A stretch of 64,000 nucleotides of DNA from Streptomyces sp. NBC_00376 (GTDB lineage: Bacteria; Actinomycetota; Actinomycetes; Streptomycetales; Streptomycetaceae), in the NCBI RefSeq assembly GCF_036077095.1, contig NZ_CP107960.1, forward strand, positions 5,704,001-5,768,000, read 5' to 3'. Of the stretch, positions 1-64,000 are shown piece by piece; position 1 is the stretch's first letter; each line of letters begins with the position of its first letter. The notes beneath the pieces are model-generated. The model had not been told where the DNA came from, did no database searches, and saw nothing but the letters and a program-made list of their open reading frames with translations. The translations under genes and the position numbers were made by a program.

Positions 1-1914
1 GCCGTCACTGACGAGGGGACCGCACCGGCCGGGAGCCCCGCTCCCCCCGAGGACCGGGAGACCGACGGGCCGGTCCCGGTACCGGAGGCCGGCCGCGTGC
101 CGGAGCCGGGCCGGGTGCCGGAGCCGGGCCGGGAATGGAACGACGGGCTCATCGCCCGGCGGGCGGCGGCCAAGGCGACGGACCCCGAACCCGAGCCCGC
201 CCCGGACGACGACGTGCGACCGCCCCAGGTCGAGGCGTACGTGCCCTCCGGCGGCCCGCTCCGGCCCCGGCTCGACGCGCTGCGGGAACTGGTCGGACTG
301 TCCCGGGCCCGGCTCGACGGGGACACCCTCGCCGAAGCGGGACGGGTGCTCGACGAGGCGGCGGCCCGGCAGCGGCTCTCCTCCCGGCACACCGTCGTCG
401 CCATCGCCGGGGCCACCGGCAGCGGCAAGTCGATGCTCTTCAACACCCTCGCGGGCGCCCAGATCTCCGAGACCGGGCTGCGCAGGCCGACCACCGCCGC
501 CCCCATCGCCTGCTCCTGGACCGACGGGGCCGCCGGACTGCTCGACCGGCTCGCCATCCCGGGACGGCTCAGGCGCAGGCCGCAGCCGGGCGGCGCGGAC
601 ACCGACGAGGCTCTCCAGGGCCTCGTACTCGTCGACCTGCCCGACCACGACTCGGCGGCGACCGAACACCGGGAACAGGTCGAACGGGTCCTGGCGCTGG
701 TCGACGCGGTGATCTGGGTCGTCGACCCGGAGAAGTACGCGGACGCGGCCCTGCACGAGCGCTACCTGCAGCCGCTCGCCGGACACGCCGAGATCACCTT
801 CGTCGTCCTCAACCAGATCGACCGGCTGCCCGGCGACGCCGCCGACCTGGTCCTCGACGATCTGCGCCGGCTGCTCGACGAGGACGGCATGGCGCTCGGC
901 GAGCACGGCGAACCGGGCGCCACCGTCATGTCCCTGTCCGCGCTCACCGGCGAGGGCGTCGATGAACTGCGCGAGGTGCTCGGCCGGTTCGTCCAGGGAC
1001 GCACCGCGGCGGCGCGCCGGCTCTCCGCGGACGTGGACGCAGCCGCGGCCAGGCTCCGCCCGGTGTACGTGGCCGAGGGGCGGCCCGGCCTCGGCGAGCG
1101 GAGCCGTGAGGAGTTCACCGACCGGCTGGCGGAAGCCGTCGGGGCGGCCGCGGCGGGCCAGGCGGCCGAGCGCGAGTGGCGCAGGAACGCCGGACGGGCG
1201 TGCGGCACGCCATGGCTGCGGCTCTGGCGCTGGTACGAGTCAACCCGGCGGCCCGGAGGCCTGGAGCGCCCGGTGCGGCCCGAGCCCCCGGAGGAGCGGC
1301 CCTCCTCCCGGCAGCGCGTCGAGCAGGCGGTACGGACGGTGGCGGACGAGGCCGCCGACGGGCTGCCGGGCCCCTGGGCGCAGGCGGTCCGCGAGGCGGC
1401 GGTGAACGGAGCGGACGGGTTGCCGGAGGCGCTCGACGCGCTGGCGGAAAGGTCCGGCGCGGAGCACGCCCCGGGCGGTGGGGCGGTGGTGGCCACGGGC
1501 GTGGCCGGGGCCTGTGGAGTGGCGCACAGCGGCCGGGTGGGCGGGAAGCCGCCGCGGCCGAAGTGGTGGCCGGCGGCGGTTCTGGCACAGGCTGCGATGA
1601 CGTTGCTGCAGGTCTTCGGCGGGCTCTGGCTGGTCGGGCAGATCGTCGGCGTGCTCGAACCGGGCTACTTCACGCCCGCCCTGGTGATGCTGGCCGGGAT
1701 CGTCGGCGGGCCGCTCGTGGAGTGGTCGTGCGCGGCCGCGGCGCGTGGGCCGGCGCGACGGTACGGGCAGGAGGCCGAGCGGCAGTTGCGCGAGGCGGCG
1801 GCGGCCTGCGGGCGGGCCCGGGTGCTCGACCCGGTGGCCGCGGAGCTCGTGCGGTACCGCGAGGTGCGCGAGAGGTACGCGGCGGTGACGGAGATTTCCA
1901 CAACCGGCGGGTAG
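1..1914 (+). CDS. Membrane-associated dynamin/Era-type GTPase (5' end outside window)
   Basis: The frame is open from base 1, so the true start probably lies upstream; an internal GTG at 97 is the first possible start here. GTPase motifs are clear: P-loop GATGSGKS (bases about 409-432), a switch-II region LVDLPDHDS in place of DxxG, the guanine-specificity motif NQID and a SALTGEG G5 loop. The C-terminal third carries two hydrophobic segments (about 1566-1725), so the protein should sit at the inner face of the membrane. Family members resemble Era/YfjP and dynamin-like GTPases; a role in membrane or cell-division biology is inference. The N-terminus is rich in Pro, Glu and Gly, with a repeated PEPGR. 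Confidence 0.85.
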   Translation, partial: AVTDEGTAPAGSPAPPEDRETDGPVPVPEAGRVPEPGRVPEPGREWNDGLIARRAAAKATDPEPEPAPDDDVRPPQVEAYVPSGGPLRPRLDALRELVGLSRARLDGDTLAEAGRVLDEAAARQRLSSRHTVVAIAGATGSGKSMLFNTLAGAQISETGLRRPTTAAPIACSWTDGAAGLLDRLAIPGRLRRRPQPGGADTDEALQGLVLVDLPDHDSAATEHREQVERVLALVDAVIWVVDPEKYADAALHERYLQPLAGHAEITFVVLNQIDRLPGDAADLVLDDLRRLLDEDGMALGEHGEPGATVMSLSALTGEGVDELREVLGRFVQGRTAAARRLSADVDAAAARLRPVYVAEGRPGLGERSREEFTDRLAEAVGAAAAGQAAEREWRRNAGRACGTPWLRLWRWYESTRRPGGLERPVRPEPPEERPSSRQRVEQAVRTVADEAADGLPGPWAQAVREAAVNGADGLPEALDALAERSGAEHAPGGGAVVATGVAGACGVAHSGRVGGKPPRPKWWPAAVLAQAAMTLLQVFGGLWLVGQIVGVLEPGYFTPALVMLAGIVGGPLVEWSCAAAARGPARRYGQEAERQLREAAAACGRARVLDPVAAELVRYREVRERYAAVTEISTTGG

Positions 1915-2013
1915 TCCACAGGCGCGAGCAGGATTTCCGCCTCCCCTTCAACCTGGGATCAGTGACCGCGTGGACGCGATCGCTGTTCCGAAGGCCGAAG
2001 GGGAGGCGGAGTC

Positions 2014-2559
2014 ATGAACGACACCTTGGTGACATTGGTGGGCAACGCGGCTACGGGCGTGGAGTTCCGGGAGACCGCGACCGGCGGAATGGCGCGATTC
2101 CGGTTCGCGGTGACGCCGCGCCGCTGGGACCGCGAGAAACAGCTCTGGACGGACGGGCACACCAGCTTTTACACGGTGTGGGCCTGGCGGACTCTGGCCT
2201 TGAATCTGTCCGGTTCCGTTTCCGTCGGGGAACCACTCGTCGTGCACGGCCGGCTGAAGGTGCGCGAGGAGGAACGGGAGGGGCAGCGCAGGACGTTCGT
2301 GGACATCGAGGCGGTCGCGGTGGGCCACGATCTGACGCGGGGGACGGCGGCGTTCCGGCGGGTGATGAGGGCTGAACCCGCGCTGACGGCACGGGTGGGG
2401 AGTGTGGACGGGGCGGGGTCGGGAGCGGGGACGCCGGCGAAACCGGAGGACGTCGCCGGGCCGGGCGGCCCCGACGGGTTCGGGGGACCGGACGGCTCCC
2501 GGCGCGGACGGTCGACGGACCGTCAGAAGGCTGCGAAAGAGCTCGCGTCGGTGCCGTGA
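2014..2559 (+). CDS. ssbB: Single-stranded DNA-binding protein SsbB
   Basis: 181 residues, with an OB-fold over about residues 1-110 opening MNDTLVTLVGN and containing the conserved TVWAWRTLA strand. It would bind single-stranded DNA. Streptomyces have two SSBs. SsbA is near the replication genes and ends in an acidic tip that recruits partners; this one has a Gly/Ala-rich tail ending in KELASVP with no acidic tip, as expected for SsbB, which in S. coelicolor is linked to chromosome segregation during sporulation. A GGGGAGG ribosome site lies about 8 bases before the ATG. It follows the GTPase gene after about 100 bp and may have its own promoter. Confidence 0.88.
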   Translation: MNDTLVTLVGNAATGVEFRETATGGMARFRFAVTPRRWDREKQLWTDGHTSFYTVWAWRTLALNLSGSVSVGEPLVVHGRLKVREEEREGQRRTFVDIEAVAVGHDLTRGTAAFRRVMRAEPALTARVGSVDGAGSGAGTPAKPEDVAGPGGPDGFGGPDGSRRGRSTDRQKAAKELASVP

Positions 2560-2822
2560 CGGGTCTGGAGCGGTCCAGGAGCAGGGCGAAATACGGGCCG
2601 GGGGCGGGCGGGGAAGGGGCCGTGGAGGGGCCGTGGAGGCGAACGCGGGTGATACCGGCGATAACGATTCCGATTCGGAATGGTTGTACGACGGTATGAC
2701 GGGGGACTGTTCATCGCTTCCTCCTTAGGATTCCCCAGTACTCACGGGGCACTTGAGTCGACTGGCGGGGCAATCCCCACACGCGCATAAGGCGCGGAGG
2801 GTCCCGCCCGGAGGGGAATTCT
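2560..2822. promoter_or_regulatory. Upstream region of the surface-protein gene with nested inverted repeats
   Basis: A perfect 15-bp palindrome, ATTCCGA-T-TCGGAAT, lies at 2667-2681. It is flanked by an outer inverted repeat, ATACCG at 2652-2657 and CGGTAT at 2692-2697. Local AT content is higher than in neighbouring coding DNA. It lies about 140 bp upstream of the thioester protein gene and could be an operator or a transcript hairpin. No clear -35/-10 pair was found. Confidence 0.5.
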
Positions 2823-4274
2823 GTGTTTTCTGCTTCTTCAGCGACCGCTTCGTCGTCCTCGGGGACGACGGCCAATTCTCCGAGGCGGCGCGGCATAGCC
2901 CGGCTGGCCGCATCGGTGGTGGCATCCGGTCTGGTCATGGCAGGCGCCCTCGTCGGCGCGGGCGGCGCGGTCGCCGACGAGGCACCGCAGCATCAGGGCG
3001 GCGCGGCCGCGGTGCTGGACGGGTTGAAGACCTTCGACCGCGCCGTGCTGCACACGGGCGGCAAGGACCAGCAGCTGCCCGCCGGCGTCTTCGAGATGAC
3101 CGTCGACGGCGGCGGCAAGCTCAAGACGTACTGCATCGACATCCACAACCCCACCCAGGACCAGGCGAAGTACCTGGAGACCCCCTGGAACCAGACCTCG
3201 CTCGGCAGCAACAAGAACGCCGGCAAGATCCGCTGGATCCTGGAGCACTCCTACCCGCAGGTCGACGACCTCGCGGCGCTCGCCAAGGAGGCCGGCACCG
3301 GTCCGCTCACCGAGAAGACCGCGGCGGCGGGCACCCAGGTCGCCATCTGGCGCTACTCGGACAACGTGAAGGTCGACGCGACCGACGGCCAGGCCGAGAA
3401 GCTGGCCGACTGGCTGGAGAAGAACGCCGTCGACCAGGCCGAGCCCAAGGCGTCCCTCGCCCTGGACCCGGCCGCGGTCTCCGGCAAGTCCGGTGAGCGG
3501 CTCGGCCCGGTCACCGTCCACACCAACGCCGGCCAGGTCTCCGTGACCCCGCCCGCCGACGCCGCCACCGGCGTCAAGGTCACCGACAAGGCCGGCAAGC
3601 CCGTCACCGCCGCGGCCAACGGCGCCGAGCTCTACTTCGACGTGCCCGAGGGCACCGCCGACGGCTCCGCCTCGCTGACGGTCCAGGCCACCACCTCGGT
3701 GCCGGTCGGCCGCGCGTTCGCCGGTGTCACCAAGAGCCAGACCATGATCCTGGCCGGCTCCAGCGAGTCCACGGTCTCCGCGACCGCCACCGGCACCTGG
3801 GCCAAGAAGGGCGCCATCCCGGCCGTCACGGCGAAGAAGAACTGCGCCAAGGGCGGCGTGGACGTCACCGCCTCCAACACGGGCGACGAGGCCTTCACCT
3901 TCGAGCTGGCCGGTGTGAAGCACACCATCGAGGCGGGCAAGTCCGAGACGGTCACCGTCCCGGTCGCCGAGGACCAGGCCTACGACTTCACGATCACCGG
4001 CCCCGGCGGCTTCTCCAAGACGTTCAAGGGTGTCCTGGACTGCAAGACCAGCGGCAGCGCCGCCGGTGGCACCGACACCCAGACCGGCGGCGACAAGCCC
4101 GCTCCGGCCACGTCCGGCGGCAGCTCCACCACCGGCGGCTCGGGTGACCTCGCCGAGACCGGTGGCTCCAGCGCCACCCCGGTCATCGCGGGCGTCGCGA
4201 TCGCCCTCGTCGTCGTCGGCGGCGGCGCGGTCTTCCTCCTCCGCAAGCGGAAGACGCAGACCTCCGCACAGTGA
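2823..4274 (+). CDS. Sortase-anchored surface protein with Cys-Gln thioester (TQXA) domain
   Basis: 483 residues. The GTG start follows a GGAGGGG ribosome site. An N-terminal signal peptide (about residues 24-52) is followed by a TQXA domain: Cys104 in TYCIDI and Gln172 in GTQVAIWRY are placed to form the internal thioester that lets such proteins bond covalently to surfaces. The C-terminus has a Gly/Thr/Ser-rich wall linker, a LAETGG motif, a hydrophobic helix and an RKRK tail. That is a class E sortase (LAxTG) signal, so the protein is probably linked to peptidoglycan. It stands alone between an upstream palindrome and two terminators. The binding target is unknown. Confidence 0.92.
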   Translation: MFSASSATASSSSGTTANSPRRRGIARLAASVVASGLVMAGALVGAGGAVADEAPQHQGGAAAVLDGLKTFDRAVLHTGGKDQQLPAGVFEMTVDGGGKLKTYCIDIHNPTQDQAKYLETPWNQTSLGSNKNAGKIRWILEHSYPQVDDLAALAKEAGTGPLTEKTAAAGTQVAIWRYSDNVKVDATDGQAEKLADWLEKNAVDQAEPKASLALDPAAVSGKSGERLGPVTVHTNAGQVSVTPPADAATGVKVTDKAGKPVTAAANGAELYFDVPEGTADGSASLTVQATTSVPVGRAFAGVTKSQTMILAGSSESTVSATATGTWAKKGAIPAVTAKKNCAKGGVDVTASNTGDEAFTFELAGVKHTIEAGKSETVTVPVAEDQAYDFTITGPGGFSKTFKGVLDCKTSGSAAGGTDTQTGGDKPAPATSGGSSTTGGSGDLAETGGSSATPVIAGVAIALVVVGGGAVFLLRKRKTQTSAQ

Positions 4275-4283
4275 TTCCGCACC

Positions 4284-4313
4284 GTCACTCCGCACCCTTG
4301 GTTGCGGAGTGAC
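4284..4313 (+). terminator. Intrinsic-type terminator after the surface-protein gene
   Basis: A perfect 11-bp inverted repeat, GTCACTCCGCA and TGCGGAGTGAC, with an 8-nt loop, starts 10 bp after the stop codon. It lacks a strong U-tract, as is common in Streptomyces. Confidence 0.75.
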
Positions 4314-4344
4314 GAACACGGGGCGGACTGTCACGTTCGCTGAT

Positions 4345-4380
4345 GAGGGCCCCGGTACGCCGACGCGTACCGGGGCCCTC
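4345..4380 (+). terminator. Second, stronger hairpin terminator
   Basis: A 16-bp perfect stem (GAGGGCCCCGGTACGC paired with its complement) has a 4-nt loop. It sits about 30 bp after the first hairpin, giving a tandem pair that insulates ettA from the surface-protein gene. Confidence 0.8.
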
Positions 4381-4519
4381 GCATGTCCGGCGACGGCTCC
4401 CCGCGCGCTCCGGGGGCCGGAACGGGGTGTCTCGCGGGCCGGGCGGGTTTCCATCCTGGGATGGACGTCAGGCAAGATGGGGTGTATCTGCCCACACATC
4501 GATTGCCGGACGGTTTCTC

Positions 4520-6184
<1,665 letters not shown>

Positions 6185-6189
6185 TCGTC

Positions 6190-6612
6190 TTGGCTCGTCA
6201 CATCTACAACTGCCCGCTGCGCTGGTCGGACATGGACGCCTTCGGCCATGTGAACAACGTGGTCTTCCTCCGCTACCTGGAGGAGGCGCGCATCGACTTC
6301 ATGTTCCGGCTGGCGCCGGGGGACGGTTCGCCGTCCTTCGCGGGCGGCTCCGTCGTGGCCCGGCACGAGATCGACTACGTACGGCCGCTGGTCCACCGGC
6401 ACGAGCCGGTGACCGTCGAGTCGTGGGTCACGAAGATCGGCGCCGCGTCGCTGACGATCTCGTACGAGATCAAGGACCCGGACCAGGTGTACGTCCGGGC
6501 CTCGACCGTCGTCGTGCCGTACGACCTGGCCGAGGAGCGGCCCCGGCGGATCTCCGCCGAGGAGAAGCTCTTCCTCCAGCAGTACCTGGCCGAGGAGCCT
6601 GCCGCAGCATGA
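6190..6612 (+). CDS. Acyl-CoA thioesterase, 4HBT hotdog fold
   Basis: 140 residues from TTG at 6190 (MARHIYNCPLRWSDMD), 5 bp after the ettA stop; a longer frame reaching back into ettA is rejected. The sequence SDMDAFGHVNNVVFLRYLEEAR is split over the active-site segment typical of 4-hydroxybenzoyl-CoA thioesterase/YbgC proteins, with Asp-x-x-x-x-x-x-His-x-Asn. It should hydrolyse acyl-CoA thioesters in the cytoplasm; the substrate cannot be read from the sequence. The ettA-thioesterase order is common in actinobacteria. Confidence 0.88.
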   Translation: MARHIYNCPLRWSDMDAFGHVNNVVFLRYLEEARIDFMFRLAPGDGSPSFAGGSVVARHEIDYVRPLVHRHEPVTVESWVTKIGAASLTISYEIKDPDQVYVRASTVVVPYDLAEERPRRISAEEKLFLQQYLAEEPAAA

Positions 6613-7292
6613 CGGTGCCCGTACGGTCGCTGGAGTTCGCCGACCCGAGGGAGGCCGCGGATCTCGCGGCCTTCCTCGGTCGGCTGCTCCACTACGACCG
6701 GGCCGCCGCGGTGCGGATGCAGGCGGGCGGCGGTGCGCTGGCCGTGTTCGGCAGGCCGCCGTCGTTCGAGGTCCTGGCGATCCGGACGGCGCGGCTGTCC
6801 GGGCCGGACGACGGCTTCGACGTCACGGTGTCCGCCGGTGAACTCCTCGAATCCCTCGGGGAGTCCACCGGCACCGGCGCCGTCCCGGCACCCGTCACCG
6901 GGCCGCCGTGGACAGGGGTCCTCCCGCCCCGCGGCGGCTGGCGCGAACTGCCGGGCCTGCCCGACCCGGTCTCCCTGCGCGCGGCGGTCACCGCCGCGGT
7001 GGCGGAGTTCCGCTCCCGCGACGAGGCGCTGCCCGAGGAGCGCCGTACCCGGGCGGAGCGGGACCTGATCGGCCGCGAGATCTGGTCGCGCACGGTCGCC
7101 GGTACCGGGCTTCCGCTGCGGGCCGTCCACGCCGCCCAGTCGCTGGGATTCCTCCGCCCCGCGCCGGACTTTCCCGTCGCCCTGCTCACGGCCGGGTCCT
7201 GGCTCCGGCTCCGTACCCCGTACGGCTCCGTCGCCCTGCGCGGTCCGGGTAGCGGGCTCGGCTCGCTCAACCTGTCGGTGGGCACGGGCTGA
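6609..7292 (+). CDS. Hypothetical actinobacterial protein
   Basis: 227 residues. The ATG overlaps the thioesterase stop (ATGA), implying translational coupling. No signal peptide, membrane helix or catalytic motif is visible; the protein looks soluble, with an Ala/Arg-rich helical middle. Gene spacing suggests it works with, or is simply carried behind, ettA and the thioesterase. I do not recognise a domain and give no function. It ends 10 bp from the convergent serine hydrolase gene, leaving no room for a separate terminator. Confidence 0.7.
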   Translation: MTVPVRSLEFADPREAADLAAFLGRLLHYDRAAAVRMQAGGGALAVFGRPPSFEVLAIRTARLSGPDDGFDVTVSAGELLESLGESTGTGAVPAPVTGPPWTGVLPPRGGWRELPGLPDPVSLRAAVTAAVAEFRSRDEALPEERRTRAERDLIGREIWSRTVAGTGLPLRAVHAAQSLGFLRPAPDFPVALLTAGSWLRLRTPYGSVALRGPGSGLGSLNLSVGTG

Positions 7293-7302
7293 GCGACCGG
7301 TT

Positions 7303-8496
7303 CTAGCCGGTCAGGGCCCTGTCCACCAGGCGCCGCGCGGCCGCGTCCTGGGCGTCCTGGGCCGGGTCGCCCATCCGCAGGGTGAACGTGGCGCTGGTCG
7401 CGGCCCGTGAGCCGTCCGGTGTCACCCCGCTCTCGGAGACGATCCCCAGATGGGTTCCGCCGTGGAACCAGATCCCGCCGTCGCTCCCTGCCACCGGGCG
7501 CCAGGCGATGCCCAGCCCGTAACGGACTCCCGGCGCATCGATCCAGTCCTCGGCCACGACCGTCTCCTTCATCGCGGCCAGCTCGGCCGGGCGCAGCAGC
7601 CGGCCGCTCATCAGGGCGCGCAGGAAGACCCCGTGGTCGTGGGTGGTGCTGATGACGGAGCCGTCCGCCCCGCCGCCGGAGGCCAGCGTCGTGTCGGTCG
7701 GCCGGGTGCGGCCGGGGAACCAGGTGTGCGCGGTGGCCGTGGGCCGGGGCAGGTACGGGGAGGTGCCCGGGGTGAAGGTGTGGCGCAGGCCCAGGGGTTC
7801 GACGATCCGGTCGTGGATCTCCCGAGCCCAGGAGTTGCCGGTCACCCGCTCGATGATCAGGCCCGCCACCACGTAGTTGGTGTTGGAGTAGCCCCAGCGC
7901 CGCCCAGGGGCGGGCGCTCCGGCGTCCGGCACCCACAGCGGCGGCCGGCTCAGGGCCGCCCTCAGCTGGTCCTCGGGGGTGGTGGTGCGAAACCGGGAAC
8001 GGAGGTACCCGGCCGGGGTGAACGCGTCGGCAGCGTCGGGCGAGACGGCCAGGTAGTCGTTCAGGCCGCTGGTCTGGCGCAGCAGGTCGGCGACCGTGAT
8101 CCTGCGGCCGTCGTTGCCGTTGCCCCGGACCGCGCCGGGCAGCCACCGCTCGACGGTGTCCGTGAGCGCGAGCCGTCCCTCGCCCACCAGTTGGAGGGCG
8201 AGCGTGGCCGTGAAGGTCTTGGTGTCGCTGCCGATCCGGTAGTAGGCGTCCCAGGGGACGGGGTGGTGCCCGGCTGCCGGGGCGGCGGAGCCGGCGCGGG
8301 CCGTGGTGCGGCCGCGGGCGCTCTGGACCTCGGCCAGTACGCCGGTGGCGCCGGTGGCCACGATCGCGTCCACGTCTTCCTGGAGGTGGTCGCCGAGCCC
8401 GGGACGGTTGCGGGGTGCGGCCGTCGCCGTGGGGGCGGACGCTGCGGTGAGCAGGGCCGCCGCCGTGGCCGCCAGGCCGGTACGTCTGCTGATCAC
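7303..8496 (-). CDS. Serine hydrolase, beta-lactamase/D-Ala-D-Ala carboxypeptidase family (class C)
   Basis: 397 residues from a GTG start. The N-terminal signal SRRTGLAATAAALL has an Arg pair, so export by Tat or Sec is likely. The penicillin-binding fold is supported by the nucleophile motif SDTK (in RIGSDTKTFTA), the YSN triad in WGYSNTNY, and HGG near the C-terminus replacing KTG. Members act as DD-carboxypeptidases, esterases or D-amino-peptidases; the substrate is unknown. Its GTG overlaps the stop of the upstream alpha/beta hydrolase (GTGA), so the two exported enzymes should be made together. Confidence 0.88.
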   Translation of the reverse strand: MISRRTGLAATAAALLTAASAPTATAAPRNRPGLGDHLQEDVDAIVATGATGVLAEVQSARGRTTARAGSAAPAAGHHPVPWDAYYRIGSDTKTFTATLALQLVGEGRLALTDTVERWLPGAVRGNGNDGRRITVADLLRQTSGLNDYLAVSPDAADAFTPAGYLRSRFRTTTPEDQLRAALSRPPLWVPDAGAPAPGRRWGYSNTNYVVAGLIIERVTGNSWAREIHDRIVEPLGLRHTFTPGTSPYLPRPTATAHTWFPGRTRPTDTTLASGGGADGSVISTTHDHGVFLRALMSGRLLRPAELAAMKETVVAEDWIDAPGVRYGLGIAWRPVAGSDGGIWFHGGTHLGIVSESGVTPDGSRAATSATFTLRMGDPAQDAQDAAARRLVDRALTG

Positions 8497-10052
8497 CGGT
8501 CCTCCCCGGTGCGCGGGCAGGTCAGGTCGGCGGCGGGGAGCGTGCCGTCGCGCAGGTAGTCATTGACGGCCCGGTCGGCGCAGGGGACGGAGGTGAGGCC
8601 GTCGAGTCCGCGCCCGTACACCCCGTGCGAGCGGATGTCCGCCGTCACCAGCCGGGAGCCGGTCAGGCGGCGGTGCAGGGCCAATGCCCCTTCGTACGGG
8701 ACGTTGTTGTCGCGCCGGGCCTGGAGCATCAGGACGGGTACGTCGTTGCCGATCACCGTGGCCGGCTCGCGGGACGTGCTCGTCCAGAACGCGCACGGGG
8801 CGATCATGCTGTTGACGAGCGGGCCGAAGACGGGCTGGGTGGCGCGACTGGCCTCCATGTTCCGCCAGTACGTCTCCGGGTTCCGTGGCCAGCCGCCGGC
8901 CGGCCAGCCGCTGTCGCCGCACATGAAGAAGGTGCCGCCCAGCATGCTGTCCGCCAGCTCGGGCGAGGCGAGCAGCTCCAGCATGGCGGCGAGCTCCGGG
9001 CCGGGCTCGACCGGCCTGCCCGCCGCGGCGTCGGCCAGGTCCCGCACCGTGGCGGCGAGCACCGGGTCGTACTCCTCGTGCTGGATGAGCTGCCGCAGCA
9101 CCAGCCGCAGCAGCGGCGCGTCGAGCCGGACGCCGGAGACGGTCACCGGGCGACGCTCGGCCCCGTCGAGCAGCCGCTGGACGCTCGACCGCACACGGGC
9201 GGGCGTGGCGCCGAGCCGGTAGGTGCCGTCGTGCCGGGCGGTCCAGCCGGCCCAGGCGTCCAGCGCCTCTTCGAGCGGTCTGCCCGCCCGCTGGAAGAGT
9301 TCGTACTGGGTGGCCGACGGGTCGGTCGAGGAGTCGATGACGACGCGGTCGGCGCGGCGCGGGAACATCTGGGTGTAGACGGCGCCCAGATCGGCGCCGT
9401 ACGAGACGCCGTAGTACGACAGTCTGCGCTCACCCAGCGCCGCGCGGATCACGTCCATGTCGCGGGCGACGTTCCGGGACGTGGCGTGGGGGAGGAGCCG
9501 GGCGTTGTCCCCGTGCTCCTGGCAGCGGCGTGCGGTGTCGCGGGAGGACCGTACCGACTGCTCGAAGTCCTCGCGACGGGTCGTGACCGGGCCGGGCGCG
9601 GGCGCCGGGGCGGCCGGGTCGCAGGCGACGGGGGTGGACTCGCCGAGGAAGCGGGGATCGAAGCCGATCAGGTCGTAGCGGTCGGCGGCGTCCTTCAACG
9701 CGGGGCGCAGATACAGGGTGCTGGCGAGTCCGGCGCCGCCCGGACCGCCCGGGTTCGACAGCAGGATGCCCCGCCGCTGCCCGTGCTTCGCGGTGGCCTT
9801 GATCCGGGAGACGGCGATCCGGATCGTCCGCCCGCCGGGGTCGGAGTAGTCGAGCGGGACGGTCACCTCCGTGCACTGCGCACCCGCCTCGTTCAGGTCC
9901 CGCTGCTGCGGTGAGCAGGGGCCCCAGACGAGCCGCTGATGGGTGGGTGCGGTGGGTGCGGTGGGGGTGGCGGGGGTGGCCGATGCGGGCACACCGCCCG
10001 CGAGCAGACAGGTCAGGCCCAGGCCGACGGCGGCCGGCGTGGCGACGCGCAT
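8493..10052 (-). CDS. Secreted alpha/beta hydrolase, tripeptidyl aminopeptidase-like
   Basis: 519 residues using the ATG at 10052, which has GAGGAG 4 bases upstream; a TTG four codons earlier overlaps that site and is less likely. A signal peptide with an AxA-type end (about residues 1-27) is followed by an alpha/beta hydrolase domain with LLSNPGGPGGAG as oxyanion region, nucleophile elbow GVSYGAD and a C-terminal TAP-like segment with DIRSHGVYG carrying the likely catalytic His. The layout matches Streptomyces SlpD/SlpE and tripeptidyl aminopeptidases, which trim N-terminal peptides outside the cell. The exact specificity is inferred from the family. Confidence 0.88.
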   Translation of the reverse strand: MRVATPAAVGLGLTCLLAGGVPASATPATPTAPTAPTHQRLVWGPCSPQQRDLNEAGAQCTEVTVPLDYSDPGGRTIRIAVSRIKATAKHGQRRGILLSNPGGPGGAGLASTLYLRPALKDAADRYDLIGFDPRFLGESTPVACDPAAPAPAPGPVTTRREDFEQSVRSSRDTARRCQEHGDNARLLPHATSRNVARDMDVIRAALGERRLSYYGVSYGADLGAVYTQMFPRRADRVVIDSSTDPSATQYELFQRAGRPLEEALDAWAGWTARHDGTYRLGATPARVRSSVQRLLDGAERRPVTVSGVRLDAPLLRLVLRQLIQHEEYDPVLAATVRDLADAAAGRPVEPGPELAAMLELLASPELADSMLGGTFFMCGDSGWPAGGWPRNPETYWRNMEASRATQPVFGPLVNSMIAPCAFWTSTSREPATVIGNDVPVLMLQARRDNNVPYEGALALHRRLTGSRLVTADIRSHGVYGRGLDGLTSVPCADRAVNDYLRDGTLPAADLTCPRTGEDR

Positions 10053-10165
10053 GGTGCTCCTCAAGATCAGGTGGATGACTCCCGCACGACGCTAGGCGCG
10101 TACGCGGCGCGGGAACATCGGGCCACCCGGCCGAAGCGACCTGGGGCCAGCACCACCAACACCCG

Positions 10166-11134
10166 TCACGGGCGCGGCTGGTCGTCCGGCCAGACCCCGA
10201 TGTGGTCGCGCTCCAGCTCCAGCATCACCCGGTGCTCCATCCCGAGCGCCTCCGTGTAGTCGGCGGGCAGTTGCAGCCGCCCCGCGCGGTCGAGCATCGC
10301 GTACTCCCGGGCCACCTGGGACTCCAGTCCCGTGGTGGCGTCGACCTCGGTGCGGCGCAGCACCTCGGAGGACGTACGGCCGTCCCGGATGGCGACCGTG
10401 CGGCGGACCTCGTCGGCCACCGCCTGGTCGTGCGTGACGATCACGATCGTGGTGCCGAGCTCCTCGTTGGCGCGGCGGAACGCCGCGAAGACCTGCGCGC
10501 CGGTGGCCGAGTCGAGCTCACCGGTCGGTTCGTCGGCGAGCAGCACCGACGGGTTGTTGGCGAGCGCGACCGCGATCGCCACCCGCTGCTGCTGGCCGCC
10601 GGAGAGCTGTTGCGGGCGCCGGTCGCGGCAGTCCTCGACCTCCAGGATGCGGAGCAGCGACTCGGCGCGGGCGGCCCGTTCGGCACCCCGCATCCGGCCC
10701 CGGCCGCGCAGCTGCATCGGCAGGGTGACGTTCTGGACGGCGGTGAGGTACGGGAGCAGATTGCGGGCGGTCTGCTGCCAGACGAACCCGACGACGTCCC
10801 GCCGGTAGCGGAGCCGTTCCTTCGGCCCCATCGACAGCAGATCGCAGCCCGCGACCTTCGCCGACCCGGCCGTCGGCACGTCGAGCCCCGCCAGGATGTT
10901 CATCAGGGTCGACTTACCGCTGCCCGACGCGCCGACCAGGGCCATCAACTCGCCCTCGGTGACCAGGAGATCCAGGCCCTGCAGGGCCTGCACCTCCACC
11001 CCGTCCGCGGAGAAGATGCGGACCAGCCGGTCGCAGGCGATCAGCGCGTCGTGCCCGTACGAGGGTCGGTCGCGGCGCGCGTTGGCGCGCTGTTCGAGCT
11101 CGGCGAGTGTGGTGTCGGCCGACGGCGACGTCAT
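10166..11134 (-). CDS. ABC transporter ATP-binding protein (LolD/MacB type)
   Basis: 322 residues. The ATG at 11134 overlaps the stop of the upstream permease (ATGA). Walker A is GASGSGKST, the signature LSGGQQQR, Walker B VLLADEPTGELD and the H-loop THD. The DEPTGELD form and the FtsX partners place it in the LolD/MacB group, which drives lipid or peptide extraction or outward transport by mechanotransmission rather than classical transport. It has a roughly 40-residue N-terminal extension and a C-terminal tail of about 50 residues. A much longer frame in the ORF set upstream of this start runs antiparallel to no known domain and is a shadow of the permease. Confidence 0.93.
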   Translation of the reverse strand: MTSPSADTTLAELEQRANARRDRPSYGHDALIACDRLVRIFSADGVEVQALQGLDLLVTEGELMALVGASGSGKSTLMNILAGLDVPTAGSAKVAGCDLLSMGPKERLRYRRDVVGFVWQQTARNLLPYLTAVQNVTLPMQLRGRGRMRGAERAARAESLLRILEVEDCRDRRPQQLSGGQQQRVAIAVALANNPSVLLADEPTGELDSATGAQVFAAFRRANEELGTTIVIVTHDQAVADEVRRTVAIRDGRTSSEVLRRTEVDATTGLESQVAREYAMLDRAGRLQLPADYTEALGMEHRVMLELERDHIGVWPDDQPRP

Positions 11135-14016
11135 CGGGAATCTCCTGCCCTGAGTTCGGTGTTCGGTCCGCGACGGCCGGCCCACCGGGCCTGGACGGCG
11201 GCCACCGCGGCGGTGAGGACGACCACGCCGATCGCCGGGAGCGTCAGCGACCACGGGTCGGGCCGCAGCGGAGCGGTGTCGAGTGCGGTGGGTCCGGGCC
11301 CGGCGGAGAGCGAGAGGCCCACCAGGTCGACGCCCGGTGCCAGCAGCGCGATCGCCGCCCAGCCGACGAGCACCCCGCCGACGGCCGCGAGCAGCGCCTG
11401 AGGCAGCGCTTCGAGGCCGAGCAGCCGCCTGCCCTGCCGGGAGGTGAGGCCCATGGTCCGCAGCCGGGCCAGCAGGGCCGTGCGCTCCGGCGCGGTCCGC
11501 AGCAGCGACAGCAGGACGGCGAGCAGGGCGTAGCCCGCACCGGCCGCGATCGCCGCCGCGTAGATGGCCCAGGCGCCCTGCTGCATGGGGGTGTCGACGA
11601 ACGCCTCGCGTTCCTCGGAGCGCAGCCGTACGGAGAAGCCCTTGCCCGCTTCCTGCGCCGCCGCCCGCAGCGCCTTCGCGTCCGGGGAGCCGCCGGTGAC
11701 CAGCAGGGTGCTGGTCTGCCGGCGGGTGAGCGACGCGGCGTCGACGATCAGGAAGTCGCTGTCGGGGACGGCGGCGGTGCGCGGGACGACGCCCGCCACC
11801 CGCACCGTGAGGTCCCCGGCCGCCGTGGACAGTTCGCGCGGCTGGTCGCCGAGCTCCGTGGCGACCGACGGCGACACGATCACGGGCACCACCGTGTCCT
11901 TCGACGGGGCGGTCCCCTTCGCAGCCGTACGCCCGGGGGCGCGCAGCCGGTCGGCGGGGAACGGGCCGAGGCCCGTCGTACGGGCCAGCCGGGCGTACGC
12001 CGCCGGGTCGACGCCCAGCACGGCGGCGTTCTTCATCCGGTTGTTCCCGGCCGGGTCGGCGGGCAGCGGCACGCCGTACACGACCTGCACCGCCGCTACC
12101 TCCCGCACCCCGTCCGCCTTCCGCACCTGCCGGATCAGGCGGTCCGGCAGCGGTACGGAGTCGTGCTGGCCGCTGATCCGGGCGTCGGCACCGACCGTGT
12201 GCACCGCTGCCCGGTCCCGGGCGTCCGCGACACCCGCGAGCACCGAGCCGCCGAACGCCGCCGTGGTCAGCGCGAGCAGCAGCGCCAGCAGCGGCAGGGT
12301 GCCGCCCGCCGAGCCCCGCCCGGCCCGTGCCAGCGACAGGAAGCCGACCAAGCCGCGCCGCCGGGCCACGGCGCGCGAGGCGAGCCGCAGCGGCAGCGGC
12401 AGGAGCCGTACCAGGACCAGGGCGGCGATCAGCCCGACCAGCACGGGGGCGGCGCTGACCAGCAGGTCGCTGCCGCCGTCGCCTCCCGTACCGCGTCGGC
12501 GCAGGCCCGCGACCGCGCCGACGGCCAGCACCAGCACGGTGAGTTCGGCGACCGTGCGCCGCCGCGACGGGCGGGCGTCCATCAGGTCGTCGCGGGCCCC
12601 GGGCAGTCGCGGCCTGCGGTGCGGCAGCACCGCGCCCAGCGGCAGGGCGAGGCAGACCAGCGCGGCGACGGCGGCCGGCCCGACGACGGAGGGCCACAGC
12701 CGGGCCCGGTCGAAGAGCGGCACGGAGATCAGCAGACCCAGCGCCGCCGCGGGCACCGCGATCACCGCCGTCTCGGCGAACAGCCGGCCGCCGATCCCGC
12801 GCAGCGATCCGCCGCGCGCCCGCAGCAGCGCCAGTTCGGCGCGGCGCTGCCCGCCGATCAGCCCCACGGTCATCAGCAGCACGACGCCCGCGACGGCCCC
12901 GGCGCCCACGGCGGCGACCGTGACGACCGGGCCGATCGCCGCACGCAGCGATCCGTACCCGGTGAGGATCTCGTCCAGGTCGGTCGTAAACGTGGCGTTG
13001 ACACCGGCCACCCCGCGCAGCCGTACCAGCCCGGGGCCGCCCTCCAGGGAGGCGATCGACGAGCGCAGCCCCGCCACGTCGGGGGCGGTGAGACGGGAGG
13101 CGTCCGGTGCGAACTGCCAGAACGCCTCCGGTTGGCCCGCCGTGGCAAGCAGCGCGGGCGCGGCGTCCGGGGGCAGCAGAACGGCCGCGGTCCAGTAATT
13201 GCGCGGCGGGTACAGATTCGGTTCGGGGACCAGGGCCGGGGTCCGGAGCAGCGGAACGGCCGACCAGTAGGCGGACCGGGGGGCGGTCGGGGCGACGATG
13301 CCGGTGATCCGTACGGTCAGCTGCTTCCCGCTCTGGGCCGGTACGGAGATGACCGAACCGGCCTTCGCCTTCAGGGCCTTGGCCGTCTCCTCGGTGACCG
13401 CGGCCTCCACCTCGCTCGTCTCCTCGGTGACCTCGCCGTGCACGGCGGGCCACTTCCCGGCGCGCAGGGTGGCGTGGTCCGGGAGGGCGGACAGCGTGGA
13501 GTAGGTCAGCTGGGGGTCGACGAGGTCCGGCCGCGCCAGCCAGCCGTCCTGCGCGGCGATCGGCTTCCCGGTGCGGAAGCCGTACGAGGAATCGGCGGTG
13601 CCCGGCATCACCTGGCCGGGCAGCAGGGACCGTGCCTTGCGGTGGACGGAGGCCAGCGCCGTGTCACGGACGGCCGCCTCGCGCTCGGCCGACGGCAGCT
13701 GGAGTTCGGGCTCCGGCGCGCTCAGTTCCAGCACGCTGTGCGAGGGGTCCGCGACGGCGATGTCCTGGCGCAGCCCGTCGTTCTCGTAGCGCTCGACGGC
13801 GCGCGGGAAGGCGGCCGCGAGGAACGACGTCAGCAGCACCAGCAGCCCCAGCGCCCAGGCCGTGCCGGGAGCGGTGCGCAGCCGGGTGCGGACCCAGGGC
13901 GCACCGGCGGGGGTGCTGCGGTCTCGAACGGAACCGCGGTCATGCGTGGAGGCGCCGTCTCGTACAGAGCTGCCGTCTCGAATGGAACTGTCGTCTCGAA
14001 CGGAACGCGGAGTCAT
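11131..14016 (-). CDS. FtsX-like ABC permease with hexapeptide-repeat N-terminus
   Basis: 961 residues from ATG at 14016, just after the stop of the preceding permease. The N-terminus (residues 4-35) has five degenerate copies of S-V-R-D-x-S before the first membrane helix (about 45-65, ALGLLVLLTSFLAAAF). A large extracytoplasmic MacB-like region follows, then two clusters of membrane helices in the FtsX duplicated arrangement, with a second periplasmic domain between them. It should pair with the other FtsX protein and the ATPase. The substrate is unknown; actinobacterial FtsX exporters of this size handle lipids, peptides or cell-wall signals. Confidence 0.9.
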   Translation of the reverse strand: MTPRSVRDDSSIRDGSSVRDGASTHDRGSVRDRSTPAGAPWVRTRLRTAPGTAWALGLLVLLTSFLAAAFPRAVERYENDGLRQDIAVADPSHSVLELSAPEPELQLPSAEREAAVRDTALASVHRKARSLLPGQVMPGTADSSYGFRTGKPIAAQDGWLARPDLVDPQLTYSTLSALPDHATLRAGKWPAVHGEVTEETSEVEAAVTEETAKALKAKAGSVISVPAQSGKQLTVRITGIVAPTAPRSAYWSAVPLLRTPALVPEPNLYPPRNYWTAAVLLPPDAAPALLATAGQPEAFWQFAPDASRLTAPDVAGLRSSIASLEGGPGLVRLRGVAGVNATFTTDLDEILTGYGSLRAAIGPVVTVAAVGAGAVAGVVLLMTVGLIGGQRRAELALLRARGGSLRGIGGRLFAETAVIAVPAAALGLLISVPLFDRARLWPSVVGPAAVAALVCLALPLGAVLPHRRPRLPGARDDLMDARPSRRRTVAELTVLVLAVGAVAGLRRRGTGGDGGSDLLVSAAPVLVGLIAALVLVRLLPLPLRLASRAVARRRGLVGFLSLARAGRGSAGGTLPLLALLLALTTAAFGGSVLAGVADARDRAAVHTVGADARISGQHDSVPLPDRLIRQVRKADGVREVAAVQVVYGVPLPADPAGNNRMKNAAVLGVDPAAYARLARTTGLGPFPADRLRAPGRTAAKGTAPSKDTVVPVIVSPSVATELGDQPRELSTAAGDLTVRVAGVVPRTAAVPDSDFLIVDAASLTRRQTSTLLVTGGSPDAKALRAAAQEAGKGFSVRLRSEEREAFVDTPMQQGAWAIYAAAIAAGAGYALLAVLLSLLRTAPERTALLARLRTMGLTSRQGRRLLGLEALPQALLAAVGGVLVGWAAIALLAPGVDLVGLSLSAGPGPTALDTAPLRPDPWSLTLPAIGVVVLTAAVAAVQARWAGRRGPNTELRAGDSR
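13921..14006. repeat. 18-bp tandem repeat within the FtsX permease gene
   Basis: Copies of GTCTCGAACGGAAC or close variants start at 13921, 13957, 13975 and 13993, with a degraded copy near 13939, all on an 18-bp period. They encode the SxRDxS hexapeptide repeat at the cytoplasmic N-terminus. Confidence 0.85.
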
Positions 14017-14017
14017 G

Positions 14018-17000
14018 TCAGTTGTCCCCCTGGACACGCAGTGAGGCCGCGGGGTCGGCACCGCGCAGGGCGAGGGACACGACGATCACCAGCGGAAGCG
14101 CGGCGACGCCCGCCAGCAGCGCCGCGATCTGCCCGGCCGGCAATTGCACCAGCACTCCGGGCACCGGCGCGGTGGCCTGCCCGGTCAGTACGACGAGCGG
14201 TACGACGGCGCGGTTCAGCACCGCCCCGAGCACGGTCCCGACGAGCAGCGCGATCGCGATCAGCACGCCCTGCTCGGCGGCGATCATCCTGGTCAGCCGG
14301 CGGCGCGGGGTGCCCAGCGCCCGCAGTACGGCGAACTCGCCGGCCCGTTCCCGCTGTGCGCCGACGGCGCTCACCGCGAAGCCGACCGCCGCCAGGGCCG
14401 CGGCGACCACCGCCACCGCGGGCAGCGCGGACTGCGGTCCGGCGCCCAGCGGATCGCCGACCAGCTCCCGCGCGATCTCGTCCCGCACCAGGACCTGGGA
14501 CGGATCGGTGTCCGGCTGCGCCCGCAACGTGGCGGCCGCGTCCGCGGCCCGGCCGGGGGCGGTGCTCAGCCACCACTCGTTCGCGTCGAGCACGGCGCCG
14601 GGACGCTGCGCGAAGACCTGGCCGACGGCCCCGAGATCGAGCAGTACGGCCCCGCCGTCGCGGCTCCGGTCCGCGGACCCGTCACCGTCCGAACCCTCGC
14701 CGGTGGTCGGCAGCCGGCGCACCGAGTCCACGATCTCCACCCGGACCGTCTCGCCGGCCAGCGTGACATCGACGCGCTGTCCCTTCTTCGCCCCGGCGGC
14801 CTTCAGATACGCGTCGGTGACGATCGCCTTCGGCGCCGGCGCCTTCGGGCGGGGCACGGTGACCCGTACCGAGAAGGCGGGCGTCCATTCCCACACGTTG
14901 GGGGCGGAGCCGGTGTCGTACGTGAAGGCCAGCGGGCTCTTCGCGGAGGCCGTCGCGTCCACCGGTTCGCCGGCCTGCGTCTCGGAGCCGGAGCCGGAGC
15001 CGGTCAGTTCGGCGTCCCAGCGGAAGCCTGCGGGGACCGGGACCGGCCGCTCGGTGCCGTCGGCCGTCACGGTCCGCAGGGCGCTGACGTCGAGGCGGTA
15101 CGTCTCGCTCCGGCCGGACGGCCGGTTGCCGGTCAGCTCGAATCCGGTCACGGCCAGATCGCCCGCGGCCGACACCGCGAGGGCGACCGGATGCGTCCTG
15201 CCGTCGACGGGTACGGATCCGGCCGGCACCCGGTAGGGCAGGCCGTAGCGGTCCTCCAGCAGCACGGCGAGGACCGGCTCGTCACCCGGCCGCCCGTGCG
15301 CCCCGGCCGCCTTGATCCGCACGTCGAAGCCGAGCCGCTCACTGTTCTTCGGCAGCATGAGGCCGGCCCGTGCGGTACTCGGCGGGTCGAGCGGGTCGAA
15401 CAGCCGCTCCGGCGGCCGGTCGCCGAGATCGTCGCGGATCAGCATCCGCTCGGTGGCGTGCGCGGTGTCCAGGGCGAGGACCGAGGCGGTGCGGTTGCCC
15501 GAGAGTTCGGTGGTGGTGCGGAACGCGGGCGCCGCGTCCCGGACACCCGGCAGCCGCGTGTACGCGCCCGACTTCACCGGATCGTCCTCGATACCGGTGA
15601 TCACGCGCAGCGACGCACCGGCCCTGAAGTCCGCCTGGTCGCTCTGCGAACGGTCCCAGGAGGCGCGCTGCCCGACGGCCAGCATGCCCATCGCCACCGC
15701 GAGGACCAGCAGCAGCACGGGCCCGGCGTTGCGCAGCGGGCGCCGGCTGAACTGCCAGCCGGACAGGGCCGCGATCAGCCCCCGGCCGCCCGCCGCGCCG
15801 CGCTCCGCGAGCCGGGCCGCGGGCGGCAGCAGCCGCAGCGTCAGTACGGTGCCTGCGAGCAGCAGCAGGGCGGGAGCCGCGACCAGCAGCGGATCGACGC
15901 CGAGCCGCCCCTGCCGGTCCCCGCTCAGCACGCCGCCGCCGACTCCCGTGGCCCGCCGGTCGAGCTGCCAGTACGCCACCGCCGCGATCACCAGCAGGCC
16001 GATGTCGGCACCCGCCCGCAGCGGCGCGGGCAGCGCCGCGGTCCGGCCCGCCCGGCGTTCCCCGGCACCCGCCGCCAGCGCGGGCGCCACGACGGCCAGC
16101 GCGCAGGCGAGCGCGGTGACGACGGCGACCAGCCACACCGTGGCGGTGGCGCCGCCGTCGATCCGCAGCCCGATCCGGGACAGCGCGCCGCGCCCCGCGA
16201 GCAGCCGGGTCAGCGGCCCGGCGAGCAGCGGGGCCACCAGCGCGGCGGGCAGCGCGAGCAGCAGCGCCTCGATCGCGGCGAGTGCCGTGATGCGGCCGCG
16301 CGATCCGCCCCGGGCCCGCAGCAGCCGGGTCTCGCCGTCGCGCTCGCTGCTCAGCAGCCGGGCCACCAGCAGCAGCGCGTACCCCGCGAGCAGCACCAGC
16401 TGGACGGCCACGATCATCAGCGTCGAGCGGGAGACCAGCAGCGCCCGGTCCATCTGCTCCAGCACCCGGGGCAGCGAAGTCCGTGCGGTGGCACCGCTCT
16501 TGAACTCGGGGGCGGCCAGCAGCGCCTTCGGAGCGGCGGTGGCGGTGCCGTGCAGTGCGTCGATGCGCCCCGTGGTGACGGTGCGGAAATCGGCGGCCGC
16601 CAGCCAGGACATCGTCCCGGAACTGAGCCGTCCGGTGCGCGCCGCGGCAGGGTCGGTGAGCAGCGGACCGTAGGTGGTGAAGGCGACCTTGCGGATGCCG
16701 CGCCCGCCGAGCTCGTCCAGCTGCCAGTACGGATCGGCCGGGTCGGACACCTCGTACACGCCCGTGACCAGGACCGGCAGCGGCTTGTCGGTCAGCCGGT
16801 CGGTGACGGTGAACCGCGAACCGGGCTTCAGCTTCAGCGCCTTCGCGGCCGGGCGGGGCAGGGCGACCTGGACGGGCGCACCGGACTTCCCGCCGCCCGC
16901 CGCCGGGACGCGGCCCGCGGTGATCCTGACCCGGCTGCGGTCGAGCGAGGCGAAGTGGGCGAGGTCGGGCTCGTCGCCCCGGGCCGACGGGGCCCGCAGC

Positions 17001-17317
17001 TCGCGCGGCAGCGCGTACGCCCCCGAGGTCTCCAGCGTCCGGACGGTCACCGGAAGGCCGTCGAAGGCCTCGCGGGCGGCCTTCCTGGCGATCGCGTCGG
17101 CCGCGTCCCGCTGTGCGGGTGCCACCTGCGCGGACATCACCAGGGAGGCGTCGGCCGCCGAACGGTGGGTGAGGGCGTGGCGGAGCGCCGCGTCACCGAC
17201 GGAACCGGAGAAGGCGGTGAGCGCGGCCAGCACCGAGGCGGTCAGCAGAACGGCGAGAACCGCCGCGGAGAGCAGGAGCCGGTGGGCCCGTACCCGGAGA
17301 AAGACGAACCCCGTCAC
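14018..17317 (-). CDS. FtsX-like ABC permease, large
   Basis: 1,099 residues from a GTG start. It has an N-terminal transmembrane helix (about residues 10-32), a large extracellular domain, several helices in the middle (for example LMIVAVQLVLLAGYALLLVA), a second extracellular domain and a C-terminal helix cluster ending in LPLVIVVSLALRGADPAASL. This is the duplicated FtsX topology. It heads the permease-permease-ATPase operon, with 1 bp to the next gene. The role is as for its partner: an exporter or mechanotransducer of unknown substrate. Confidence 0.9.
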   Translation of the reverse strand: MTGFVFLRVRAHRLLLSAAVLAVLLTASVLAALTAFSGSVGDAALRHALTHRSAADASLVMSAQVAPAQRDAADAIARKAAREAFDGLPVTVRTLETSGAYALPRELRAPSARGDEPDLAHFASLDRSRVRITAGRVPAAGGGKSGAPVQVALPRPAAKALKLKPGSRFTVTDRLTDKPLPVLVTGVYEVSDPADPYWQLDELGGRGIRKVAFTTYGPLLTDPAAARTGRLSSGTMSWLAAADFRTVTTGRIDALHGTATAAPKALLAAPEFKSGATARTSLPRVLEQMDRALLVSRSTLMIVAVQLVLLAGYALLLVARLLSSERDGETRLLRARGGSRGRITALAAIEALLLALPAALVAPLLAGPLTRLLAGRGALSRIGLRIDGGATATVWLVAVVTALACALAVVAPALAAGAGERRAGRTAALPAPLRAGADIGLLVIAAVAYWQLDRRATGVGGGVLSGDRQGRLGVDPLLVAAPALLLLAGTVLTLRLLPPAARLAERGAAGGRGLIAALSGWQFSRRPLRNAGPVLLLVLAVAMGMLAVGQRASWDRSQSDQADFRAGASLRVITGIEDDPVKSGAYTRLPGVRDAAPAFRTTTELSGNRTASVLALDTAHATERMLIRDDLGDRPPERLFDPLDPPSTARAGLMLPKNSERLGFDVRIKAAGAHGRPGDEPVLAVLLEDRYGLPYRVPAGSVPVDGRTHPVALAVSAAGDLAVTGFELTGNRPSGRSETYRLDVSALRTVTADGTERPVPVPAGFRWDAELTGSGSGSETQAGEPVDATASAKSPLAFTYDTGSAPNVWEWTPAFSVRVTVPRPKAPAPKAIVTDAYLKAAGAKKGQRVDVTLAGETVRVEIVDSVRRLPTTGEGSDGDGSADRSRDGGAVLLDLGAVGQVFAQRPGAVLDANEWWLSTAPGRAADAAATLRAQPDTDPSQVLVRDEIARELVGDPLGAGPQSALPAVAVVAAALAAVGFAVSAVGAQRERAGEFAVLRALGTPRRRLTRMIAAEQGVLIAIALLVGTVLGAVLNRAVVPLVVLTGQATAPVPGVLVQLPAGQIAALLAGVAALPLVIVVSLALRGADPAASLRVQGDN

Positions 17318-17503
17318 TCGCGCCCCCCTGGGCCCTCAACGCCACACACGCCCCCCGGCGTTCTACGGATGCTTTCAAGGGCATGCGCGCTTGGAAACCG
17401 CTTGCGTGAGTACTTGATCCGATTGTGACCGTTTATCGGTGTCGGAAGACCGACTTCCGTTCTTGGGGGGTGCAGAAGGAAGTTGCAGGGGGTGGTACGG
17501 GGC

Positions 17504-17908
17504 TCAGCCCTGGGTGTTCACCATCGAGGCGGCCGCGTAGGTCAGGTAGTCCCACAACTGCCGTTCGTGCTCCGGCGCCAGCCCGAGTTCGTCCAGGGCC
17601 ACCCGCATATGGCCCAGCCAGGCGTCGTGCGCCGCCCGGTCCACCCGGAACGGGACGTGCCGCATCCGCAGCCGGGGGTGTCCGCGCCGCTCGCCGTAGG
17701 TACGGGGCCCGCCCCAGTACTGCATCAGGAACAGCGCGAACCGGTCCTCGGCCGGGCCCAGATCCTCCTCCGGGTACATCGGCCGGAGCAGCGGGTCCTC
17801 TGCGACTCCCTGGTAGAAGCGGTGCACCAGGCGCCGGAAGGTCTCCTCGCCGCCGACCTGCTCGTAGAAGGTCTGCTCCTGAAGCGTGTCGTGCGGATTC
17901 TCTGTCAC
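17504..17908 (-). CDS. glbO: Group II truncated haemoglobin
   Basis: 134 residues from GTG at 17908. It shows the truncated haemoglobin fold: YEQVGGEETFRRLVHRFY (A/B helices with the B10 Tyr region), the YWGGPRTYGERRGHPRLRMRH segment with the likely haem-binding proximal His, and a C-terminal WDYLTYAAASM helix. Trp and Tyr in these positions are typical of group II (GlbO) proteins, which bind O2 and act in peroxide or nitric-oxide chemistry. No ribosome site is visible; GACGAT lies 6 bases before the start codon and could be the -10 of a leaderless promoter. Confidence 0.9.
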   Translation of the reverse strand: MTENPHDTLQEQTFYEQVGGEETFRRLVHRFYQGVAEDPLLRPMYPEEDLGPAEDRFALFLMQYWGGPRTYGERRGHPRLRMRHVPFRVDRAAHDAWLGHMRVALDELGLAPEHERQLWDYLTYAAASMVNTQG

Positions 17909-18035
17909 CCGTCCATCGTCGCAGACGCACCGGCCGAGGACCGGGGACCTAGGCCCTGGTCCGACTCGCCGAACGGCCATCGGGGACCGGCCCGGGTTCC
18001 TGGCCACCGGGCTCCCGGCGCAGGAAGGTGGAGGT

Positions 18036-19016
18036 ATGGACGCGCACACCGACCGGTTCGCCGCGGCCGCCGCCGAGGAGCGGTGGGCGATGGTCCGCTC
18101 CATCGTGGCCGGCGGGGCGCTGGTCGATCCCGGCTGGCGGGCCGCCTTCGAGGAGGTGCCGCGGCATCTGTTCGTGCCGTACTACTTCGTGGCCGGCGGC
18201 TACGACCGCCTGTGGTGCGAGGACCCCGACCCGGTCCGGCGGGCCCAATGGCTGCGCGGGGCGTACGAGGACGGGGCACTGGCCACCCGCATCAAGGACG
18301 GCGAACTGATCTCGTCGAGCAGCCAGCCCTCGCTGATGGCCCGGATGCTCGAAGAACTGGACGTACGGGACGGGCACCGGGTCCTGGAGATCGGCGCGGG
18401 CAGCGGCTACAACGCGGCGCTGCTCGCCCACCGGCTCGGCGACGACGCCGTGACCACCGTCGACCTCGACCCGGAGATCACCGAGTCGGCCCGTCGGCAC
18501 CTGGACGCGGCCGGGTACCACCCGGCGGTGATCACCGGGGACGGGACCCGGGGCTGGCCCCGCCGGGGCCCGTACGACCGGATCATCGCCACCTGCACCC
18601 TGCCGTGCGTACCGCAGTCCTGGCTGGAGCAGTGCGTGCCGGGCGCCCGGATACTGGCTCCGTTCGCCACCGGGCTGATCATGCTGCGGGTGCGGGAGGC
18701 GGCGCACGGGAAGTACGCCGAGGGCCGGTTCCTGCACACGGCCGCCTACTTCGTGCCGCTGCGCGGCAGCCCGGTGCCGCCCGCCCGGCGCCCGCACACC
18801 CGCGCACTGCCGAGGCGCTTCAGCGACAACGACCTCTTCCAGTTCCTGCTGGCGCTGACCGAGGGCTCGCTCGACCCGCGCGAGGCCCTCTCCCTCTGGC
18901 AGCGCGAGAAGCGCCCCGAGCGGGAGAGGTTCGGCATCACGGTCAGGGGCGGTCGGCAGTGGGCCTGGCTGGACGACCCCGAGGGACCGTACGCCTGGCC
19001 ACTGCCGACCGTGTGA
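18036..19016 (+). CDS. PCMT-like (protein-L-isoaspartate) methyltransferase
   Basis: 326 residues from ATG at 18036 with GGAGGT just upstream; the longer frame is unsupported. The SAM-binding motif VLEIGAGSGYNAALLAH and the preceding SSSQPSLMARMLEELD match the PCMT family, where the Ser/Gln loop binds the isoaspartyl substrate. A C-terminal extension of about 100 residues is common in actinobacterial members. Some act in protein repair, others modify peptides. No lanthipeptide or graspetide precursor is seen nearby, so repair or an unknown target is more likely here. Confidence 0.85.
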   Translation: MDAHTDRFAAAAAEERWAMVRSIVAGGALVDPGWRAAFEEVPRHLFVPYYFVAGGYDRLWCEDPDPVRRAQWLRGAYEDGALATRIKDGELISSSSQPSLMARMLEELDVRDGHRVLEIGAGSGYNAALLAHRLGDDAVTTVDLDPEITESARRHLDAAGYHPAVITGDGTRGWPRRGPYDRIIATCTLPCVPQSWLEQCVPGARILAPFATGLIMLRVREAAHGKYAEGRFLHTAAYFVPLRGSPVPPARRPHTRALPRRFSDNDLFQFLLALTEGSLDPREALSLWQREKRPERERFGITVRGGRQWAWLDDPEGPYAWPLPTV

Positions 19017-19035
19017 CCTCTGTTATCTCTGCGAC

Positions 19036-19055
19036 GCGTGTGGCGCGCCCCACGC
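19036..19055. terminator. Possible bidirectional terminator between convergent genes
   Basis: GCGTGTGG and CCCCACGC form an 8-bp stem with one mismatch and a 4-nt loop, between the methyltransferase stop and the FHA gene stop. It is short and weak. Confidence 0.4.
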
Positions 19056-19068
19056 CTGCGACGTGGGA

Positions 19069-20340
19069 TCAGCCGCGGCGGATCGTGATCGTCGTCCACG
19101 CCCCGACGTGCACCTTGTCGCCGTCCTGGAGCGGGACGGGCACATAGGGCTGGATCGGGTCCTCGGCGCCGTTGAGCGTGGTGCCGTTGGTGGAGTTCTG
19201 GTCGACCACGGCCCAGCCGCCGTCGGGCTGCTGCACCAGCACCGCGTGCTGGTGCGAGACGCCCGGGTCCTCCGGCGGCACGGACAGATCGATGTCGGGC
19301 GACTCGCCGGTGCTGTGCCTGCGACGGCCGATGGTGATCTGGTTGCCGGCCAGCGGAAGCTGCTGCTCCGGGGAGTACGCGGGCAGGTTCAGCCCGGTCG
19401 CCTCGGGGCCGCTGCGCTGCATCATCGCCAGGAAGTACTCCCGGTCCGGGGCGATGACCGCGGTCCAGCTCGCGGGCGGCTGGTTCTGGTTCTGCCCCGG
19501 GAACGGCGGCTGCTGCTGCGCCGGGGCCGACTGCTGCGGGCCCTGGGCGTGGGACGGCGGCGACAGCATCCAGTCGTCGTCGCCGCTGCCGCTGCTCTGC
19601 GGCCCCTGCTGCTGCGGCGCGGGCGGCTGCGGAGCCGGCGGACCGGGCTGCGGGAACGCGGGCGGCGCGGACTGCTGCTGGAACGGTGCCGGCGGTGCCG
19701 ACTGCTGCTGGAACGGCGGCGGCGCGGACTGCTGCTGGAACGGCGCGGGCGGTGCCGACTGCTGCTGGAAGGACGGCGGAGGCGGCGGACCCTGCTGCTG
19801 GAACGGCGGCGGGGGCGACTGCGGACCGGGTCCGGGGGCCGGGGGCGACTGCGGGCCCGGGCCGGGGGCCGGGGGACCGGGCTGGTTGCCCCGCTCGGCG
19901 GAGAGCGGCTCGGCCGGGCGGTTCATCTGCGAGGGCCGCGAACCCTGGTACTCGAACGGGTCGCGCTGCTGCTGCGGCGGGGGCGGCGGCTGCTGCGCCT
20001 GGAAACCGGGCGGCAGGTTGAGGCCGGGCGGCGGGCCTGGCACGCCCTGAGCCGGGGCCAGCGGCGTGTACGACGTCGCGGTGTTCGTGAGGAAGTTCCA
20101 GCGGCACTCCTCGCAGAACGGCGCCATCGCCTCACGCGGCGTGCGGCACTGCGGGCAGAGCTCGGCGGCCTGGGTCGCATCGGAACCCGGGTTCGGCGGG
20201 TAGCCGTAACCGGCGGCGGGCGGCGGAGGCGGCGGCGGGGGGACCGCACCCGCAGGCGCGCCCGCGCCGGCCATGCGATGGCCGCAGACCTCGCACCAGT
20301 CGTCGGAACCCGACTGGTGTCCGTTCGGGCAGGTCGGCAT
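19069..20340 (-). CDS. Zinc-ribbon, Pro/Gln-rich FHA-domain protein
   Basis: 423 residues. The N-terminus has two zinc-ribbon Cys sets (Cys4, 16, 19 with a probable His/Cys partner; Cys62, 65, 76, 79). A long Pro/Gln linker follows with FQQQSAPPAP-type repeats (about residues 140-260). The C-terminus is an FHA domain with IGRRRHS, VSHQHAVLV and NSTNGTTL, the residues that bind phosphothreonine. It is the last gene of the kinase-phosphatase operon and is the natural reader of that kinase's phosphorylation. Its partner is inferred. It is much larger than GarA, the FHA substrate of mycobacterial PknG. Confidence 0.9.
   Translation of the reverse strand: MPTCPNGHQSGSDDWCEVCGHRMAGAGAPAGAVPPPPPPPPAAGYGYPPNPGSDATQAAELCPQCRTPREAMAPFCEECRWNFLTNTATSYTPLAPAQGVPGPPPGLNLPPGFQAQQPPPPPQQQRDPFEYQGSRPSQMNRPAEPLSAERGNQPGPPAPGPGPQSPPAPGPGPQSPPPPFQQQGPPPPPSFQQQSAPPAPFQQQSAPPPFQQQSAPPAPFQQQSAPPAFPQPGPPAPQPPAPQQQGPQSSGSGDDDWMLSPPSHAQGPQQSAPAQQQPPFPGQNQNQPPASWTAVIAPDREYFLAMMQRSGPEATGLNLPAYSPEQQLPLAGNQITIGRRRHSTGESPDIDLSVPPEDPGVSHQHAVLVQQPDGGWAVVDQNSTNGTTLNGAEDPIQPYVPVPLQDGDKVHVGAWTTITIRRG
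19640..19880. repeat. Imperfect repeat coding for the FQQQSAPPxP linker
   Basis: Degenerate GC-rich repeats of about 27-33 bp encode repeated FQQQSAPPAP units in the FHA protein. On the plus strand each begins close to GACTGCTGCTGGAACG. Such tracts change copy number easily. Confidence 0.75.
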
Positions 20341-20476
20341 GTCGGCGCTTCCCCCTCTCCTGGGCCGGCCCCGGGGCCGGCGTATTTTTCTGCTCTTCGC
20401 CTCCCGGCGGATCATTCCGGCCGGGCGGCTCGACTGTGTGGCTCTGTGCCTACTGTTTGCTGTTTATTGATCGTTT

Positions 20477-21835
20477 CTACTTCTTGACGCGAACGGTCTT
20501 GGTCGAGCGTGTTTCGAGTGTCATCTCGTCGGCGTCCGCGACCTTCGCTTTCAGTCGCACAGTACCGGTCGCCGCGTCCACGACGTCCACCACCTTCGAA
20601 AGCAGTTTCGCAGTGTCCTCGTTCCCGGAGGCCGATGCCAACTGCACCGCGCGGCCCAGTTTCGCGGTCGCGCCGTCGAAGTCGCCCGACTTGCGGGCAT
20701 CGAGTCCCTGCTGGATGACCTGGGCCAGTTCGGCCTGTCCGGTGTAGTGCGCGACCTGCGGATTGATCGAGGTGGAGGCCACCATGTCCTCGGTCCACAC
20801 GGCCCTGACCAGGCCCTGCGAAAGCGTCTGCGGGGCCCCGCCCGACGGGTCGGGGAGGATCAGCGAGACCCGGGACGCCAGCATCTCCTGCCCGATTCCG
20901 GCCTGCGGCACGGTCACGCACACGTGGTAGTCGCGGGACTCGTCGCCCCAGGAGCCCGTGGGGTAGTCCCCGGCGCGGGGACCCGCCTCGGTGCGCCGGT
21001 CGGTCAGATCGACGACCGTCGGTGCGACCTGTTTCACAAACTTGATCTCGACCCCGACGGGCGTCCAGAGCCGCAGAGCGACATCCGCGACCTCCTTGCC
21101 CATCGCGTTCTCCATCATCTGCGTGAAGTCCGCGGCCAGCCCCGTGGGGTCGGCGACTATGTCGGCCGTGCCGAGCAGCGCGGAGGCGATCGCTGTGACC
21201 TCTTTCACCTCCCAGTCGGTGCCGACACCGCGGGCGTCACAGGTGAAACGGCCCGCGCAGGAGTCGAGCGCGGCCCGCAGGTCCTCCGGGGCTTCGTGCT
21301 CGTTGCGGCCGTCGGTGAGCAGGATGCCGTGCCGGATGTCCACATCGGCCGCGCCGAGCAGCCGGTCGGTCAGCCGCAGCCAGGTGCCGATCGCCGTACC
21401 GCCACCGGCGCTGAGCGCGCGCAGGGCCCCCTTGGCCTGGGCCTTGGTCCGCGCGTCGGCCACGGCGAGCCTGCCGTTGCCCGGGTAGACCTCCTTGGCG
21501 ACGTGCGTACCGCCGACGACGGCGAACGAGGTGCCGTCGCGCAGGGTGTCGATGGCCGCGGCGGTCGCGTCGCGGGCGTTGCGCATCTTCGTCGGCGGAT
21601 AGTCCATCGAGCCGGAGCAGTCGACCATGATCACCACGGCGGCGTTCGGCCCCCGCCCGGGAACGTGCGCGGGCGACGCGGCCGCACCGGACAGCGGGAC
21701 GCCGCCGGTGGTGCCGCCCCCGGTCGAGGTGACGGTGACGATCGCGTTGACCTCGCGGCCGCCTTCCGGCAGATATTCGTTCTGGTACACCTCGACGGAG
21801 AACTGCGGCACGTTCGACTTGGAGAAGTTGGCCAT
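20477..21835 (-). CDS. von Willebrand factor A domain protein (TerY-like)
   Basis: 452 residues, start MANFSKSNVPQF. The vWA domain (about residues 60-250) has an intact metal-ion site: DCSGSMD (Asp72, Ser74, Ser76), the GGGTAIG threonine and LLTDGR. Such domains bind a partner protein through a bridging Mg2+. A beta-rich middle and a C-terminal helical region (about 380-450) follow. No signal peptide, so it is cytoplasmic. It lies between the phosphatase and FHA genes. vWA, PP2C and kinase genes together are known from TerY-P triads, but this protein's target is unknown. Confidence 0.9.
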   Translation of the reverse strand: MANFSKSNVPQFSVEVYQNEYLPEGGREVNAIVTVTSTGGGTTGGVPLSGAAASPAHVPGRGPNAAVVIMVDCSGSMDYPPTKMRNARDATAAAIDTLRDGTSFAVVGGTHVAKEVYPGNGRLAVADARTKAQAKGALRALSAGGGTAIGTWLRLTDRLLGAADVDIRHGILLTDGRNEHEAPEDLRAALDSCAGRFTCDARGVGTDWEVKEVTAIASALLGTADIVADPTGLAADFTQMMENAMGKEVADVALRLWTPVGVEIKFVKQVAPTVVDLTDRRTEAGPRAGDYPTGSWGDESRDYHVCVTVPQAGIGQEMLASRVSLILPDPSGGAPQTLSQGLVRAVWTEDMVASTSINPQVAHYTGQAELAQVIQQGLDARKSGDFDGATAKLGRAVQLASASGNEDTAKLLSKVVDVVDAATGTVRLKAKVADADEMTLETRSTKTVRVKK

Positions 21836-21957
21836 CTGGTCGGCTCCTTGGGACTCCAGGTGTCGGATGAAGACAGCTGAGAGCGAAGAAAAACGGGCGA
21901 AGGCGGCGGTGACGGGGCGGACTGTCGGAACTGGAACCAAGCGTTACGGAACGGGAC

Positions 21958-23280
21958 TCACGGGGTACCGCACGCCGATCCTGCCCCCTGCGGCTCCACG
22001 GCGAACGGCAGCAGAGCCACTGTTACGTTGTCGTGGCCCCCGCCGTCGAGCGCGTGACCCACCAGCACCTGGGCGGCGTGCAGTGGCCGTTGGTGCGCGT
22101 CGGCCGGTACCGCCGCGGCCATCTCGGCCGCCGACTCCGCGTAGTTCCACAGGCCGTCCGTGCACACGACCACCAGACCGGACCGGTCCGGTTTGAAGGA
22201 CGCGGTGTGCGGTTCCAGCTCGTACGCGTCGGCGCCGAGCCACCCCGTGATCGCGTGGGCCCGCTCGTCCGCGTACGCCTCCGCCTCGTTCATCAGGCCC
22301 GCCGCCACCATCTGCGCGGCCCACGAGTCGTCCTCGGTCAGCCGGGCGGGCGGGTTGGTGCGGTCGTCGGGCACCCAGTAGACGCGGCTGTCGCCGACCC
22401 AGCCGACGATCAGCAGACCGCCCGCCATGATCGAGCCGACCAGGGTGCACGCCGGGGCGTTCTGGTGGCGGTGCTGGTCGTGCTCCGTGGCCCGGCCGGG
22501 CTCCTGGGCCAGGGAGTTGACCGCCTCGCCGGCCGCGAGGATCGCCTCGTGCATCGCCTGCTGCGGGTGGGTGCCGCGAGGCAGCGACTCCAGGAGCGCC
22601 TCGTTGGCCGCGCTCGCGGCGGCCGCCGACGCCTCGTCCGGGCGGCTGGCCGACGAGACGCCGTCGCAGACGATCGCGACGACGGCCGGTGAACCGTCGG
22701 GCAGGGCGGTGGTCGACACCGCGAACGAGTCCTCGTTGCGGTGATGGCGCAGGCCCCGGTCGCTGACGGCGGCCACCGAACCGAGCTCCTGCTCCATGTG
22801 GTCACGCTCGCGCGGCTGGGCGTGACCGCAGTTCTCGCAGTAGCCGTCGGTGTCGACACTGCCCGCCCGGCAGGCCACACAGCGCTTGGTACCGGCCGGC
22901 GGCGTGGCCGCCACCGGATCCACGGCGGGGGTACGGGGGTCGGGTGCGGCCGCCGGTGCGGGCGCGGGCAGCTCGAAGTCGTCCGATCCGCTCGACGTGC
23001 TCGACGCACTCGGCCCGCTCGACGCACTCGACACATTGGATGTGCCCGGTCCGGCCGGTCCGTCCGGTTCACGCCGCCGGTCGAAGCGGACCCCCGCCGA
23101 ACCCTCCGCGGGCACGGTCATGGCGACCGTCGGGTGGTCCTGGGCGACGGCGGGCACGGCCGACAGGTCGTACCCGCACGCACCGCAGAACAGGTCCCCC
23201 GGCTCCAGCGGCTCCTCGCAGCCGGGGCACTTCGACAGGGCCGTCTCCTGGGGCTTCTGCTCCTGGGGCTTCTGCGACAT
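21958..23280 (-). CDS. PP2C-family Ser/Thr phosphatase with two zinc ribbons
   Basis: 440 residues from ATG at 23280, 2 bp after the kinase stop. Zinc ribbons occur at Cys18/21/32/35 and Cys134/137/148/151, separated by a Ser/Pro-rich linker. The PP2C domain (about 165-430) has the metal-binding motifs RNEDSF, VCDGVSS, GDSRVYW, CTDGLWN and GGHDNVTVAL. It would remove phosphates placed by the adjacent PknG-like kinase, as kinase/PP2C pairs usually do. It is soluble and metal-dependent. The zinc ribbons match those in the kinase and FHA protein and may help assembly. Confidence 0.92.
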   Translation of the reverse strand: MSQKPQEQKPQETALSKCPGCEEPLEPGDLFCGACGYDLSAVPAVAQDHPTVAMTVPAEGSAGVRFDRRREPDGPAGPGTSNVSSASSGPSASSTSSGSDDFELPAPAPAAAPDPRTPAVDPVAATPPAGTKRCVACRAGSVDTDGYCENCGHAQPRERDHMEQELGSVAAVSDRGLRHHRNEDSFAVSTTALPDGSPAVVAIVCDGVSSASRPDEASAAAASAANEALLESLPRGTHPQQAMHEAILAAGEAVNSLAQEPGRATEHDQHRHQNAPACTLVGSIMAGGLLIVGWVGDSRVYWVPDDRTNPPARLTEDDSWAAQMVAAGLMNEAEAYADERAHAITGWLGADAYELEPHTASFKPDRSGLVVVCTDGLWNYAESAAEMAAAVPADAHQRPLHAAQVLVGHALDGGGHDNVTVALLPFAVEPQGAGSACGTP

Positions 23281-23282
23281 TT

Positions 23283-26009
23283 TCACACCCACGTCCGGGG
23301 GCGGAAACGGTTGGCCCGCTCCACCAGTTCGATCCTCTCATCGCCGGGCTCCGCAAGCCTGGCGAGCATCCGGTACGAACGTTCGAGCCCGAAGCGCAGG
23401 CCCCGCTCGTCCAGCTCACTGCCGAGCAGCTTTCCCGGCCCGGCAGGCGAAGGAGGCTGCGCCGAGGGGCTACCGGAGAGTATCCAGTCGAGCGCCGTCC
23501 CCAGCACCTCGGTCGAAAGCTGCTCCCGGCGCACCGCGTCCAGACCGAAACCGGCCAGTGCCGATACCTGGGCCGAGGCGGCCATCAGATCGGTGATCAG
23601 CGGCTCGTCCGGGGACCTTCCGCGCAGCCGGGCACGCACCGCGGCGACCCGTGCCGCCGTGTAGTGGATCGACGCCTCGGGCACCGACTCCAGGGCGCTG
23701 ACGGCCCCGGCCCGGTTTCCGGCGGCGATCTGCACCCGGGCCAGCCCGAAGGCGGCGCTGACGAAGCTCGGGTCGGTCGTCCACACCAGCCGGTAGTACT
23801 CGGCGGCGTTGTCCAGCTGGCCCAGGACCTCCGCGCAGATCCCCAGCGCCAGCTTGGGCGCCGGCTCGCCGGGGAACGCGTCGTACACCGCGTCGAAGGA
23901 CAGCGCCGCGTTCTCGTTGTCGCCGGTCACCAGCGAGGTGATGCCGCGGTACCAGACCACCCGCCAGTCGTCCGGGTACTGGCCCTCCAGCGCGGTCAGG
24001 GTCTGCCCCGCGGCACCGAGGTCGTTCAGCTCCAGGCGGGCGCGCAGCTCGCGCAGCCGGGTCTCCAGCGAGGCCACCGGCACCGCGCCCAGCGCGGAGA
24101 TCAGCTCGGACGGGGCGGTGGTCATCAGCCCGGCGAGGAAACCCGCGTTGGGGTCGCTCGCGTCGACCCGGGGCACCGGCAGCGCGAGCGAGGTGGACCG
24201 TACGTCGAGCTCGGCGAGCCTAGGGCCGTCCGGCGCGGGGAGGAGCGCCGCCGGAGCGGCGGCCGGGACCCGGGGGGCCGGAATGGCGGCCTGCGGCTGC
24301 GCGTACGCGGCGGCCTCACCGTTCCCGCCCGGCGCGTTGCCCGCCCGTACATGGGTGGGCGGCGCGATCAGCGGAGCGGCCCCGGGCGCGGCGTACCCCG
24401 GCGCGGGCGGGGCGTACCCGGGCAGCGCGCCGGGCGCGGGCGGAGCCGCGACCCGGGGCACGTTGCCCGCCCCGCCGCGCCGCCCGCGGCGGCCGGACCG
24501 GGCCGGGGTGGTCGCCCGGATCCCCAGCCGCGACACATCGCCCATCGGCTCCGGGAACAACTGCGTGTCGGTGACCCGCACTTCGGTGCCGAACAGCGTC
24601 GAGAGCGCCGGGCGCGGCCGCCCCGTCTGCAGCGACACCACCTCGCGCAGCACACCCGTCAGCTGCTCCGCCATCTCCGCGGCCGAGGCGAACCGCCGCG
24701 CCGGATCCGGGTCGGTGGCCCGCACCAGCAGCCGGTAGAACGACTCGTAGGTCCGGAACACCTCGATGTTGTCCGGATCCGGGAGCGAGTCCACGAAGAC
24801 GTTGGTGTAGCCCTGGAAGTCGAAGGTGAGCACCGCGAGCGTCCGCGCGACCGTGTACAGATCGGAGGCGACCGACGGGCCGATCTCCGCGACCTCCGGC
24901 GCCTGGTAGCCCACCGTGCCGTAGATGGCCGACTCGTCGTCGTCCATCCTGCGCACCGCGCCCATGTCGATCAGCTTCAGCTGGTCCTCGGTCTGGATCG
25001 CGTTGTCGACCTTGAAGTCGCAGTACAGCAGGTTGCGGCTGTGCAGATGGCCGAGCGCCTCCAGCGCCTCGATGCCGTACGCGCACGCCTGCTCGACCGG
25101 CAGCGGATCGCGCTTCCCGGCGGGGGTGCGGCGCTCGTTGGCGATGTCCTTGAGCGCCTTGCCGCCGACGTACTCCATCACGATGTAGCCGTCGAGCGAG
25201 CCGGTGCGCTGGTCGAGGTGCTCGACGAAGTTGTAGATCCGGACGATGTTGGAGTGCTCGATCTCGGCGAGGAAGCGGCGCTCGGAGATCGCGGCCGCCA
25301 TGGCGTCCTGGTCGCCGGTGTCGAGCAGGCCCTTGAGGACCACCCAGCGGTCCGAGACCGCACGGTCGACCGCGAGGTAGACCCAGCCGAGCCCGCCGTG
25401 AGCCAGACAGCCGGCGACCTCGTACTGGCCGTGCACGATGTCGCCCGCGTGGAGCTTGGGCACGAAGGAGTAGGGGTGACCGCACTTGGTGCAGAACCCC
25501 TCCGTGCGGCCGATCCGTTCGCCGCGCGACCGGCCGACCGGGGCCCCGCAGTCGGAACGCGAACAGAAACGCTTCCGCTCCGGTACCTCGGGGTTCTCCA
25601 TCACCGCCGAGCGCGGGTCGGGACGCGGCACGTCCGGCACCTCGACCAGGCCCACGCCCAGCCTGCCCCGGGTGGACGCGCCCGAGGCCGAACCGGAGGA
25701 ACGGACCGAGACCGAGGGGGAGGTGACGCTGCCGGACAGCGAACGCGAGAGCCGGCCCGACACCGAGCGCCGTGAGGTCGACGAGCGCGAGGAACGGGAC
25801 GACCGCGAGGACGCCCGGGACGAGGACCGCGAACCACTGCTGCTGCCACGGCTGTTCGCGCCGCCGACCGCGATCCCGGTGGGCGGCGAGCTCACCAGGC
25901 CATTCGGCGACACGACCGGAGCCAGCCCGCAGGTGTCGCAGTACAGCTCACCGCCGCCCATGTCCTCGTAACTGCCCTCGCACGCGGGGCGCTGGCACTG
26001 CGTACTCAT
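23283..26009 (-). CDS. pknG: PknG-like Ser/Thr protein kinase with zinc ribbons and TPR domain
   Basis: 908 residues from ATG at 26009 behind GGGGGA. In order: a zinc ribbon (Cys5, 10, 24, 27), a Ser/Arg-rich linker (about 53-115), a rubredoxin-like Cys set (149, 154, 173, 176), a kinase domain (about 190-460), a Pro/Ala-rich linker and a C-terminal TPR region. Lys226 in VVLKGL, Asp331 in YCDFKVDN and Asp348 in DMGA are the catalytic residues; there is no Arg before the catalytic Asp, so it is a non-RD kinase. Domain order and motifs such as CLAHGGLGW and IVMEYVGG closely match mycobacterial PknG, which controls 2-oxoglutarate metabolism through an FHA protein. The first zinc ribbon and Ser-rich linker appear to be additions relative to the mycobacterial protein. 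Confidence 0.94.
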   Translation of the reverse strand: MSTQCQRPACEGSYEDMGGGELYCDTCGLAPVVSPNGLVSSPPTGIAVGGANSRGSSSGSRSSSRASSRSSRSSRSSTSRRSVSGRLSRSLSGSVTSPSVSVRSSGSASGASTRGRLGVGLVEVPDVPRPDPRSAVMENPEVPERKRFCSRSDCGAPVGRSRGERIGRTEGFCTKCGHPYSFVPKLHAGDIVHGQYEVAGCLAHGGLGWVYLAVDRAVSDRWVVLKGLLDTGDQDAMAAAISERRFLAEIEHSNIVRIYNFVEHLDQRTGSLDGYIVMEYVGGKALKDIANERRTPAGKRDPLPVEQACAYGIEALEALGHLHSRNLLYCDFKVDNAIQTEDQLKLIDMGAVRRMDDDESAIYGTVGYQAPEVAEIGPSVASDLYTVARTLAVLTFDFQGYTNVFVDSLPDPDNIEVFRTYESFYRLLVRATDPDPARRFASAAEMAEQLTGVLREVVSLQTGRPRPALSTLFGTEVRVTDTQLFPEPMGDVSRLGIRATTPARSGRRGRRGGAGNVPRVAAPPAPGALPGYAPPAPGYAAPGAAPLIAPPTHVRAGNAPGGNGEAAAYAQPQAAIPAPRVPAAAPAALLPAPDGPRLAELDVRSTSLALPVPRVDASDPNAGFLAGLMTTAPSELISALGAVPVASLETRLRELRARLELNDLGAAGQTLTALEGQYPDDWRVVWYRGITSLVTGDNENAALSFDAVYDAFPGEPAPKLALGICAEVLGQLDNAAEYYRLVWTTDPSFVSAAFGLARVQIAAGNRAGAVSALESVPEASIHYTAARVAAVRARLRGRSPDEPLITDLMAASAQVSALAGFGLDAVRREQLSTEVLGTALDWILSGSPSAQPPSPAGPGKLLGSELDERGLRFGLERSYRMLARLAEPGDERIELVERANRFRPRTWV

Positions 26010-26074
26010 GATCGGTCCCCCTGATCGCCCCGCCGCCGCAACGGCCCTGCCACCTTGCACACATCCGTGGTCAT
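26006..26074 (-). CDS. Putative 22-residue leader ORF between coiled-coil gene and kinase
   Basis: An ATG at 26074 overlaps the stop of the upstream coiled-coil gene (ATGA), and the TGA at 26006-26008 overlaps the kinase start (ATGA). The peptide reads MTTDVCKVAGPLRRRGDQGD followed by RS. It fills the whole 61-bp gap. It may couple translation or be a regulatory peptide, or it may be chance. The preceding CCGGAGGACC supplies a possible ribosome site. Confidence 0.4.
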   Translation of the reverse strand: MTTDVCKVAGPLRRRGDQGDRS

Positions 26075-27393
26075 CGCCGGTCCTCCGGCCCCGGTGCCCG
26101 GCGCTGGGAAAGCAGCTCGGCCGCCGCCTCCTGGTAGCGCAGCACCGCCTGTCCGGCGACCCGCAGATCGCACGGCGCGCTCCACAGCATCCGGCGCGCC
26201 GCGTCGTACCGCTCGATCAGCAGCGGGTCCTCGGCCAGCCCGTGCCGGGCGACCTTCGCCTTGTACGCGTCGAGCCTGCCGCGCAGCTCCGCCCGTACCG
26301 CCAGCGGGGCGGTGACCGCGGTCAACGACTCGCGGGCCCGCAGCAATTCCTCCTCCGCCTCCCGCTCCAGCGTCTCCAGGAGCGGGGACAGCCGGTGCCA
26401 CTGGGCGTGCCTGCGGTACTCCGAGGCGGCGGCCAGCCGTTCCTGGAGCACCGTCGCCGGGCCGCTGACCGCGGGCACCTCGGAGGCCGCGATCTTCGCC
26501 AGCACCTCACCGCGCGCCGACCGGGCCTCGGTCAGGGTGCGGTCCGCGCGGGAGAGCACGTCGCGCAGCTGGACCAGGCGCTGCTCGGCGTCCTGCCGGA
26601 CCGCGAGCACCGCCTCGATCTCACGGCGTACGTCGTCCAGGGCGCGGGCCGCCCGGTCGTAGCGCGTCGTGTCGGGGCGGCCGCCGCCGGGCGCCGAACT
26701 GCCGGGCCCCGGCAGCCAGAACGCGAGGGGATCGGAGATCACCTGCGCCCGCAGCGTGGTCAGCTCCTGGGTGATCGCCGCCAGGTCGTCGCCCGCCGGG
26801 TGCTCACCGGGCCGTACTCCCACGGAGTGCGCCAGCGAGCGGGTGCGGTGCAGCTCGGCGGCGAGCAGATCTATCCGGGCGGGCAGCGCGGACCACACGG
26901 AGTCGGAGGCGACGACCATGTCCAGCGAGCGGGCGTACAGCTCGTTCATCCGGGAGACCAGCTCCTCCAGCGTGAACCGCTCGGAGAGCTTGGCCGGACC
27001 GTTGACCGAGGGATCGGGGCGGGCCGCCGCGTGCGCCACGGTGACGCCCTGGCCGCGCAGCAGCTCGGTGAGGGCCAGCAGGTCGTCCCGGTTGGGATAG
27101 CGGCGGCGGGCCCGCACCGAACGGGCCCGGTCGAGCGCCCCCGCGTAGGCGTCGAAATACCCCCACAGCAGCGTGATCGACTGCTCCGTGGAGGCCCAGC
27201 GTTCCCTGGTGACGCCGGTCAGCTCGGCGCCCTCCAGGAGCCGGCGGCCCGCGTGGTCCTGCAGGGCGAGCAGCGAGGTCTCGATCGCCTCGTGCTCCGC
27301 GCCGAGCCGGGCCAGCGCGCGGTCCGCCTCGTCCCGGTCCATGACCGGGCCGGGGGGCCTGGCCGCATAGCCGGGGAAGGGGCCCGCGCCCAT
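26071..27393 (-). CDS. Coiled-coil protein of the kinase operon, unknown function
   Basis: 440 residues, ATG with GGAGAGG upstream. After a short Gly/Pro stretch the sequence is almost wholly alpha-helical, Ala/Arg/Glu-rich, with long heptad-like stretches (for example LERLEQRLREVE-like patterns around residues 20-110 and 230-400). There are no membrane segments, signal or catalytic motif. It sits between the binding-protein and kinase genes, where the mycobacterial glnX-glnH-pknG cluster has no counterpart that I know of. A scaffold or adaptor linking the sensor to the kinase is plausible but unproven. Confidence 0.75.
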   Translation of the reverse strand: MGAGPFPGYAARPPGPVMDRDEADRALARLGAEHEAIETSLLALQDHAGRRLLEGAELTGVTRERWASTEQSITLLWGYFDAYAGALDRARSVRARRRYPNRDDLLALTELLRGQGVTVAHAAARPDPSVNGPAKLSERFTLEELVSRMNELYARSLDMVVASDSVWSALPARIDLLAAELHRTRSLAHSVGVRPGEHPAGDDLAAITQELTTLRAQVISDPLAFWLPGPGSSAPGGGRPDTTRYDRAARALDDVRREIEAVLAVRQDAEQRLVQLRDVLSRADRTLTEARSARGEVLAKIAASEVPAVSGPATVLQERLAAASEYRRHAQWHRLSPLLETLEREAEEELLRARESLTAVTAPLAVRAELRGRLDAYKAKVARHGLAEDPLLIERYDAARRMLWSAPCDLRVAGQAVLRYQEAAAELLSQRRAPGPEDRR

Positions 27394-27413
27394 CGATCAC
27401 CTCTCCGCTCTTA

Positions 27414-27434
27414 CTGCCGGGACGTACCCGGCAG
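27414..27434 (-). promoter_or_regulatory. Small hairpin upstream of the coiled-coil gene
   Basis: CTGCCGGG and CCCGGCAG form a perfect 8-bp stem with a 5-nt loop in the 105-bp gap after the GlnH-like gene. It could reduce read-through within the operon or stabilise the upstream message. Confidence 0.45.
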
Positions 27435-27498
27435 GATCAGTGCCACTGCCTCACCGGCCGGGGTCCGCGCCGTCGCGCACACCCGGACGGACCGACCG

Positions 27499-28542
27499 TC
27501 AGTTGCTCCGGTACTTCGGGGCCGGCGGTCCCTTTATCCCCGGCAGCCCGGCCTCCAACCAATCCTGGTACGACAGCATCCAGGCGCTCTTCGCACCACC
27601 ACTGCGGTAGTCGACCAGCACCTGGTTGACCCGGGCCACCAGATCGTCGGCCCCGAGCTTCGCCGCCACACCGTAGTACTCGGTGGTGAACGGCTTGTCG
27701 CCCTTCAGCTCGACCGCCGGGTCCTGGGCCGCCTGTCCGGCCGCCAGGGCGTTGTCCGTGACCACCGCGTCGACCTCACCCATCTGCAACCGCACCAGGC
27801 AGTCCAGCTGGTTGGGGACGGTGAGCTGGTTCTCGTCCGCGGCGGTGCCGTCGTGCGGGTCCTCGAAGACCGCGCCGAACGACTGCTTCTTCAGCGCGTC
27901 GTAGGCGGTGGAGCCGTTGGCGGTGCAGACGCGCTTGCCGGCCAGGGACTTGTCGTACCCGGTGATCGACGATTCCTTCGGTGCGAGGACCTGTTGTCCG
28001 GCCTGGAAGTAGGCGGTGGAGAACGAGACCTTCCGGGCCTGCTTGCAGTTGATCGTCATCGTGCGGACGACGACATCGACCTTGCCGTTCGCCAGGAGCT
28101 CGGCCCGCTTGTTGGTGGGAATGGCCCGGAAGATCACCGCGTCGCGGTCGTTCAGGATGTTCTCGGCGATGGCCCGCACCAGATCGATGTCGAAGCCTTC
28201 GATCTGACGGTTCTCCGGATTGCGGTATCCCCAGCGGAAGCTGTTCTGGTCGACCCCCGCGATCAGCTTCCCGCGCTTCTTGATCTTCTCGATGCTCGGA
28301 CCGTCGGCGGACGAGGGCGGGAGGCTCGCCTCCGGGTCCGTGCAGTCGTCGGCCTTGGCCTGGACGGCCTGTGAGGTGCCCTGGCCCGCGAGGTCCCCGA
28401 TGAAGGCGTCGGCGCCGCCGTGGGAGAGCGGCAGCAGGGTGAGCGAGGCCGTCACGGCGCAGGCCGCGGCCATGGCTGTCACTCCGCCCCAGCCGCGCAG
28501 CCTGACCCGGGCCGACCATGCGCCCATGCGCTTCCTGGTCAT
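27499..28542 (-). CDS. GlnH-like extracellular amino-acid-binding protein
   Basis: 347 residues from ATG at 28542. Three ATGs lie within 30 bases; this one has AAAGGAGGAG six bases upstream, while the first overlaps the GlnX stop. A signal region (about residues 10-50) has no convincing lipobox, unlike mycobacterial GlnH. The solute-binding fold shows KIKKRGKLIAGV, GFDIDLVRAIAENIL and a C-terminal WL-rich helix. Family members bind Glu, Gln or Asp. Position beside the GlnX-like and PknG-like genes, with no ABC permease, argues for sensing rather than uptake. Confidence 0.9.
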   Translation of the reverse strand: MTRKRMGAWSARVRLRGWGGVTAMAAACAVTASLTLLPLSHGGADAFIGDLAGQGTSQAVQAKADDCTDPEASLPPSSADGPSIEKIKKRGKLIAGVDQNSFRWGYRNPENRQIEGFDIDLVRAIAENILNDRDAVIFRAIPTNKRAELLANGKVDVVVRTMTINCKQARKVSFSTAYFQAGQQVLAPKESSITGYDKSLAGKRVCTANGSTAYDALKKQSFGAVFEDPHDGTAADENQLTVPNQLDCLVRLQMGEVDAVVTDNALAAGQAAQDPAVELKGDKPFTTEYYGVAAKLGADDLVARVNQVLVDYRSGGAKSAWMLSYQDWLEAGLPGIKGPPAPKYRSN

Positions 28543-28568
28543 CGCTCCTCCTTTCATCGCTCCCCCGC

Positions 28569-29960
28569 TCATCGGTACTCCGAGAGCCTGCGGTTGATCC
28601 CGATGATCGCCGCGGCGGCGCCCAGCACGGCCAGCACGGCGGCCCCGGCCGACAGTCCCCACAGCGCCCCGCGCCCGTCCTCGGCGGCCCGGGTGAACTG
28701 GTCCTGCTCATGGGCTAGTGCCTTCGCCAGCGCGTCGTCCACCTGCTGGAACGACTCACCCGTCGACTTCTCGGGCCCGACGATCTGCTTCAGGGCACCC
28801 TCGTAGTCACCGTTGTCGTCGGTGGTGCGGGCGGCCCGGTGACGTTCCTGCCACTCGGTGACGGCGGCGGAGGCGGCCTTCACCGGATCGCTTCCCCGGG
28901 CGTCGTCCGCGAGCCCCCCGGCCTTCCCCAGCTCCTCGCCGAGTGCCTTCATGCCCGTGTTGTAGTCCGTCTCGTACTTGTCGTTCTTGCCGTCCGGGGT
29001 GAGCACCGCACCACGGGCGACCAGCGTGAGGTTCTCATTGGCGCGGGCCTTCAGCGAGTCGATCCGCGCGTGGTTGAGCACATCGAGGGACTGCTGCCCG
29101 TTCACATCCGCGGCATTCAGCTGGGACCGGGCCACCGTGTGCCCCACGGCCAGCCACAGCAGGATCACGGTGGACGCGGCGGTCGCCACGAGCAGCCCGT
29201 GGTTGAAGACCCGGTTCGTCCTGCGGTAGTTGCGCCGCTGCGCCCAGACCAGCCCGGCCAGCGCCACCACACCGAGCCCCAGCGAGAGGAAGGGCAGGGT
29301 CCGCGCCGAGTCGTTGTCCTCGCCGAGCCGGCCGGTCTCCGCCGCGTACAGCCGCTCGGCGGCCGGCAGCAGCACGTTGCTCATCTTCTGGTTGGCGTAC
29401 CGGAGATAGGCGCCGCCCAGCGGCAGACCCTGCCGGTTGTTGGCGCGGGCCCGCTCGATCAGGCCCGTGTAGCGGGGGAGTTCCACGTTGAGCGTGGTGA
29501 TCTCCTGCCCGGACTTCGTCGCCGCGTCCGTGTTGGCGGCGGCCTTCACCAGCAGCCGGGACGCCTCCTTGATGTCCCGCTCGTACTGGTCGTGGACATC
29601 GCGCGGCTCCTGCGCCCCCGCCAGGAAGCCGCTCGCAGCCGCGGTGTCGGCATCGGCCAGCGAGCGGTAGACGGCCGCCGCGTCGGCGCTCAGCGGCTGG
29701 CTGCGGCCCACCACGTCACCGGCGGCGGACTCGCGGTCGGCGACCTCGAACGCCGTCACGGCCCCGAACGCGACGACGAGCAGGGCCAGCACGGCCCCGA
29801 TGATCTGGAGCCTGCCGGGCTCGGTGGTGGCCGCGGCCCGCACCCGGTCGGCGGTCATGGACAGCACACCGCGCTGCTGCGGAGCGGGTACGGTCGCGGG
29901 CGCGGGCGGCTGCGCCTGCTCGTGTTCCGGCGCCGTGCGCACACTCGGCGGGTATGTCAC
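28569..29960 (-). CDS. GlnX-like membrane sensor protein
   Basis: 463 residues from GTG at 29960 behind GGGGGAGG. Four membrane helices are visible: about residues 52-72, 222-241, 255-275 and near the C-terminus (435-457). Two helical extracellular domains lie between helices 1-2 and 3-4, of the four-helix type found in chemoreceptors. The N-terminus is cytoplasmic and Pro/Gln-rich. Mycobacterial GlnX has this topology and passes the GlnH signal to PknG. The downstream binding-protein gene overlaps or nearly overlaps this stop, so the two should be made together. It is the first gene of the operon. Confidence 0.87.
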   Translation of the reverse strand: MTYPPSVRTAPEHEQAQPPAPATVPAPQQRGVLSMTADRVRAAATTEPGRLQIIGAVLALLVVAFGAVTAFEVADRESAAGDVVGRSQPLSADAAAVYRSLADADTAAASGFLAGAQEPRDVHDQYERDIKEASRLLVKAAANTDAATKSGQEITTLNVELPRYTGLIERARANNRQGLPLGGAYLRYANQKMSNVLLPAAERLYAAETGRLGEDNDSARTLPFLSLGLGVVALAGLVWAQRRNYRRTNRVFNHGLLVATAASTVILLWLAVGHTVARSQLNAADVNGQQSLDVLNHARIDSLKARANENLTLVARGAVLTPDGKNDKYETDYNTGMKALGEELGKAGGLADDARGSDPVKAASAAVTEWQERHRAARTTDDNGDYEGALKQIVGPEKSTGESFQQVDDALAKALAHEQDQFTRAAEDGRGALWGLSAGAAVLAVLGAAAAIIGINRRLSEYR

Positions 29961-30145
29961 TCGACCTCCCCCTCGGTCACTGACGGTGGCCCCGCCCCCG
30001 GCCGATCGGGGGCTGGTGCCCGGCCATGAAGTATGGCCGCAGGGACCGACGTCCACACCTGGAACGTCCGGATTCTGCATCGGCCCACGGATGCGATGCG
30101 ATCACACATCCGATTGCGGTCACCTGCATTCGATCAAGGCCTGCG

Positions 30146-30168
30146 CCGCCGATCAAGACGATCGGCGG
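30146..30168. repeat. Inverted repeat upstream of the signalling operon
   Basis: CCGCCGATC and GATCGGCGG, perfect 9-bp arms around AAGAC, about 190 bp before the GlnX-like start. It could be an operator or a transcript hairpin. Confidence 0.55.
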
Positions 30169-30239
30169 ACCAGTACCCGATGCGGGCCGATCTCCCCACT
30201 CATGAACACGTCCGGGACAACTGATCGGTTCCCGTGCGC

Positions 30240-30281
30240 AAGGGGCGTCCCGCGGCGCGAAAGCACCGTGGAACGCCCCTT
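30240..30281 (-). terminator. Hairpin terminator after csnK
   Basis: AAGGGGCGT and ACGCCCCTT pair over 9 bp around a 24-nt loop, starting 18 bp after the csnK stop. The loop contains a further GC-rich partial stem. Confidence 0.65.
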
Positions 30282-30298
30282 GGAACGCGAACGACATG

Positions 30299-31291
30299 TC
30301 AGCCGTACTGTGCGCGCAGCCTCTCGTGCACCGTGGCCGCCGCGCCCGTGTGGTCCAGGCCGAGCAGCGCGGCCCCCAGCACCGGCGGCTGGGCCACCAC
30401 CCGGAGCTCCGCCTTCGGGGCCCGCACCGCGAGGAGTTCGGAGATCCTCGCGTCCAACTGTGGGTGGCGGGCCGCCAGTACGCTGCCGCCCAGCACCACC
30501 GGCGCCTCCTCGTCCAGCAGATCGAGCCGGCCCAGCGCGACCGAGGCCATCGCGACGACCTCCTCGGCCAGCCGGTCCACCAGCGCCCCAGCCACCGGGT
30601 CCCCGGCCGCCGCGGTCGCGAAGAGCACCGGGGCCAGCTCGTGCCGGCGCTCGAACTCGACCCGGCCCAGATGCAGCGCCTCGATCAGCGCGTACATCGA
30701 GCCGAGCCCGAAGTGCCCCGGCAGCGTACGGACCAGCTCGGTCGGCTCACCGCGCCCGTCCTCGGCCCGCGCGGCGAACCACATGGCCTCCTCGGCCAGC
30801 CCCGCGCCGCCGCCCCAGTCACCGGAGATCCGGCCTATGGCGGGGAACCGCGCGGTCCGCCCGTCCGGCACCATGCCCACGCAGTTGATCCCCGCGCCGC
30901 AGACCACGGCCACACCGCGCGGCTCGTCCACCCCCGCGCGCAGTATCGCGAAGGTGTCGTTGCGCACCTCGACGGTGGCGCCCCAGCCCCGCGCGCGCAG
31001 CGCCGCGGCCAGCTGTTCCTCCTCCACCGGAAGGTCGGCGTTGGCGAGACAGGCGGACACGTGCGCGACGGGGCTGAACGGTCGGCCGGATCGGCCGGAT
31101 TCGCCGGACAGCTCCAGCGCCCGGTCGACGGCCGCGCCGAGGACGTCGACGGCCGCCTCGACACCCACCGCCGGCGGCTGGAAGCCGCCGCCCCGGACCG
31201 TCGAAAGCACCGTTCCGTCCGCGCCGATCAGCGCCACGTCGGTCTTGCTGTTCCCCGCGTCGATCGCGAGGACCGAAGCGTTCACGCCCAC
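30299..31291 (-). CDS. csnK: Sugar kinase, BadF/BadG/N-acetylglucosamine-kinase family (CsnK)
   Basis: 330 residues from GTG at 31291 (GGGAG 8 bases upstream); a second GTG two codons on overlaps the GH4 stop and is also possible. The ASKHA ATPase fold shows VLAIDAGNSKTDVAL (phosphate 1), a VVCGAGINCVG adenosine-type loop, SGDWGGGAGLAEEA and PVVLGGSVLA. Such kinases phosphorylate glucosamine or N-acetylglucosamine. It ends the operon, in the same position as csnK of S. coelicolor, so it probably phosphorylates the amino sugar released by the GH4 enzyme. Confidence 0.88.
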   Translation of the reverse strand: MGVNASVLAIDAGNSKTDVALIGADGTVLSTVRGGGFQPPAVGVEAAVDVLGAAVDRALELSGESGRSGRPFSPVAHVSACLANADLPVEEEQLAAALRARGWGATVEVRNDTFAILRAGVDEPRGVAVVCGAGINCVGMVPDGRTARFPAIGRISGDWGGGAGLAEEAMWFAARAEDGRGEPTELVRTLPGHFGLGSMYALIEALHLGRVEFERRHELAPVLFATAAAGDPVAGALVDRLAEEVVAMASVALGRLDLLDEEAPVVLGGSVLAARHPQLDARISELLAVRAPKAELRVVAQPPVLGAALLGLDHTGAAATVHERLRAQYG

Positions 31292-32547
31292 GCCAGGTGC
31301 TCCCGGTTGTGCGCGATCAGCTTGTCGGTGAGCGCCTCGGCGTACTCGAACTGCCCGATCAACGGGTGCGCGAGCAGCGCCTTGAACACCCGGTCCCGGC
31401 CGCCGCGCAGTGCGGCCTCCAGGGCGAGGTCCTCGTACGCCGTCACATTGGCGATCAGACCGGCGTACAGCGGGTCCAGCTCGGGAACGGCGAGCGGCGT
31501 CGCGCCCGTGCCGTCGACCCGGGCCTGCACCTCGATCACCGCGTCGTCCGGCAGGAACGGCAGGGTGCCCCGGTTGTACGTGTTGACCACCTGCACCGCC
31601 GAGCCGCCCGAGCCGAGCAGCGAGGACGCCAGGTCCACGGCCGCCTCCGAGTAGAAGGCGCCGCCCCGCTTGGCGAGCAGCGCGGGCTTCTCGTCAAGCG
31701 CCGGGTCGCCGTACATGGCGAGCAGTTCCTTCTCCATCGCGGCGACCTCGGCGGCCCGGGACGGCTTGGTGCCGAGCTCCCGCACGACCGCGTCGTGCGC
31801 GTAGAAGTACCGCAGGTAGTACGAGGGGACGACGCCGAGCCGGTCGGTGATCGCCCGGGGCATGCGCAGATCGTCCGCGATCGCGTCGCCGTGCTCGGCG
31901 AGCAGCTTCGGCAGCACGTTCTCGCCGTCCGGGCCGCCGAGGCGCACCCCGAGCTCCCAGGTCAGGTGGTTGAGCCCGACATGGTCGAGGTGCACCTCGC
32001 CGGGGGTGACGTCGAGCAGCCGCGCGAACTTGCGCTGGAAGCCGATCGCCACGTTGCACAGGCCGACGGCCTTGTGGCCGGCCTGGAGCAGCGCCCGGGT
32101 GACGATGCCGACCGGGTTGGTGAAGTCGATGATCCAGGCGTCCGGGTTGGTGCGGCGGACCCGCTCGGCGATGTCCAGGACGACCGGCACGGTGCGCATC
32201 GCCTTGGCGAGGCCGCCGGCGCCGGTGGTCTCCTGGCCGACGCAGCCGCACTCCAGCGGCCAGGTCTCGTCCTGGTTGCGGGCGGCCTGGCCGCCGACGC
32301 GCAGCTGGAGCAGGACCGCGTCGGCGTCGGCGACGCCCGCGTCCAGGTCGGAGGTGGTGACGATCCTCCCCGGGTGGCCCTGCTTGGCGAAGATCCGCCG
32401 GGCGAGGCCGCCGACGAGCTCCAGGCGGTCGGCCGCCGGGTCGACGAGCACCAGCTCCTCGATGGGCAGCGTGTCCCGCAACCGGGCGAAACCGTCGATC
32501 AGTTCAGGTGTGTAGGTGGACCCGCCACCAACTACTGCGAGCTTCAT
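31282..32547 (-). CDS. csnH: GH4-family glycosidase (CsnH)
   Basis: 421 residues. The N-terminal NAD-binding signature KLAVVGGGSTYTPEL and the metal-site Cys in GLCNVAIG with the downstream DHVGLNHL are typical of glycoside hydrolase family 4, which cleaves (phospho)glycosides by an NAD-dependent oxidation-elimination route needing Mn2+. Within a csn-type operon it should split chitosan-derived oligosaccharides inside the cell. It overlaps csnK by 3-10 bases and follows the permease gene with a 3-bp gap. Confidence 0.9.
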   Translation of the reverse strand: MKLAVVGGGSTYTPELIDGFARLRDTLPIEELVLVDPAADRLELVGGLARRIFAKQGHPGRIVTTSDLDAGVADADAVLLQLRVGGQAARNQDETWPLECGCVGQETTGAGGLAKAMRTVPVVLDIAERVRRTNPDAWIIDFTNPVGIVTRALLQAGHKAVGLCNVAIGFQRKFARLLDVTPGEVHLDHVGLNHLTWELGVRLGGPDGENVLPKLLAEHGDAIADDLRMPRAITDRLGVVPSYYLRYFYAHDAVVRELGTKPSRAAEVAAMEKELLAMYGDPALDEKPALLAKRGGAFYSEAAVDLASSLLGSGGSAVQVVNTYNRGTLPFLPDDAVIEVQARVDGTGATPLAVPELDPLYAGLIANVTAYEDLALEAALRGGRDRVFKALLAHPLIGQFEYAEALTDKLIAHNREHLAWA

Positions 32548-32550
32548 AGG

Positions 32551-33462
32551 TCAGCCCTTTACTCCGGTCAGTGTGACGCCCTCGACGAATGCCTTCTGTG
32601 CGAAGAAGAAGACGAGGATCACGGGGGCCATGACCAGTACGGTCGCGGCCATGGTCAGGTTCCAGTCGGTGTGGTGTGCGCTCTTGAAGGAGTCCAGGCC
32701 GTAACTGAGCGTCCAGGCAGCGGGGTTCTCCGACGCGTAGATCTGCGGGCCGAAGTAGTCGTTCCAGGCGTAGAAGAACTGGAAGAGGGCGACGGCGGCG
32801 ATGCCCGGCTTGGCCATCGGCACCACGACGCGCATCAGGGTGCGGAACTCGCCGCAGCCGTCGACCTTCGCCGCGTCGAGGTACTCGTTCGGGATGGTCA
32901 GCAGGAACTGCCGCAGCAGGAAGATGGAGAACGCGTCGCCGAACGCCATCGGGATGATCAGCGGCCAGAGCGTGCCGGACATGTCCAGCTGCTTGGCCCA
33001 GAACAGATACATCGGGATGACGACGACCTGCGGCGGCAGCATCATCATCGAGATGACCAGCATCAGCGACAGATGCCGGCCGCGGAAGCGGAACTTGGCG
33101 AGCGCGTAGGCCACGGGCAGCGACGAGACGACCGTGAGGACGGTGCCGAGCCCCGCGTACAGCAGGGTGTTGCGCCACCAGGTCAGGAAGCCGTCGGTCT
33201 CGAAGACCCGCCGGTAGTTGCTCCACTCGAAGGGGTGCGGCCACAGCTCGCGGGTCAGCGCCTGCTGGTCGCTCATCAGCGAGGTGAGCAGGAGGAAGAC
33301 GAACGGCAGCACGAAGAAGAGCGCGGCGGCGACGCCGAGCGCGTGCACCGCGATCCAGTTCAGCAGCGACTTGCGCCGCGCGACGCGTTCGGCCGGGGTG
33401 GCCGGGCCGGTCGCGGGGCCGGCCGTCTTCACGGCGTCGAGAGTCTGCGCCACGTCACTCAC
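32551..33462 (-). CDS. csnG: ABC sugar permease, MalG type (CsnG)
   Basis: 303 residues from a GTG start, overlapping the previous permease gene by 8 bases. Six membrane helices are visible, starting about residue 35 (HALGVAAALFFVLPFVFLLLTSL). The EAA loop, AAKVDGCGEFRTLMRVVVPMAKPG, contacts the ATPase and is split across about residues 205-230. It is the inner-membrane channel half of a carbohydrate ABC importer. The ATPase is not encoded here; Streptomyces use the shared MsiK ATPase for such systems. Confidence 0.92.
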   Translation of the reverse strand: MSDVAQTLDAVKTAGPATGPATPAERVARRKSLLNWIAVHALGVAAALFFVLPFVFLLLTSLMSDQQALTRELWPHPFEWSNYRRVFETDGFLTWWRNTLLYAGLGTVLTVVSSLPVAYALAKFRFRGRHLSLMLVISMMMLPPQVVVIPMYLFWAKQLDMSGTLWPLIIPMAFGDAFSIFLLRQFLLTIPNEYLDAAKVDGCGEFRTLMRVVVPMAKPGIAAVALFQFFYAWNDYFGPQIYASENPAAWTLSYGLDSFKSAHHTDWNLTMAATVLVMAPVILVFFFAQKAFVEGVTLTGVKG

Positions 33463-34396
33463 CTGCCTGGATCAGTCCGCTGCGGCGCCGCATCAGCAGT
33501 GCGGTGAACGCCATGGCGAGTACGAAGAGAACGAGCGCGACCACGCAGGCGGAGCCGTAGTCGAAGCGCTGGAAACCGAGGTTGTAGACGACCTGCGGCA
33601 GCGTCAGTGTCGACTTGTCGGGATAGCCCGGTTCGAACTGCTGCCCGGAGCCGCCCATCACGCCCGAGGCGACCTTCCCGGCCACGAACGGCTGGGTGTA
33701 GTACTGCATCGTCTGGATGATCCCGGTGACCACCGCGAACAGGATGATCGGCGAGATGTTCGGCAGGGTGACGAAGCGGAACCGCTGGAACGCGGTCGCC
33801 CCGTCCAGCTCCGCCGCCTCGTACTGTTCCTTCGGTACGTCGAGCAGCGCGGCCATGAAGATCACCATCAGGTCGCCCACCCCCCAGACCGCGAGCGCGG
33901 TCAGGGCCGGCTTGGACCAGGCGGCGTCGGTGAACCAGCCGGGCGTGGGCAGCCCGATCTCGCCGAGGATCGAATTGACCGGCCCGGTACCCGGGTTGAG
34001 CAGGAAGACGAAGCCGAGGGTCGCCGCGACCGGCGGGGCCAGGTAGGGCAGGTAGAACAGGGTCCGGAAGACCCCGGCACCCGTCTTGATCTTCGTGATC
34101 AGCAGCCCGACACCGAGGCCGAACACCACCCGGCAGGTGACCATGACCACGACCAGCCAGAGCGTGTTGCGCAGCGCCGGCCAGAACAGCGGGTAGTCGT
34201 TGAAGACGAACGACCAGTTCTTCAGCCCGCTGAACTCGGGGGCCGTGAAACCGTCGTACGAGGTGAAGGAGAAGTAGACGGTGGAGATCAGCGGGTAGGC
34301 GAAGAAGACGCAGAACCCGATCAGCCACGGCGACATGAAGGCCGCTGTCCGAAGCGCCGACCGGCGGCGCTTCGCACGGAGTGTGTAGGTGGTCAT
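33455..34396 (-). CDS. csnF: ABC sugar permease, MalF type (CsnF)
   Basis: 313 residues, ATG start. It has an Arg-rich cytoplasmic N-terminus, six membrane helices beginning with FMSPWLIGFCVFFAYPLIS, and the EAA loop AAELDGATAFQRFRFVTLP that binds the ATPase. It pairs with the downstream permease; stop and start overlap by 8 bases. The gene lies 7 bp after the binding-protein gene. It lacks its own ATPase, as usual for this importer class in Streptomyces. Confidence 0.92.
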   Translation of the reverse strand: MTTYTLRAKRRRSALRTAAFMSPWLIGFCVFFAYPLISTVYFSFTSYDGFTAPEFSGLKNWSFVFNDYPLFWPALRNTLWLVVVMVTCRVVFGLGVGLLITKIKTGAGVFRTLFYLPYLAPPVAATLGFVFLLNPGTGPVNSILGEIGLPTPGWFTDAAWSKPALTALAVWGVGDLMVIFMAALLDVPKEQYEAAELDGATAFQRFRFVTLPNISPIILFAVVTGIIQTMQYYTQPFVAGKVASGVMGGSGQQFEPGYPDKSTLTLPQVVYNLGFQRFDYGSACVVALVLFVLAMAFTALLMRRRSGLIQAGE

Positions 34397-34403
34397 CGCG
34401 GCG

Positions 34404-35738
34404 CTACTTCGCCTGCGCGATGGCTGCGTCGATCTCCTTGGCGGTCTTCTCCAGACCCGCCTCGATGTCCTTCTGCTTGCCCTTCTCGATGTCGAATCCG
34501 AGGTTCTGCAGGGACGTCAGGTACGCGCCGCCGTTCACCGAGGGCGGGGTGGTGGTGCTCTTCGGGTCCGCGGCGATGTCGAGGAAGGTCTTGAACCGCG
34601 GGTCGTACTTCAGCTTCGGCGACTTCAGCGCCGCCAGGGTGGAGGGCACATTGTGGATGGCATTGGCGAAATTCACCACGGCGTCGGTGTCGGTCGTCAT
34701 GAACTTCACCAGCTCCCAGGCCGCGTTCTGCTTCTTCGAGGTGGCGGCGATACCGGCGATGGTGCCGGTCAGATAGCCCTTGCCGTAGGTGTCGGCCTCG
34801 TCGTCGGCGACGGGCATCGGGGCGACGCCGATCTCGAACTTCGGCTTGGTCTCCTCGGCCATCCCGAGCCGCCACTCGCCGTCCAGCTGCATGGCGACCT
34901 GGCCGGTGTGGAACGGGTGCTTGGCGCCCCACTCGTCACCGAACGACGTGCGGTACTTCTCCAGCTTCTCGTAGCCGCCCAGGTCGTCGACCAGCTTCTT
35001 CTGGGTCGTGAGCATGGCGGCGAACGACGGGTCCTTGGCGATGTTCGACTTGCCGTCCGCGTCGAAGTACTTCGGGTCCCAGGCGCCGAGGTAGTGCTCG
35101 GTCGTCGTCTCGTAGCCGTGGTAGTTCGGCATGAAACCGAGCCGCTCGTACGAGTCGCCCTTGGTCTTCGTCAGCTTCTTGGCGTCCTCGGCCAGCTCCG
35201 ACCAGGTCCTCGGCGGCCTCGTGATCCCGGCCTTCTCGAAGGCGTCCTTGTTGTAGTAGAGGCCGTACGCGTCACCGAGCAGCGGCACGGTGCAGCGCAC
35301 CCCGTCGAACTGGGTGTACTCGTTCATCGCCTTGGGGAAGGTCTTGTCCGGGTCGATCCCGTCCTTCTTCAGGAAGGGGTCGAGATCGACGAACGCCTTC
35401 GACGAGCAGAACTTGCCGACATTGTTCGTGGTGAACGACGAGACGACGTCCGGGGCGTTCGAACCGCCCGCCCGCAGTGCCTGGTTGATCTTGTCGTCGG
35501 TCATGTCGCCGATGACCTTCACATGGATGTTGGGGTGCGCCTTCTCGAAGGCGTCGACCGTCGCCCGGATTCCCGCGACCTCGTTCGGGGAGTTCCAGCC
35601 GTGCCAGAAGTTGATGGTCGTCTCCTTGGACGGGTCATCACTGGCACCGTTGCTCTGCCCCGTACAGGCCGAGGCGAGCAGAGATATGGCGGCGGTCGCG
35701 GCGAGCGCGGCGGCCGTCTTCCGGCGGTTTCCGGACAT
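34404..35738 (-). CDS. csnE: Sugar-binding lipoprotein of the csn importer (CsnE)
   Basis: 444 residues. A lipoprotein signal ends LLASAC, so the protein should be lipidated on Cys25 and held at the outer face of the membrane. The family 1 extracellular binding-protein fold shows INFWHGWNSP, the VSSFTTNNVGKF region and a C-terminal helical lobe. It should capture chito-oligosaccharides for CsnFG. It begins 75 bp after the regulator gene, the largest gap in the operon. Confidence 0.92.
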   Translation of the reverse strand: MSGNRRKTAAALAATAAISLLASACTGQSNGASDDPSKETTINFWHGWNSPNEVAGIRATVDAFEKAHPNIHVKVIGDMTDDKINQALRAGGSNAPDVVSSFTTNNVGKFCSSKAFVDLDPFLKKDGIDPDKTFPKAMNEYTQFDGVRCTVPLLGDAYGLYYNKDAFEKAGITRPPRTWSELAEDAKKLTKTKGDSYERLGFMPNYHGYETTTEHYLGAWDPKYFDADGKSNIAKDPSFAAMLTTQKKLVDDLGGYEKLEKYRTSFGDEWGAKHPFHTGQVAMQLDGEWRLGMAEETKPKFEIGVAPMPVADDEADTYGKGYLTGTIAGIAATSKKQNAAWELVKFMTTDTDAVVNFANAIHNVPSTLAALKSPKLKYDPRFKTFLDIAADPKSTTTPPSVNGGAYLTSLQNLGFDIEKGKQKDIEAGLEKTAKEIDAAIAQAK

Positions 35739-35813
35739 GGCGGTCTCCCGGTGGAGGAATGGGGCGGGGGGATACGGAGGAAGGGAACGGGAACGGGCCG
35801 ACAGGAATCGGTG

Positions 35814-37037
35814 TCAGCGGGACGTGTCGAAGACCTCGTCGCGGGTGGTGGCGAGGGCGCTCTCCAACGCGCCGCGCAGTACGGGGCGGTGCGTCACGTC
35901 CCCGGCGATCAGCCGGGGCCGGGAGGCCGCCAGCTGGGTGAGCTCGGACTCCACCCGGCAGCGCAGCTGCTCCCCGCCGGCTGCGATGACCTCGCCGGAC
36001 AGTACGACGATCTCCGGGTCGAGCACGGCGACCATGGAGGCGAGTCCGGTCGCGAGCCCGGTGGCGAACCGGTCGAGGAGCTGGACGTACGGGCCGTCCT
36101 CGCCGGCCTCCGCGGCCTCGGCGGCGCGGGTGAGCAGCCGGGCCGCGACCTCGTGGTGGGTGCCGGAGCCGCGGATCAGCTCGTCGTCGATGCCGAGTTC
36201 CCGGCCCAGCTGGGACAGCACCTGGGCGCCGGCCAGTTCCTGGAAGCCGCCCGCGTTCACCTTGGTGACCTGACGGACCAGCGGGGCGCCCGGCACCGGC
36301 AGGAAACCGACCTCGCCGGCGCCCCCGGTGAAACCGCGGTGCAGCCGTCCGTTGATGACGAGGGCGGCACCGAGCCCCTCCTCGTTCCACAGCAGGACGA
36401 AGTCGTCGTGCCCCCGCGCCGCGCCCAGCCGCTGCTCGGCCACCGCGACCAGGTTCACGTCGTTCTCGTACTCCACCGGCATCGGCAGGAAGGCGGCCAG
36501 CTCCTCCAGCAGCGTGGGGGAGTGCCAGCCAGGCAGGTGCGAGGCGTACCGCAGCCGCCCGGTACCGGGGTCGAAGGCGCCCGGGGTGCCGATGACGACC
36601 CGGTGCACATCGGAACGGGTGAGCCCGGCGTCCTTCACCGCCCCGTCCAGCGCCTCCGCCACCTGCCGCACCACACTGTCGGCCCGCCGCCCCGGGGTAC
36701 GCAGCTCGAACTCCCCGACCGTCTGCCCGGTCACATCGGCGACGGCGGCGACGATCCGGCGCGCGTTCACATCCAGCCCCGCGACATGGGCGGCCCGCGC
36801 GTTCACCCCGTACAACTGCGCGTTGGGCCCCGGCCGCCCCGCCACCGTCCCGGTCGCGACGACCAGCCCGGCCGCCTCCAGCCGCGCCAGCAACTGCGAG
36901 GCGGTCGGCTTGGAGAGCCCGGTCAGCTTCCCGATCCTGGTCCGCGAGAGGGGGCCGTGCTCCAGCAGCAGATCGAGGGCGGCCCGGTCGTTCATGGCCC
37001 GCAGAACGCGGGGGGTACCCGGTGTGGTTCCGGCCAT
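35814..37037 (-). CDS. csnR: ROK-family repressor (CsnR)
   Basis: About 407 residues from ATG at 37037; a GTG two codons earlier is an alternative. An N-terminal winged helix-turn-helix (RTRIGKLTGLSKPTASQLLARLE) is split over about residues 30-55. A ROK sugar-binding/kinase-like domain follows with VIGTPGAFDPGTG and a glycine-rich ATP-like site; the ROK zinc motif CxCGxxGC is absent. It leads a six-gene operon in the order R-E-F-G-H-K known from S. coelicolor csnR-K, where CsnR represses chitosan utilisation. A matching palindrome lies just upstream, so autoregulation is likely. Confidence 0.92.
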   Translation of the reverse strand: MAGTTPGTPRVLRAMNDRAALDLLLEHGPLSRTRIGKLTGLSKPTASQLLARLEAAGLVVATGTVAGRPGPNAQLYGVNARAAHVAGLDVNARRIVAAVADVTGQTVGEFELRTPGRRADSVVRQVAEALDGAVKDAGLTRSDVHRVVIGTPGAFDPGTGRLRYASHLPGWHSPTLLEELAAFLPMPVEYENDVNLVAVAEQRLGAARGHDDFVLLWNEEGLGAALVINGRLHRGFTGGAGEVGFLPVPGAPLVRQVTKVNAGGFQELAGAQVLSQLGRELGIDDELIRGSGTHHEVAARLLTRAAEAAEAGEDGPYVQLLDRFATGLATGLASMVAVLDPEIVVLSGEVIAAGGEQLRCRVESELTQLAASRPRLIAGDVTHRPVLRGALESALATTRDEVFDTSR

Positions 37038-37059
37038 GAGCACTGCACCTGCCCTCTGT

Positions 37060-37074
37060 TAGGAAAGTTTCCTA
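37060..37074. promoter_or_regulatory. CsnR operator palindrome
   Basis: TAGGAAA-G-TTTCCTA, a perfect 15-bp palindrome, lies 22 bp before the csnR ATG and at about +5 to +19 of the predicted transcript. From memory, published CsnR operators carry the same AGGAAA/TTTCCT core. Binding here would block initiation or escape. Confidence 0.85.
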
Positions 37075-37084
37075 TTCGGTGAGG

Positions 37085-37113
37085 ACCGTATGGCGCGGTT
37101 GCCGGTGCGTCAA
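37085..37113 (-). promoter_or_regulatory. csnR promoter
   Basis: On the minus strand TTGACG (37113-37108) and TACGGT (37090-37085) are separated by 17 bp, a near-consensus vegetative promoter for the HrdB sigma factor. The predicted start is near 37078, immediately before the operator. Confidence 0.82.
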
Positions 37114-37238
37114 TGGTCCGCATCGCTGTGGTGGCCAAAGTGTTACTTGAGGGGGCGCGCTCCGGGTCCGTGGCGGGCATTCTGTACGAGCGGCAATAGG
37201 GGGCGACCTGCTTCAGCCGGGCTTCGGGAGGGGGACCC

Positions 37239-37529
37239 GTGCCGGAACAGGCGCGAGGAGGCGGCGGATTACGCCGACGGCGACCACCGCTGCGGGCCTT
37301 GACCGGAAAGCTGGTGCTTGCCGCGGTGCTGCCGTCGACGGCAGTCGGCTCGCTCTCGTCCTGTGTGTTGACGAACGGTCCGGTGCCGATGAAGTCCGGT
37401 TTCCGGACGGAGGGGGACGGCATCGTCGTCGCCTACCCGGTCTGTGCCCCGGAATCGGTTTCGGGAGCCGGGATTCCGGTCGGCGTGGGCGGTGCCGGCC
37501 GTGGCGACGGGTTCAAGGCGCCGACCTGA
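37239..37529 (+). CDS. Small lipoprotein-like protein, possibly truncated
   Basis: 96 residues from GTG behind GGGAGGGGG. After an Arg-rich stretch, LVLAAVLPSTAVGSLSSC is a plausible lipoprotein signal with Cys at about residue 42. The mature part (VPMKSGFRTEGDGIVVAYPVC, split) looks like real protein, but it then becomes Gly-rich and stops 22 bp before a terminator. A full-length lipoprotein might be expected to be longer, so this may be a decaying gene. No function is assigned. Confidence 0.5.
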   Translation: MPEQARGGGGLRRRRPPLRALTGKLVLAAVLPSTAVGSLSSCVLTNGPVPMKSGFRTEGDGIVVAYPVCAPESVSGAGIPVGVGGAGRGDGFKAPT

Positions 37530-37551
37530 CCCGGGGTCCGGAGCAGCGGAA

Positions 37552-37580
37552 GGGGCACCCACAAGATGCGTGGGTGCCCC
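37552..37580. terminator. Bidirectional terminator between convergent genes
   Basis: GGGGCACCCAC and GTGGGTGCCCC form a perfect 11-bp stem with a 7-nt loop. It is shared by the small lipoprotein gene (+) and the MscS gene (-). Confidence 0.88.
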
Positions 37581-37599
37581 TCAACTGCTTTCCGGTCGG

Positions 37600-38664
37600 C
37601 TACTTCGAGATGTTCGGCGGGGTGATCGGGGCCGTGGCCAGCGACTGGGGCGAGGTGGTCGAGGCGTAGGCCGACGGGGCGGCCATGGAGGCCGACGGGT
37701 CGGCCTTGCTGGGCTCGTCCGCCTGGGCCGGGACGCCGCCGACGATGCGGATGCCCGCCTCGTCGAAGGCCCGCTTGATCCGCCAGCGCAGTTCGCGCTC
37801 CACGCCCAGCGCCTTGCCCGGCATCGTCTTCGCGCTCAGCCGGACCGTCATCGAGTCCAGGAGCACGGCGTCCAGGCCCAGGATCTCCACGGGGCCCCAC
37901 AGCCGCTCGTTCCAGGGGTCTTCCTTGGCCATGGCCGTGGCGGCCTCGGTGATCACCGTACGGACCTTGTCGAGGTCCTCGGTGGGGCGCACCGTCACGT
38001 CGACGCCGGCCGTCGACCAGCCCTGGCTGAGGTTGCCGATCCGCTTCACCTCGCCGTTGCGGACGTACCAGATCTCACCGTTGTCGCCGCGCAGCTTCGT
38101 GACCCGCAGGCCGACCTCTATGACCTCGCCGGAGGCGACGCCCGCGTCGACGGTGTCGCCCACGCCGTACTGGTCCTCCAGGATCATGAAGACACCGGAG
38201 AGGAAGTCGGTGACCAGGTTGCGCGCACCGAAACCGAGCGCCACGCCGGCCACACCGGCGGAGGCCAGCAGCGGGGCCAGGTTGATCTGGAAGGCGCCCA
38301 GGATCATCAGGGCGGCCGTGCCGAGGATCAGGAACGAAGCGACCGAGCGGAGTACCGAACCGATCGCCTCCGAGCGCTGACGGCGGCGTTCGGCGTTGAC
38401 CAGCAGCCCGCCGAGCGCGGTGCCCTCCACCGCCTGGGCGCTGCGGTTCATCCGTTCTATGAGTTTGGTGAGAGCACGCCGGATCGCGATCCGCAACGCG
38501 ATCGCGATCGCCGCGATGAGGATGATGCGCAGGCCGGTGTTCAGCCAGGTGGACCAATTCTCCTCCACCCAGCCCGCGGCGTCGCCGGCCTGTTTGGCGG
38601 CTTCGTCGAACGAGCTGCCGGGCCCGGGTGACGGGGCTGCGGCCAACAGGGCGGACAGGGACAC
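37600..38664 (-). CDS. Small-conductance mechanosensitive channel, MscS family
   Basis: 354 residues from GTG at 38664 with GGAGG seven bases upstream; a longer frame to 38979 has no ribosome site. Three hydrophobic segments occur at about 45-70, 125-145 and 150-175; the last, LLASAGVAGVALGFGARNLV, is the Gly/Ala-rich pore helix. A beta domain follows with VGDTVDAG and the C-terminal alpha/beta region. It would open under membrane tension to release solutes during osmotic downshock. The C-terminal tail is Pro/Ser/Thr-rich. Confidence 0.92.
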   Translation of the reverse strand: MSLSALLAAAPSPGPGSSFDEAAKQAGDAAGWVEENWSTWLNTGLRIILIAAIAIALRIAIRRALTKLIERMNRSAQAVEGTALGGLLVNAERRRQRSEAIGSVLRSVASFLILGTAALMILGAFQINLAPLLASAGVAGVALGFGARNLVTDFLSGVFMILEDQYGVGDTVDAGVASGEVIEVGLRVTKLRGDNGEIWYVRNGEVKRIGNLSQGWSTAGVDVTVRPTEDLDKVRTVITEAATAMAKEDPWNERLWGPVEILGLDAVLLDSMTVRLSAKTMPGKALGVERELRWRIKRAFDEAGIRIVGGVPAQADEPSKADPSASMAAPSAYASTTSPQSLATAPITPPNISK

Positions 38665-38984
38665 GGTGGGACCTCCAGATGGGCGACGGCCGTCCGACCA
38701 CACTAACGGGGCATCGGGAATGTTCCGTTGCCCCGACAGAGCGGCGAGAAACGCCTCAACCGGGGGATACCGGGGGCGATGAGCGGCGGCGGGACGGTAC
38801 CTGCGGCGGCCTTCTGTGGCCGATCGCACACCCGGCGGGCCCGTCCGCGGCAGGTGGCCGGGAGAAAAATCCTCCCGGCCCGTTACCCGCACGTGGTGGC
38901 GCTCCGACCAGGCAGGAGTAGAGACTGAGATCGGATCGTCCCGGCGCGAGCCACGCGCCGCCGGCGTACAAGGAGGCATCCACC
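38665..38984. other. Divergent intergenic region between MscS and HNH genes
   Basis: 320 bp with no coding sequence I would accept. The MscS ribosome site (GGAGG) and the HNH site (AAGGAGG at 38970-38976) lie at its ends. A hairpin is present at 38856-38880. No confident promoter boxes were seen. Confidence 0.6.
38856..38880. repeat. Hairpin upstream of the HNH nuclease gene
   Basis: GGCCGGGAG and CTCCCGGCC form a 9-bp stem with the AT-rich loop AAAAATC, about 105 bp before the HNH start. It could be a 5' untranslated-region structure. Confidence 0.5.
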
Positions 38985-39521
38985 GTGCCGCATGTCCTGG
39001 TTCTCAACGCGTCGTACGAGCCGCTCGGCGTCGTACCGCTCCGCCGCGCGCTCGTCCTCGTCCTCGAAAACAAGGCCATCTGCCTGGAGGAGACCGGCGC
39101 CCTCATGCACAGTGCCACCCGGGCCGTCCCGGCCCCCAGCGTCGTCCGCCTGAAGCGGTTCGTACGGGTTCCCTACCGGGGGCCCGTACCGCTGACCCGC
39201 AGGGCGCTGTTCGCCCGGGACGGGGGGCGCTGCATGTACTGCGGCGCCGCCGCGACCAGCGTCGACCACGTGATTCCGCGCAGCCGCGGCGGACAGCACG
39301 CCTGGGACAACGTGGTGGCGGCCTGCCGCCGCTGCAACCACGTCAAGGCGGACCGGCATCTGCCGGAGCTCGGCTGGCGGCTGCACCAGCAACCCGCCCC
39401 GCCGACCGGCCTCGCCTGGCGGATCATCGGCACGGGACACCGTGACCCGCGCTGGTTGCCGTACTTGCAACCGTTCGGCGCGGACGACGCCATGGCCCGG
39501 ATCGACGGCATTTCTGCCTAG
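38985..39521 (+). CDS. HNH endonuclease
   Basis: 178 residues from GTG with AAGGAGG nine bases upstream. The HNH/beta-beta-alpha-metal fold lies at about residues 70-125: zinc Cys pairs in CMYCG and CRRCN, and the catalytic His in SVDHVIPRSRGG. The N-terminal domain (VLVLNASYEPLGV) is characteristic of a widespread actinobacterial HNH family. It could cut DNA, but the role of this conserved, stand-alone chromosomal form is unknown. A terminator follows directly. Confidence 0.9.
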   Translation: MPHVLVLNASYEPLGVVPLRRALVLVLENKAICLEETGALMHSATRAVPAPSVVRLKRFVRVPYRGPVPLTRRALFARDGGRCMYCGAAATSVDHVIPRSRGGQHAWDNVVAACRRCNHVKADRHLPELGWRLHQQPAPPTGLAWRIIGTGHRDPRWLPYLQPFGADDAMARIDGISA

Positions 39522-39522
39522 G

Positions 39523-39565
39523 GATCCGGGCCTTTGTCGTCCCTGGGACGTCGAAGGCCCGGATC
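39523..39565. terminator. Bidirectional terminator between HNH and GH84 genes
   Basis: GATCCGGGCCTT and AAGGCCCGGATC form a perfect 12-bp stem around 19 nt; the stem starts 2 bp after the HNH stop. Confidence 0.82.
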
Positions 39566-39577
39566 GCCGCTCCGCCG

Positions 39578-42500
39578 CTACTCCGTTGCGGCGACGGCGT
39601 AAGCCTCCACCGACCAGAGCGAGTAGCCGAACTCGCTGCCCCGGGCATCGCCCTGGACCCTGAGGTAGCGGGCGTCCTTCGCGTCCATCCGGACCGACTC
39701 GCGCCCGCCCCTGCCGTCCCGGACGGTCGCCGCCGTGCGCCAGCTGCGGCCGTCCGAGGAGACCTGGAGCCGGTAGCGGGTGGCGTACGCGTCCTGCCAG
39801 TGCAGCACCACCCGGCCGATCCGGGCGGTCCGGGGCAGTTCCGCCTGCCACCAGGCGTTGTCCTCGACCGGGGAGGACCAGCGGGTCTCCGGATCGCCGT
39901 CGGCGGCGGCCGACGCCGGGAAGTCCGGGGTCTCGTCGCCGGACGAGGACGCGGTGGCGGTACGCAGCAGATCGGGGCCCGCGGTGCGCGGGAACGCCCG
40001 GACGGTGAGCGTGCTGCGCTCGTCGCCGAAGCTGAAGGGCACCTCGTACTCCCCGGCCGGGGTGCCCGCCGGGACCGTGATCTCGACGGGGACATCGGTA
40101 CGGGAACCGCGCGCCACCCTCGTCTGCTTCGGGATGGCCACCTTGATGCCCTTGGGCGCCTGCGCGGTGAGCGCGCCCCGCACCTCGGCGGGGCGCCGGG
40201 CGGCCAGGCGTGCCTCGACCCGCTGCGGACCGCCGCCGATCTCGGCGTCCGTCTCACCGCGCGCCAGATCGAGCCGGGCCGCGGGCTCGTCGCCGAACCA
40301 GGGCACGAGCGCGTGCACCCGGGGAGCCGGCAGCGGGGCGCTTCCCGGGGCGCCGGCTCCCGGGGCCATCGGCGCCACCGTGCGGGAGATGATCGGGGGC
40401 ATCGCCGGGCCGCCCGTGGGCCAGCTGATCCGTATCGCGTCGGCCCGCAGCCCGTTGCCCGCCGTCTGGGTCCAGCCGCTCTCCGACAACGCGCCCAGGC
40501 GGCGCCAGCCCTCGCCGGGCACATGGGCCTCCAGCGCCGCGCCGGCCACCGTGCCGCCGTCGGGCAGGGTCATCGCCGTCACGGCTTCCACCGGGCGGGC
40601 CCGGTCCAGCCGGACCGTGTGGCTGCCCGGAGCCTTCGTGACCGTACCGGCGTCGCGGTCCGCGCCAGTCCAGGCGTCCGCCTCCCGGCGCACCCGGTCC
40701 AGGAACGGGCCCAGCACCCCCTTGCCGACCGTCGCGCCGTCCGCCTTCGCGGCCTTGCGCAGCGGCTCCAGGGCCAGCGAGGCCTTCCAGGCGGCGGCGC
40801 CGTCGCCGCGCGACTGGGCCTGGAGCAGATCCACCGCCAGCTCACCCGCCCGGCCGTACCGGGACAACTGCTCCGTCCACGGCCGCACTTCGCCGTCCAG
40901 ACGCCCGTCCGCCAGGCCCTTCAGCCGCTGCGGCGCCTCCCGCATCACGGTGAACGCCTCCCGCAGCCCGCGCGCCGCGTCGTCCCGCGCCGTGGTGTCG
41001 TGCGCCGCACGGGTCTTCCAGAACGCGGCCAGCAGCGGCCGCAGATACGCGGACTCGTCACCGCCCAGCACCGATGCCGCGCTGTTCCCGGCCAGCGCGC
41101 GCAGTGCCTCCCTGGTACGCGCGTCACCGCCCGCAAGGTCGTCGATCGCCGCCTGCCAGGACTCCTGCGGTTGGTAACCCTTCGGGTTCCAGGCGAAGTC
41201 GGCGGCGGTGAACAGCGGAATGCGGGACGCGGACGGCTGCTCCATCGCGTTGGCGAGCAGTGCCGCGGAACCGGTGGCCACCGCCGGGTCCCGGCCGGTG
41301 TACGGGCCGAGGAATATCCGGTCCTGGGCGTAGTCGTTGACGGGGTAGTTGTCCATCGTGACCAGCGGGTGCCCGAACGCGGCGCGGGCGCCGGCCAGTT
41401 CCCCGCCGGTGATGGTCTTCGGTACGACCCCGACACCGGTCCAGGCGATCTGGACCCGGTCGTCCAGCTCCGCGGCGAGCGCCTCGCGGTAGTCGGTGGA
41501 CCCGTCCTGGTAGAACTCCGTCGGCATCACCGACAGCGGCTGCGAACCCGGATACCGCTCCGCGAGGTGCCGCGCCACCTCGCCGGCCACCCGCGCCTGC
41601 GCCCTGGCCGCCGCCTGCGGGCCGCTGCCGAAGGTGTCGGCGTCGCTGTCGCAGTGCCATTCGCTGTAGCTGACGTCCTGGAACTGGAGCTGGAAGACCC
41701 GCACGCCCAGCGCCCACATCGCGTCGAGCTTCTTCGTCAGCGCCTTCACGTCGCCGGCCGACGACATGCACATGGCCTGGCCGGGGGCGACGGCCCAGCC
41801 GAGCGTCACGTGCTCGGCGCGGGCCCGCTCGGCCAGTGCCCGGAAGTCGGCACGCCGGTCGGCCGGGTAGGGGTCGCGCCAACGGGCCTGGCGGTACGGG
41901 TCGTCGCCCGCCGCGTACAGATACCTGTTCTGCTTCGTGCGCCCCATGAAGCCGATCTGGGCCAGCCGCTCCTCGCGGGTCCACGGCTGCCCGTAGAAGC
42001 CCTCGGTCATCCCGCGCACGGCGGTGCCCGGCCAGTCCCTGACGGTGACCCCGGCGACGCTTCCGTCCCGGATCAGCTGACGCAGGGTCTGCACGCCGTG
42101 GAAGAGGCCGTCCTCGCCGACACCGTCCACCGCGACGGTGTCCCGGCCCGCGACCCGGCCGACCGCGATCCGGTAGCCCCCGGAGGGCAGGTCGCCGCGC
42201 TCGGAGGCGTGCAGCGTGCGCAGCGCGTCGCGGGCGCCGTCGCCGCCGAGCCTGATGACCGGGCCGCGGCCGGGCATGGCCCCGTGGACGGTCCGCACGC
42301 CCGCGTCCCGCAGGATGCGCCGGAGCGCGTCGACCGCGTACGGATCGGCGTGCGCGTCGGCGACGAGGGTGACCTCGGCCGAGAGCGGTACGGAAGTTCC
42401 GGCGGCCTCGATGGACTGCGGCCGGGGCCATACGGCGGGCAGCCCGCCGTCGTCCGCGCGGTCGGGGGTGGTGACGGCGGGGGAGCCGGGTGCCGAAGGG

Positions 42501-42592
42501 GCCGCGACGGCGGCCGGGGTTCCCGTGGAGAGCAGTCCGCCGAGCACCGCGACCGCGATGGCCGCCGCCTGCTTTCCGCGCCTGAGCCGCAT
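39578..42592 (-). CDS. Secreted GH84-type beta-N-acetylglucosaminidase with CBM32
   Basis: 1,004 residues from ATG at 42592 (GGGAG upstream). A signal peptide (about 1-31) is followed by a GH20b-like N-terminal domain, then a GH84 barrel: TEGFYGQPW, FMGRTKQNRYLYA and DDPYRQARWRDPYP at about 196-245. A C-terminal F5/8 type C (CBM32) domain spans about 860-1004. Where GH84 enzymes carry the catalytic Asp-Asp pair this protein reads LQFQDVSYSEW, so the first Asp is Gln305. It should act on terminal N-acetylglucosamine of extracellular glycans, but activity is not certain given that change. Confidence 0.88.
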   Translation of the reverse strand: MRLRRGKQAAAIAVAVLGGLLSTGTPAAVAAPSAPGSPAVTTPDRADDGGLPAVWPRPQSIEAAGTSVPLSAEVTLVADAHADPYAVDALRRILRDAGVRTVHGAMPGRGPVIRLGGDGARDALRTLHASERGDLPSGGYRIAVGRVAGRDTVAVDGVGEDGLFHGVQTLRQLIRDGSVAGVTVRDWPGTAVRGMTEGFYGQPWTREERLAQIGFMGRTKQNRYLYAAGDDPYRQARWRDPYPADRRADFRALAERARAEHVTLGWAVAPGQAMCMSSAGDVKALTKKLDAMWALGVRVFQLQFQDVSYSEWHCDSDADTFGSGPQAAARAQARVAGEVARHLAERYPGSQPLSVMPTEFYQDGSTDYREALAAELDDRVQIAWTGVGVVPKTITGGELAGARAAFGHPLVTMDNYPVNDYAQDRIFLGPYTGRDPAVATGSAALLANAMEQPSASRIPLFTAADFAWNPKGYQPQESWQAAIDDLAGGDARTREALRALAGNSAASVLGGDESAYLRPLLAAFWKTRAAHDTTARDDAARGLREAFTVMREAPQRLKGLADGRLDGEVRPWTEQLSRYGRAGELAVDLLQAQSRGDGAAAWKASLALEPLRKAAKADGATVGKGVLGPFLDRVRREADAWTGADRDAGTVTKAPGSHTVRLDRARPVEAVTAMTLPDGGTVAGAALEAHVPGEGWRRLGALSESGWTQTAGNGLRADAIRISWPTGGPAMPPIISRTVAPMAPGAGAPGSAPLPAPRVHALVPWFGDEPAARLDLARGETDAEIGGGPQRVEARLAARRPAEVRGALTAQAPKGIKVAIPKQTRVARGSRTDVPVEITVPAGTPAGEYEVPFSFGDERSTLTVRAFPRTAGPDLLRTATASSSGDETPDFPASAAADGDPETRWSSPVEDNAWWQAELPRTARIGRVVLHWQDAYATRYRLQVSSDGRSWRTAATVRDGRGGRESVRMDAKDARYLRVQGDARGSEFGYSLWSVEAYAVAATE

Positions 42593-42951
42593 CCCCGTCT
42601 CCCTCGTTCCCGCCGCTGGTCCCCGGCGCTTCCCGTTCCGCCGCTGGTCTCCGGCGTTCCGGCTGGTGGGCTCCGAGCCCACCACCCGCGCGCGAGGGTG
42701 TCAATGCGCGTGGGTGGTGTGCCGGAAATGCCTGATGTCGCGGACGGGGTGAGCGGCGGCGGGGCGCGGCGGCGGACGCCAAAGATGACGCCGGATGGCC
42801 GAAAAGAGCGGACAACTTGCGGGGAACCGGCCTGCGGGGAACGGAATGTGACCCAGGGCACGTTGGACTCGTTGTGATGACGCCTACGTCTGTGGTCGAG
42901 TCCGCCGGGTAGGTCTGCTGTGTCCTGTCACCCCACGGCCAGGAGGCCGCC
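42593..42951. other. Intergenic region between GH84 and malQ operon
   Basis: 359 bp without a supportable gene. It contains a candidate promoter for the rightward operon at 42863-42890. The GH84 promoter should also be here, but no clear boxes were seen on the minus strand. Confidence 0.55.
42863..42890 (+). promoter_or_regulatory. Candidate promoter of the repeat peptide-malQ operon
   Basis: TTGGAC and TACGTC with a 16-bp spacer, about 60 bp before the ribosome site of the small repeat-peptide gene. Confidence 0.45.
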
Positions 42952-43245
42952 ATGCCCGCCGCCGCACAGCTTCTGCTCTCCGCCCTCTCCGGACAGGTGC
43001 CGGACACCACCGCCCCGCCGGGCGACGCGGCCCCCGTGCCCGGCCCGCTCCCGGCGCCCGCGCCCCGCACCGGCCCGCTGACGAGCGAGTCGCCGCTCAC
43101 CGATGCGATACCCCTCACCAGCGAGCCGCCGCTCGCCGACGCCACGCCTCTGACCAGCGAACCCCCGCTCGCCGTAAACGCCCCGCTGACCAGCGAGCCG
43201 GCCACCTCCGGCGGCGCGTGGGGCATGGAGTCCCCAGGAGTCTGA
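42952..43245 (+). CDS. Small repeat peptide directly upstream of malQ
   Basis: 97 residues; ATG preceded by AGGAGG. After a short Ala/Pro-rich start the sequence is four to five copies of an 11-12 residue unit close to PLTSEPPLADAT. There is no signal peptide or known domain. The TGA stop is followed immediately by the malQ ATG, so translation should be coupled. It may serve mainly as a translated leader. The opposite strand also reads as repeats (SLVSG/SLVRG), but without a ribosome site. The ribosome site and junction favour this strand. Confidence 0.55.
   Translation: MPAAAQLLLSALSGQVPDTTAPPGDAAPVPGPLPAPAPRTGPLTSESPLTDAIPLTSEPPLADATPLTSEPPLAVNAPLTSEPATSGGAWGMESPGV
43079..43200. repeat. 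Degenerate 33-36 bp direct repeats
   Basis: Copies begin at CTGACGAGCGAG (43079), CTCACCAGCGAG, CTGACCAGCGAA and CTGACCAGCGAG, coding PLTSE units. The unit length and coding context rule out a CRISPR array. Confidence 0.75.
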
Positions 43246-45444
43246 ATGGGCTTGTCCCGGCTCGCCGCACTGCACGGCGTCGCCACCTCCTACTCCCCGT
43301 CCGCCGATGTGACGGTGACCGTCCCCGACGACACGGTCGTCGCCGTGCTCGCCGCGCTCGGCGTGGACGCCGCAACGCCCGAGGCGGTACGGCGGTCGCT
43401 CGCCGCCGCCGAGTCCGCGGCCCGCTCCCGGCTGCTCCCGCCGACCCTGGTGGTGTGGACCGGTGAGCCGCTGCCCGCGGCCCTGACCGCCCTGCGGCCC
43501 GGCACCACGCTGGACATCGCCCTCGAAGACCCCGGTGCGGCCCCGCCGCCGCGGATGCGCGTCCAGGCCGACCGACCGGATCCGGCCGTTTCGGAACGGG
43601 GCGCCGCCGGCGGGCGCACGGATCCGGGGGACGAAGGGGATGAGAGGGGCGGGGATGCCGGTACGGGGGCGCCCGCGGTCCCCGCCTGGTGGACCGAGCC
43701 GCCGCTCGGGGTGCACCGGCTGGCCGTACGGGCGCCCGGCGGCCGGAGCGCGGCCGGCACGCTCGTCGTCGCCCCGCCCCGGGCGCCCCGCCCGCCCGCC
43801 CGCGCCCACGGCTTCCTCGTCCAGCTCTACTCCCTGCTCTCCGCCCGTTCCTGGGGCATGGGAGACCTCGGGGACCTCGCCGACCTCGCCGCCTGGTCCG
43901 GCCGGACCCTCGGCGCCGGATTCGTCCAGATCAACCCGCTGCACGCCGCCGTGCCCGGCAGCCCCACCGACCCGTCCCCCTACCGCCCCTCGTCGCGGCG
44001 CTTCCCCGACCCCGTGCATCTGCGCGTCGAGTCCGTCCCCGAGTACGGGCACGTGACGGAGCGGGCCGCCCTCGACGACCTGCGCCAGGACGCCGTGGCG
44101 CTCGGCGACACCGTCCTGAACAAGGGCGCCCTGATCGACCGTGACGCCGTCTGGGAGCTCAAGCGCCAGGCGCTCGAACTCGTACGGAAGGTGCCCCTCA
44201 CCCCCGGCCGCCGCGCCGAGTACTGCGACTTCCTGGCCGGGCAGGGACAGGCCCTGGAGGACCACGCCCTGTGGTGCGCGCTCGCCGAGGAGCACGGCTC
44301 CGACTGGCACGCCTGGCCCGCCGGGCTGCGCGACCCCCGCTCCGAGGAGACCGCCCGCGCCCGCGCCGGACTGCTGGACCGGGTCGACTTCCACTGCCGG
44401 CTCGCCTGGCTGACCGACGGTCAGCTCGCCGAAGCCCAGCGCGCCGCCCTCGACGCGGGCATGGCCGTCGGCGTGGTCCACGACCTCGCCGTCGGCGTGC
44501 ACCCCGGCGGCGCCGACGCCTGGGCCCAGCAGGACGCCTTCGCGCACGGCATGTCCGTCGGCGCGCCGCCCGACGCCTTCAACGCCCGGGGCCAGGACTG
44601 GGGCCTGCCGCCCTGGCGCCCGGACGTCCTCGCCGCGTCCGGCTACGCCCCGTACCGCGGACTGCTGCGCGGGCTCCTCGCCCATGCCGGCGCCCTGCGC
44701 ATCGACCACGTCATGGGCCTGTTCCGGCTCTGGTGGGTGCCCGAGGGGCGCCCGCCCACCGAGGGCACCTATGTCACCCACGACGCCGAGGCGATGCTCG
44801 CCGTCCTCGTCCTGGAGGCGCACCGGGCCGGCGCGGTCGTCATGGGGGAGGACCTCGGCACCGTGGAACCGGGGGTCCGCGAGGCGCTGGTCCGGCGCGG
44901 GGTCCTCGGCACCTCCGTCCTCTGGTTCGAACGGGACTGGGCTGACACCGGCCGCCCACTGCCCCCCGAGCAGTGGCGCGAGGACTGCCTGGCGACGGTC
45001 ACCACCCACGACCTGCCGTCCACCGCGGCCCGGCTGACCGGCGACCATGTGACGCTGCGCCACCGCCTCGGCCTGCTCGCCCGCCCCCTGGACCAGGAGC
45101 TGACGGCGGACGCGGCGGACACCGCCGAGTGGCTCGGGTACCTCTCCAGACTCGGCCTGCTCCCCGAGGGCGAGGGCGACGAGGAGGGCTGCGTACGCGC
45201 CGTGCACCGCTTCCTGCTGCGCACTCCCGCCCGGATGACCGGCGTCTGGCTGCCCGACGCGCTCGGTGACCGCCGCCCGCAGAACCTCCCCGGCACCTGG
45301 GACCAGTACCCCAACTGGCGCCTGCCCGTCGCCGACGCGGAGGGCCACCCGGTCACCCTGGAGGAACTGGCCGCCGCGCCCCGCCTGCACCGGCTGATGG
45401 AGGTCTTCGAACCGTGCGCGGACCGCCCGGATCCCACCCGGTGA
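43246..45444 (+). CDS. malQ: 4-alpha-glucanotransferase (amylomaltase)
   Basis: 732 residues. A Streptomyces-type N-terminal extension precedes the GH77 barrel. Landmarks are SWGMGDLGDLADLAAW, QINPLHAAVPGSPTDPSPY, and the catalytic residues: nucleophile Asp in LRIDHVMGLFRLWW, acid/base Glu in VMGEDLGT and stabilising Asp in TTHDLPSTAA. It transfers maltosyl chains between alpha-1,4 glucans in the cytoplasm, feeding maltodextrin and glycogen metabolism. It is translationally coupled to the repeat peptide upstream. A low-complexity insert (about residues 105-145) separates the extension from the barrel. Confidence 0.95.
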   Translation: MGLSRLAALHGVATSYSPSADVTVTVPDDTVVAVLAALGVDAATPEAVRRSLAAAESAARSRLLPPTLVVWTGEPLPAALTALRPGTTLDIALEDPGAAPPPRMRVQADRPDPAVSERGAAGGRTDPGDEGDERGGDAGTGAPAVPAWWTEPPLGVHRLAVRAPGGRSAAGTLVVAPPRAPRPPARAHGFLVQLYSLLSARSWGMGDLGDLADLAAWSGRTLGAGFVQINPLHAAVPGSPTDPSPYRPSSRRFPDPVHLRVESVPEYGHVTERAALDDLRQDAVALGDTVLNKGALIDRDAVWELKRQALELVRKVPLTPGRRAEYCDFLAGQGQALEDHALWCALAEEHGSDWHAWPAGLRDPRSEETARARAGLLDRVDFHCRLAWLTDGQLAEAQRAALDAGMAVGVVHDLAVGVHPGGADAWAQQDAFAHGMSVGAPPDAFNARGQDWGLPPWRPDVLAASGYAPYRGLLRGLLAHAGALRIDHVMGLFRLWWVPEGRPPTEGTYVTHDAEAMLAVLVLEAHRAGAVVMGEDLGTVEPGVREALVRRGVLGTSVLWFERDWADTGRPLPPEQWREDCLATVTTHDLPSTAARLTGDHVTLRHRLGLLARPLDQELTADAADTAEWLGYLSRLGLLPEGEGDEEGCVRAVHRFLLRTPARMTGVWLPDALGDRRPQNLPGTWDQYPNWRLPVADAEGHPVTLEELAAAPRLHRLMEVFEPCADRPDPTR

Positions 45445-45534
45445 CCCCGCCCGGACCTCGCGCCGACTCTGCCCGGAGCCCAGCCCCGGACCCCGTACGG
45501 CACCCCCGGGCGCGCGCCCCTCGCGGGCGTTCGC

Positions 45535-45540
45535 TACGTT
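45535..45540 (+). promoter_or_regulatory. -10 element, leaderless start of the small membrane protein
   Basis: TACGTT (TANNNT form) with six bases to the GTG at 45547 puts the transcription start on the start codon; no Shine-Dalgarno is present. Confidence 0.55.
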
Positions 45541-45546
45541 TGCACC

Positions 45547-45777
45547 GTGGACAAGAAGAACGCTATGCGCGCCGGCGCCGTCGCGGCCGGAACGACGCTG
45601 ATGATGCTGCTCATGTCGTCCCCCGCGCTCGCGCTCACCCGCGACGACGGTGACGACCCGGGGCCCGGCCTGAGCGCGATGGAGACCATCGGCCTCTACG
45701 TCGTGGCACCCATCGTTCTGTTCCTGGTCATCACGGGCCTGGTCATGGTCCTGGACAAGTCCAAGAAGCAGGCCTGA
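45547..45777 (+). CDS. Small membrane protein
   Basis: 76 residues from GTG. Hydrophobic segments at about 9-29 (a signal peptide ending ALALT or a helix) and 47-68 (IGLYVVAPIVLFLVITGLVMV) leave a short acidic loop (DDGDDPGPG) outside the cell and a KSKK tail. This short form is conserved in actinomycetes, with unknown function. No ribosome site; TACGTT ends 6 bases before the GTG, so a leaderless transcript is likely. Confidence 0.8.
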   Translation: MDKKNAMRAGAVAAGTTLMMLLMSSPALALTRDDGDDPGPGLSAMETIGLYVVAPIVLFLVITGLVMVLDKSKKQA

Positions 45778-45926
45778 CACTCCACGCCCGTCCCGAGTGC
45801 GCCGCAGGTACTCCACGAGTACCGAGCGGCGCACACGCATGTCCGCGGCGAGTGCCGGGCGACGCACGCGCCTGCCCGCGGCCGGGCACCCCGCCCGGAG
45901 CCGGGCACCCGGTCCGCGGCGCCCGG

Positions 45927-45932
45927 TAGGTT
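45927..45932 (+). promoter_or_regulatory. -10 element, leaderless start of the LysR gene
   Basis: TAGGTT followed by six bases and the ATG at 45939; no ribosome site is seen. Confidence 0.55.
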
Positions 45933-45938
45933 GCGGCC

Positions 45939-46862
45939 ATGATCGAGTGGGACGTCAAGAAGCTCCGCATCCTGCGCACCCTGCGCGACCGGGGCACGGT
46001 CACCGCCACCGCGCAGGCCCTGCTGATGACCCCCTCCGGCGTCTCGCAGCAGCTCTCCGCCCTGTCCAGGCAACTCGGCGTGCCGCTCCTGGAGGCGCAG
46101 GGCCGACGGGTCCGGCTCACCGACGCCGCGCACCTCGTGCTGCGCCACGCCGAAGCCGTCTTCGCCCAACTGGAGCGCGCCGACGCCGAACTGACCGGCT
46201 ATCTGCGCGGCGAGGCCGGCGAGGTGCGGATCGCGGCGTTCTCCACCGCCGTGTCCGCCCTCGTCGTACCGGCCGTCCAACGGCTGCGCGCCGAGGAACG
46301 GCCGGGCCCCGACGTGCGGGTGCGGGAGGCGGAGGCCGGGCAGGCGTACGAGCTCCTGGCCGCCGGTGACGTAGACCTCGCCCTGTCCCTCGCCGCGCAC
46401 GCCCCGACGGCCCGCGATCCCCGGTTCGCGGTGCTGCCGCTCCTCGCGGACCCCCTGGACGTGGCGTTGCCCGCGGACCACCCGCTCGCCGCCGCGCCCG
46501 CCCTCCGGCTGGCGGACCTCTCCGGCGAGCCGTGGATCTTCGGCGGCTCGGGGCCCTGGTCGCAGATCACGACGGCCGCCTGCGAGGCCGCCGGATTCGT
46601 GCCCGAGCAGGCGCACAGCGCCTCCGGCTGGACGGCGATCCTGGCCATGGTCGAGGCGGGCATGGGAGTGGCGCTGGTCCCGCGCATGGCGTCGGCGGAA
46701 CGCCGCAGCCGGGGCGGCGTGGTGATGCGCGCACTCGACGCCGACCAGCCGCGCCGCCATGTGGTGGCGGCGGTCCGGCAGGGCGCCGAGCGGGGCCCCG
46801 CGGTGGCCAGGGTCCTCGTCGCGCTCACCGCGACAGCCGATTCGTTCACTTCAACTGAATGA
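45939..46862 (+). CDS. LysR-family transcriptional regulator
   Basis: 307 residues. The N-terminal helix-turn-helix (LRILRTLRDRGTVTATAQALL then SGVSQQLSALSRQLG) is followed by a type 2 periplasmic-binding-like effector domain from about residue 90. Members bind a small metabolite and usually control a neighbouring gene. The following gene, allantoicase, starts 55 bp downstream on the same strand, so allantoin or ureide control is possible; LysR regulators more often act on divergent genes. The effector is not predictable. Confidence 0.92.
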   Translation: MIEWDVKKLRILRTLRDRGTVTATAQALLMTPSGVSQQLSALSRQLGVPLLEAQGRRVRLTDAAHLVLRHAEAVFAQLERADAELTGYLRGEAGEVRIAAFSTAVSALVVPAVQRLRAEERPGPDVRVREAEAGQAYELLAAGDVDLALSLAAHAPTARDPRFAVLPLLADPLDVALPADHPLAAAPALRLADLSGEPWIFGGSGPWSQITTAACEAAGFVPEQAHSASGWTAILAMVEAGMGVALVPRMASAERRSRGGVVMRALDADQPRRHVVAAVRQGAERGPAVARVLVALTATADSFTSTE

Positions 46863-46905
46863 ACAGTGCAAAAACTTTCGCTGGACCTAATGGGTCGTCC
46901 GCCGC

Positions 46906-46911
46906 GACAGT
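46906..46911 (+). promoter_or_regulatory. Possible -10 element, leaderless start of allantoicase
   Basis: GACAGT followed by six bases and the ATG at 46918. It is weaker than TANNNT but has the same spacing as its neighbours. Confidence 0.4.
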
Positions 46912-46917
46912 GGACGC

Positions 46918-48057
46918 ATGACCTTCGATCAGAATGAGAACCACCACGAGGACCCCCACGCCAACGACGCGGCCCCGTACGGCGGTGGTGACCCGTACGC
47001 CGACTACCGGACCACCGACCTCCCCTTCACCGAACTCGTCGACCTCGCCGACCGCCGTCTCGGCGCGGGCGTGATCGCCGCCAACGACGAGTTCTTCGCC
47101 CAGCGAGAGAACCTGCTGCTCCGGGAGCGCGCGGTCTTCGACCCCGAGCACTTCGGCCACAAGGGCAAGATCATGGACGGCTGGGAGACCCGCCGCCGAC
47201 GCGGCGCGGACGCCGACAACCCCTTCCCGGCCCCCGGCGAGCACGACTGGGCCCTGATCCGCCTCGGCGCCCCCGGGATCATCCGCGGCATCGTCGTCGA
47301 CACGGCCCACTTCCGCGGCAACTACCCACAGCGCGTATCGATCCAGGCCACCGCGGTCGAGGGCACGCCCAGCCCCGAGGACCTCCTCGCCGACGACGTG
47401 AAGTGGGAGGAGATCGTCCCGACCACCCCCGTGCTCGGCCACGCAGCCAACGGCTTCGAGATCACCGGCGGCCGCCGCTACACCCACATCCGCCTGTGCC
47501 AGCACCCCGACGGCGGCATCGCCCGCCTCCGCGTCCACGGCGAGGTCCTCCCCGACCCGTCCTGGCTCGCCACGCTCGGCACGTTCGACCTGATCTCGGT
47601 CCTGAACGGCGGCAGCTACGAGGACGCCTCCGACCGCTTCTACTCCTCGCCGACCCAGATCATCCTGCCGGGCACCTCCCGCAAGATGGACGACGGCTGG
47701 GAGAACCGCCGCCGCCGGGTCCGCGACACGAACGACTGGGTCCGCTTCCGCCTCCCCGCCCAGGGCGCGGTCCGCGCGGTCGAGATCGACACGGCCTACC
47801 TCAAGGGCAACTCGGCCGGCTGGATCGCCCTCCAGGGCCGCAACGGCGAGACCGGCGAGTGGTTCGAGATCATCCCCCGCACCCGGCTCCAGCCCGACGC
47901 CCTGCACCGCTTCCCGCTCCGCGCCCAGGCGATCGTCACCCACGTCCGCCTCGACGCCTTCCCGGACGGCGGCGTCGCCCGCATGCGCCTGCACGGCAGC
48001 CTGACGGAGTCCGGCACGGCCGAACTGGCCCGCCGCTACGAGGAGTCCGGCGCGTAA
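46918..48057 (+). CDS. alc: Allantoicase
   Basis: 379 residues. Two repeated jelly-roll modules are visible, each with a KMDDGWENRRRR/KIMDGWETRRRR motif and a DTAxxKGN/DTAHFRGN segment, the typical allantoicase duplication. The enzyme hydrolyses allantoate to ureidoglycolate and urea in purine breakdown. No allantoinase, urate oxidase or ureidoglycolate gene is in this window, so the gene stands apart from the rest of the pathway. It follows the LysR gene and may be controlled by it. Confidence 0.94.
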   Translation: MTFDQNENHHEDPHANDAAPYGGGDPYADYRTTDLPFTELVDLADRRLGAGVIAANDEFFAQRENLLLRERAVFDPEHFGHKGKIMDGWETRRRRGADADNPFPAPGEHDWALIRLGAPGIIRGIVVDTAHFRGNYPQRVSIQATAVEGTPSPEDLLADDVKWEEIVPTTPVLGHAANGFEITGGRRYTHIRLCQHPDGGIARLRVHGEVLPDPSWLATLGTFDLISVLNGGSYEDASDRFYSSPTQIILPGTSRKMDDGWENRRRRVRDTNDWVRFRLPAQGAVRAVEIDTAYLKGNSAGWIALQGRNGETGEWFEIIPRTRLQPDALHRFPLRAQAIVTHVRLDAFPDGGVARMRLHGSLTESGTAELARRYEESGA

Positions 48058-48224
48058 GGCCTGTCCGGCGGGTCAGGGCCTCGGACAGGCCCTGACCCGA
48101 CCCCGGCCCCGGGTACCTCCCCGCTCCCGCCCGTCGGACGGCTGCGCGACCGCGCCCGTCCGACGGGCGGTTTCCATACCGGCGGATTCCCGCCCGCACC
48201 TGTCCACCCGGACCGGCCACGGGC

Positions 48225-48230
48225 TACGGT
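48225..48230 (+). promoter_or_regulatory. -10 element, leaderless start of the DUF3592-like gene
   Basis: TACGGT followed by six bases and the ATG at 48237; no ribosome site is seen. Confidence 0.55.
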
Positions 48231-48236
48231 TCTGCG

Positions 48237-48728
48237 ATGCCGAAGGAGAGCAGCACCGGGCCCGAGCGGATAGAACCGACGGGTCCCGTCCTGGCCGTGA
48301 TCGGATGCGCCGTGGGCCTGGTCCTCCTCATCGGTGGCGCGGGCGCGGCGCTGGTCGCCGGAGCCCGTGCGGTGTCGGGAGACGCCGAGGGCGTGGACCT
48401 GGGGCTCCTGATCGCCGCAGGCCTGTTCGCGGCACTCGTCGCCTACGTGGGACTCGGCACGGTGCTCCACCACCGGGACGTGCGGCGGGCGACGCTCCGG
48501 CTCGAAGCCGCCGGGGTCGGGGCGCGGGCGGAAGTGATCGGGGTCGGGCCCGAGGACACGACCGCGGACGGCGGTTCACGGCTGATCTGGATCCGCGTTC
48601 GGGTCGGCGGGACCGGCTTCCCGCCCTTCGAGGCGAGCTTCCCGCGCCCCTACGGCGCGGCGGAAGCGACTGTGGGAGCGGAGATCGAGGTCGTGGTCGA
48701 CCTGGTCGGCAACACGTTCCGGCTGTGA
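48237..48728 (+). CDS. Membrane protein, DUF3592-like
   Basis: 163 residues with two membrane helices (about 18-41 and 54-77), then a soluble C-terminal domain with the strand pattern ARAEVIGVGPED and IWIRVRVGG seen in DUF3592-type proteins, where such domains face the outside. Function is unknown. It is convergent with pepN, sharing a terminator. Confidence 0.75.
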   Translation: MPKESSTGPERIEPTGPVLAVIGCAVGLVLLIGGAGAALVAGARAVSGDAEGVDLGLLIAAGLFAALVAYVGLGTVLHHRDVRRATLRLEAAGVGARAEVIGVGPEDTTADGGSRLIWIRVRVGGTGFPPFEASFPRPYGAAEATVGAEIEVVVDLVGNTFRL

Positions 48729-48763
48729 TCCGACGGCCGGCGGGAAGAGCGGGAAGAGAAGAA

Positions 48764-48794
48764 GGGGCGCCCCCGCCGTAGCGGGAGGCGCCCC
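48764..48794. terminator. Bidirectional terminator between DUF3592-like gene and pepN
   Basis: GGGGCGCCCCCGC and GCGGGAGGCGCCCC form a 13-bp stem with one bulge and a CGTA tetraloop. Confidence 0.85.
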
Positions 48795-48817
48795 TCACTG
48801 CTCGGCCGTCCGGCGCG

Positions 48818-51394
48818 TTACGCCGTGGCCGCCGCCGCGTCCGCGGCGCGGGCCTTCAGGGCGCGCTCGACGCCCGAACGGGACTCCGACATCAGCCGGC
48901 GCAGGGCCGCGCTCGGCTCAGTCGAGGAGAGCCAGGCGTCCGTGGCGTCCAGGGTGTCCTGCGAGACCTGGAGGGCCGGGTAGAGGCCGACCGCGACCTG
49001 CTGGGCCATCTCGTGGCTGCGTGAGTCCCAGACGTCCTTGACCGCGGCGAAGAACTTCTCCGTGTACGGGGCCAGCAGTTCGCGCTGGTCGGTCTGGACG
49101 AAGCCGGCGATGACCGCCTCCTGGAGGGAGTTCGGCAGCTTGTCGGACTCGACGACCGAGGCCCACGCCTCCGCCTTCGCCTCCTCGGTGGGCCGTGCCG
49201 CGCGGGCGGTCGCCGCGTGGAGCTCGCCCGCCGCCGTCTTGTCCCGCTCGTACTCGCCGGCGATCTCGTCCTCATCGAGGAGACCGGTCGCGGCGAGCCG
49301 CTCGACGAACGCCCAGCGCAGCTCGGTGTCGACGGCCAGGCCCTCGATCACCTCCCTGCCGTCGAGCAGCGACTGGAGCAGGTCCGTCTGCTGCGGGGTG
49401 CGGGCCGTCGCCGCGAAGGCGCGCGCCCAGGCCAGCTGGTGGTCGCTGCCCGGCTCCGCCGCGCGCAGGTGCGCGAGGGTGGCCTCGGTCCACTGCGTCA
49501 GCCCGGCCTCGCGCCACTCCGGCGCCGCGTACAGGTCCAGCGCCAGCTTCACCTGGCGGTGCAGCGACTGGACGACGCCGATGTCCGACTCCTTGCCGAT
49601 GCCGGAGAGCACCAGGGCCAGGTAGTCGCGGGTCGCCAGCTCGCCGTCGCGGGTCATGTCCCAGGCGGAGGCCCAGCACAGGGCGCGGGGGAGCGACTCG
49701 GTGAAGTCGCCGAGGTGCTCGGTGACGACGCGCAGCGACTCCTCGTCGAGCCGGACCTTCGCGTACGAGAGGTCGTCGTCGTTGAGCAGGATCACGGCGG
49801 GGCGGGCGGCATTGGCCGGGAACGGCACGGTCGTGCGCGCGCCGTCGACGTCCAGCTCGATGCGGTCCGTACGGACCAGCTTGCCGGAGCCATCGAGGTC
49901 GTAGCAGCCGATGGCGATGCGGTGCGGCCGCAGCGTCGGCTCGCCCTTCGCACCGGCGGGCAGGGCCGGGGCCTCCTGGAGCACGGTGAACGAGGTGACG
50001 TGGCCGTTCTCGTCCGTGGTGAGCTCGGGGCGCAGGACGTTGATGCCAGCCGTCTCCAGCCATGCCTTCGACCAGGTCTTCAGGTCGCGGCCGGAGGTCT
50101 CCTCCAGGGCGCCCAGCAGGTCGGGGAGCCGGGTGTTGCCGAACGCGTGCGCCTTGAAGTACGCCTGGACGCCCTTGAAGAACTCGTCCATGCCGACGTA
50201 CGCCACCAGCTGCTTCAGGACCGAGGCGCCCTTGGCGTAGGTGATCCCGTCGAAGTTGACCAGCACGTCGTCCAGGTCACGGATGTCCGCCATGATCGGG
50301 TGCGTGGAGGGCAGCTGGTCCTGGCGGTAGGCCCAGGTCTTCTCGGTGTTGGCGAACGTGGTCCAGGAGTTCGGCCACTTCGAGCCCTCGGCGTACGCCT
50401 GGCAGGCGACCGAGGTGTACGTGGCGAACGACTCGTTCAGCCACAGGTCGTTCCACCACTCCATGGTGACGAGGTCGCCGAACCACATGTGCGCCAGCTC
50501 GTGCAGGATGGTCTCCGCACGCCGCTCGTACGCCGCGTCCGTCACCTTCGACCGGAACACGTACTGGTCGCGGATGGTGACCGCGCCCGCGTTCTCCATC
50601 GCGCCGGCGTTGAACTCCGGGACGAACAGCTGGTCGTACTTGGCGAACGGGTAGTCGTAGTCGAACTTCTCCTGGAACCAGTCGAAGCCCTGCCGCGTGA
50701 CGTCGAAGATCTCGTCCGCGTCGAGGAACTCGGCCAGCGACGGACGGCAGTAGATGCCGAGCGGTACGGACTGGCCGTCCCTCTCGTAGCTGCTGTGCAC
50801 CGAGTGGTACGGGCCGGCGATCAGCGCCGTGATGTACGACGAGATGCGCGGCGTCGGCTCGAAGGACCAGACGTCGTCCTTCGGCTCGGGCGTCGGCGAG
50901 TTCGAGATGACCGTCCAGCCCTGAGGCGCCTTCACGGTGAACCGGAACGTCGCCTTCAGGTCCGGCTGCTCGAAGCTCGCGAAGACGCGGCGGGCGTCCG
51001 GCACCTCGAACTGGGTGTACAGGTACGCCTGCTGGTCGACCGGGTCGACGAAGCGGTGCAGGCCCTCGCCCGTGTTGGTGTACGCGCAGTCGGCGACGAC
51101 CTTCAGCTCGTTGGAGCCCGCGACCAGGTGCGGCAGAGCGATGCGCGAGTCGCGGAACACGGCCGCGACGTCCAGCGACTTGCCGTTCAGCTCGACCTCG
51201 TGCACGGCCGGGGCGACCAGGTCGATGAAGGTCTCCGCACCGGCTTCGGCGGAGTCGAAGCGCACGGTGGTCACGGACCGGTAGGTGCCGCCCTCCTGCG
51301 CTCCGGAGAGGTCGAGATCGATCTCGTACGCGTCCACGGTCAGCAGGCGCGCCCGCTCCTGTGCCTCTTCGCGGGTCAGATTCGTGCCAGGCAC
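48818..51394 (-). CDS. pepN: Aminopeptidase N, M1 family
   Basis: 858 residues from GTG at 51394 (MPGTNLTREEAQ), preceded by AAGGAG; a longer frame adds 12 residues but crosses that site. M1 landmarks: exopeptidase motif AGAMENAG, zinc site HELAHMWFGDL with the third ligand in LWLNESFA, then an ERAP1-like helical C-terminal domain. It releases N-terminal residues from peptides in the cytoplasm. It is close to the PepN of S. lividans by N-terminal sequence. A paralogue lies 7 kb away (58154-60739). Confidence 0.95.
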   Translation of the reverse strand: MPGTNLTREEAQERARLLTVDAYEIDLDLSGAQEGGTYRSVTTVRFDSAEAGAETFIDLVAPAVHEVELNGKSLDVAAVFRDSRIALPHLVAGSNELKVVADCAYTNTGEGLHRFVDPVDQQAYLYTQFEVPDARRVFASFEQPDLKATFRFTVKAPQGWTVISNSPTPEPKDDVWSFEPTPRISSYITALIAGPYHSVHSSYERDGQSVPLGIYCRPSLAEFLDADEIFDVTRQGFDWFQEKFDYDYPFAKYDQLFVPEFNAGAMENAGAVTIRDQYVFRSKVTDAAYERRAETILHELAHMWFGDLVTMEWWNDLWLNESFATYTSVACQAYAEGSKWPNSWTTFANTEKTWAYRQDQLPSTHPIMADIRDLDDVLVNFDGITYAKGASVLKQLVAYVGMDEFFKGVQAYFKAHAFGNTRLPDLLGALEETSGRDLKTWSKAWLETAGINVLRPELTTDENGHVTSFTVLQEAPALPAGAKGEPTLRPHRIAIGCYDLDGSGKLVRTDRIELDVDGARTTVPFPANAARPAVILLNDDDLSYAKVRLDEESLRVVTEHLGDFTESLPRALCWASAWDMTRDGELATRDYLALVLSGIGKESDIGVVQSLHRQVKLALDLYAAPEWREAGLTQWTEATLAHLRAAEPGSDHQLAWARAFAATARTPQQTDLLQSLLDGREVIEGLAVDTELRWAFVERLAATGLLDEDEIAGEYERDKTAAGELHAATARAARPTEEAKAEAWASVVESDKLPNSLQEAVIAGFVQTDQRELLAPYTEKFFAAVKDVWDSRSHEMAQQVAVGLYPALQVSQDTLDATDAWLSSTEPSAALRRLMSESRSGVERALKARAADAAAATA

Positions 51395-51493
51395 GCGGTC
51401 ATCTCCTTGGTGTGTGACGTTTCCGGTCATCCTTCCACGTCGTGCGCCGGAACGGAGTAGCTATGCGAATGCCACTGCGGTAGCATCAATGGT

Positions 51494-51718
51494 ATGAAGA
51501 TCAGCGTGAGCCTGCCGCAGGAGGATGTCGCCTTCCTCGACGAGTACGCCACGAAGACCGAGGCGGACTCCCGGTCCGCGGTGATCCACGCCGCGATCGA
51601 GCTGCTGCGCACCGCCGGGCTGGAGGCGGAGTACACGGAGGCGTTCGAGGAGTGGGACGCGAGCGAGGACGCCGAGCTCTGGGACCGTACGGTCGGGGAC
51701 GGAATCGCCGATGCGTAG
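51494..51718 (+). CDS. MazE-like ribbon-helix-helix antitoxin
   Basis: 74 residues. The N-terminal KISVSLPQEDVAFLDEYA is a ribbon-helix-helix DNA-binding fold; the acidic C-terminus (EEWDASEDAELWD) should wrap and block the toxin. It overlaps the toxin gene by 8 bases. TAGCAT (51481-51486) ends 7 bases before the ATG and no ribosome site is seen, so the operon may be leaderless. Confidence 0.88.
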   Translation: MKISVSLPQEDVAFLDEYATKTEADSRSAVIHAAIELLRTAGLEAEYTEAFEEWDASEDAELWDRTVGDGIADA

Positions 51719-52058
51719 GGGAGACATCCACCTGGTCGACCTGGAGCCGGCCAGGGGCAGCGAGGCCAACAAGGTCAGGCCGGCCGTGATCGTGTCCAAC
51801 AACGCCGCCAACCAGTCGGTCGAGCTCAATGGCAGAGGCGTCGTCACCGTGGTGCCCCTGACGTCGAACACCACCCGCGTGCTCACGTTCCAGGTCCTTC
51901 TCAGAGCCGGCGAGTGCCGACTGCCGAGGGATTCGAAGGTCCAGTGCGAGCAGGTCCGGGCAGTCACCCCGGACCGCGTCCTGAGGCGGGTGGGCACCGT
52001 TCCCCGCCGGCGCATGGCCGAGATCGACGCCGCCCTGCGACGCCACCTCGCCCTCTGA
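51711..52058 (+). CDS. MazF-family mRNA endoribonuclease toxin
   Basis: 115 residues. The MazF/PemK fold is shown by MRRGDIHLVDLEPARGSE, KVRPAVIVSNN, VTVVPLTSN and VQCEQVRAV. Arg in the KVRPAVI strand and Thr in PLTSN correspond to catalytic positions. It cuts single-stranded mRNA at short motifs when free of the antitoxin. The full length and intact motifs suggest a working toxin. A strong terminator follows 24 bp after the stop. Confidence 0.92.
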   Translation: MRRGDIHLVDLEPARGSEANKVRPAVIVSNNAANQSVELNGRGVVTVVPLTSNTTRVLTFQVLLRAGECRLPRDSKVQCEQVRAVTPDRVLRRVGTVPRRRMAEIDAALRRHLAL

Positions 52059-52082
52059 GCACACCCGGACGAACGCATGCGA

Positions 52083-52114
52083 AAGGGCGGCCACCGCACC
52101 CGGTGGCCGCCCTT
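52083..52114. terminator. Terminator between mazF and asd
   Basis: AAGGGCGGCCACCG and CGGTGGCCGCCCTT form a perfect 14-bp stem with a 4-nt loop. It serves both convergent genes. Confidence 0.9.
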
Positions 52115-52134
52115 CCGCACGTGTCCGTCCGGCG

Positions 52135-56659
<4,525 letters not shown>

Positions 56660-56853
56660 CAGCATCCCTGGATATGAAAGAGAGAGTCCGGAATTCGGTA
56701 CCGGATGACCGCTCACCCTTTCGTAAATGACAGGGGTTTGTGGAGAGTTGACGGGCGTGAGATGTGGACATGGCAGAATCCCGCCACTGGTACTGATGTG
56801 CCATCAGGGATGAAACGGTCGATAAGTGGCTCCTGTGGCCCGCCCCGCCGCTC

Positions 56854-57930
56854 TCAACGGGGCAGGACCACCACCTGTGCGGCTGGTTCGCGGTCGGCCG
56901 CCGCCATCAGCGCCGTACGGACCACGACCGCCTGCTGCTCGCTCGCGTCGCGGAGCTTCTTCGGCGTGAGGTGGACGACGGTGATGCCCAGCCTCTCCAG
57001 GTGCTCGCGCCGGGCAGCGTACGCGGACCACTGGACCCCGAGCTCCTCCAGGTGCCGGCCGTCGCCAGACCCGCCGAGCCGCGGCGCCCTGGTGTCCAGC
57101 TCCACGGCGACCGCCTGCTCGGGCCAGTAGGCGTCCACGCCGCCGAGCCGGGGGCCGCCGGGCAGGCGCAGCTCCACGTTCCACAGCGGTTCCGGCAGTT
57201 CGTACGTCCGCACCAGGTCGTAGAGGCGGCCCTCCGCCACCGCCCGCCCCTCGGCGAGGAACGAGTCGACGGCCGCCACCACCTGGGGCCGGCCCAGCAG
57301 CTTGGCGCGGCTCAGCTCGCGTACCACGACGGCCGGTTCGCAGTGCCCGCCGCGAACCGCCTCGATGAGCAGCCCGCGTACGGCCAAGGGGTCCTGGAGC
57401 CCGGCGATCGCGTCCGCGAGCGCCCGCTCCACAGGAGCCACGGGCAGGCCGCGCACCTGCTCGGCGCGGGGCGTTCCGGCGGAGCGCACCAGTCGCACGT
57501 ACCCGACCGAGCGCAGTCGCCGGGTGCGCGGCACCAGTACGTCGATGGCGGCCGCCGACCCGGGCGCCGGGGCGGCGGCGAACCCGTGCAGGGCGAGTGC
57601 GGCGAGCCCGGTGACCATGGCCTCCCCGTACCCGGGCTCCGGACCGGTCTCCCGCCCCGGCTGCGCCGGTACGTCCCGATGGCCGGAGGCCGGCGGCCGG
57701 CCGGCGTACAGCAGTGCGGAGACCAGTCGTTCCTCGCCGGTGGGCGGCTCCGGGTGCAGTACGTACACGCCGGGCAGCGGCTGCTGCCACGGCCCGCCGT
57801 CCCCGCAACGCGCGGCGGCCACTGACGCGGACACCCCCCGCGCCCTCAACTGCGCTGCGGACAGCACGCATGGGCGGACGTCGCCGGGGGTGCGGGGGTG
57901 ACAGGGGGAGAGCGGAGTGTTCTGGGTCAT
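56854..57930 (-). CDS. Endonuclease-like protein (AbiEi/DUF559-like architecture)
   Basis: 358 residues. The N-terminus (AAQLRARGVSASVAAARC, then a hallmark PGVYVLHP) resembles the winged-helix AbiEi-type antitoxin domain, and the middle has LAALALHGF. The C-terminal 110 residues (GGVDAYWPEQAVAVELD) resemble DUF559/very-short-patch-repair nucleases with Asp...Glu-x-Asp residues. Such proteins are common in actinobacteria, mostly as orphans without a toxin. The start is uncertain as no ribosome site is visible. A nuclease role is inferred only from the C-terminal motif. Confidence 0.7.
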   Translation of the reverse strand: MTQNTPLSPCHPRTPGDVRPCVLSAAQLRARGVSASVAAARCGDGGPWQQPLPGVYVLHPEPPTGEERLVSALLYAGRPPASGHRDVPAQPGRETGPEPGYGEAMVTGLAALALHGFAAAPAPGSAAAIDVLVPRTRRLRSVGYVRLVRSAGTPRAEQVRGLPVAPVERALADAIAGLQDPLAVRGLLIEAVRGGHCEPAVVVRELSRAKLLGRPQVVAAVDSFLAEGRAVAEGRLYDLVRTYELPEPLWNVELRLPGGPRLGGVDAYWPEQAVAVELDTRAPRLGGSGDGRHLEELGVQWSAYAARREHLERLGITVVHLTPKKLRDASEQQAVVVRTALMAAADREPAAQVVVLPR

Positions 57931-58069
57931 GTTCCGGGGTATCCCGCAAGCCGTCGCGGCGCTAACCCCTGTTACACGCTCGTCGACAATTCAGGACAAC
58001 GCCGTCCTAAAGTACGCGTGTTCGACGACCGAAATGGCCCGGCGAGTCCCTTCGGCGGCCGCACGGGCA

Positions 58070-58110
58070 GGGGCGGGGCGGGGCCGGACACGCCGGCCCC
58101 GCCCCGCCCC
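58070..58110. terminator. Very GC-rich terminator after the second pepN
   Basis: An 18-bp perfect stem of GGGGCGGGG-type sequence with a 5-nt loop (ACACG), 44 bp after the aminopeptidase stop. Confidence 0.88.
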
Positions 58111-58153
58111 GCGCCCGTCAGATCGCGGCCCTGGCTTCGGCCTCCGCCGCGCC

Positions 58154-60739
58154 CTAGTCGCACGCCTGCGCCCGCAGCGCCCGCGCCAGGTCGTCCCGTG
58201 CCTCCAGCACCAGCCTGCGCAGCGCCGGCGCCGCGTCCTCGTGGGCGGTCAGCCAGGCGTCCGTCGCGGCCAGCGTCGACGGGTCGTCCTGGAGCGCCGG
58301 GAACAGGCCCTTGACCACGATCACCCCGATCTGGATCGACCGCTCGGCCCAGACCCGCTCGATCGCGTCGAAGTACTTGCCCGTGTACGGCGCCAGCAGC
58401 TCCCGCTGCGACGACGGGGCGAAGCCCGCGATCGTCGCCTCGACCAGCGCGTTGGACAGCGCGTCCGACTCCACCACGCCCGCCCACGCCTGCGCCTTGA
58501 CCGCGGCGGAGGGCCGCGACGCCAGGCACCGCACCTGGTGCCGCTTGCCGGACGCCGTGTCGTCGCGGGCCAGTTCGGCATCGATGACCGACTCGTCGGC
58601 CACCCCGTGCGAGGCGAGCGGGGACAGCAGCGCCCACCGCAGCTCCTGGTCGACGTCGAGCCCGTCGATCCGGGCCGAGCCGTCCAGCAGCCCCGACAGC
58701 AGCCGGAAGTCCGCCTCCGAGTCGGCGACCGACGCGAAGAACCGTGCCCACGCCAACTGGTGCTCGCTGCCCGGCTCGGCGACCCGCAGCTCCCGCAGCG
58801 CGCCCTCGGCCAGCGCCCGGCCGCCCTCCTCGCGCCACCCGTGCGTCGCGTACTGCGTGAGCGCGGTCCGGGTCCAGGCGTGCAGCATCTGGAGCACGCC
58901 GATGTCGGACTCCCGGCCGGCGAAGGCCAGCACCAGGGAGACGAAGTCGCGGGCCGGCATCAGCCCGTCCCGCGTCATGCTCCACAGCGCGGACCAGCAC
59001 AGCGCCCGTGCCAGGGGGTCGGTCATGTCGCCGAGGTGCGCCCGCAGCGTGGCCAGGGACACCTCGTCGAAGCGGACCTTGCAGTACGTGAGGTCGTCGT
59101 CGTTGACCAGGATCAGCTCGGGCCGCTCGGCCCCCGCCAGCTCCCCGACCACCGTGCGCGGCCCGGCCACGTCGACCTCGGCGCGGGCGTACCGCACCAG
59201 GTCGCCGTCGGCGGCGCGCCGGTACAGGCCGACCGCGACCCGGTGCGGCCGCAGCTCCGGGTGGGACTCGGCCGCCTCCTGGAGGACCGCCAGCTCCGTG
59301 ATCCGGCCCGCCGCGTCGTACGTGGCCACCGGGGTCAGCGAGTTGACGCCCGCGGTCTGCAGCCAGGAGCGCGACCAGGTGGTCATGTCGCGCCCGGACG
59401 TCTCGGCCAGCACGGACAGCAGATCGCCCAGCTGCGTGTTGCCGTAGGCGTGCTTCTTGAAGTAGCGCCGGGCGCCCTCCAGGAACGCGTCCCGCCCCAC
59501 GTACGCCACCAGCTGCTTCAGCACCGAGGCGCCCTTGGCGTACGTGATGCCGTCGAAGTTCAGCTTGGCGTCCTCCAGGTCACGGATGTCGGCCGTGATC
59601 GGGTGCGTGGAGGGCAGCTGGTCGGCGCGGTACGCCCAGGACTTGCGGTTGTTGGCGAAGGTGATCCAGCCGTTCTCGAAGCGGGTCGACTCCACCATGG
59701 AGAACGCGCCCATGAAGTCGGCGAACGACTCCTTCAGCCACAGGTCGTCCCACCACTGCATGGTGACGAGGTCGCCGAACCACATGTGCGCCATCTCGTG
59801 CAGGATGACGTTGGCCCGGCCCTCGTACGCGGCCTGTGTCACCTTGCCGCGGAAGATGTACTCCTCGCGGAACGTGACACAGCCCGGGTTCTCCATCGCG
59901 CCGAGGTTGTACTCCGGCACGAACGCCTGGTCGTACTTCCCGAACGGGTACGGGTAGTCGAAGTTGTCGTGGAAGAAGTCCAGGCCCTGCTTGGTGATCA
60001 GGAAGATGTCGTCCGCGTCGAAGTGCCGGGCGAGTCCCTTGCGGCACATCGCGCCGAGCGGGATCTCCAGCGTCGTGCCGTCCTCGAAGGTGCGGCTGTA
60101 GGAGTCCGTCACGTAGTGGTACGGACCGGCGACGACGGCCGTGATGTACGTGGAGATCGGCTTCGTCTCGGCGAACCGCCAGACCCCGCCGTCCCGCGAC
60201 TCCTGTGTCCCGTTGCTCCAGACAGTCCATCCCTCGGGCGCCGTCACCTGGAAGCGGAAGGGGGCCTTCAGATCGGGCTGCTCGAAGTTCGCGAAGACCC
60301 GCCGCGAGTCGGCCGGCTCGTACTGCGTGTAGAGGTAGACCTCGCCGTCCTCCGGGTCCACGAACCGGTGCATGCCCTCGCCGGTCCGGCTGTACGCGCA
60401 CTGCGCGTCGACCACCAGGACGTTCTCGCCCTCAGGCAGTTCGTCCAGCGCCACCCGGGTGCCGTCGAAGACGGTGGCGGGGTCGAGCTGCCGCCCGTTG
60501 AGCGTCACCGCGTTCACGGCGGGCGCCACGAGATCCGCGAAGGTCGACGCCCCCGCCCGCGCGTTGCGGAACCGGATCGTGGTAACCGAGCGGAAGGTCC
60601 GCGGACCGGAAGCGGCGTCCCCGTCCCCGTCGGACCCGCCGACGGCGGAACGCAGATCGAGATCGACCTCGTAGCCGTCGACGCTGAGCAGCTCGGCCCG
60701 CTCACGGGCCTCGTCGCGGGACAGGTTCTCACCGGGCAC
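58154..60739 (-). CDS. Aminopeptidase N paralogue, M1 family
   Basis: 861 residues from GTG at 60739 (MPGENLSRDEARERAELL) with AAAGGAG ten bases upstream. M1 motifs are intact: LGAMENPG, HEMAHMWFGDL and LWLKESFADF. The helical C-terminal domain is complete. It differs from PepN upstream by a Gly/Asp-rich insert near residue 33 and clear divergence elsewhere, so it is an old duplicate rather than a recent copy. Substrate preference may differ. Confidence 0.94.
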   Translation of the reverse strand: MPGENLSRDEARERAELLSVDGYEVDLDLRSAVGGSDGDGDAASGPRTFRSVTTIRFRNARAGASTFADLVAPAVNAVTLNGRQLDPATVFDGTRVALDELPEGENVLVVDAQCAYSRTGEGMHRFVDPEDGEVYLYTQYEPADSRRVFANFEQPDLKAPFRFQVTAPEGWTVWSNGTQESRDGGVWRFAETKPISTYITAVVAGPYHYVTDSYSRTFEDGTTLEIPLGAMCRKGLARHFDADDIFLITKQGLDFFHDNFDYPYPFGKYDQAFVPEYNLGAMENPGCVTFREEYIFRGKVTQAAYEGRANVILHEMAHMWFGDLVTMQWWDDLWLKESFADFMGAFSMVESTRFENGWITFANNRKSWAYRADQLPSTHPITADIRDLEDAKLNFDGITYAKGASVLKQLVAYVGRDAFLEGARRYFKKHAYGNTQLGDLLSVLAETSGRDMTTWSRSWLQTAGVNSLTPVATYDAAGRITELAVLQEAAESHPELRPHRVAVGLYRRAADGDLVRYARAEVDVAGPRTVVGELAGAERPELILVNDDDLTYCKVRFDEVSLATLRAHLGDMTDPLARALCWSALWSMTRDGLMPARDFVSLVLAFAGRESDIGVLQMLHAWTRTALTQYATHGWREEGGRALAEGALRELRVAEPGSEHQLAWARFFASVADSEADFRLLSGLLDGSARIDGLDVDQELRWALLSPLASHGVADESVIDAELARDDTASGKRHQVRCLASRPSAAVKAQAWAGVVESDALSNALVEATIAGFAPSSQRELLAPYTGKYFDAIERVWAERSIQIGVIVVKGLFPALQDDPSTLAATDAWLTAHEDAAPALRRLVLEARDDLARALRAQACD

Positions 60740-60871
60740 GGGTGCACTCCTTTGTGTCACGTTCGAATACTTTGATCCTCCCATGCCGTCACTCGGCCCG
60801 GCAGGTGGGAATGAGCGGTGCGTCCGTGAACGTTCTGCGCCACAGGTGCGAACGCCCTCATGAGGAGAGAC

Positions 60872-61522
60872 ATGTCTGACAACAGCACGGCGACGACCGG
60901 AAAGACCCCCGTCGACTTCTGGTTCGACCCGCTCTGCCCCTGGGCCTGGATGACCTCCCGCTGGATGCTGGAGGTGGAGAAGGTCCGCGACGTCGAGGTC
61001 CGCTGGCACGTGATGAGCCTGTCCGTCCTCAACGAGGACCGGATCGACGAGCTGCCGGAGGAGTACCGCGAGCTGCTGGAGAAGGGCTGGGGCCCGGTCC
61101 GCGTAGTCGTCGCCGCCCAGCAGAAGCACGGCGACGAGATCGTCGGCCCGCTGTACACCGCGCTCGGCACCCGCTTCCACAACCAGGGCGAGGGCCCCAC
61201 CCGCGAGGCGGTCGAGGGCGCGCTCCAGGACGTCGGCCTGCCGGCCGAGCTGGCGGACTTCGCGGACTCGGACGTGTACGACACCGAGCTGCGCGCCTCC
61301 CACAAGGAGGGCATCGACAAGGTCGGCCAGGACGTCGGCACCCCGGTCATCGCCGTCCCGGGCGCGGACGGCGAGCAGATCGCCTTCTTCGGCCCGGTCG
61401 TCACCCCCGCCCCGAAGGGCGAGGACGCGGCGAAGCTGTGGGACGGCACGCTGCTGGTGGCGTCGATCCCCGGTTTCTACGAGATCAAGCGGACCCGTAC
61501 GCAGGGCCCGATCTTCGACTGA
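60872..61522 (+). CDS. DsbA-fold protein, Rv2466c (mycothiol-dependent reductase) family
   Basis: 216 residues from ATG at 60872 behind GAGGAG. The thioredoxin/DsbA-like fold carries FWFDPLCPWAWMTSRW, HVMSLSVLNE, GTPVIAV and FFGPVVTP, matching mycobacterial Rv2466c, a mycothiol-dependent reductase induced by oxidative stress and able to activate nitro-drugs. That protein has a CPWC site; here it is CPWA (Cys22, Ala25), so the resolving Cys is absent and chemistry must rely on Cys22 and mycothiol alone. No signal peptide, so cytoplasmic. Confidence 0.9.
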   Translation: MSDNSTATTGKTPVDFWFDPLCPWAWMTSRWMLEVEKVRDVEVRWHVMSLSVLNEDRIDELPEEYRELLEKGWGPVRVVVAAQQKHGDEIVGPLYTALGTRFHNQGEGPTREAVEGALQDVGLPAELADFADSDVYDTELRASHKEGIDKVGQDVGTPVIAVPGADGEQIAFFGPVVTPAPKGEDAAKLWDGTLLVASIPGFYEIKRTRTQGPIFD

Positions 61523-61660
61523 CCGCGCACCGTGCGGTGCGGGTCCCGGCGGCCGCCCGGCCCCGCACCGCCCCGTGCGTGCGGCGGGACGCCGTGCTCG
61601 TCCCGGTACTCGCCCGGTTCGTCGAGGGCTCCGGTCCTCGCCGGTCGCGGATCACTCGCT

Positions 61661-64000
61661 TCACTCGCCGAGCAGCGCGGCCACCGGCGACATGGGCTCC
61701 CACTCGGGGTCCTGCCCGGTCAGCCGCTCGGCGACGCGGGCCCAGGCCCTCTCGTCCGTGCCGAGCCGGGAGCGTACGAGCTCCGCGAGGCCGGTCCGGG
61801 CGGCGGCGGCCCCGGGCGGGGCGTCGGTGCGGCGGGCGGTCCCGCTCAGGTAGGTGAGGATGCGCGCGGCCGGGGCCGCCGACCGCAGCAGGTCCGCGCC
61901 GGTCAGCAGGCCCGCCGCGAGCAGGCCGTCCAGCTGGGTGGCCGGCGCGCAGTGGAACAGGCCGCCGAGCCCGTGCCGGGCCCGCTCCCGGGTCAGCCGC
62001 ACGCTCCCGGACAGCCCGTCGGGACCCGGCTCGTGCAACAGCGCCGCGTGCCGCAGCCGGACCTCCTCGGGTACGTCGTCGAGGCGGACCACGTCGGACC
62101 AGTACGGGATCGGCTCCTCGGCGTGGGCGGCTTCGAGAGCCGCCCAGTCCACGGCCTCGCCCGGCGGGAGCGACCCGAGGATCTCGCGCGCCTGCGCGGC
62201 GTGCGGGGCACGCCGCAGCTTCGTGACGAGCTTCCCCGGCGCCAGTTCGCGGTCGAGCCGGGCGCGGAGCACGGTGGCGGGGTCGGCGGCGGCCAGGGCC
62301 TTCGCGCACACGGTGGTGGCGGCCCGCCCCAGCAGGTCCGCGCCCGCGACGCGGGCCAGCCGGTCGGCGCCACCGTGCTCGAACAGCCGCAGACAGCCCA
62401 GGAGTTGATGGCCGAGGCCGAGCTTCGTTCCTTCCCTGGCGAGCAGTTCCTCGACGAGGTCGGGTTCGGCGGAGCAGAGCCACACCAGGCCCCCGGCCGG
62501 ATAGGCGGAGCCGCGGGCGAGCCAGTCGGCCAGCACCCGGCCGCCCAGCGAGGTCCTTCCGGCGACGGGCCGTGAGCGGGTCACGATCCGGTGGACGGTG
62601 GGCCGGGGGTTCCAGTGCCGCAGCAGGGCGAGGTCCACGTCGGGGTCGTCGAGGTCGACGAGGCGCTCCACCGCTCCGCTCCTCTTCATCCAGCGGGACT
62701 GCGCGGCGAGGACGCGCAGTGCGTCGCGGTCGCGTCCGGCCAGCAGCCGGTCGAGGACCCGGAGCGGCGTGCGGTCGTACCGCAGCAGGTACGCGGCCAG
62801 GAGCCAGGGCCCGTCGGGGCCGAGCCGGGGCAGCACGGCGTCGACGACCTCGGCGTCGGCCAGGCAGAGCAGGGTGCCCACCGGCCACGCCCACAAGTGG
62901 TTGCCGCGCTCCAGGAGGCCGACCGCCTCGTCGGGTGTGCCCGGTCCGGGCTTCGGCACGAGTGGCCCGCCGCCCGCCGCCGGTGCGGCTCCACCGGTCC
63001 GCGACTGCGCGCGCCCCAGCAACTGGGCCCAGGTCAGCCCCTCCTCGGCGGCTTCGGACGCCGTCACCGTCGCGGCCAGGCGGAGCCATGCGTCGGGGTC
63101 GGTGCCGAGCTCGGAGCGCAGCAGCCGGGCGAGCGCGGAGCGCCATGCCTCCGCGAACGCCAGCCGCCGCCAGTCGTGGGGGAGCCGGAGCAGCCGGTGC
63201 GCGGGCAGCATGGTGAGCAGTTCGTCCGCAGGCAACACGCCCTGACGGTAGGCGTGTTCGGTGAGGTGCGTGCTCGATCCGTACGACTCCGGGAGCTTCG
63301 CTCGTATCTCGGCGAGGCTGGGCGCGGTGTACACGTAGCCGTCCTCGGACGCGGGGATGCCTTCGGCGGCGCAGGCGTCGGCGAACCAGTCCGGGGTGGC
63401 GAGGCCGGGCGCGTCGCTCCAGTCGTACACGGTCAGCGCGCGCAGGACGTCGGGGGAGGCGGGCTTCGGTGCGTCGGCGGGGGCGAGGGAGTACAGCAGG
63501 TCGAGGGCGGGCAGGGCGTGGACCCGGTCGACCCGGTTCAGGGGCGCCCGGGGCGGCGGCACCGCGGCCGGCGGGCCGGGTTCGACGGTCTCCTCGGTCT
63601 CCTCGACGGCGGCCGCGCCCGCCTCGGCGATCAACTCCGCGACGGTCCCGCCGTGTTCGGGCAGCAGGGTGTCGAGCGCCGCCCAGGCGTGCGGCCGTTC
63701 GCCCAGGTGGGCCGCGGCCAGTGCGCGGAGTTCGGCGGCGGACGCCTCGCCCAGCAGGTCCCGTTCGGCGAGCCGGGCGAGCGCGGCCACGGCGTGGACG
63801 GCGGGCCGCGCGGTGCGGACCAGCTCGACGGGGTAGAGGAGCCCCGCAACCACCATGCCCTCCGCCCAGCGGGGAGCGCTGTCGTCGAGCGCCTCCTCCG
63901 CCAGGCGTTGCGCGGGCGGGGTGCTGTTGCCCGCACGGCGTCCGCCGGCCCGCCACGGCTCGTTGAGGACGCTCAGCCGGAACGCCAGGCGCTGGGTGTC
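61661..64000 (-). CDS. Large hypothetical protein, truncated by the window edge
   Basis: The frame is open through base 64000, so at least 779 residues are here and the N-terminus is missing; an ATG at 63856 is internal or an alternative. The protein is Leu/Ala/Arg-rich and mostly helical, with repeated LLxRxG and WLARG-type units suggestive of a helical-repeat scaffold. It has no signal, membrane segment or catalytic motif that I recognise. It faces the Rv2466c-like gene convergently with a gap of 138 bp. Confidence 0.7.
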   Translation of the reverse strand, partial: DTQRLAFRLSVLNEPWRAGGRRAGNSTPPAQRLAEEALDDSAPRWAEGMVVAGLLYPVELVRTARPAVHAVAALARLAERDLLGEASAAELRALAAAHLGERPHAWAALDTLLPEHGGTVAELIAEAGAAAVEETEETVEPGPPAAVPPPRAPLNRVDRVHALPALDLLYSLAPADAPKPASPDVLRALTVYDWSDAPGLATPDWFADACAAEGIPASEDGYVYTAPSLAEIRAKLPESYGSSTHLTEHAYRQGVLPADELLTMLPAHRLLRLPHDWRRLAFAEAWRSALARLLRSELGTDPDAWLRLAATVTASEAAEEGLTWAQLLGRAQSRTGGAAPAAGGGPLVPKPGPGTPDEAVGLLERGNHLWAWPVGTLLCLADAEVVDAVLPRLGPDGPWLLAAYLLRYDRTPLRVLDRLLAGRDRDALRVLAAQSRWMKRSGAVERLVDLDDPDVDLALLRHWNPRPTVHRIVTRSRPVAGRTSLGGRVLADWLARGSAYPAGGLVWLCSAEPDLVEELLAREGTKLGLGHQLLGCLRLFEHGGADRLARVAGADLLGRAATTVCAKALAAADPATVLRARLDRELAPGKLVTKLRRAPHAAQAREILGSLPPGEAVDWAALEAAHAEEPIPYWSDVVRLDDVPEEVRLRHAALLHEPGPDGLSGSVRLTRERARHGLGGLFHCAPATQLDGLLAAGLLTGADLLRSAAPAARILTYLSGTARRTDAPPGAAAARTGLAELVRSRLGTDERAWARVAERLTGQDPEWEPMSPVAALLGE

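Follow-up and report, generated by a model that had tools for sequence, protein, structure and literature searches.

A seven-gene locus of Streptomyces sp. NBC_00376 raises two questions, namely how PknG is coupled to its receptor and what role it has beyond GarA in bacteria such as Streptomyces. The mode of interaction between GlnX and PknG has been described as 'still elusive' (PMC9769921). We analysed a 64,000-nucleotide stretch (the window), in which seven adjacent genes occupy positions 19069-29960, all on the minus strand and in the order glnX, glnH, cc, pknG, pp2c, vwa, fha. An earlier note, made from the sequence, had read them as a GlnX-GlnH-PknG sensing module fused with PP2C, vWA and FHA genes; coordinates and family searches confirmed its seven same-strand genes and the families it had assigned.

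Gene content of the locus

The genes and their main features are:

28569..29960, minus: GlnX, four-TM signal transducer, 463 aa (from NF058618, hydrophobic segments and translation)
27499..28572, minus: GlnH, solute-binding protein whose N-terminus holds a hydrophobic segment (from SBP_bac_3 and a PDB match)
26071..27393, minus: CC, all-helical coiled-coil protein with a conserved C-terminal ELRGRLxAY...APCDL segment
23283..26009, minus: PknG, non-RD kinase between rubredoxin and TPR domains, preceded by a Ser-rich linker and, at the N-terminus, a zinc-ribbon-like Cys motif
25452..25673, minus: PknG rubredoxin domain (PF16919, 110.6 bits)
24822..25421, minus: PknG kinase domain, best Pfam stretch (PF00069, 86.3 bits)
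23292..24221, minus: PknG TPR domain (PF16918, PknG_TPR, 303.5 bits)
21958..23280, minus: PP2C phosphatase whose N-terminal part carries two zinc-ribbon motifs (PP2C_2, 47.4 bits)
20477..21835, minus: vWA protein, predicted ArnB-type tripartite fold (VWA_3_C, 81.4 bits; VWA_3, 37.2 bits)
21758..21784, minus: vWA loop QNEYLPEGG, linking strands 1 and 2 (10th among the 16 conserved segments listed)
21608..21622, minus: vWA MIDAS motif DxSxS (kept in 44/45, window and fetched loci)
20495..20515, minus: vWA C-terminal tail ETRSTKT, candidate phosphosite cluster (from residue conservation)
19069..20340, minus: zinc-ribbon and FHA protein, ArnA-like in layout, its long linker being rich in Pro and Gln
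20104..20157, minus: zinc ribbon of the FHA protein, C-x2-C-x10-C-x2-C
19102..19338, minus: FHA domain (PF00498, 56.6 bits)

Gene starts were chosen from frame, spacing and ortholog starts. With these starts, intergenic gaps do not exceed about 140 bp and pp2c begins 2 bp past the pknG stop; glnX and glnH overlap as ATGA, and glnX begins at its right end (29960) with a GTG preceded by GAGGGGGAGG. Spacing alone suggests co-transcription of the seven genes, and a promoter and terminator scan returned nothing above chance (no promoters, and two terminators against 2.3 expected). The operon interior contains no amino-acid transporter gene, in agreement with the earlier reading of a binding protein without a permease. 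Upstream, the operon adjoins a sugar-kinase-like gene and a GH4 glycosidase; a permease-like gene farther upstream is sugar-type in appearance, as judged by eye only. Each of the flanking genes (NagK-like, GH4 and PCMT-like) recurred in 18 of the 20 Streptomyces loci and in a single locus among L060-L119, and no additional gene was consistently attached to the module among the fetched loci.

GlnX has four hydrophobic segments and belongs to the GlnX family (NF058618, 483 bits, cut-off 250), although its 182.2 bits fall far short of the 780 set for the narrow equivalog NF041460. GlnH scored 70.7 bits against SBP_bac_3, and its top PDB match was M. tuberculosis (Mtb) GlnH (6H1U, 1.4e-41). Its pocket was compared with the Mtb GlnH-Asp complex at R147, T162, S164, R169, W232 and D250, contacts taken from PMC6069109 and PMC9769921; W232 of Mtb GlnH touches the Asp side chain. 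R147, T162 and D250 were kept in all 21 Streptomyces GlnH (window included), and all 21 carried Thr for S164 and Gln for W232; position 232 was Tyr in 12/12 GlnH of family f89. R169 is Gln in the window and Arg in the 20 other Streptomyces, and Arg was found in 67 of the 69 named loci with a GlnH match (L120 has Gln, L142 Lys). The window protein therefore lacks an Mtb-type Asp/Glu pocket. Because of W232 to Q and R169 to Q, the Glu/Asp ligand proposed for it, and even ligand binding, is uncertain.

PknG matched the M. tuberculosis PknG structure 2PZI at 2e-167 and combines kinase, PknG_TPR and rubredoxin domains, the last of which is required of a PknG outside Corynebacteriaceae. Lys243, Asp348, Asn353 and Asp365 were kept in 61/61 sequences, and the Ser-rich linker was present in all five Streptomyces PknG N-termini inspected. 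Residues of the inner half were conserved too (window and fetched loci in each case). All scored Asp residues of PP2C were kept in 44/44, as were Ser, His and Asn of the FHA domain, with its Arg in 43/44. A loose N-terminal zinc-ribbon pattern occurred in 41/44 PP2C and 42/44 FHA proteins; in the latter the spacing was x10 in 31/44, x8 in 11/44 and the ribbon was missing in two, the window having the x10 form and the ArnA layout. CC stayed below the cut-off of every Pfam family, and a PDB sequence search at E 1 returned nothing for it.

The vWA protein, whose closest named relative is 97% identical (Streptomyces sp. ADI95-17, L120), is an ortholog of the Catenulispora acidiphila structure 4FX5 (5.1e-140), its only PDB sequence match at E 0.001. 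In the predicted fold, the vWA domain is inserted in a beta-sandwich and followed by a C-terminal helical domain; this fold is common with ArnB over the full length, at about 14% identity. The ArnB beta1-beta2 loop contacts the ArnA zinc finger (PMC12852372), and the QNEYLPEGG loop was equated with it by strand order, not superposition. The C-terminal tail, a short motif picked after the fact, was strongly conserved at T482 (44/44), S479 (Ser in 43/44), T480 (Ser or Thr in 40/44) and T477 (38/44). The contrast in this tail between loci with and without FHA is phylogenetically dependent, as five of the six without FHA fall into a single clade of paralogs in the PknG tree.

The earlier note took the operon FHA protein to be a PknG substrate or effector in the GarA role, with kinase, PP2C and vWA as a TerY-P-like triad. 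The pThr-binding residues of the FHA domain are intact, and its PDB matches include GarA and OdhI chains, weakly (GarA 1.4e-4 at best) and behind plant and RNF8 FHA domains; ArnA was absent from the matches listed at E 0.01. However, the protein scored 24.8 bits against the OdhI model, below cut-off, and of the 44 operon FHA proteins the 42 whose N-termini were inspected all lacked the ETTS site. A different gene in this genome scored 188.9 bits (formal cut-off 200) and carries an ETTST site. The GarA/OdhI role of the operon FHA protein is on these grounds not supported. The triad parallel also looks weaker than that with ArnA/ArnB, since the vWA protein shares the ArnB fold over its length; TerY was compared by domain classes only, and Pfam and NCBIfam searches with the seven genes returned no TerD-type match. 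We regard the note's combined view as improbable, its joining of the sensor to PP2C, vWA and FHA having held and its GarA/OdhI assignment not.

Occurrence and history of the module

Part of this locus is already in print. Bhattacharyya 2018 (PMC6069109) describes sensor, kinase and effector as conserved in Actinobacteria including Streptomyces, with operon conservation from STRING (Fig. 2B); the word phosphatase is absent from its main text. The earlier note knew of no full description in Streptomyces, and the PP2C/vWA/FHA extension was likewise not found in the excerpts of open-licence PMC literature searched, nor was a link between PknG and ArnA/ArnB.

Gene order across Streptomyces upheld the grouping, being identical in 20/20 loci, selected from those with a PknG match, and in 68 of 80 named loci; among the 12 others, 11 are truncated where the contig ends and the last (L168) gave no GlnX match. 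PknG_TPR exceeded its family cut-off in 31/396 phylum genomes and, at 1e-20, occurred in 140/394 class and 139/150 genus genomes. Across the class, GlnX (1e-10) was found in 139/394 genomes and VWA_3_C (1e-6) in 97/394. PknG and GlnX occurred together in 138/394 (G418 and G582 had PknG only, G369 GlnX only), and 94 of the 97 VWA_3_C genomes had PknG (exceptions G369, G410 and G658); these 394 genomes are mutually related, so the Fisher p values for co-occurrence are descriptive only. The conserved order (20/20 and 68/80), together with this co-occurrence, indicates that the genes are grouped beyond chance. Among the matches listed, at least 78 of 111 VWA_3_C places lay within 8 kb of a PknG_TPR place, and some, not all, of the other 33 sit on broken contigs.

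The earlier observation of a sensor joined with PP2C, vWA and FHA extended widely, as the PknG-PP2C-vWA-FHA core was present in 51 fetched loci from eight of the nine families sampled. The profile search covered 80 loci (L040-L119, degenerate L100 omitted) hand-picked across families, so its counts are not frequencies: f1 20/20, f7 5/5, f41 1/1, f83 1/1, f109 1/1, f89 15/17, f90 6/9 (one of the three core-less loci, L119, being a cut contig), f3 2/15 and f113 0/3. Streptomyces second-paralog loci had the core in 0/5. The core genes lay on the same strand, within 11 kb, in 51/51 core loci, accompanied by CC in 43 (three weak, 33-40 bits), GlnX in 50 and GlnH in 49. CC occurred in one (L119) of the 20 PknG loci lacking both vWA and FHA. 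As f41 lies outside the class, its single draft genome hints that the module may predate the class.

Some loci speak against a rigid linkage. The GlnX-GlnH pair lies downstream in f89 and is divergent in L078, L113 lacks both sensor genes and L093 lacks GlnH, and L110 and L112 have PP2C-vWA-FHA with no PknG within the fetched stretch. Such shifts, together with mycobacterial-type operons that function without the inner half (PMC6069109), would fit a mere neighbourhood, in which the sensor trio and the PP2C-vWA-FHA set lie side by side and signal separately. The linkage nevertheless outlasts these rearrangements, with the core on one strand in every core locus and PknG in nearly all VWA_3_C genomes, and we consider separate signalling quite improbable.

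Even less probable, to the point of being remote, is a stress or anti-phage conflict system. A paralogous Streptomyces cluster does combine a trypsin-like gene, a PknG-like kinase and vWA, and trypsin occurs in vWA-containing conflict systems. Systems of this kind are found in multicellular bacteria (PMC7159879). On the other hand, a PADLOC scan of six window proteins (all but GlnH) matched only PknG, via its generic kinase domain, no effector domain was found, and the flanking genes and PknG_TPR recur across most of the genus as counted above, whereas defence genes are usually patchy.

A PknG tree (78 rows, 671 columns; quick method, midpoint root, nine rows untrimmed) bears on the history of the core. 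Family f3 was taken to be mycobacterial because the GlnH N-terminus of L060 is nearly identical to that of Mtb GlnH. The 13 f3 rows without the core grouped in a single clade (100), with the two f3 rows that have the full module as its sister (99). This clade is nested in the tree, and the other large groups around it carry the core. Because the core-less mycobacterial-type loci form one nested clade, the core was probably ancestral, with losses in f113 and the mycobacterial-type line; this simplest reading depends on the root, on long branches (L113, L104, L108, L097 and L109 among others) and on the possibility of horizontal transfer into f3. The simpler version in Mycobacterium and Corynebacterium may be a stripped-down remnant of the full module.

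A candidate nutrient-responsive phospho-switch

We propose, with about even confidence, that the seven genes form one nutrient-responsive phospho-switch, in which PknG acts on the vWA tail, the FHA protein reads it and PP2C resets it. The gene content, conserved catalytic and binding residues, predicted vWA fold, conservation, tail motif and separate GarA-like gene are observed, and from there we infer every phosphotransfer and binding event, the signal flow, what CC does and what the output is. GlnH would bind an extracytoplasmic ligand and the signal would pass via the four-TM GlnX to PknG, probably through its TPR, a relay proposed for Mycobacterium and Corynebacterium and transferred here by inference. 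Active PknG would then serve two branches, (a) phosphorylating the GarA/OdhI-like protein encoded elsewhere in the genome, and (b) phosphorylating the ArnB-type vWA protein in the Ser/Thr tail at its C-terminus, which reads ETRSTKT in the window. The FHA protein may contact vWA loosely via its zinc ribbon, its FHA domain clamping the phosphorylated tail as ArnA does on ArnB; PP2C would reset the switch and CC would scaffold the inner half. GlnX-GlnH-PknG-PP2C-vWA-FHA would in this way make up a combined pathway, and the mycobacterial operon, with its three genes, would have been reduced to branch (a).

Besides the non-rigid linkage, the altered GlnH pocket and the after-the-fact choice of the tail, further points count against this mechanism: the vWA protein is only 14% identical to ArnB, the candidate sites lie in a flexible tail rather than in alpha8-alpha9 as in ArnB, and ArnB-like architectures elsewhere are mostly outside multi-phosphorylation processes (Watad et al.). 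The same genes might instead serve PknG self-control, with FHA reading the autophosphorylated Ser/Thr-rich N-terminal linker of PknG, PP2C removing those phosphates, vWA and CC as passive scaffolds and GarA/OdhI as the only metabolic output. Phosphorylation-dependent recruitment of OdhI/GarA by PknG (PMC8546545), the recurrent Ser-rich linker and the tight pknG-pp2c junction (with the chosen start) agree with this. It leaves unexplained, however, both an ArnB-like vWA with a conserved Ser/Thr tail and the PP2C-vWA-FHA sets of L110 and L112, and we judge it rather unlikely. The phospho-switch would, if correct, name a candidate PknG substrate, its phosphosites and a reader in antibiotic producers, and give the orphan structure 4FX5 a pathway.

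Comparison with known systems

Parts of the module recur in other bacterial systems. The TerY-P triad of vWA, PP2C and kinase has the same three domain classes as the window operon; the window vWA differs in being larger and ArnB-type, with VWA_3_C. The pknA/pknB-pstP-fha operon of actinobacteria also brings kinase, PP2C and FHA genes together, although it is a cell-wall and division locus not known to carry vWA or a solute-binding sensor. This likeness concerns the PstP locus (PMC6554272). Kinase, phosphatase and FHA are likewise found together in the PpkA-PppA-Fha set of type VI secretion, where the Pseudomonas kinase PpkA carries a vWA domain (PMC1262709); in contrast, no secretion genes were seen in the window, and its vWA is a separate ArnB-type protein.

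With GlnH-GlnX-PknG-OdhI/GarA of Mycobacterium and Corynebacterium, the locus shares homologous GlnX, GlnH and PknG (with rubredoxin and TPR), and its genome has the GarA/OdhI-like ETTST gene, which scores below the formal cut-off of the OdhI model. It differs by four extra genes (CC, PP2C, vWA and FHA) and by the W232 to Q change in GlnH, and the 13 mycobacterial-type f3 loci without the core make up the single nested clade described above. Should the complete module be ancestral, the systems used as models to date represent a reduced version, and the missing partners are to be sought in Streptomyces.

With ArnA/ArnB/ArnC/PP2A of Sulfolobus, the locus has in common a zinc-ribbon and FHA protein, a vWA protein whose tripartite fold matches, a kinase containing a TPR-like stretch, a Ser/Thr phosphatase and a nutrient cue, so that the module would link a bacterial and an archaeal starvation switch. 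We hold it possible, tentatively, that vWA/zinc-FHA and ArnB/ArnA descend from one ancestral nutrient phospho-switch, hard-wired in Actinobacteria to GlnH-GlnX via PknG, the mycobacterial and corynebacterial PknG-GarA pathway being the remainder after loss of the switch. The two systems differ in sequence (about 14% identity), in phosphatase type (PP2C here, PP2A in Sulfolobus) and in the position of the candidate phosphosites (C-terminal tail against the alpha8-alpha9 helices of ArnB), and the window adds a dedicated membrane sensor and CC.

Integrity of the module across genomes, and a joint PP2C-vWA frame

The full seven-gene module was detected in two genomes of the presumed mycobacterial family (L070 and L101), and module-free PknG loci occurred alongside it in those genomes (L068 and L069; L102 and L103). 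Degeneration of the module was observed in one Streptomyces locus, L100 (G369:C25:38500-58400). There, the profile matches for GlnX, GlnH, PknG and vWA were split or far weaker, and the coiled-coil, PP2C and FHA proteins scored like those of intact loci. In L110, a PP2C-vWA-FHA locus, a single open frame of 901 codons (7120-9822) spanned both the PP2C and vWA domains.

Neighbouring and related loci

The convergent neighbour of the module is given here in window coordinates.

17886-19016, (+) strand: PCMT-like methyltransferase

Its protein reached 265.5 bits with the model for the methyltransferase of ATP-grasp peptide maturase systems, whose cut-off is 380.

A second type of locus with a PknG-like kinase was also identified, represented by L104 (G000:C1:2553000-2572900) and by L105-L107 and L109. 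A trypsin-like gene was located upstream of the kinase in all four loci scanned for it (L104, L105, L106 and L109). The kinase was accompanied by a vWA protein whose C-terminal end is Cys-rich and zinc-ribbon-like, and after these two genes came a four-TM GlnX-like protein (57-70 bits) in L105-L107 and L109. PP2C and FHA were not found by profile search in these loci.

In the frame of the GarA/OdhI-like gene (L001, 739-1848), which is separate from the operon FHA gene, a long N-terminal part containing its own zinc ribbon preceded the ETTST site.

The R169 position of GlnH

In GlnH of Mycobacterium tuberculosis, R169 is the arginine that grips the ligand alpha-carboxylate. This position was occupied by Gln in the window protein (27499-28572) and in the close Streptomyces relative L120, in contrast to 67 of the 69 named Streptomyces loci.
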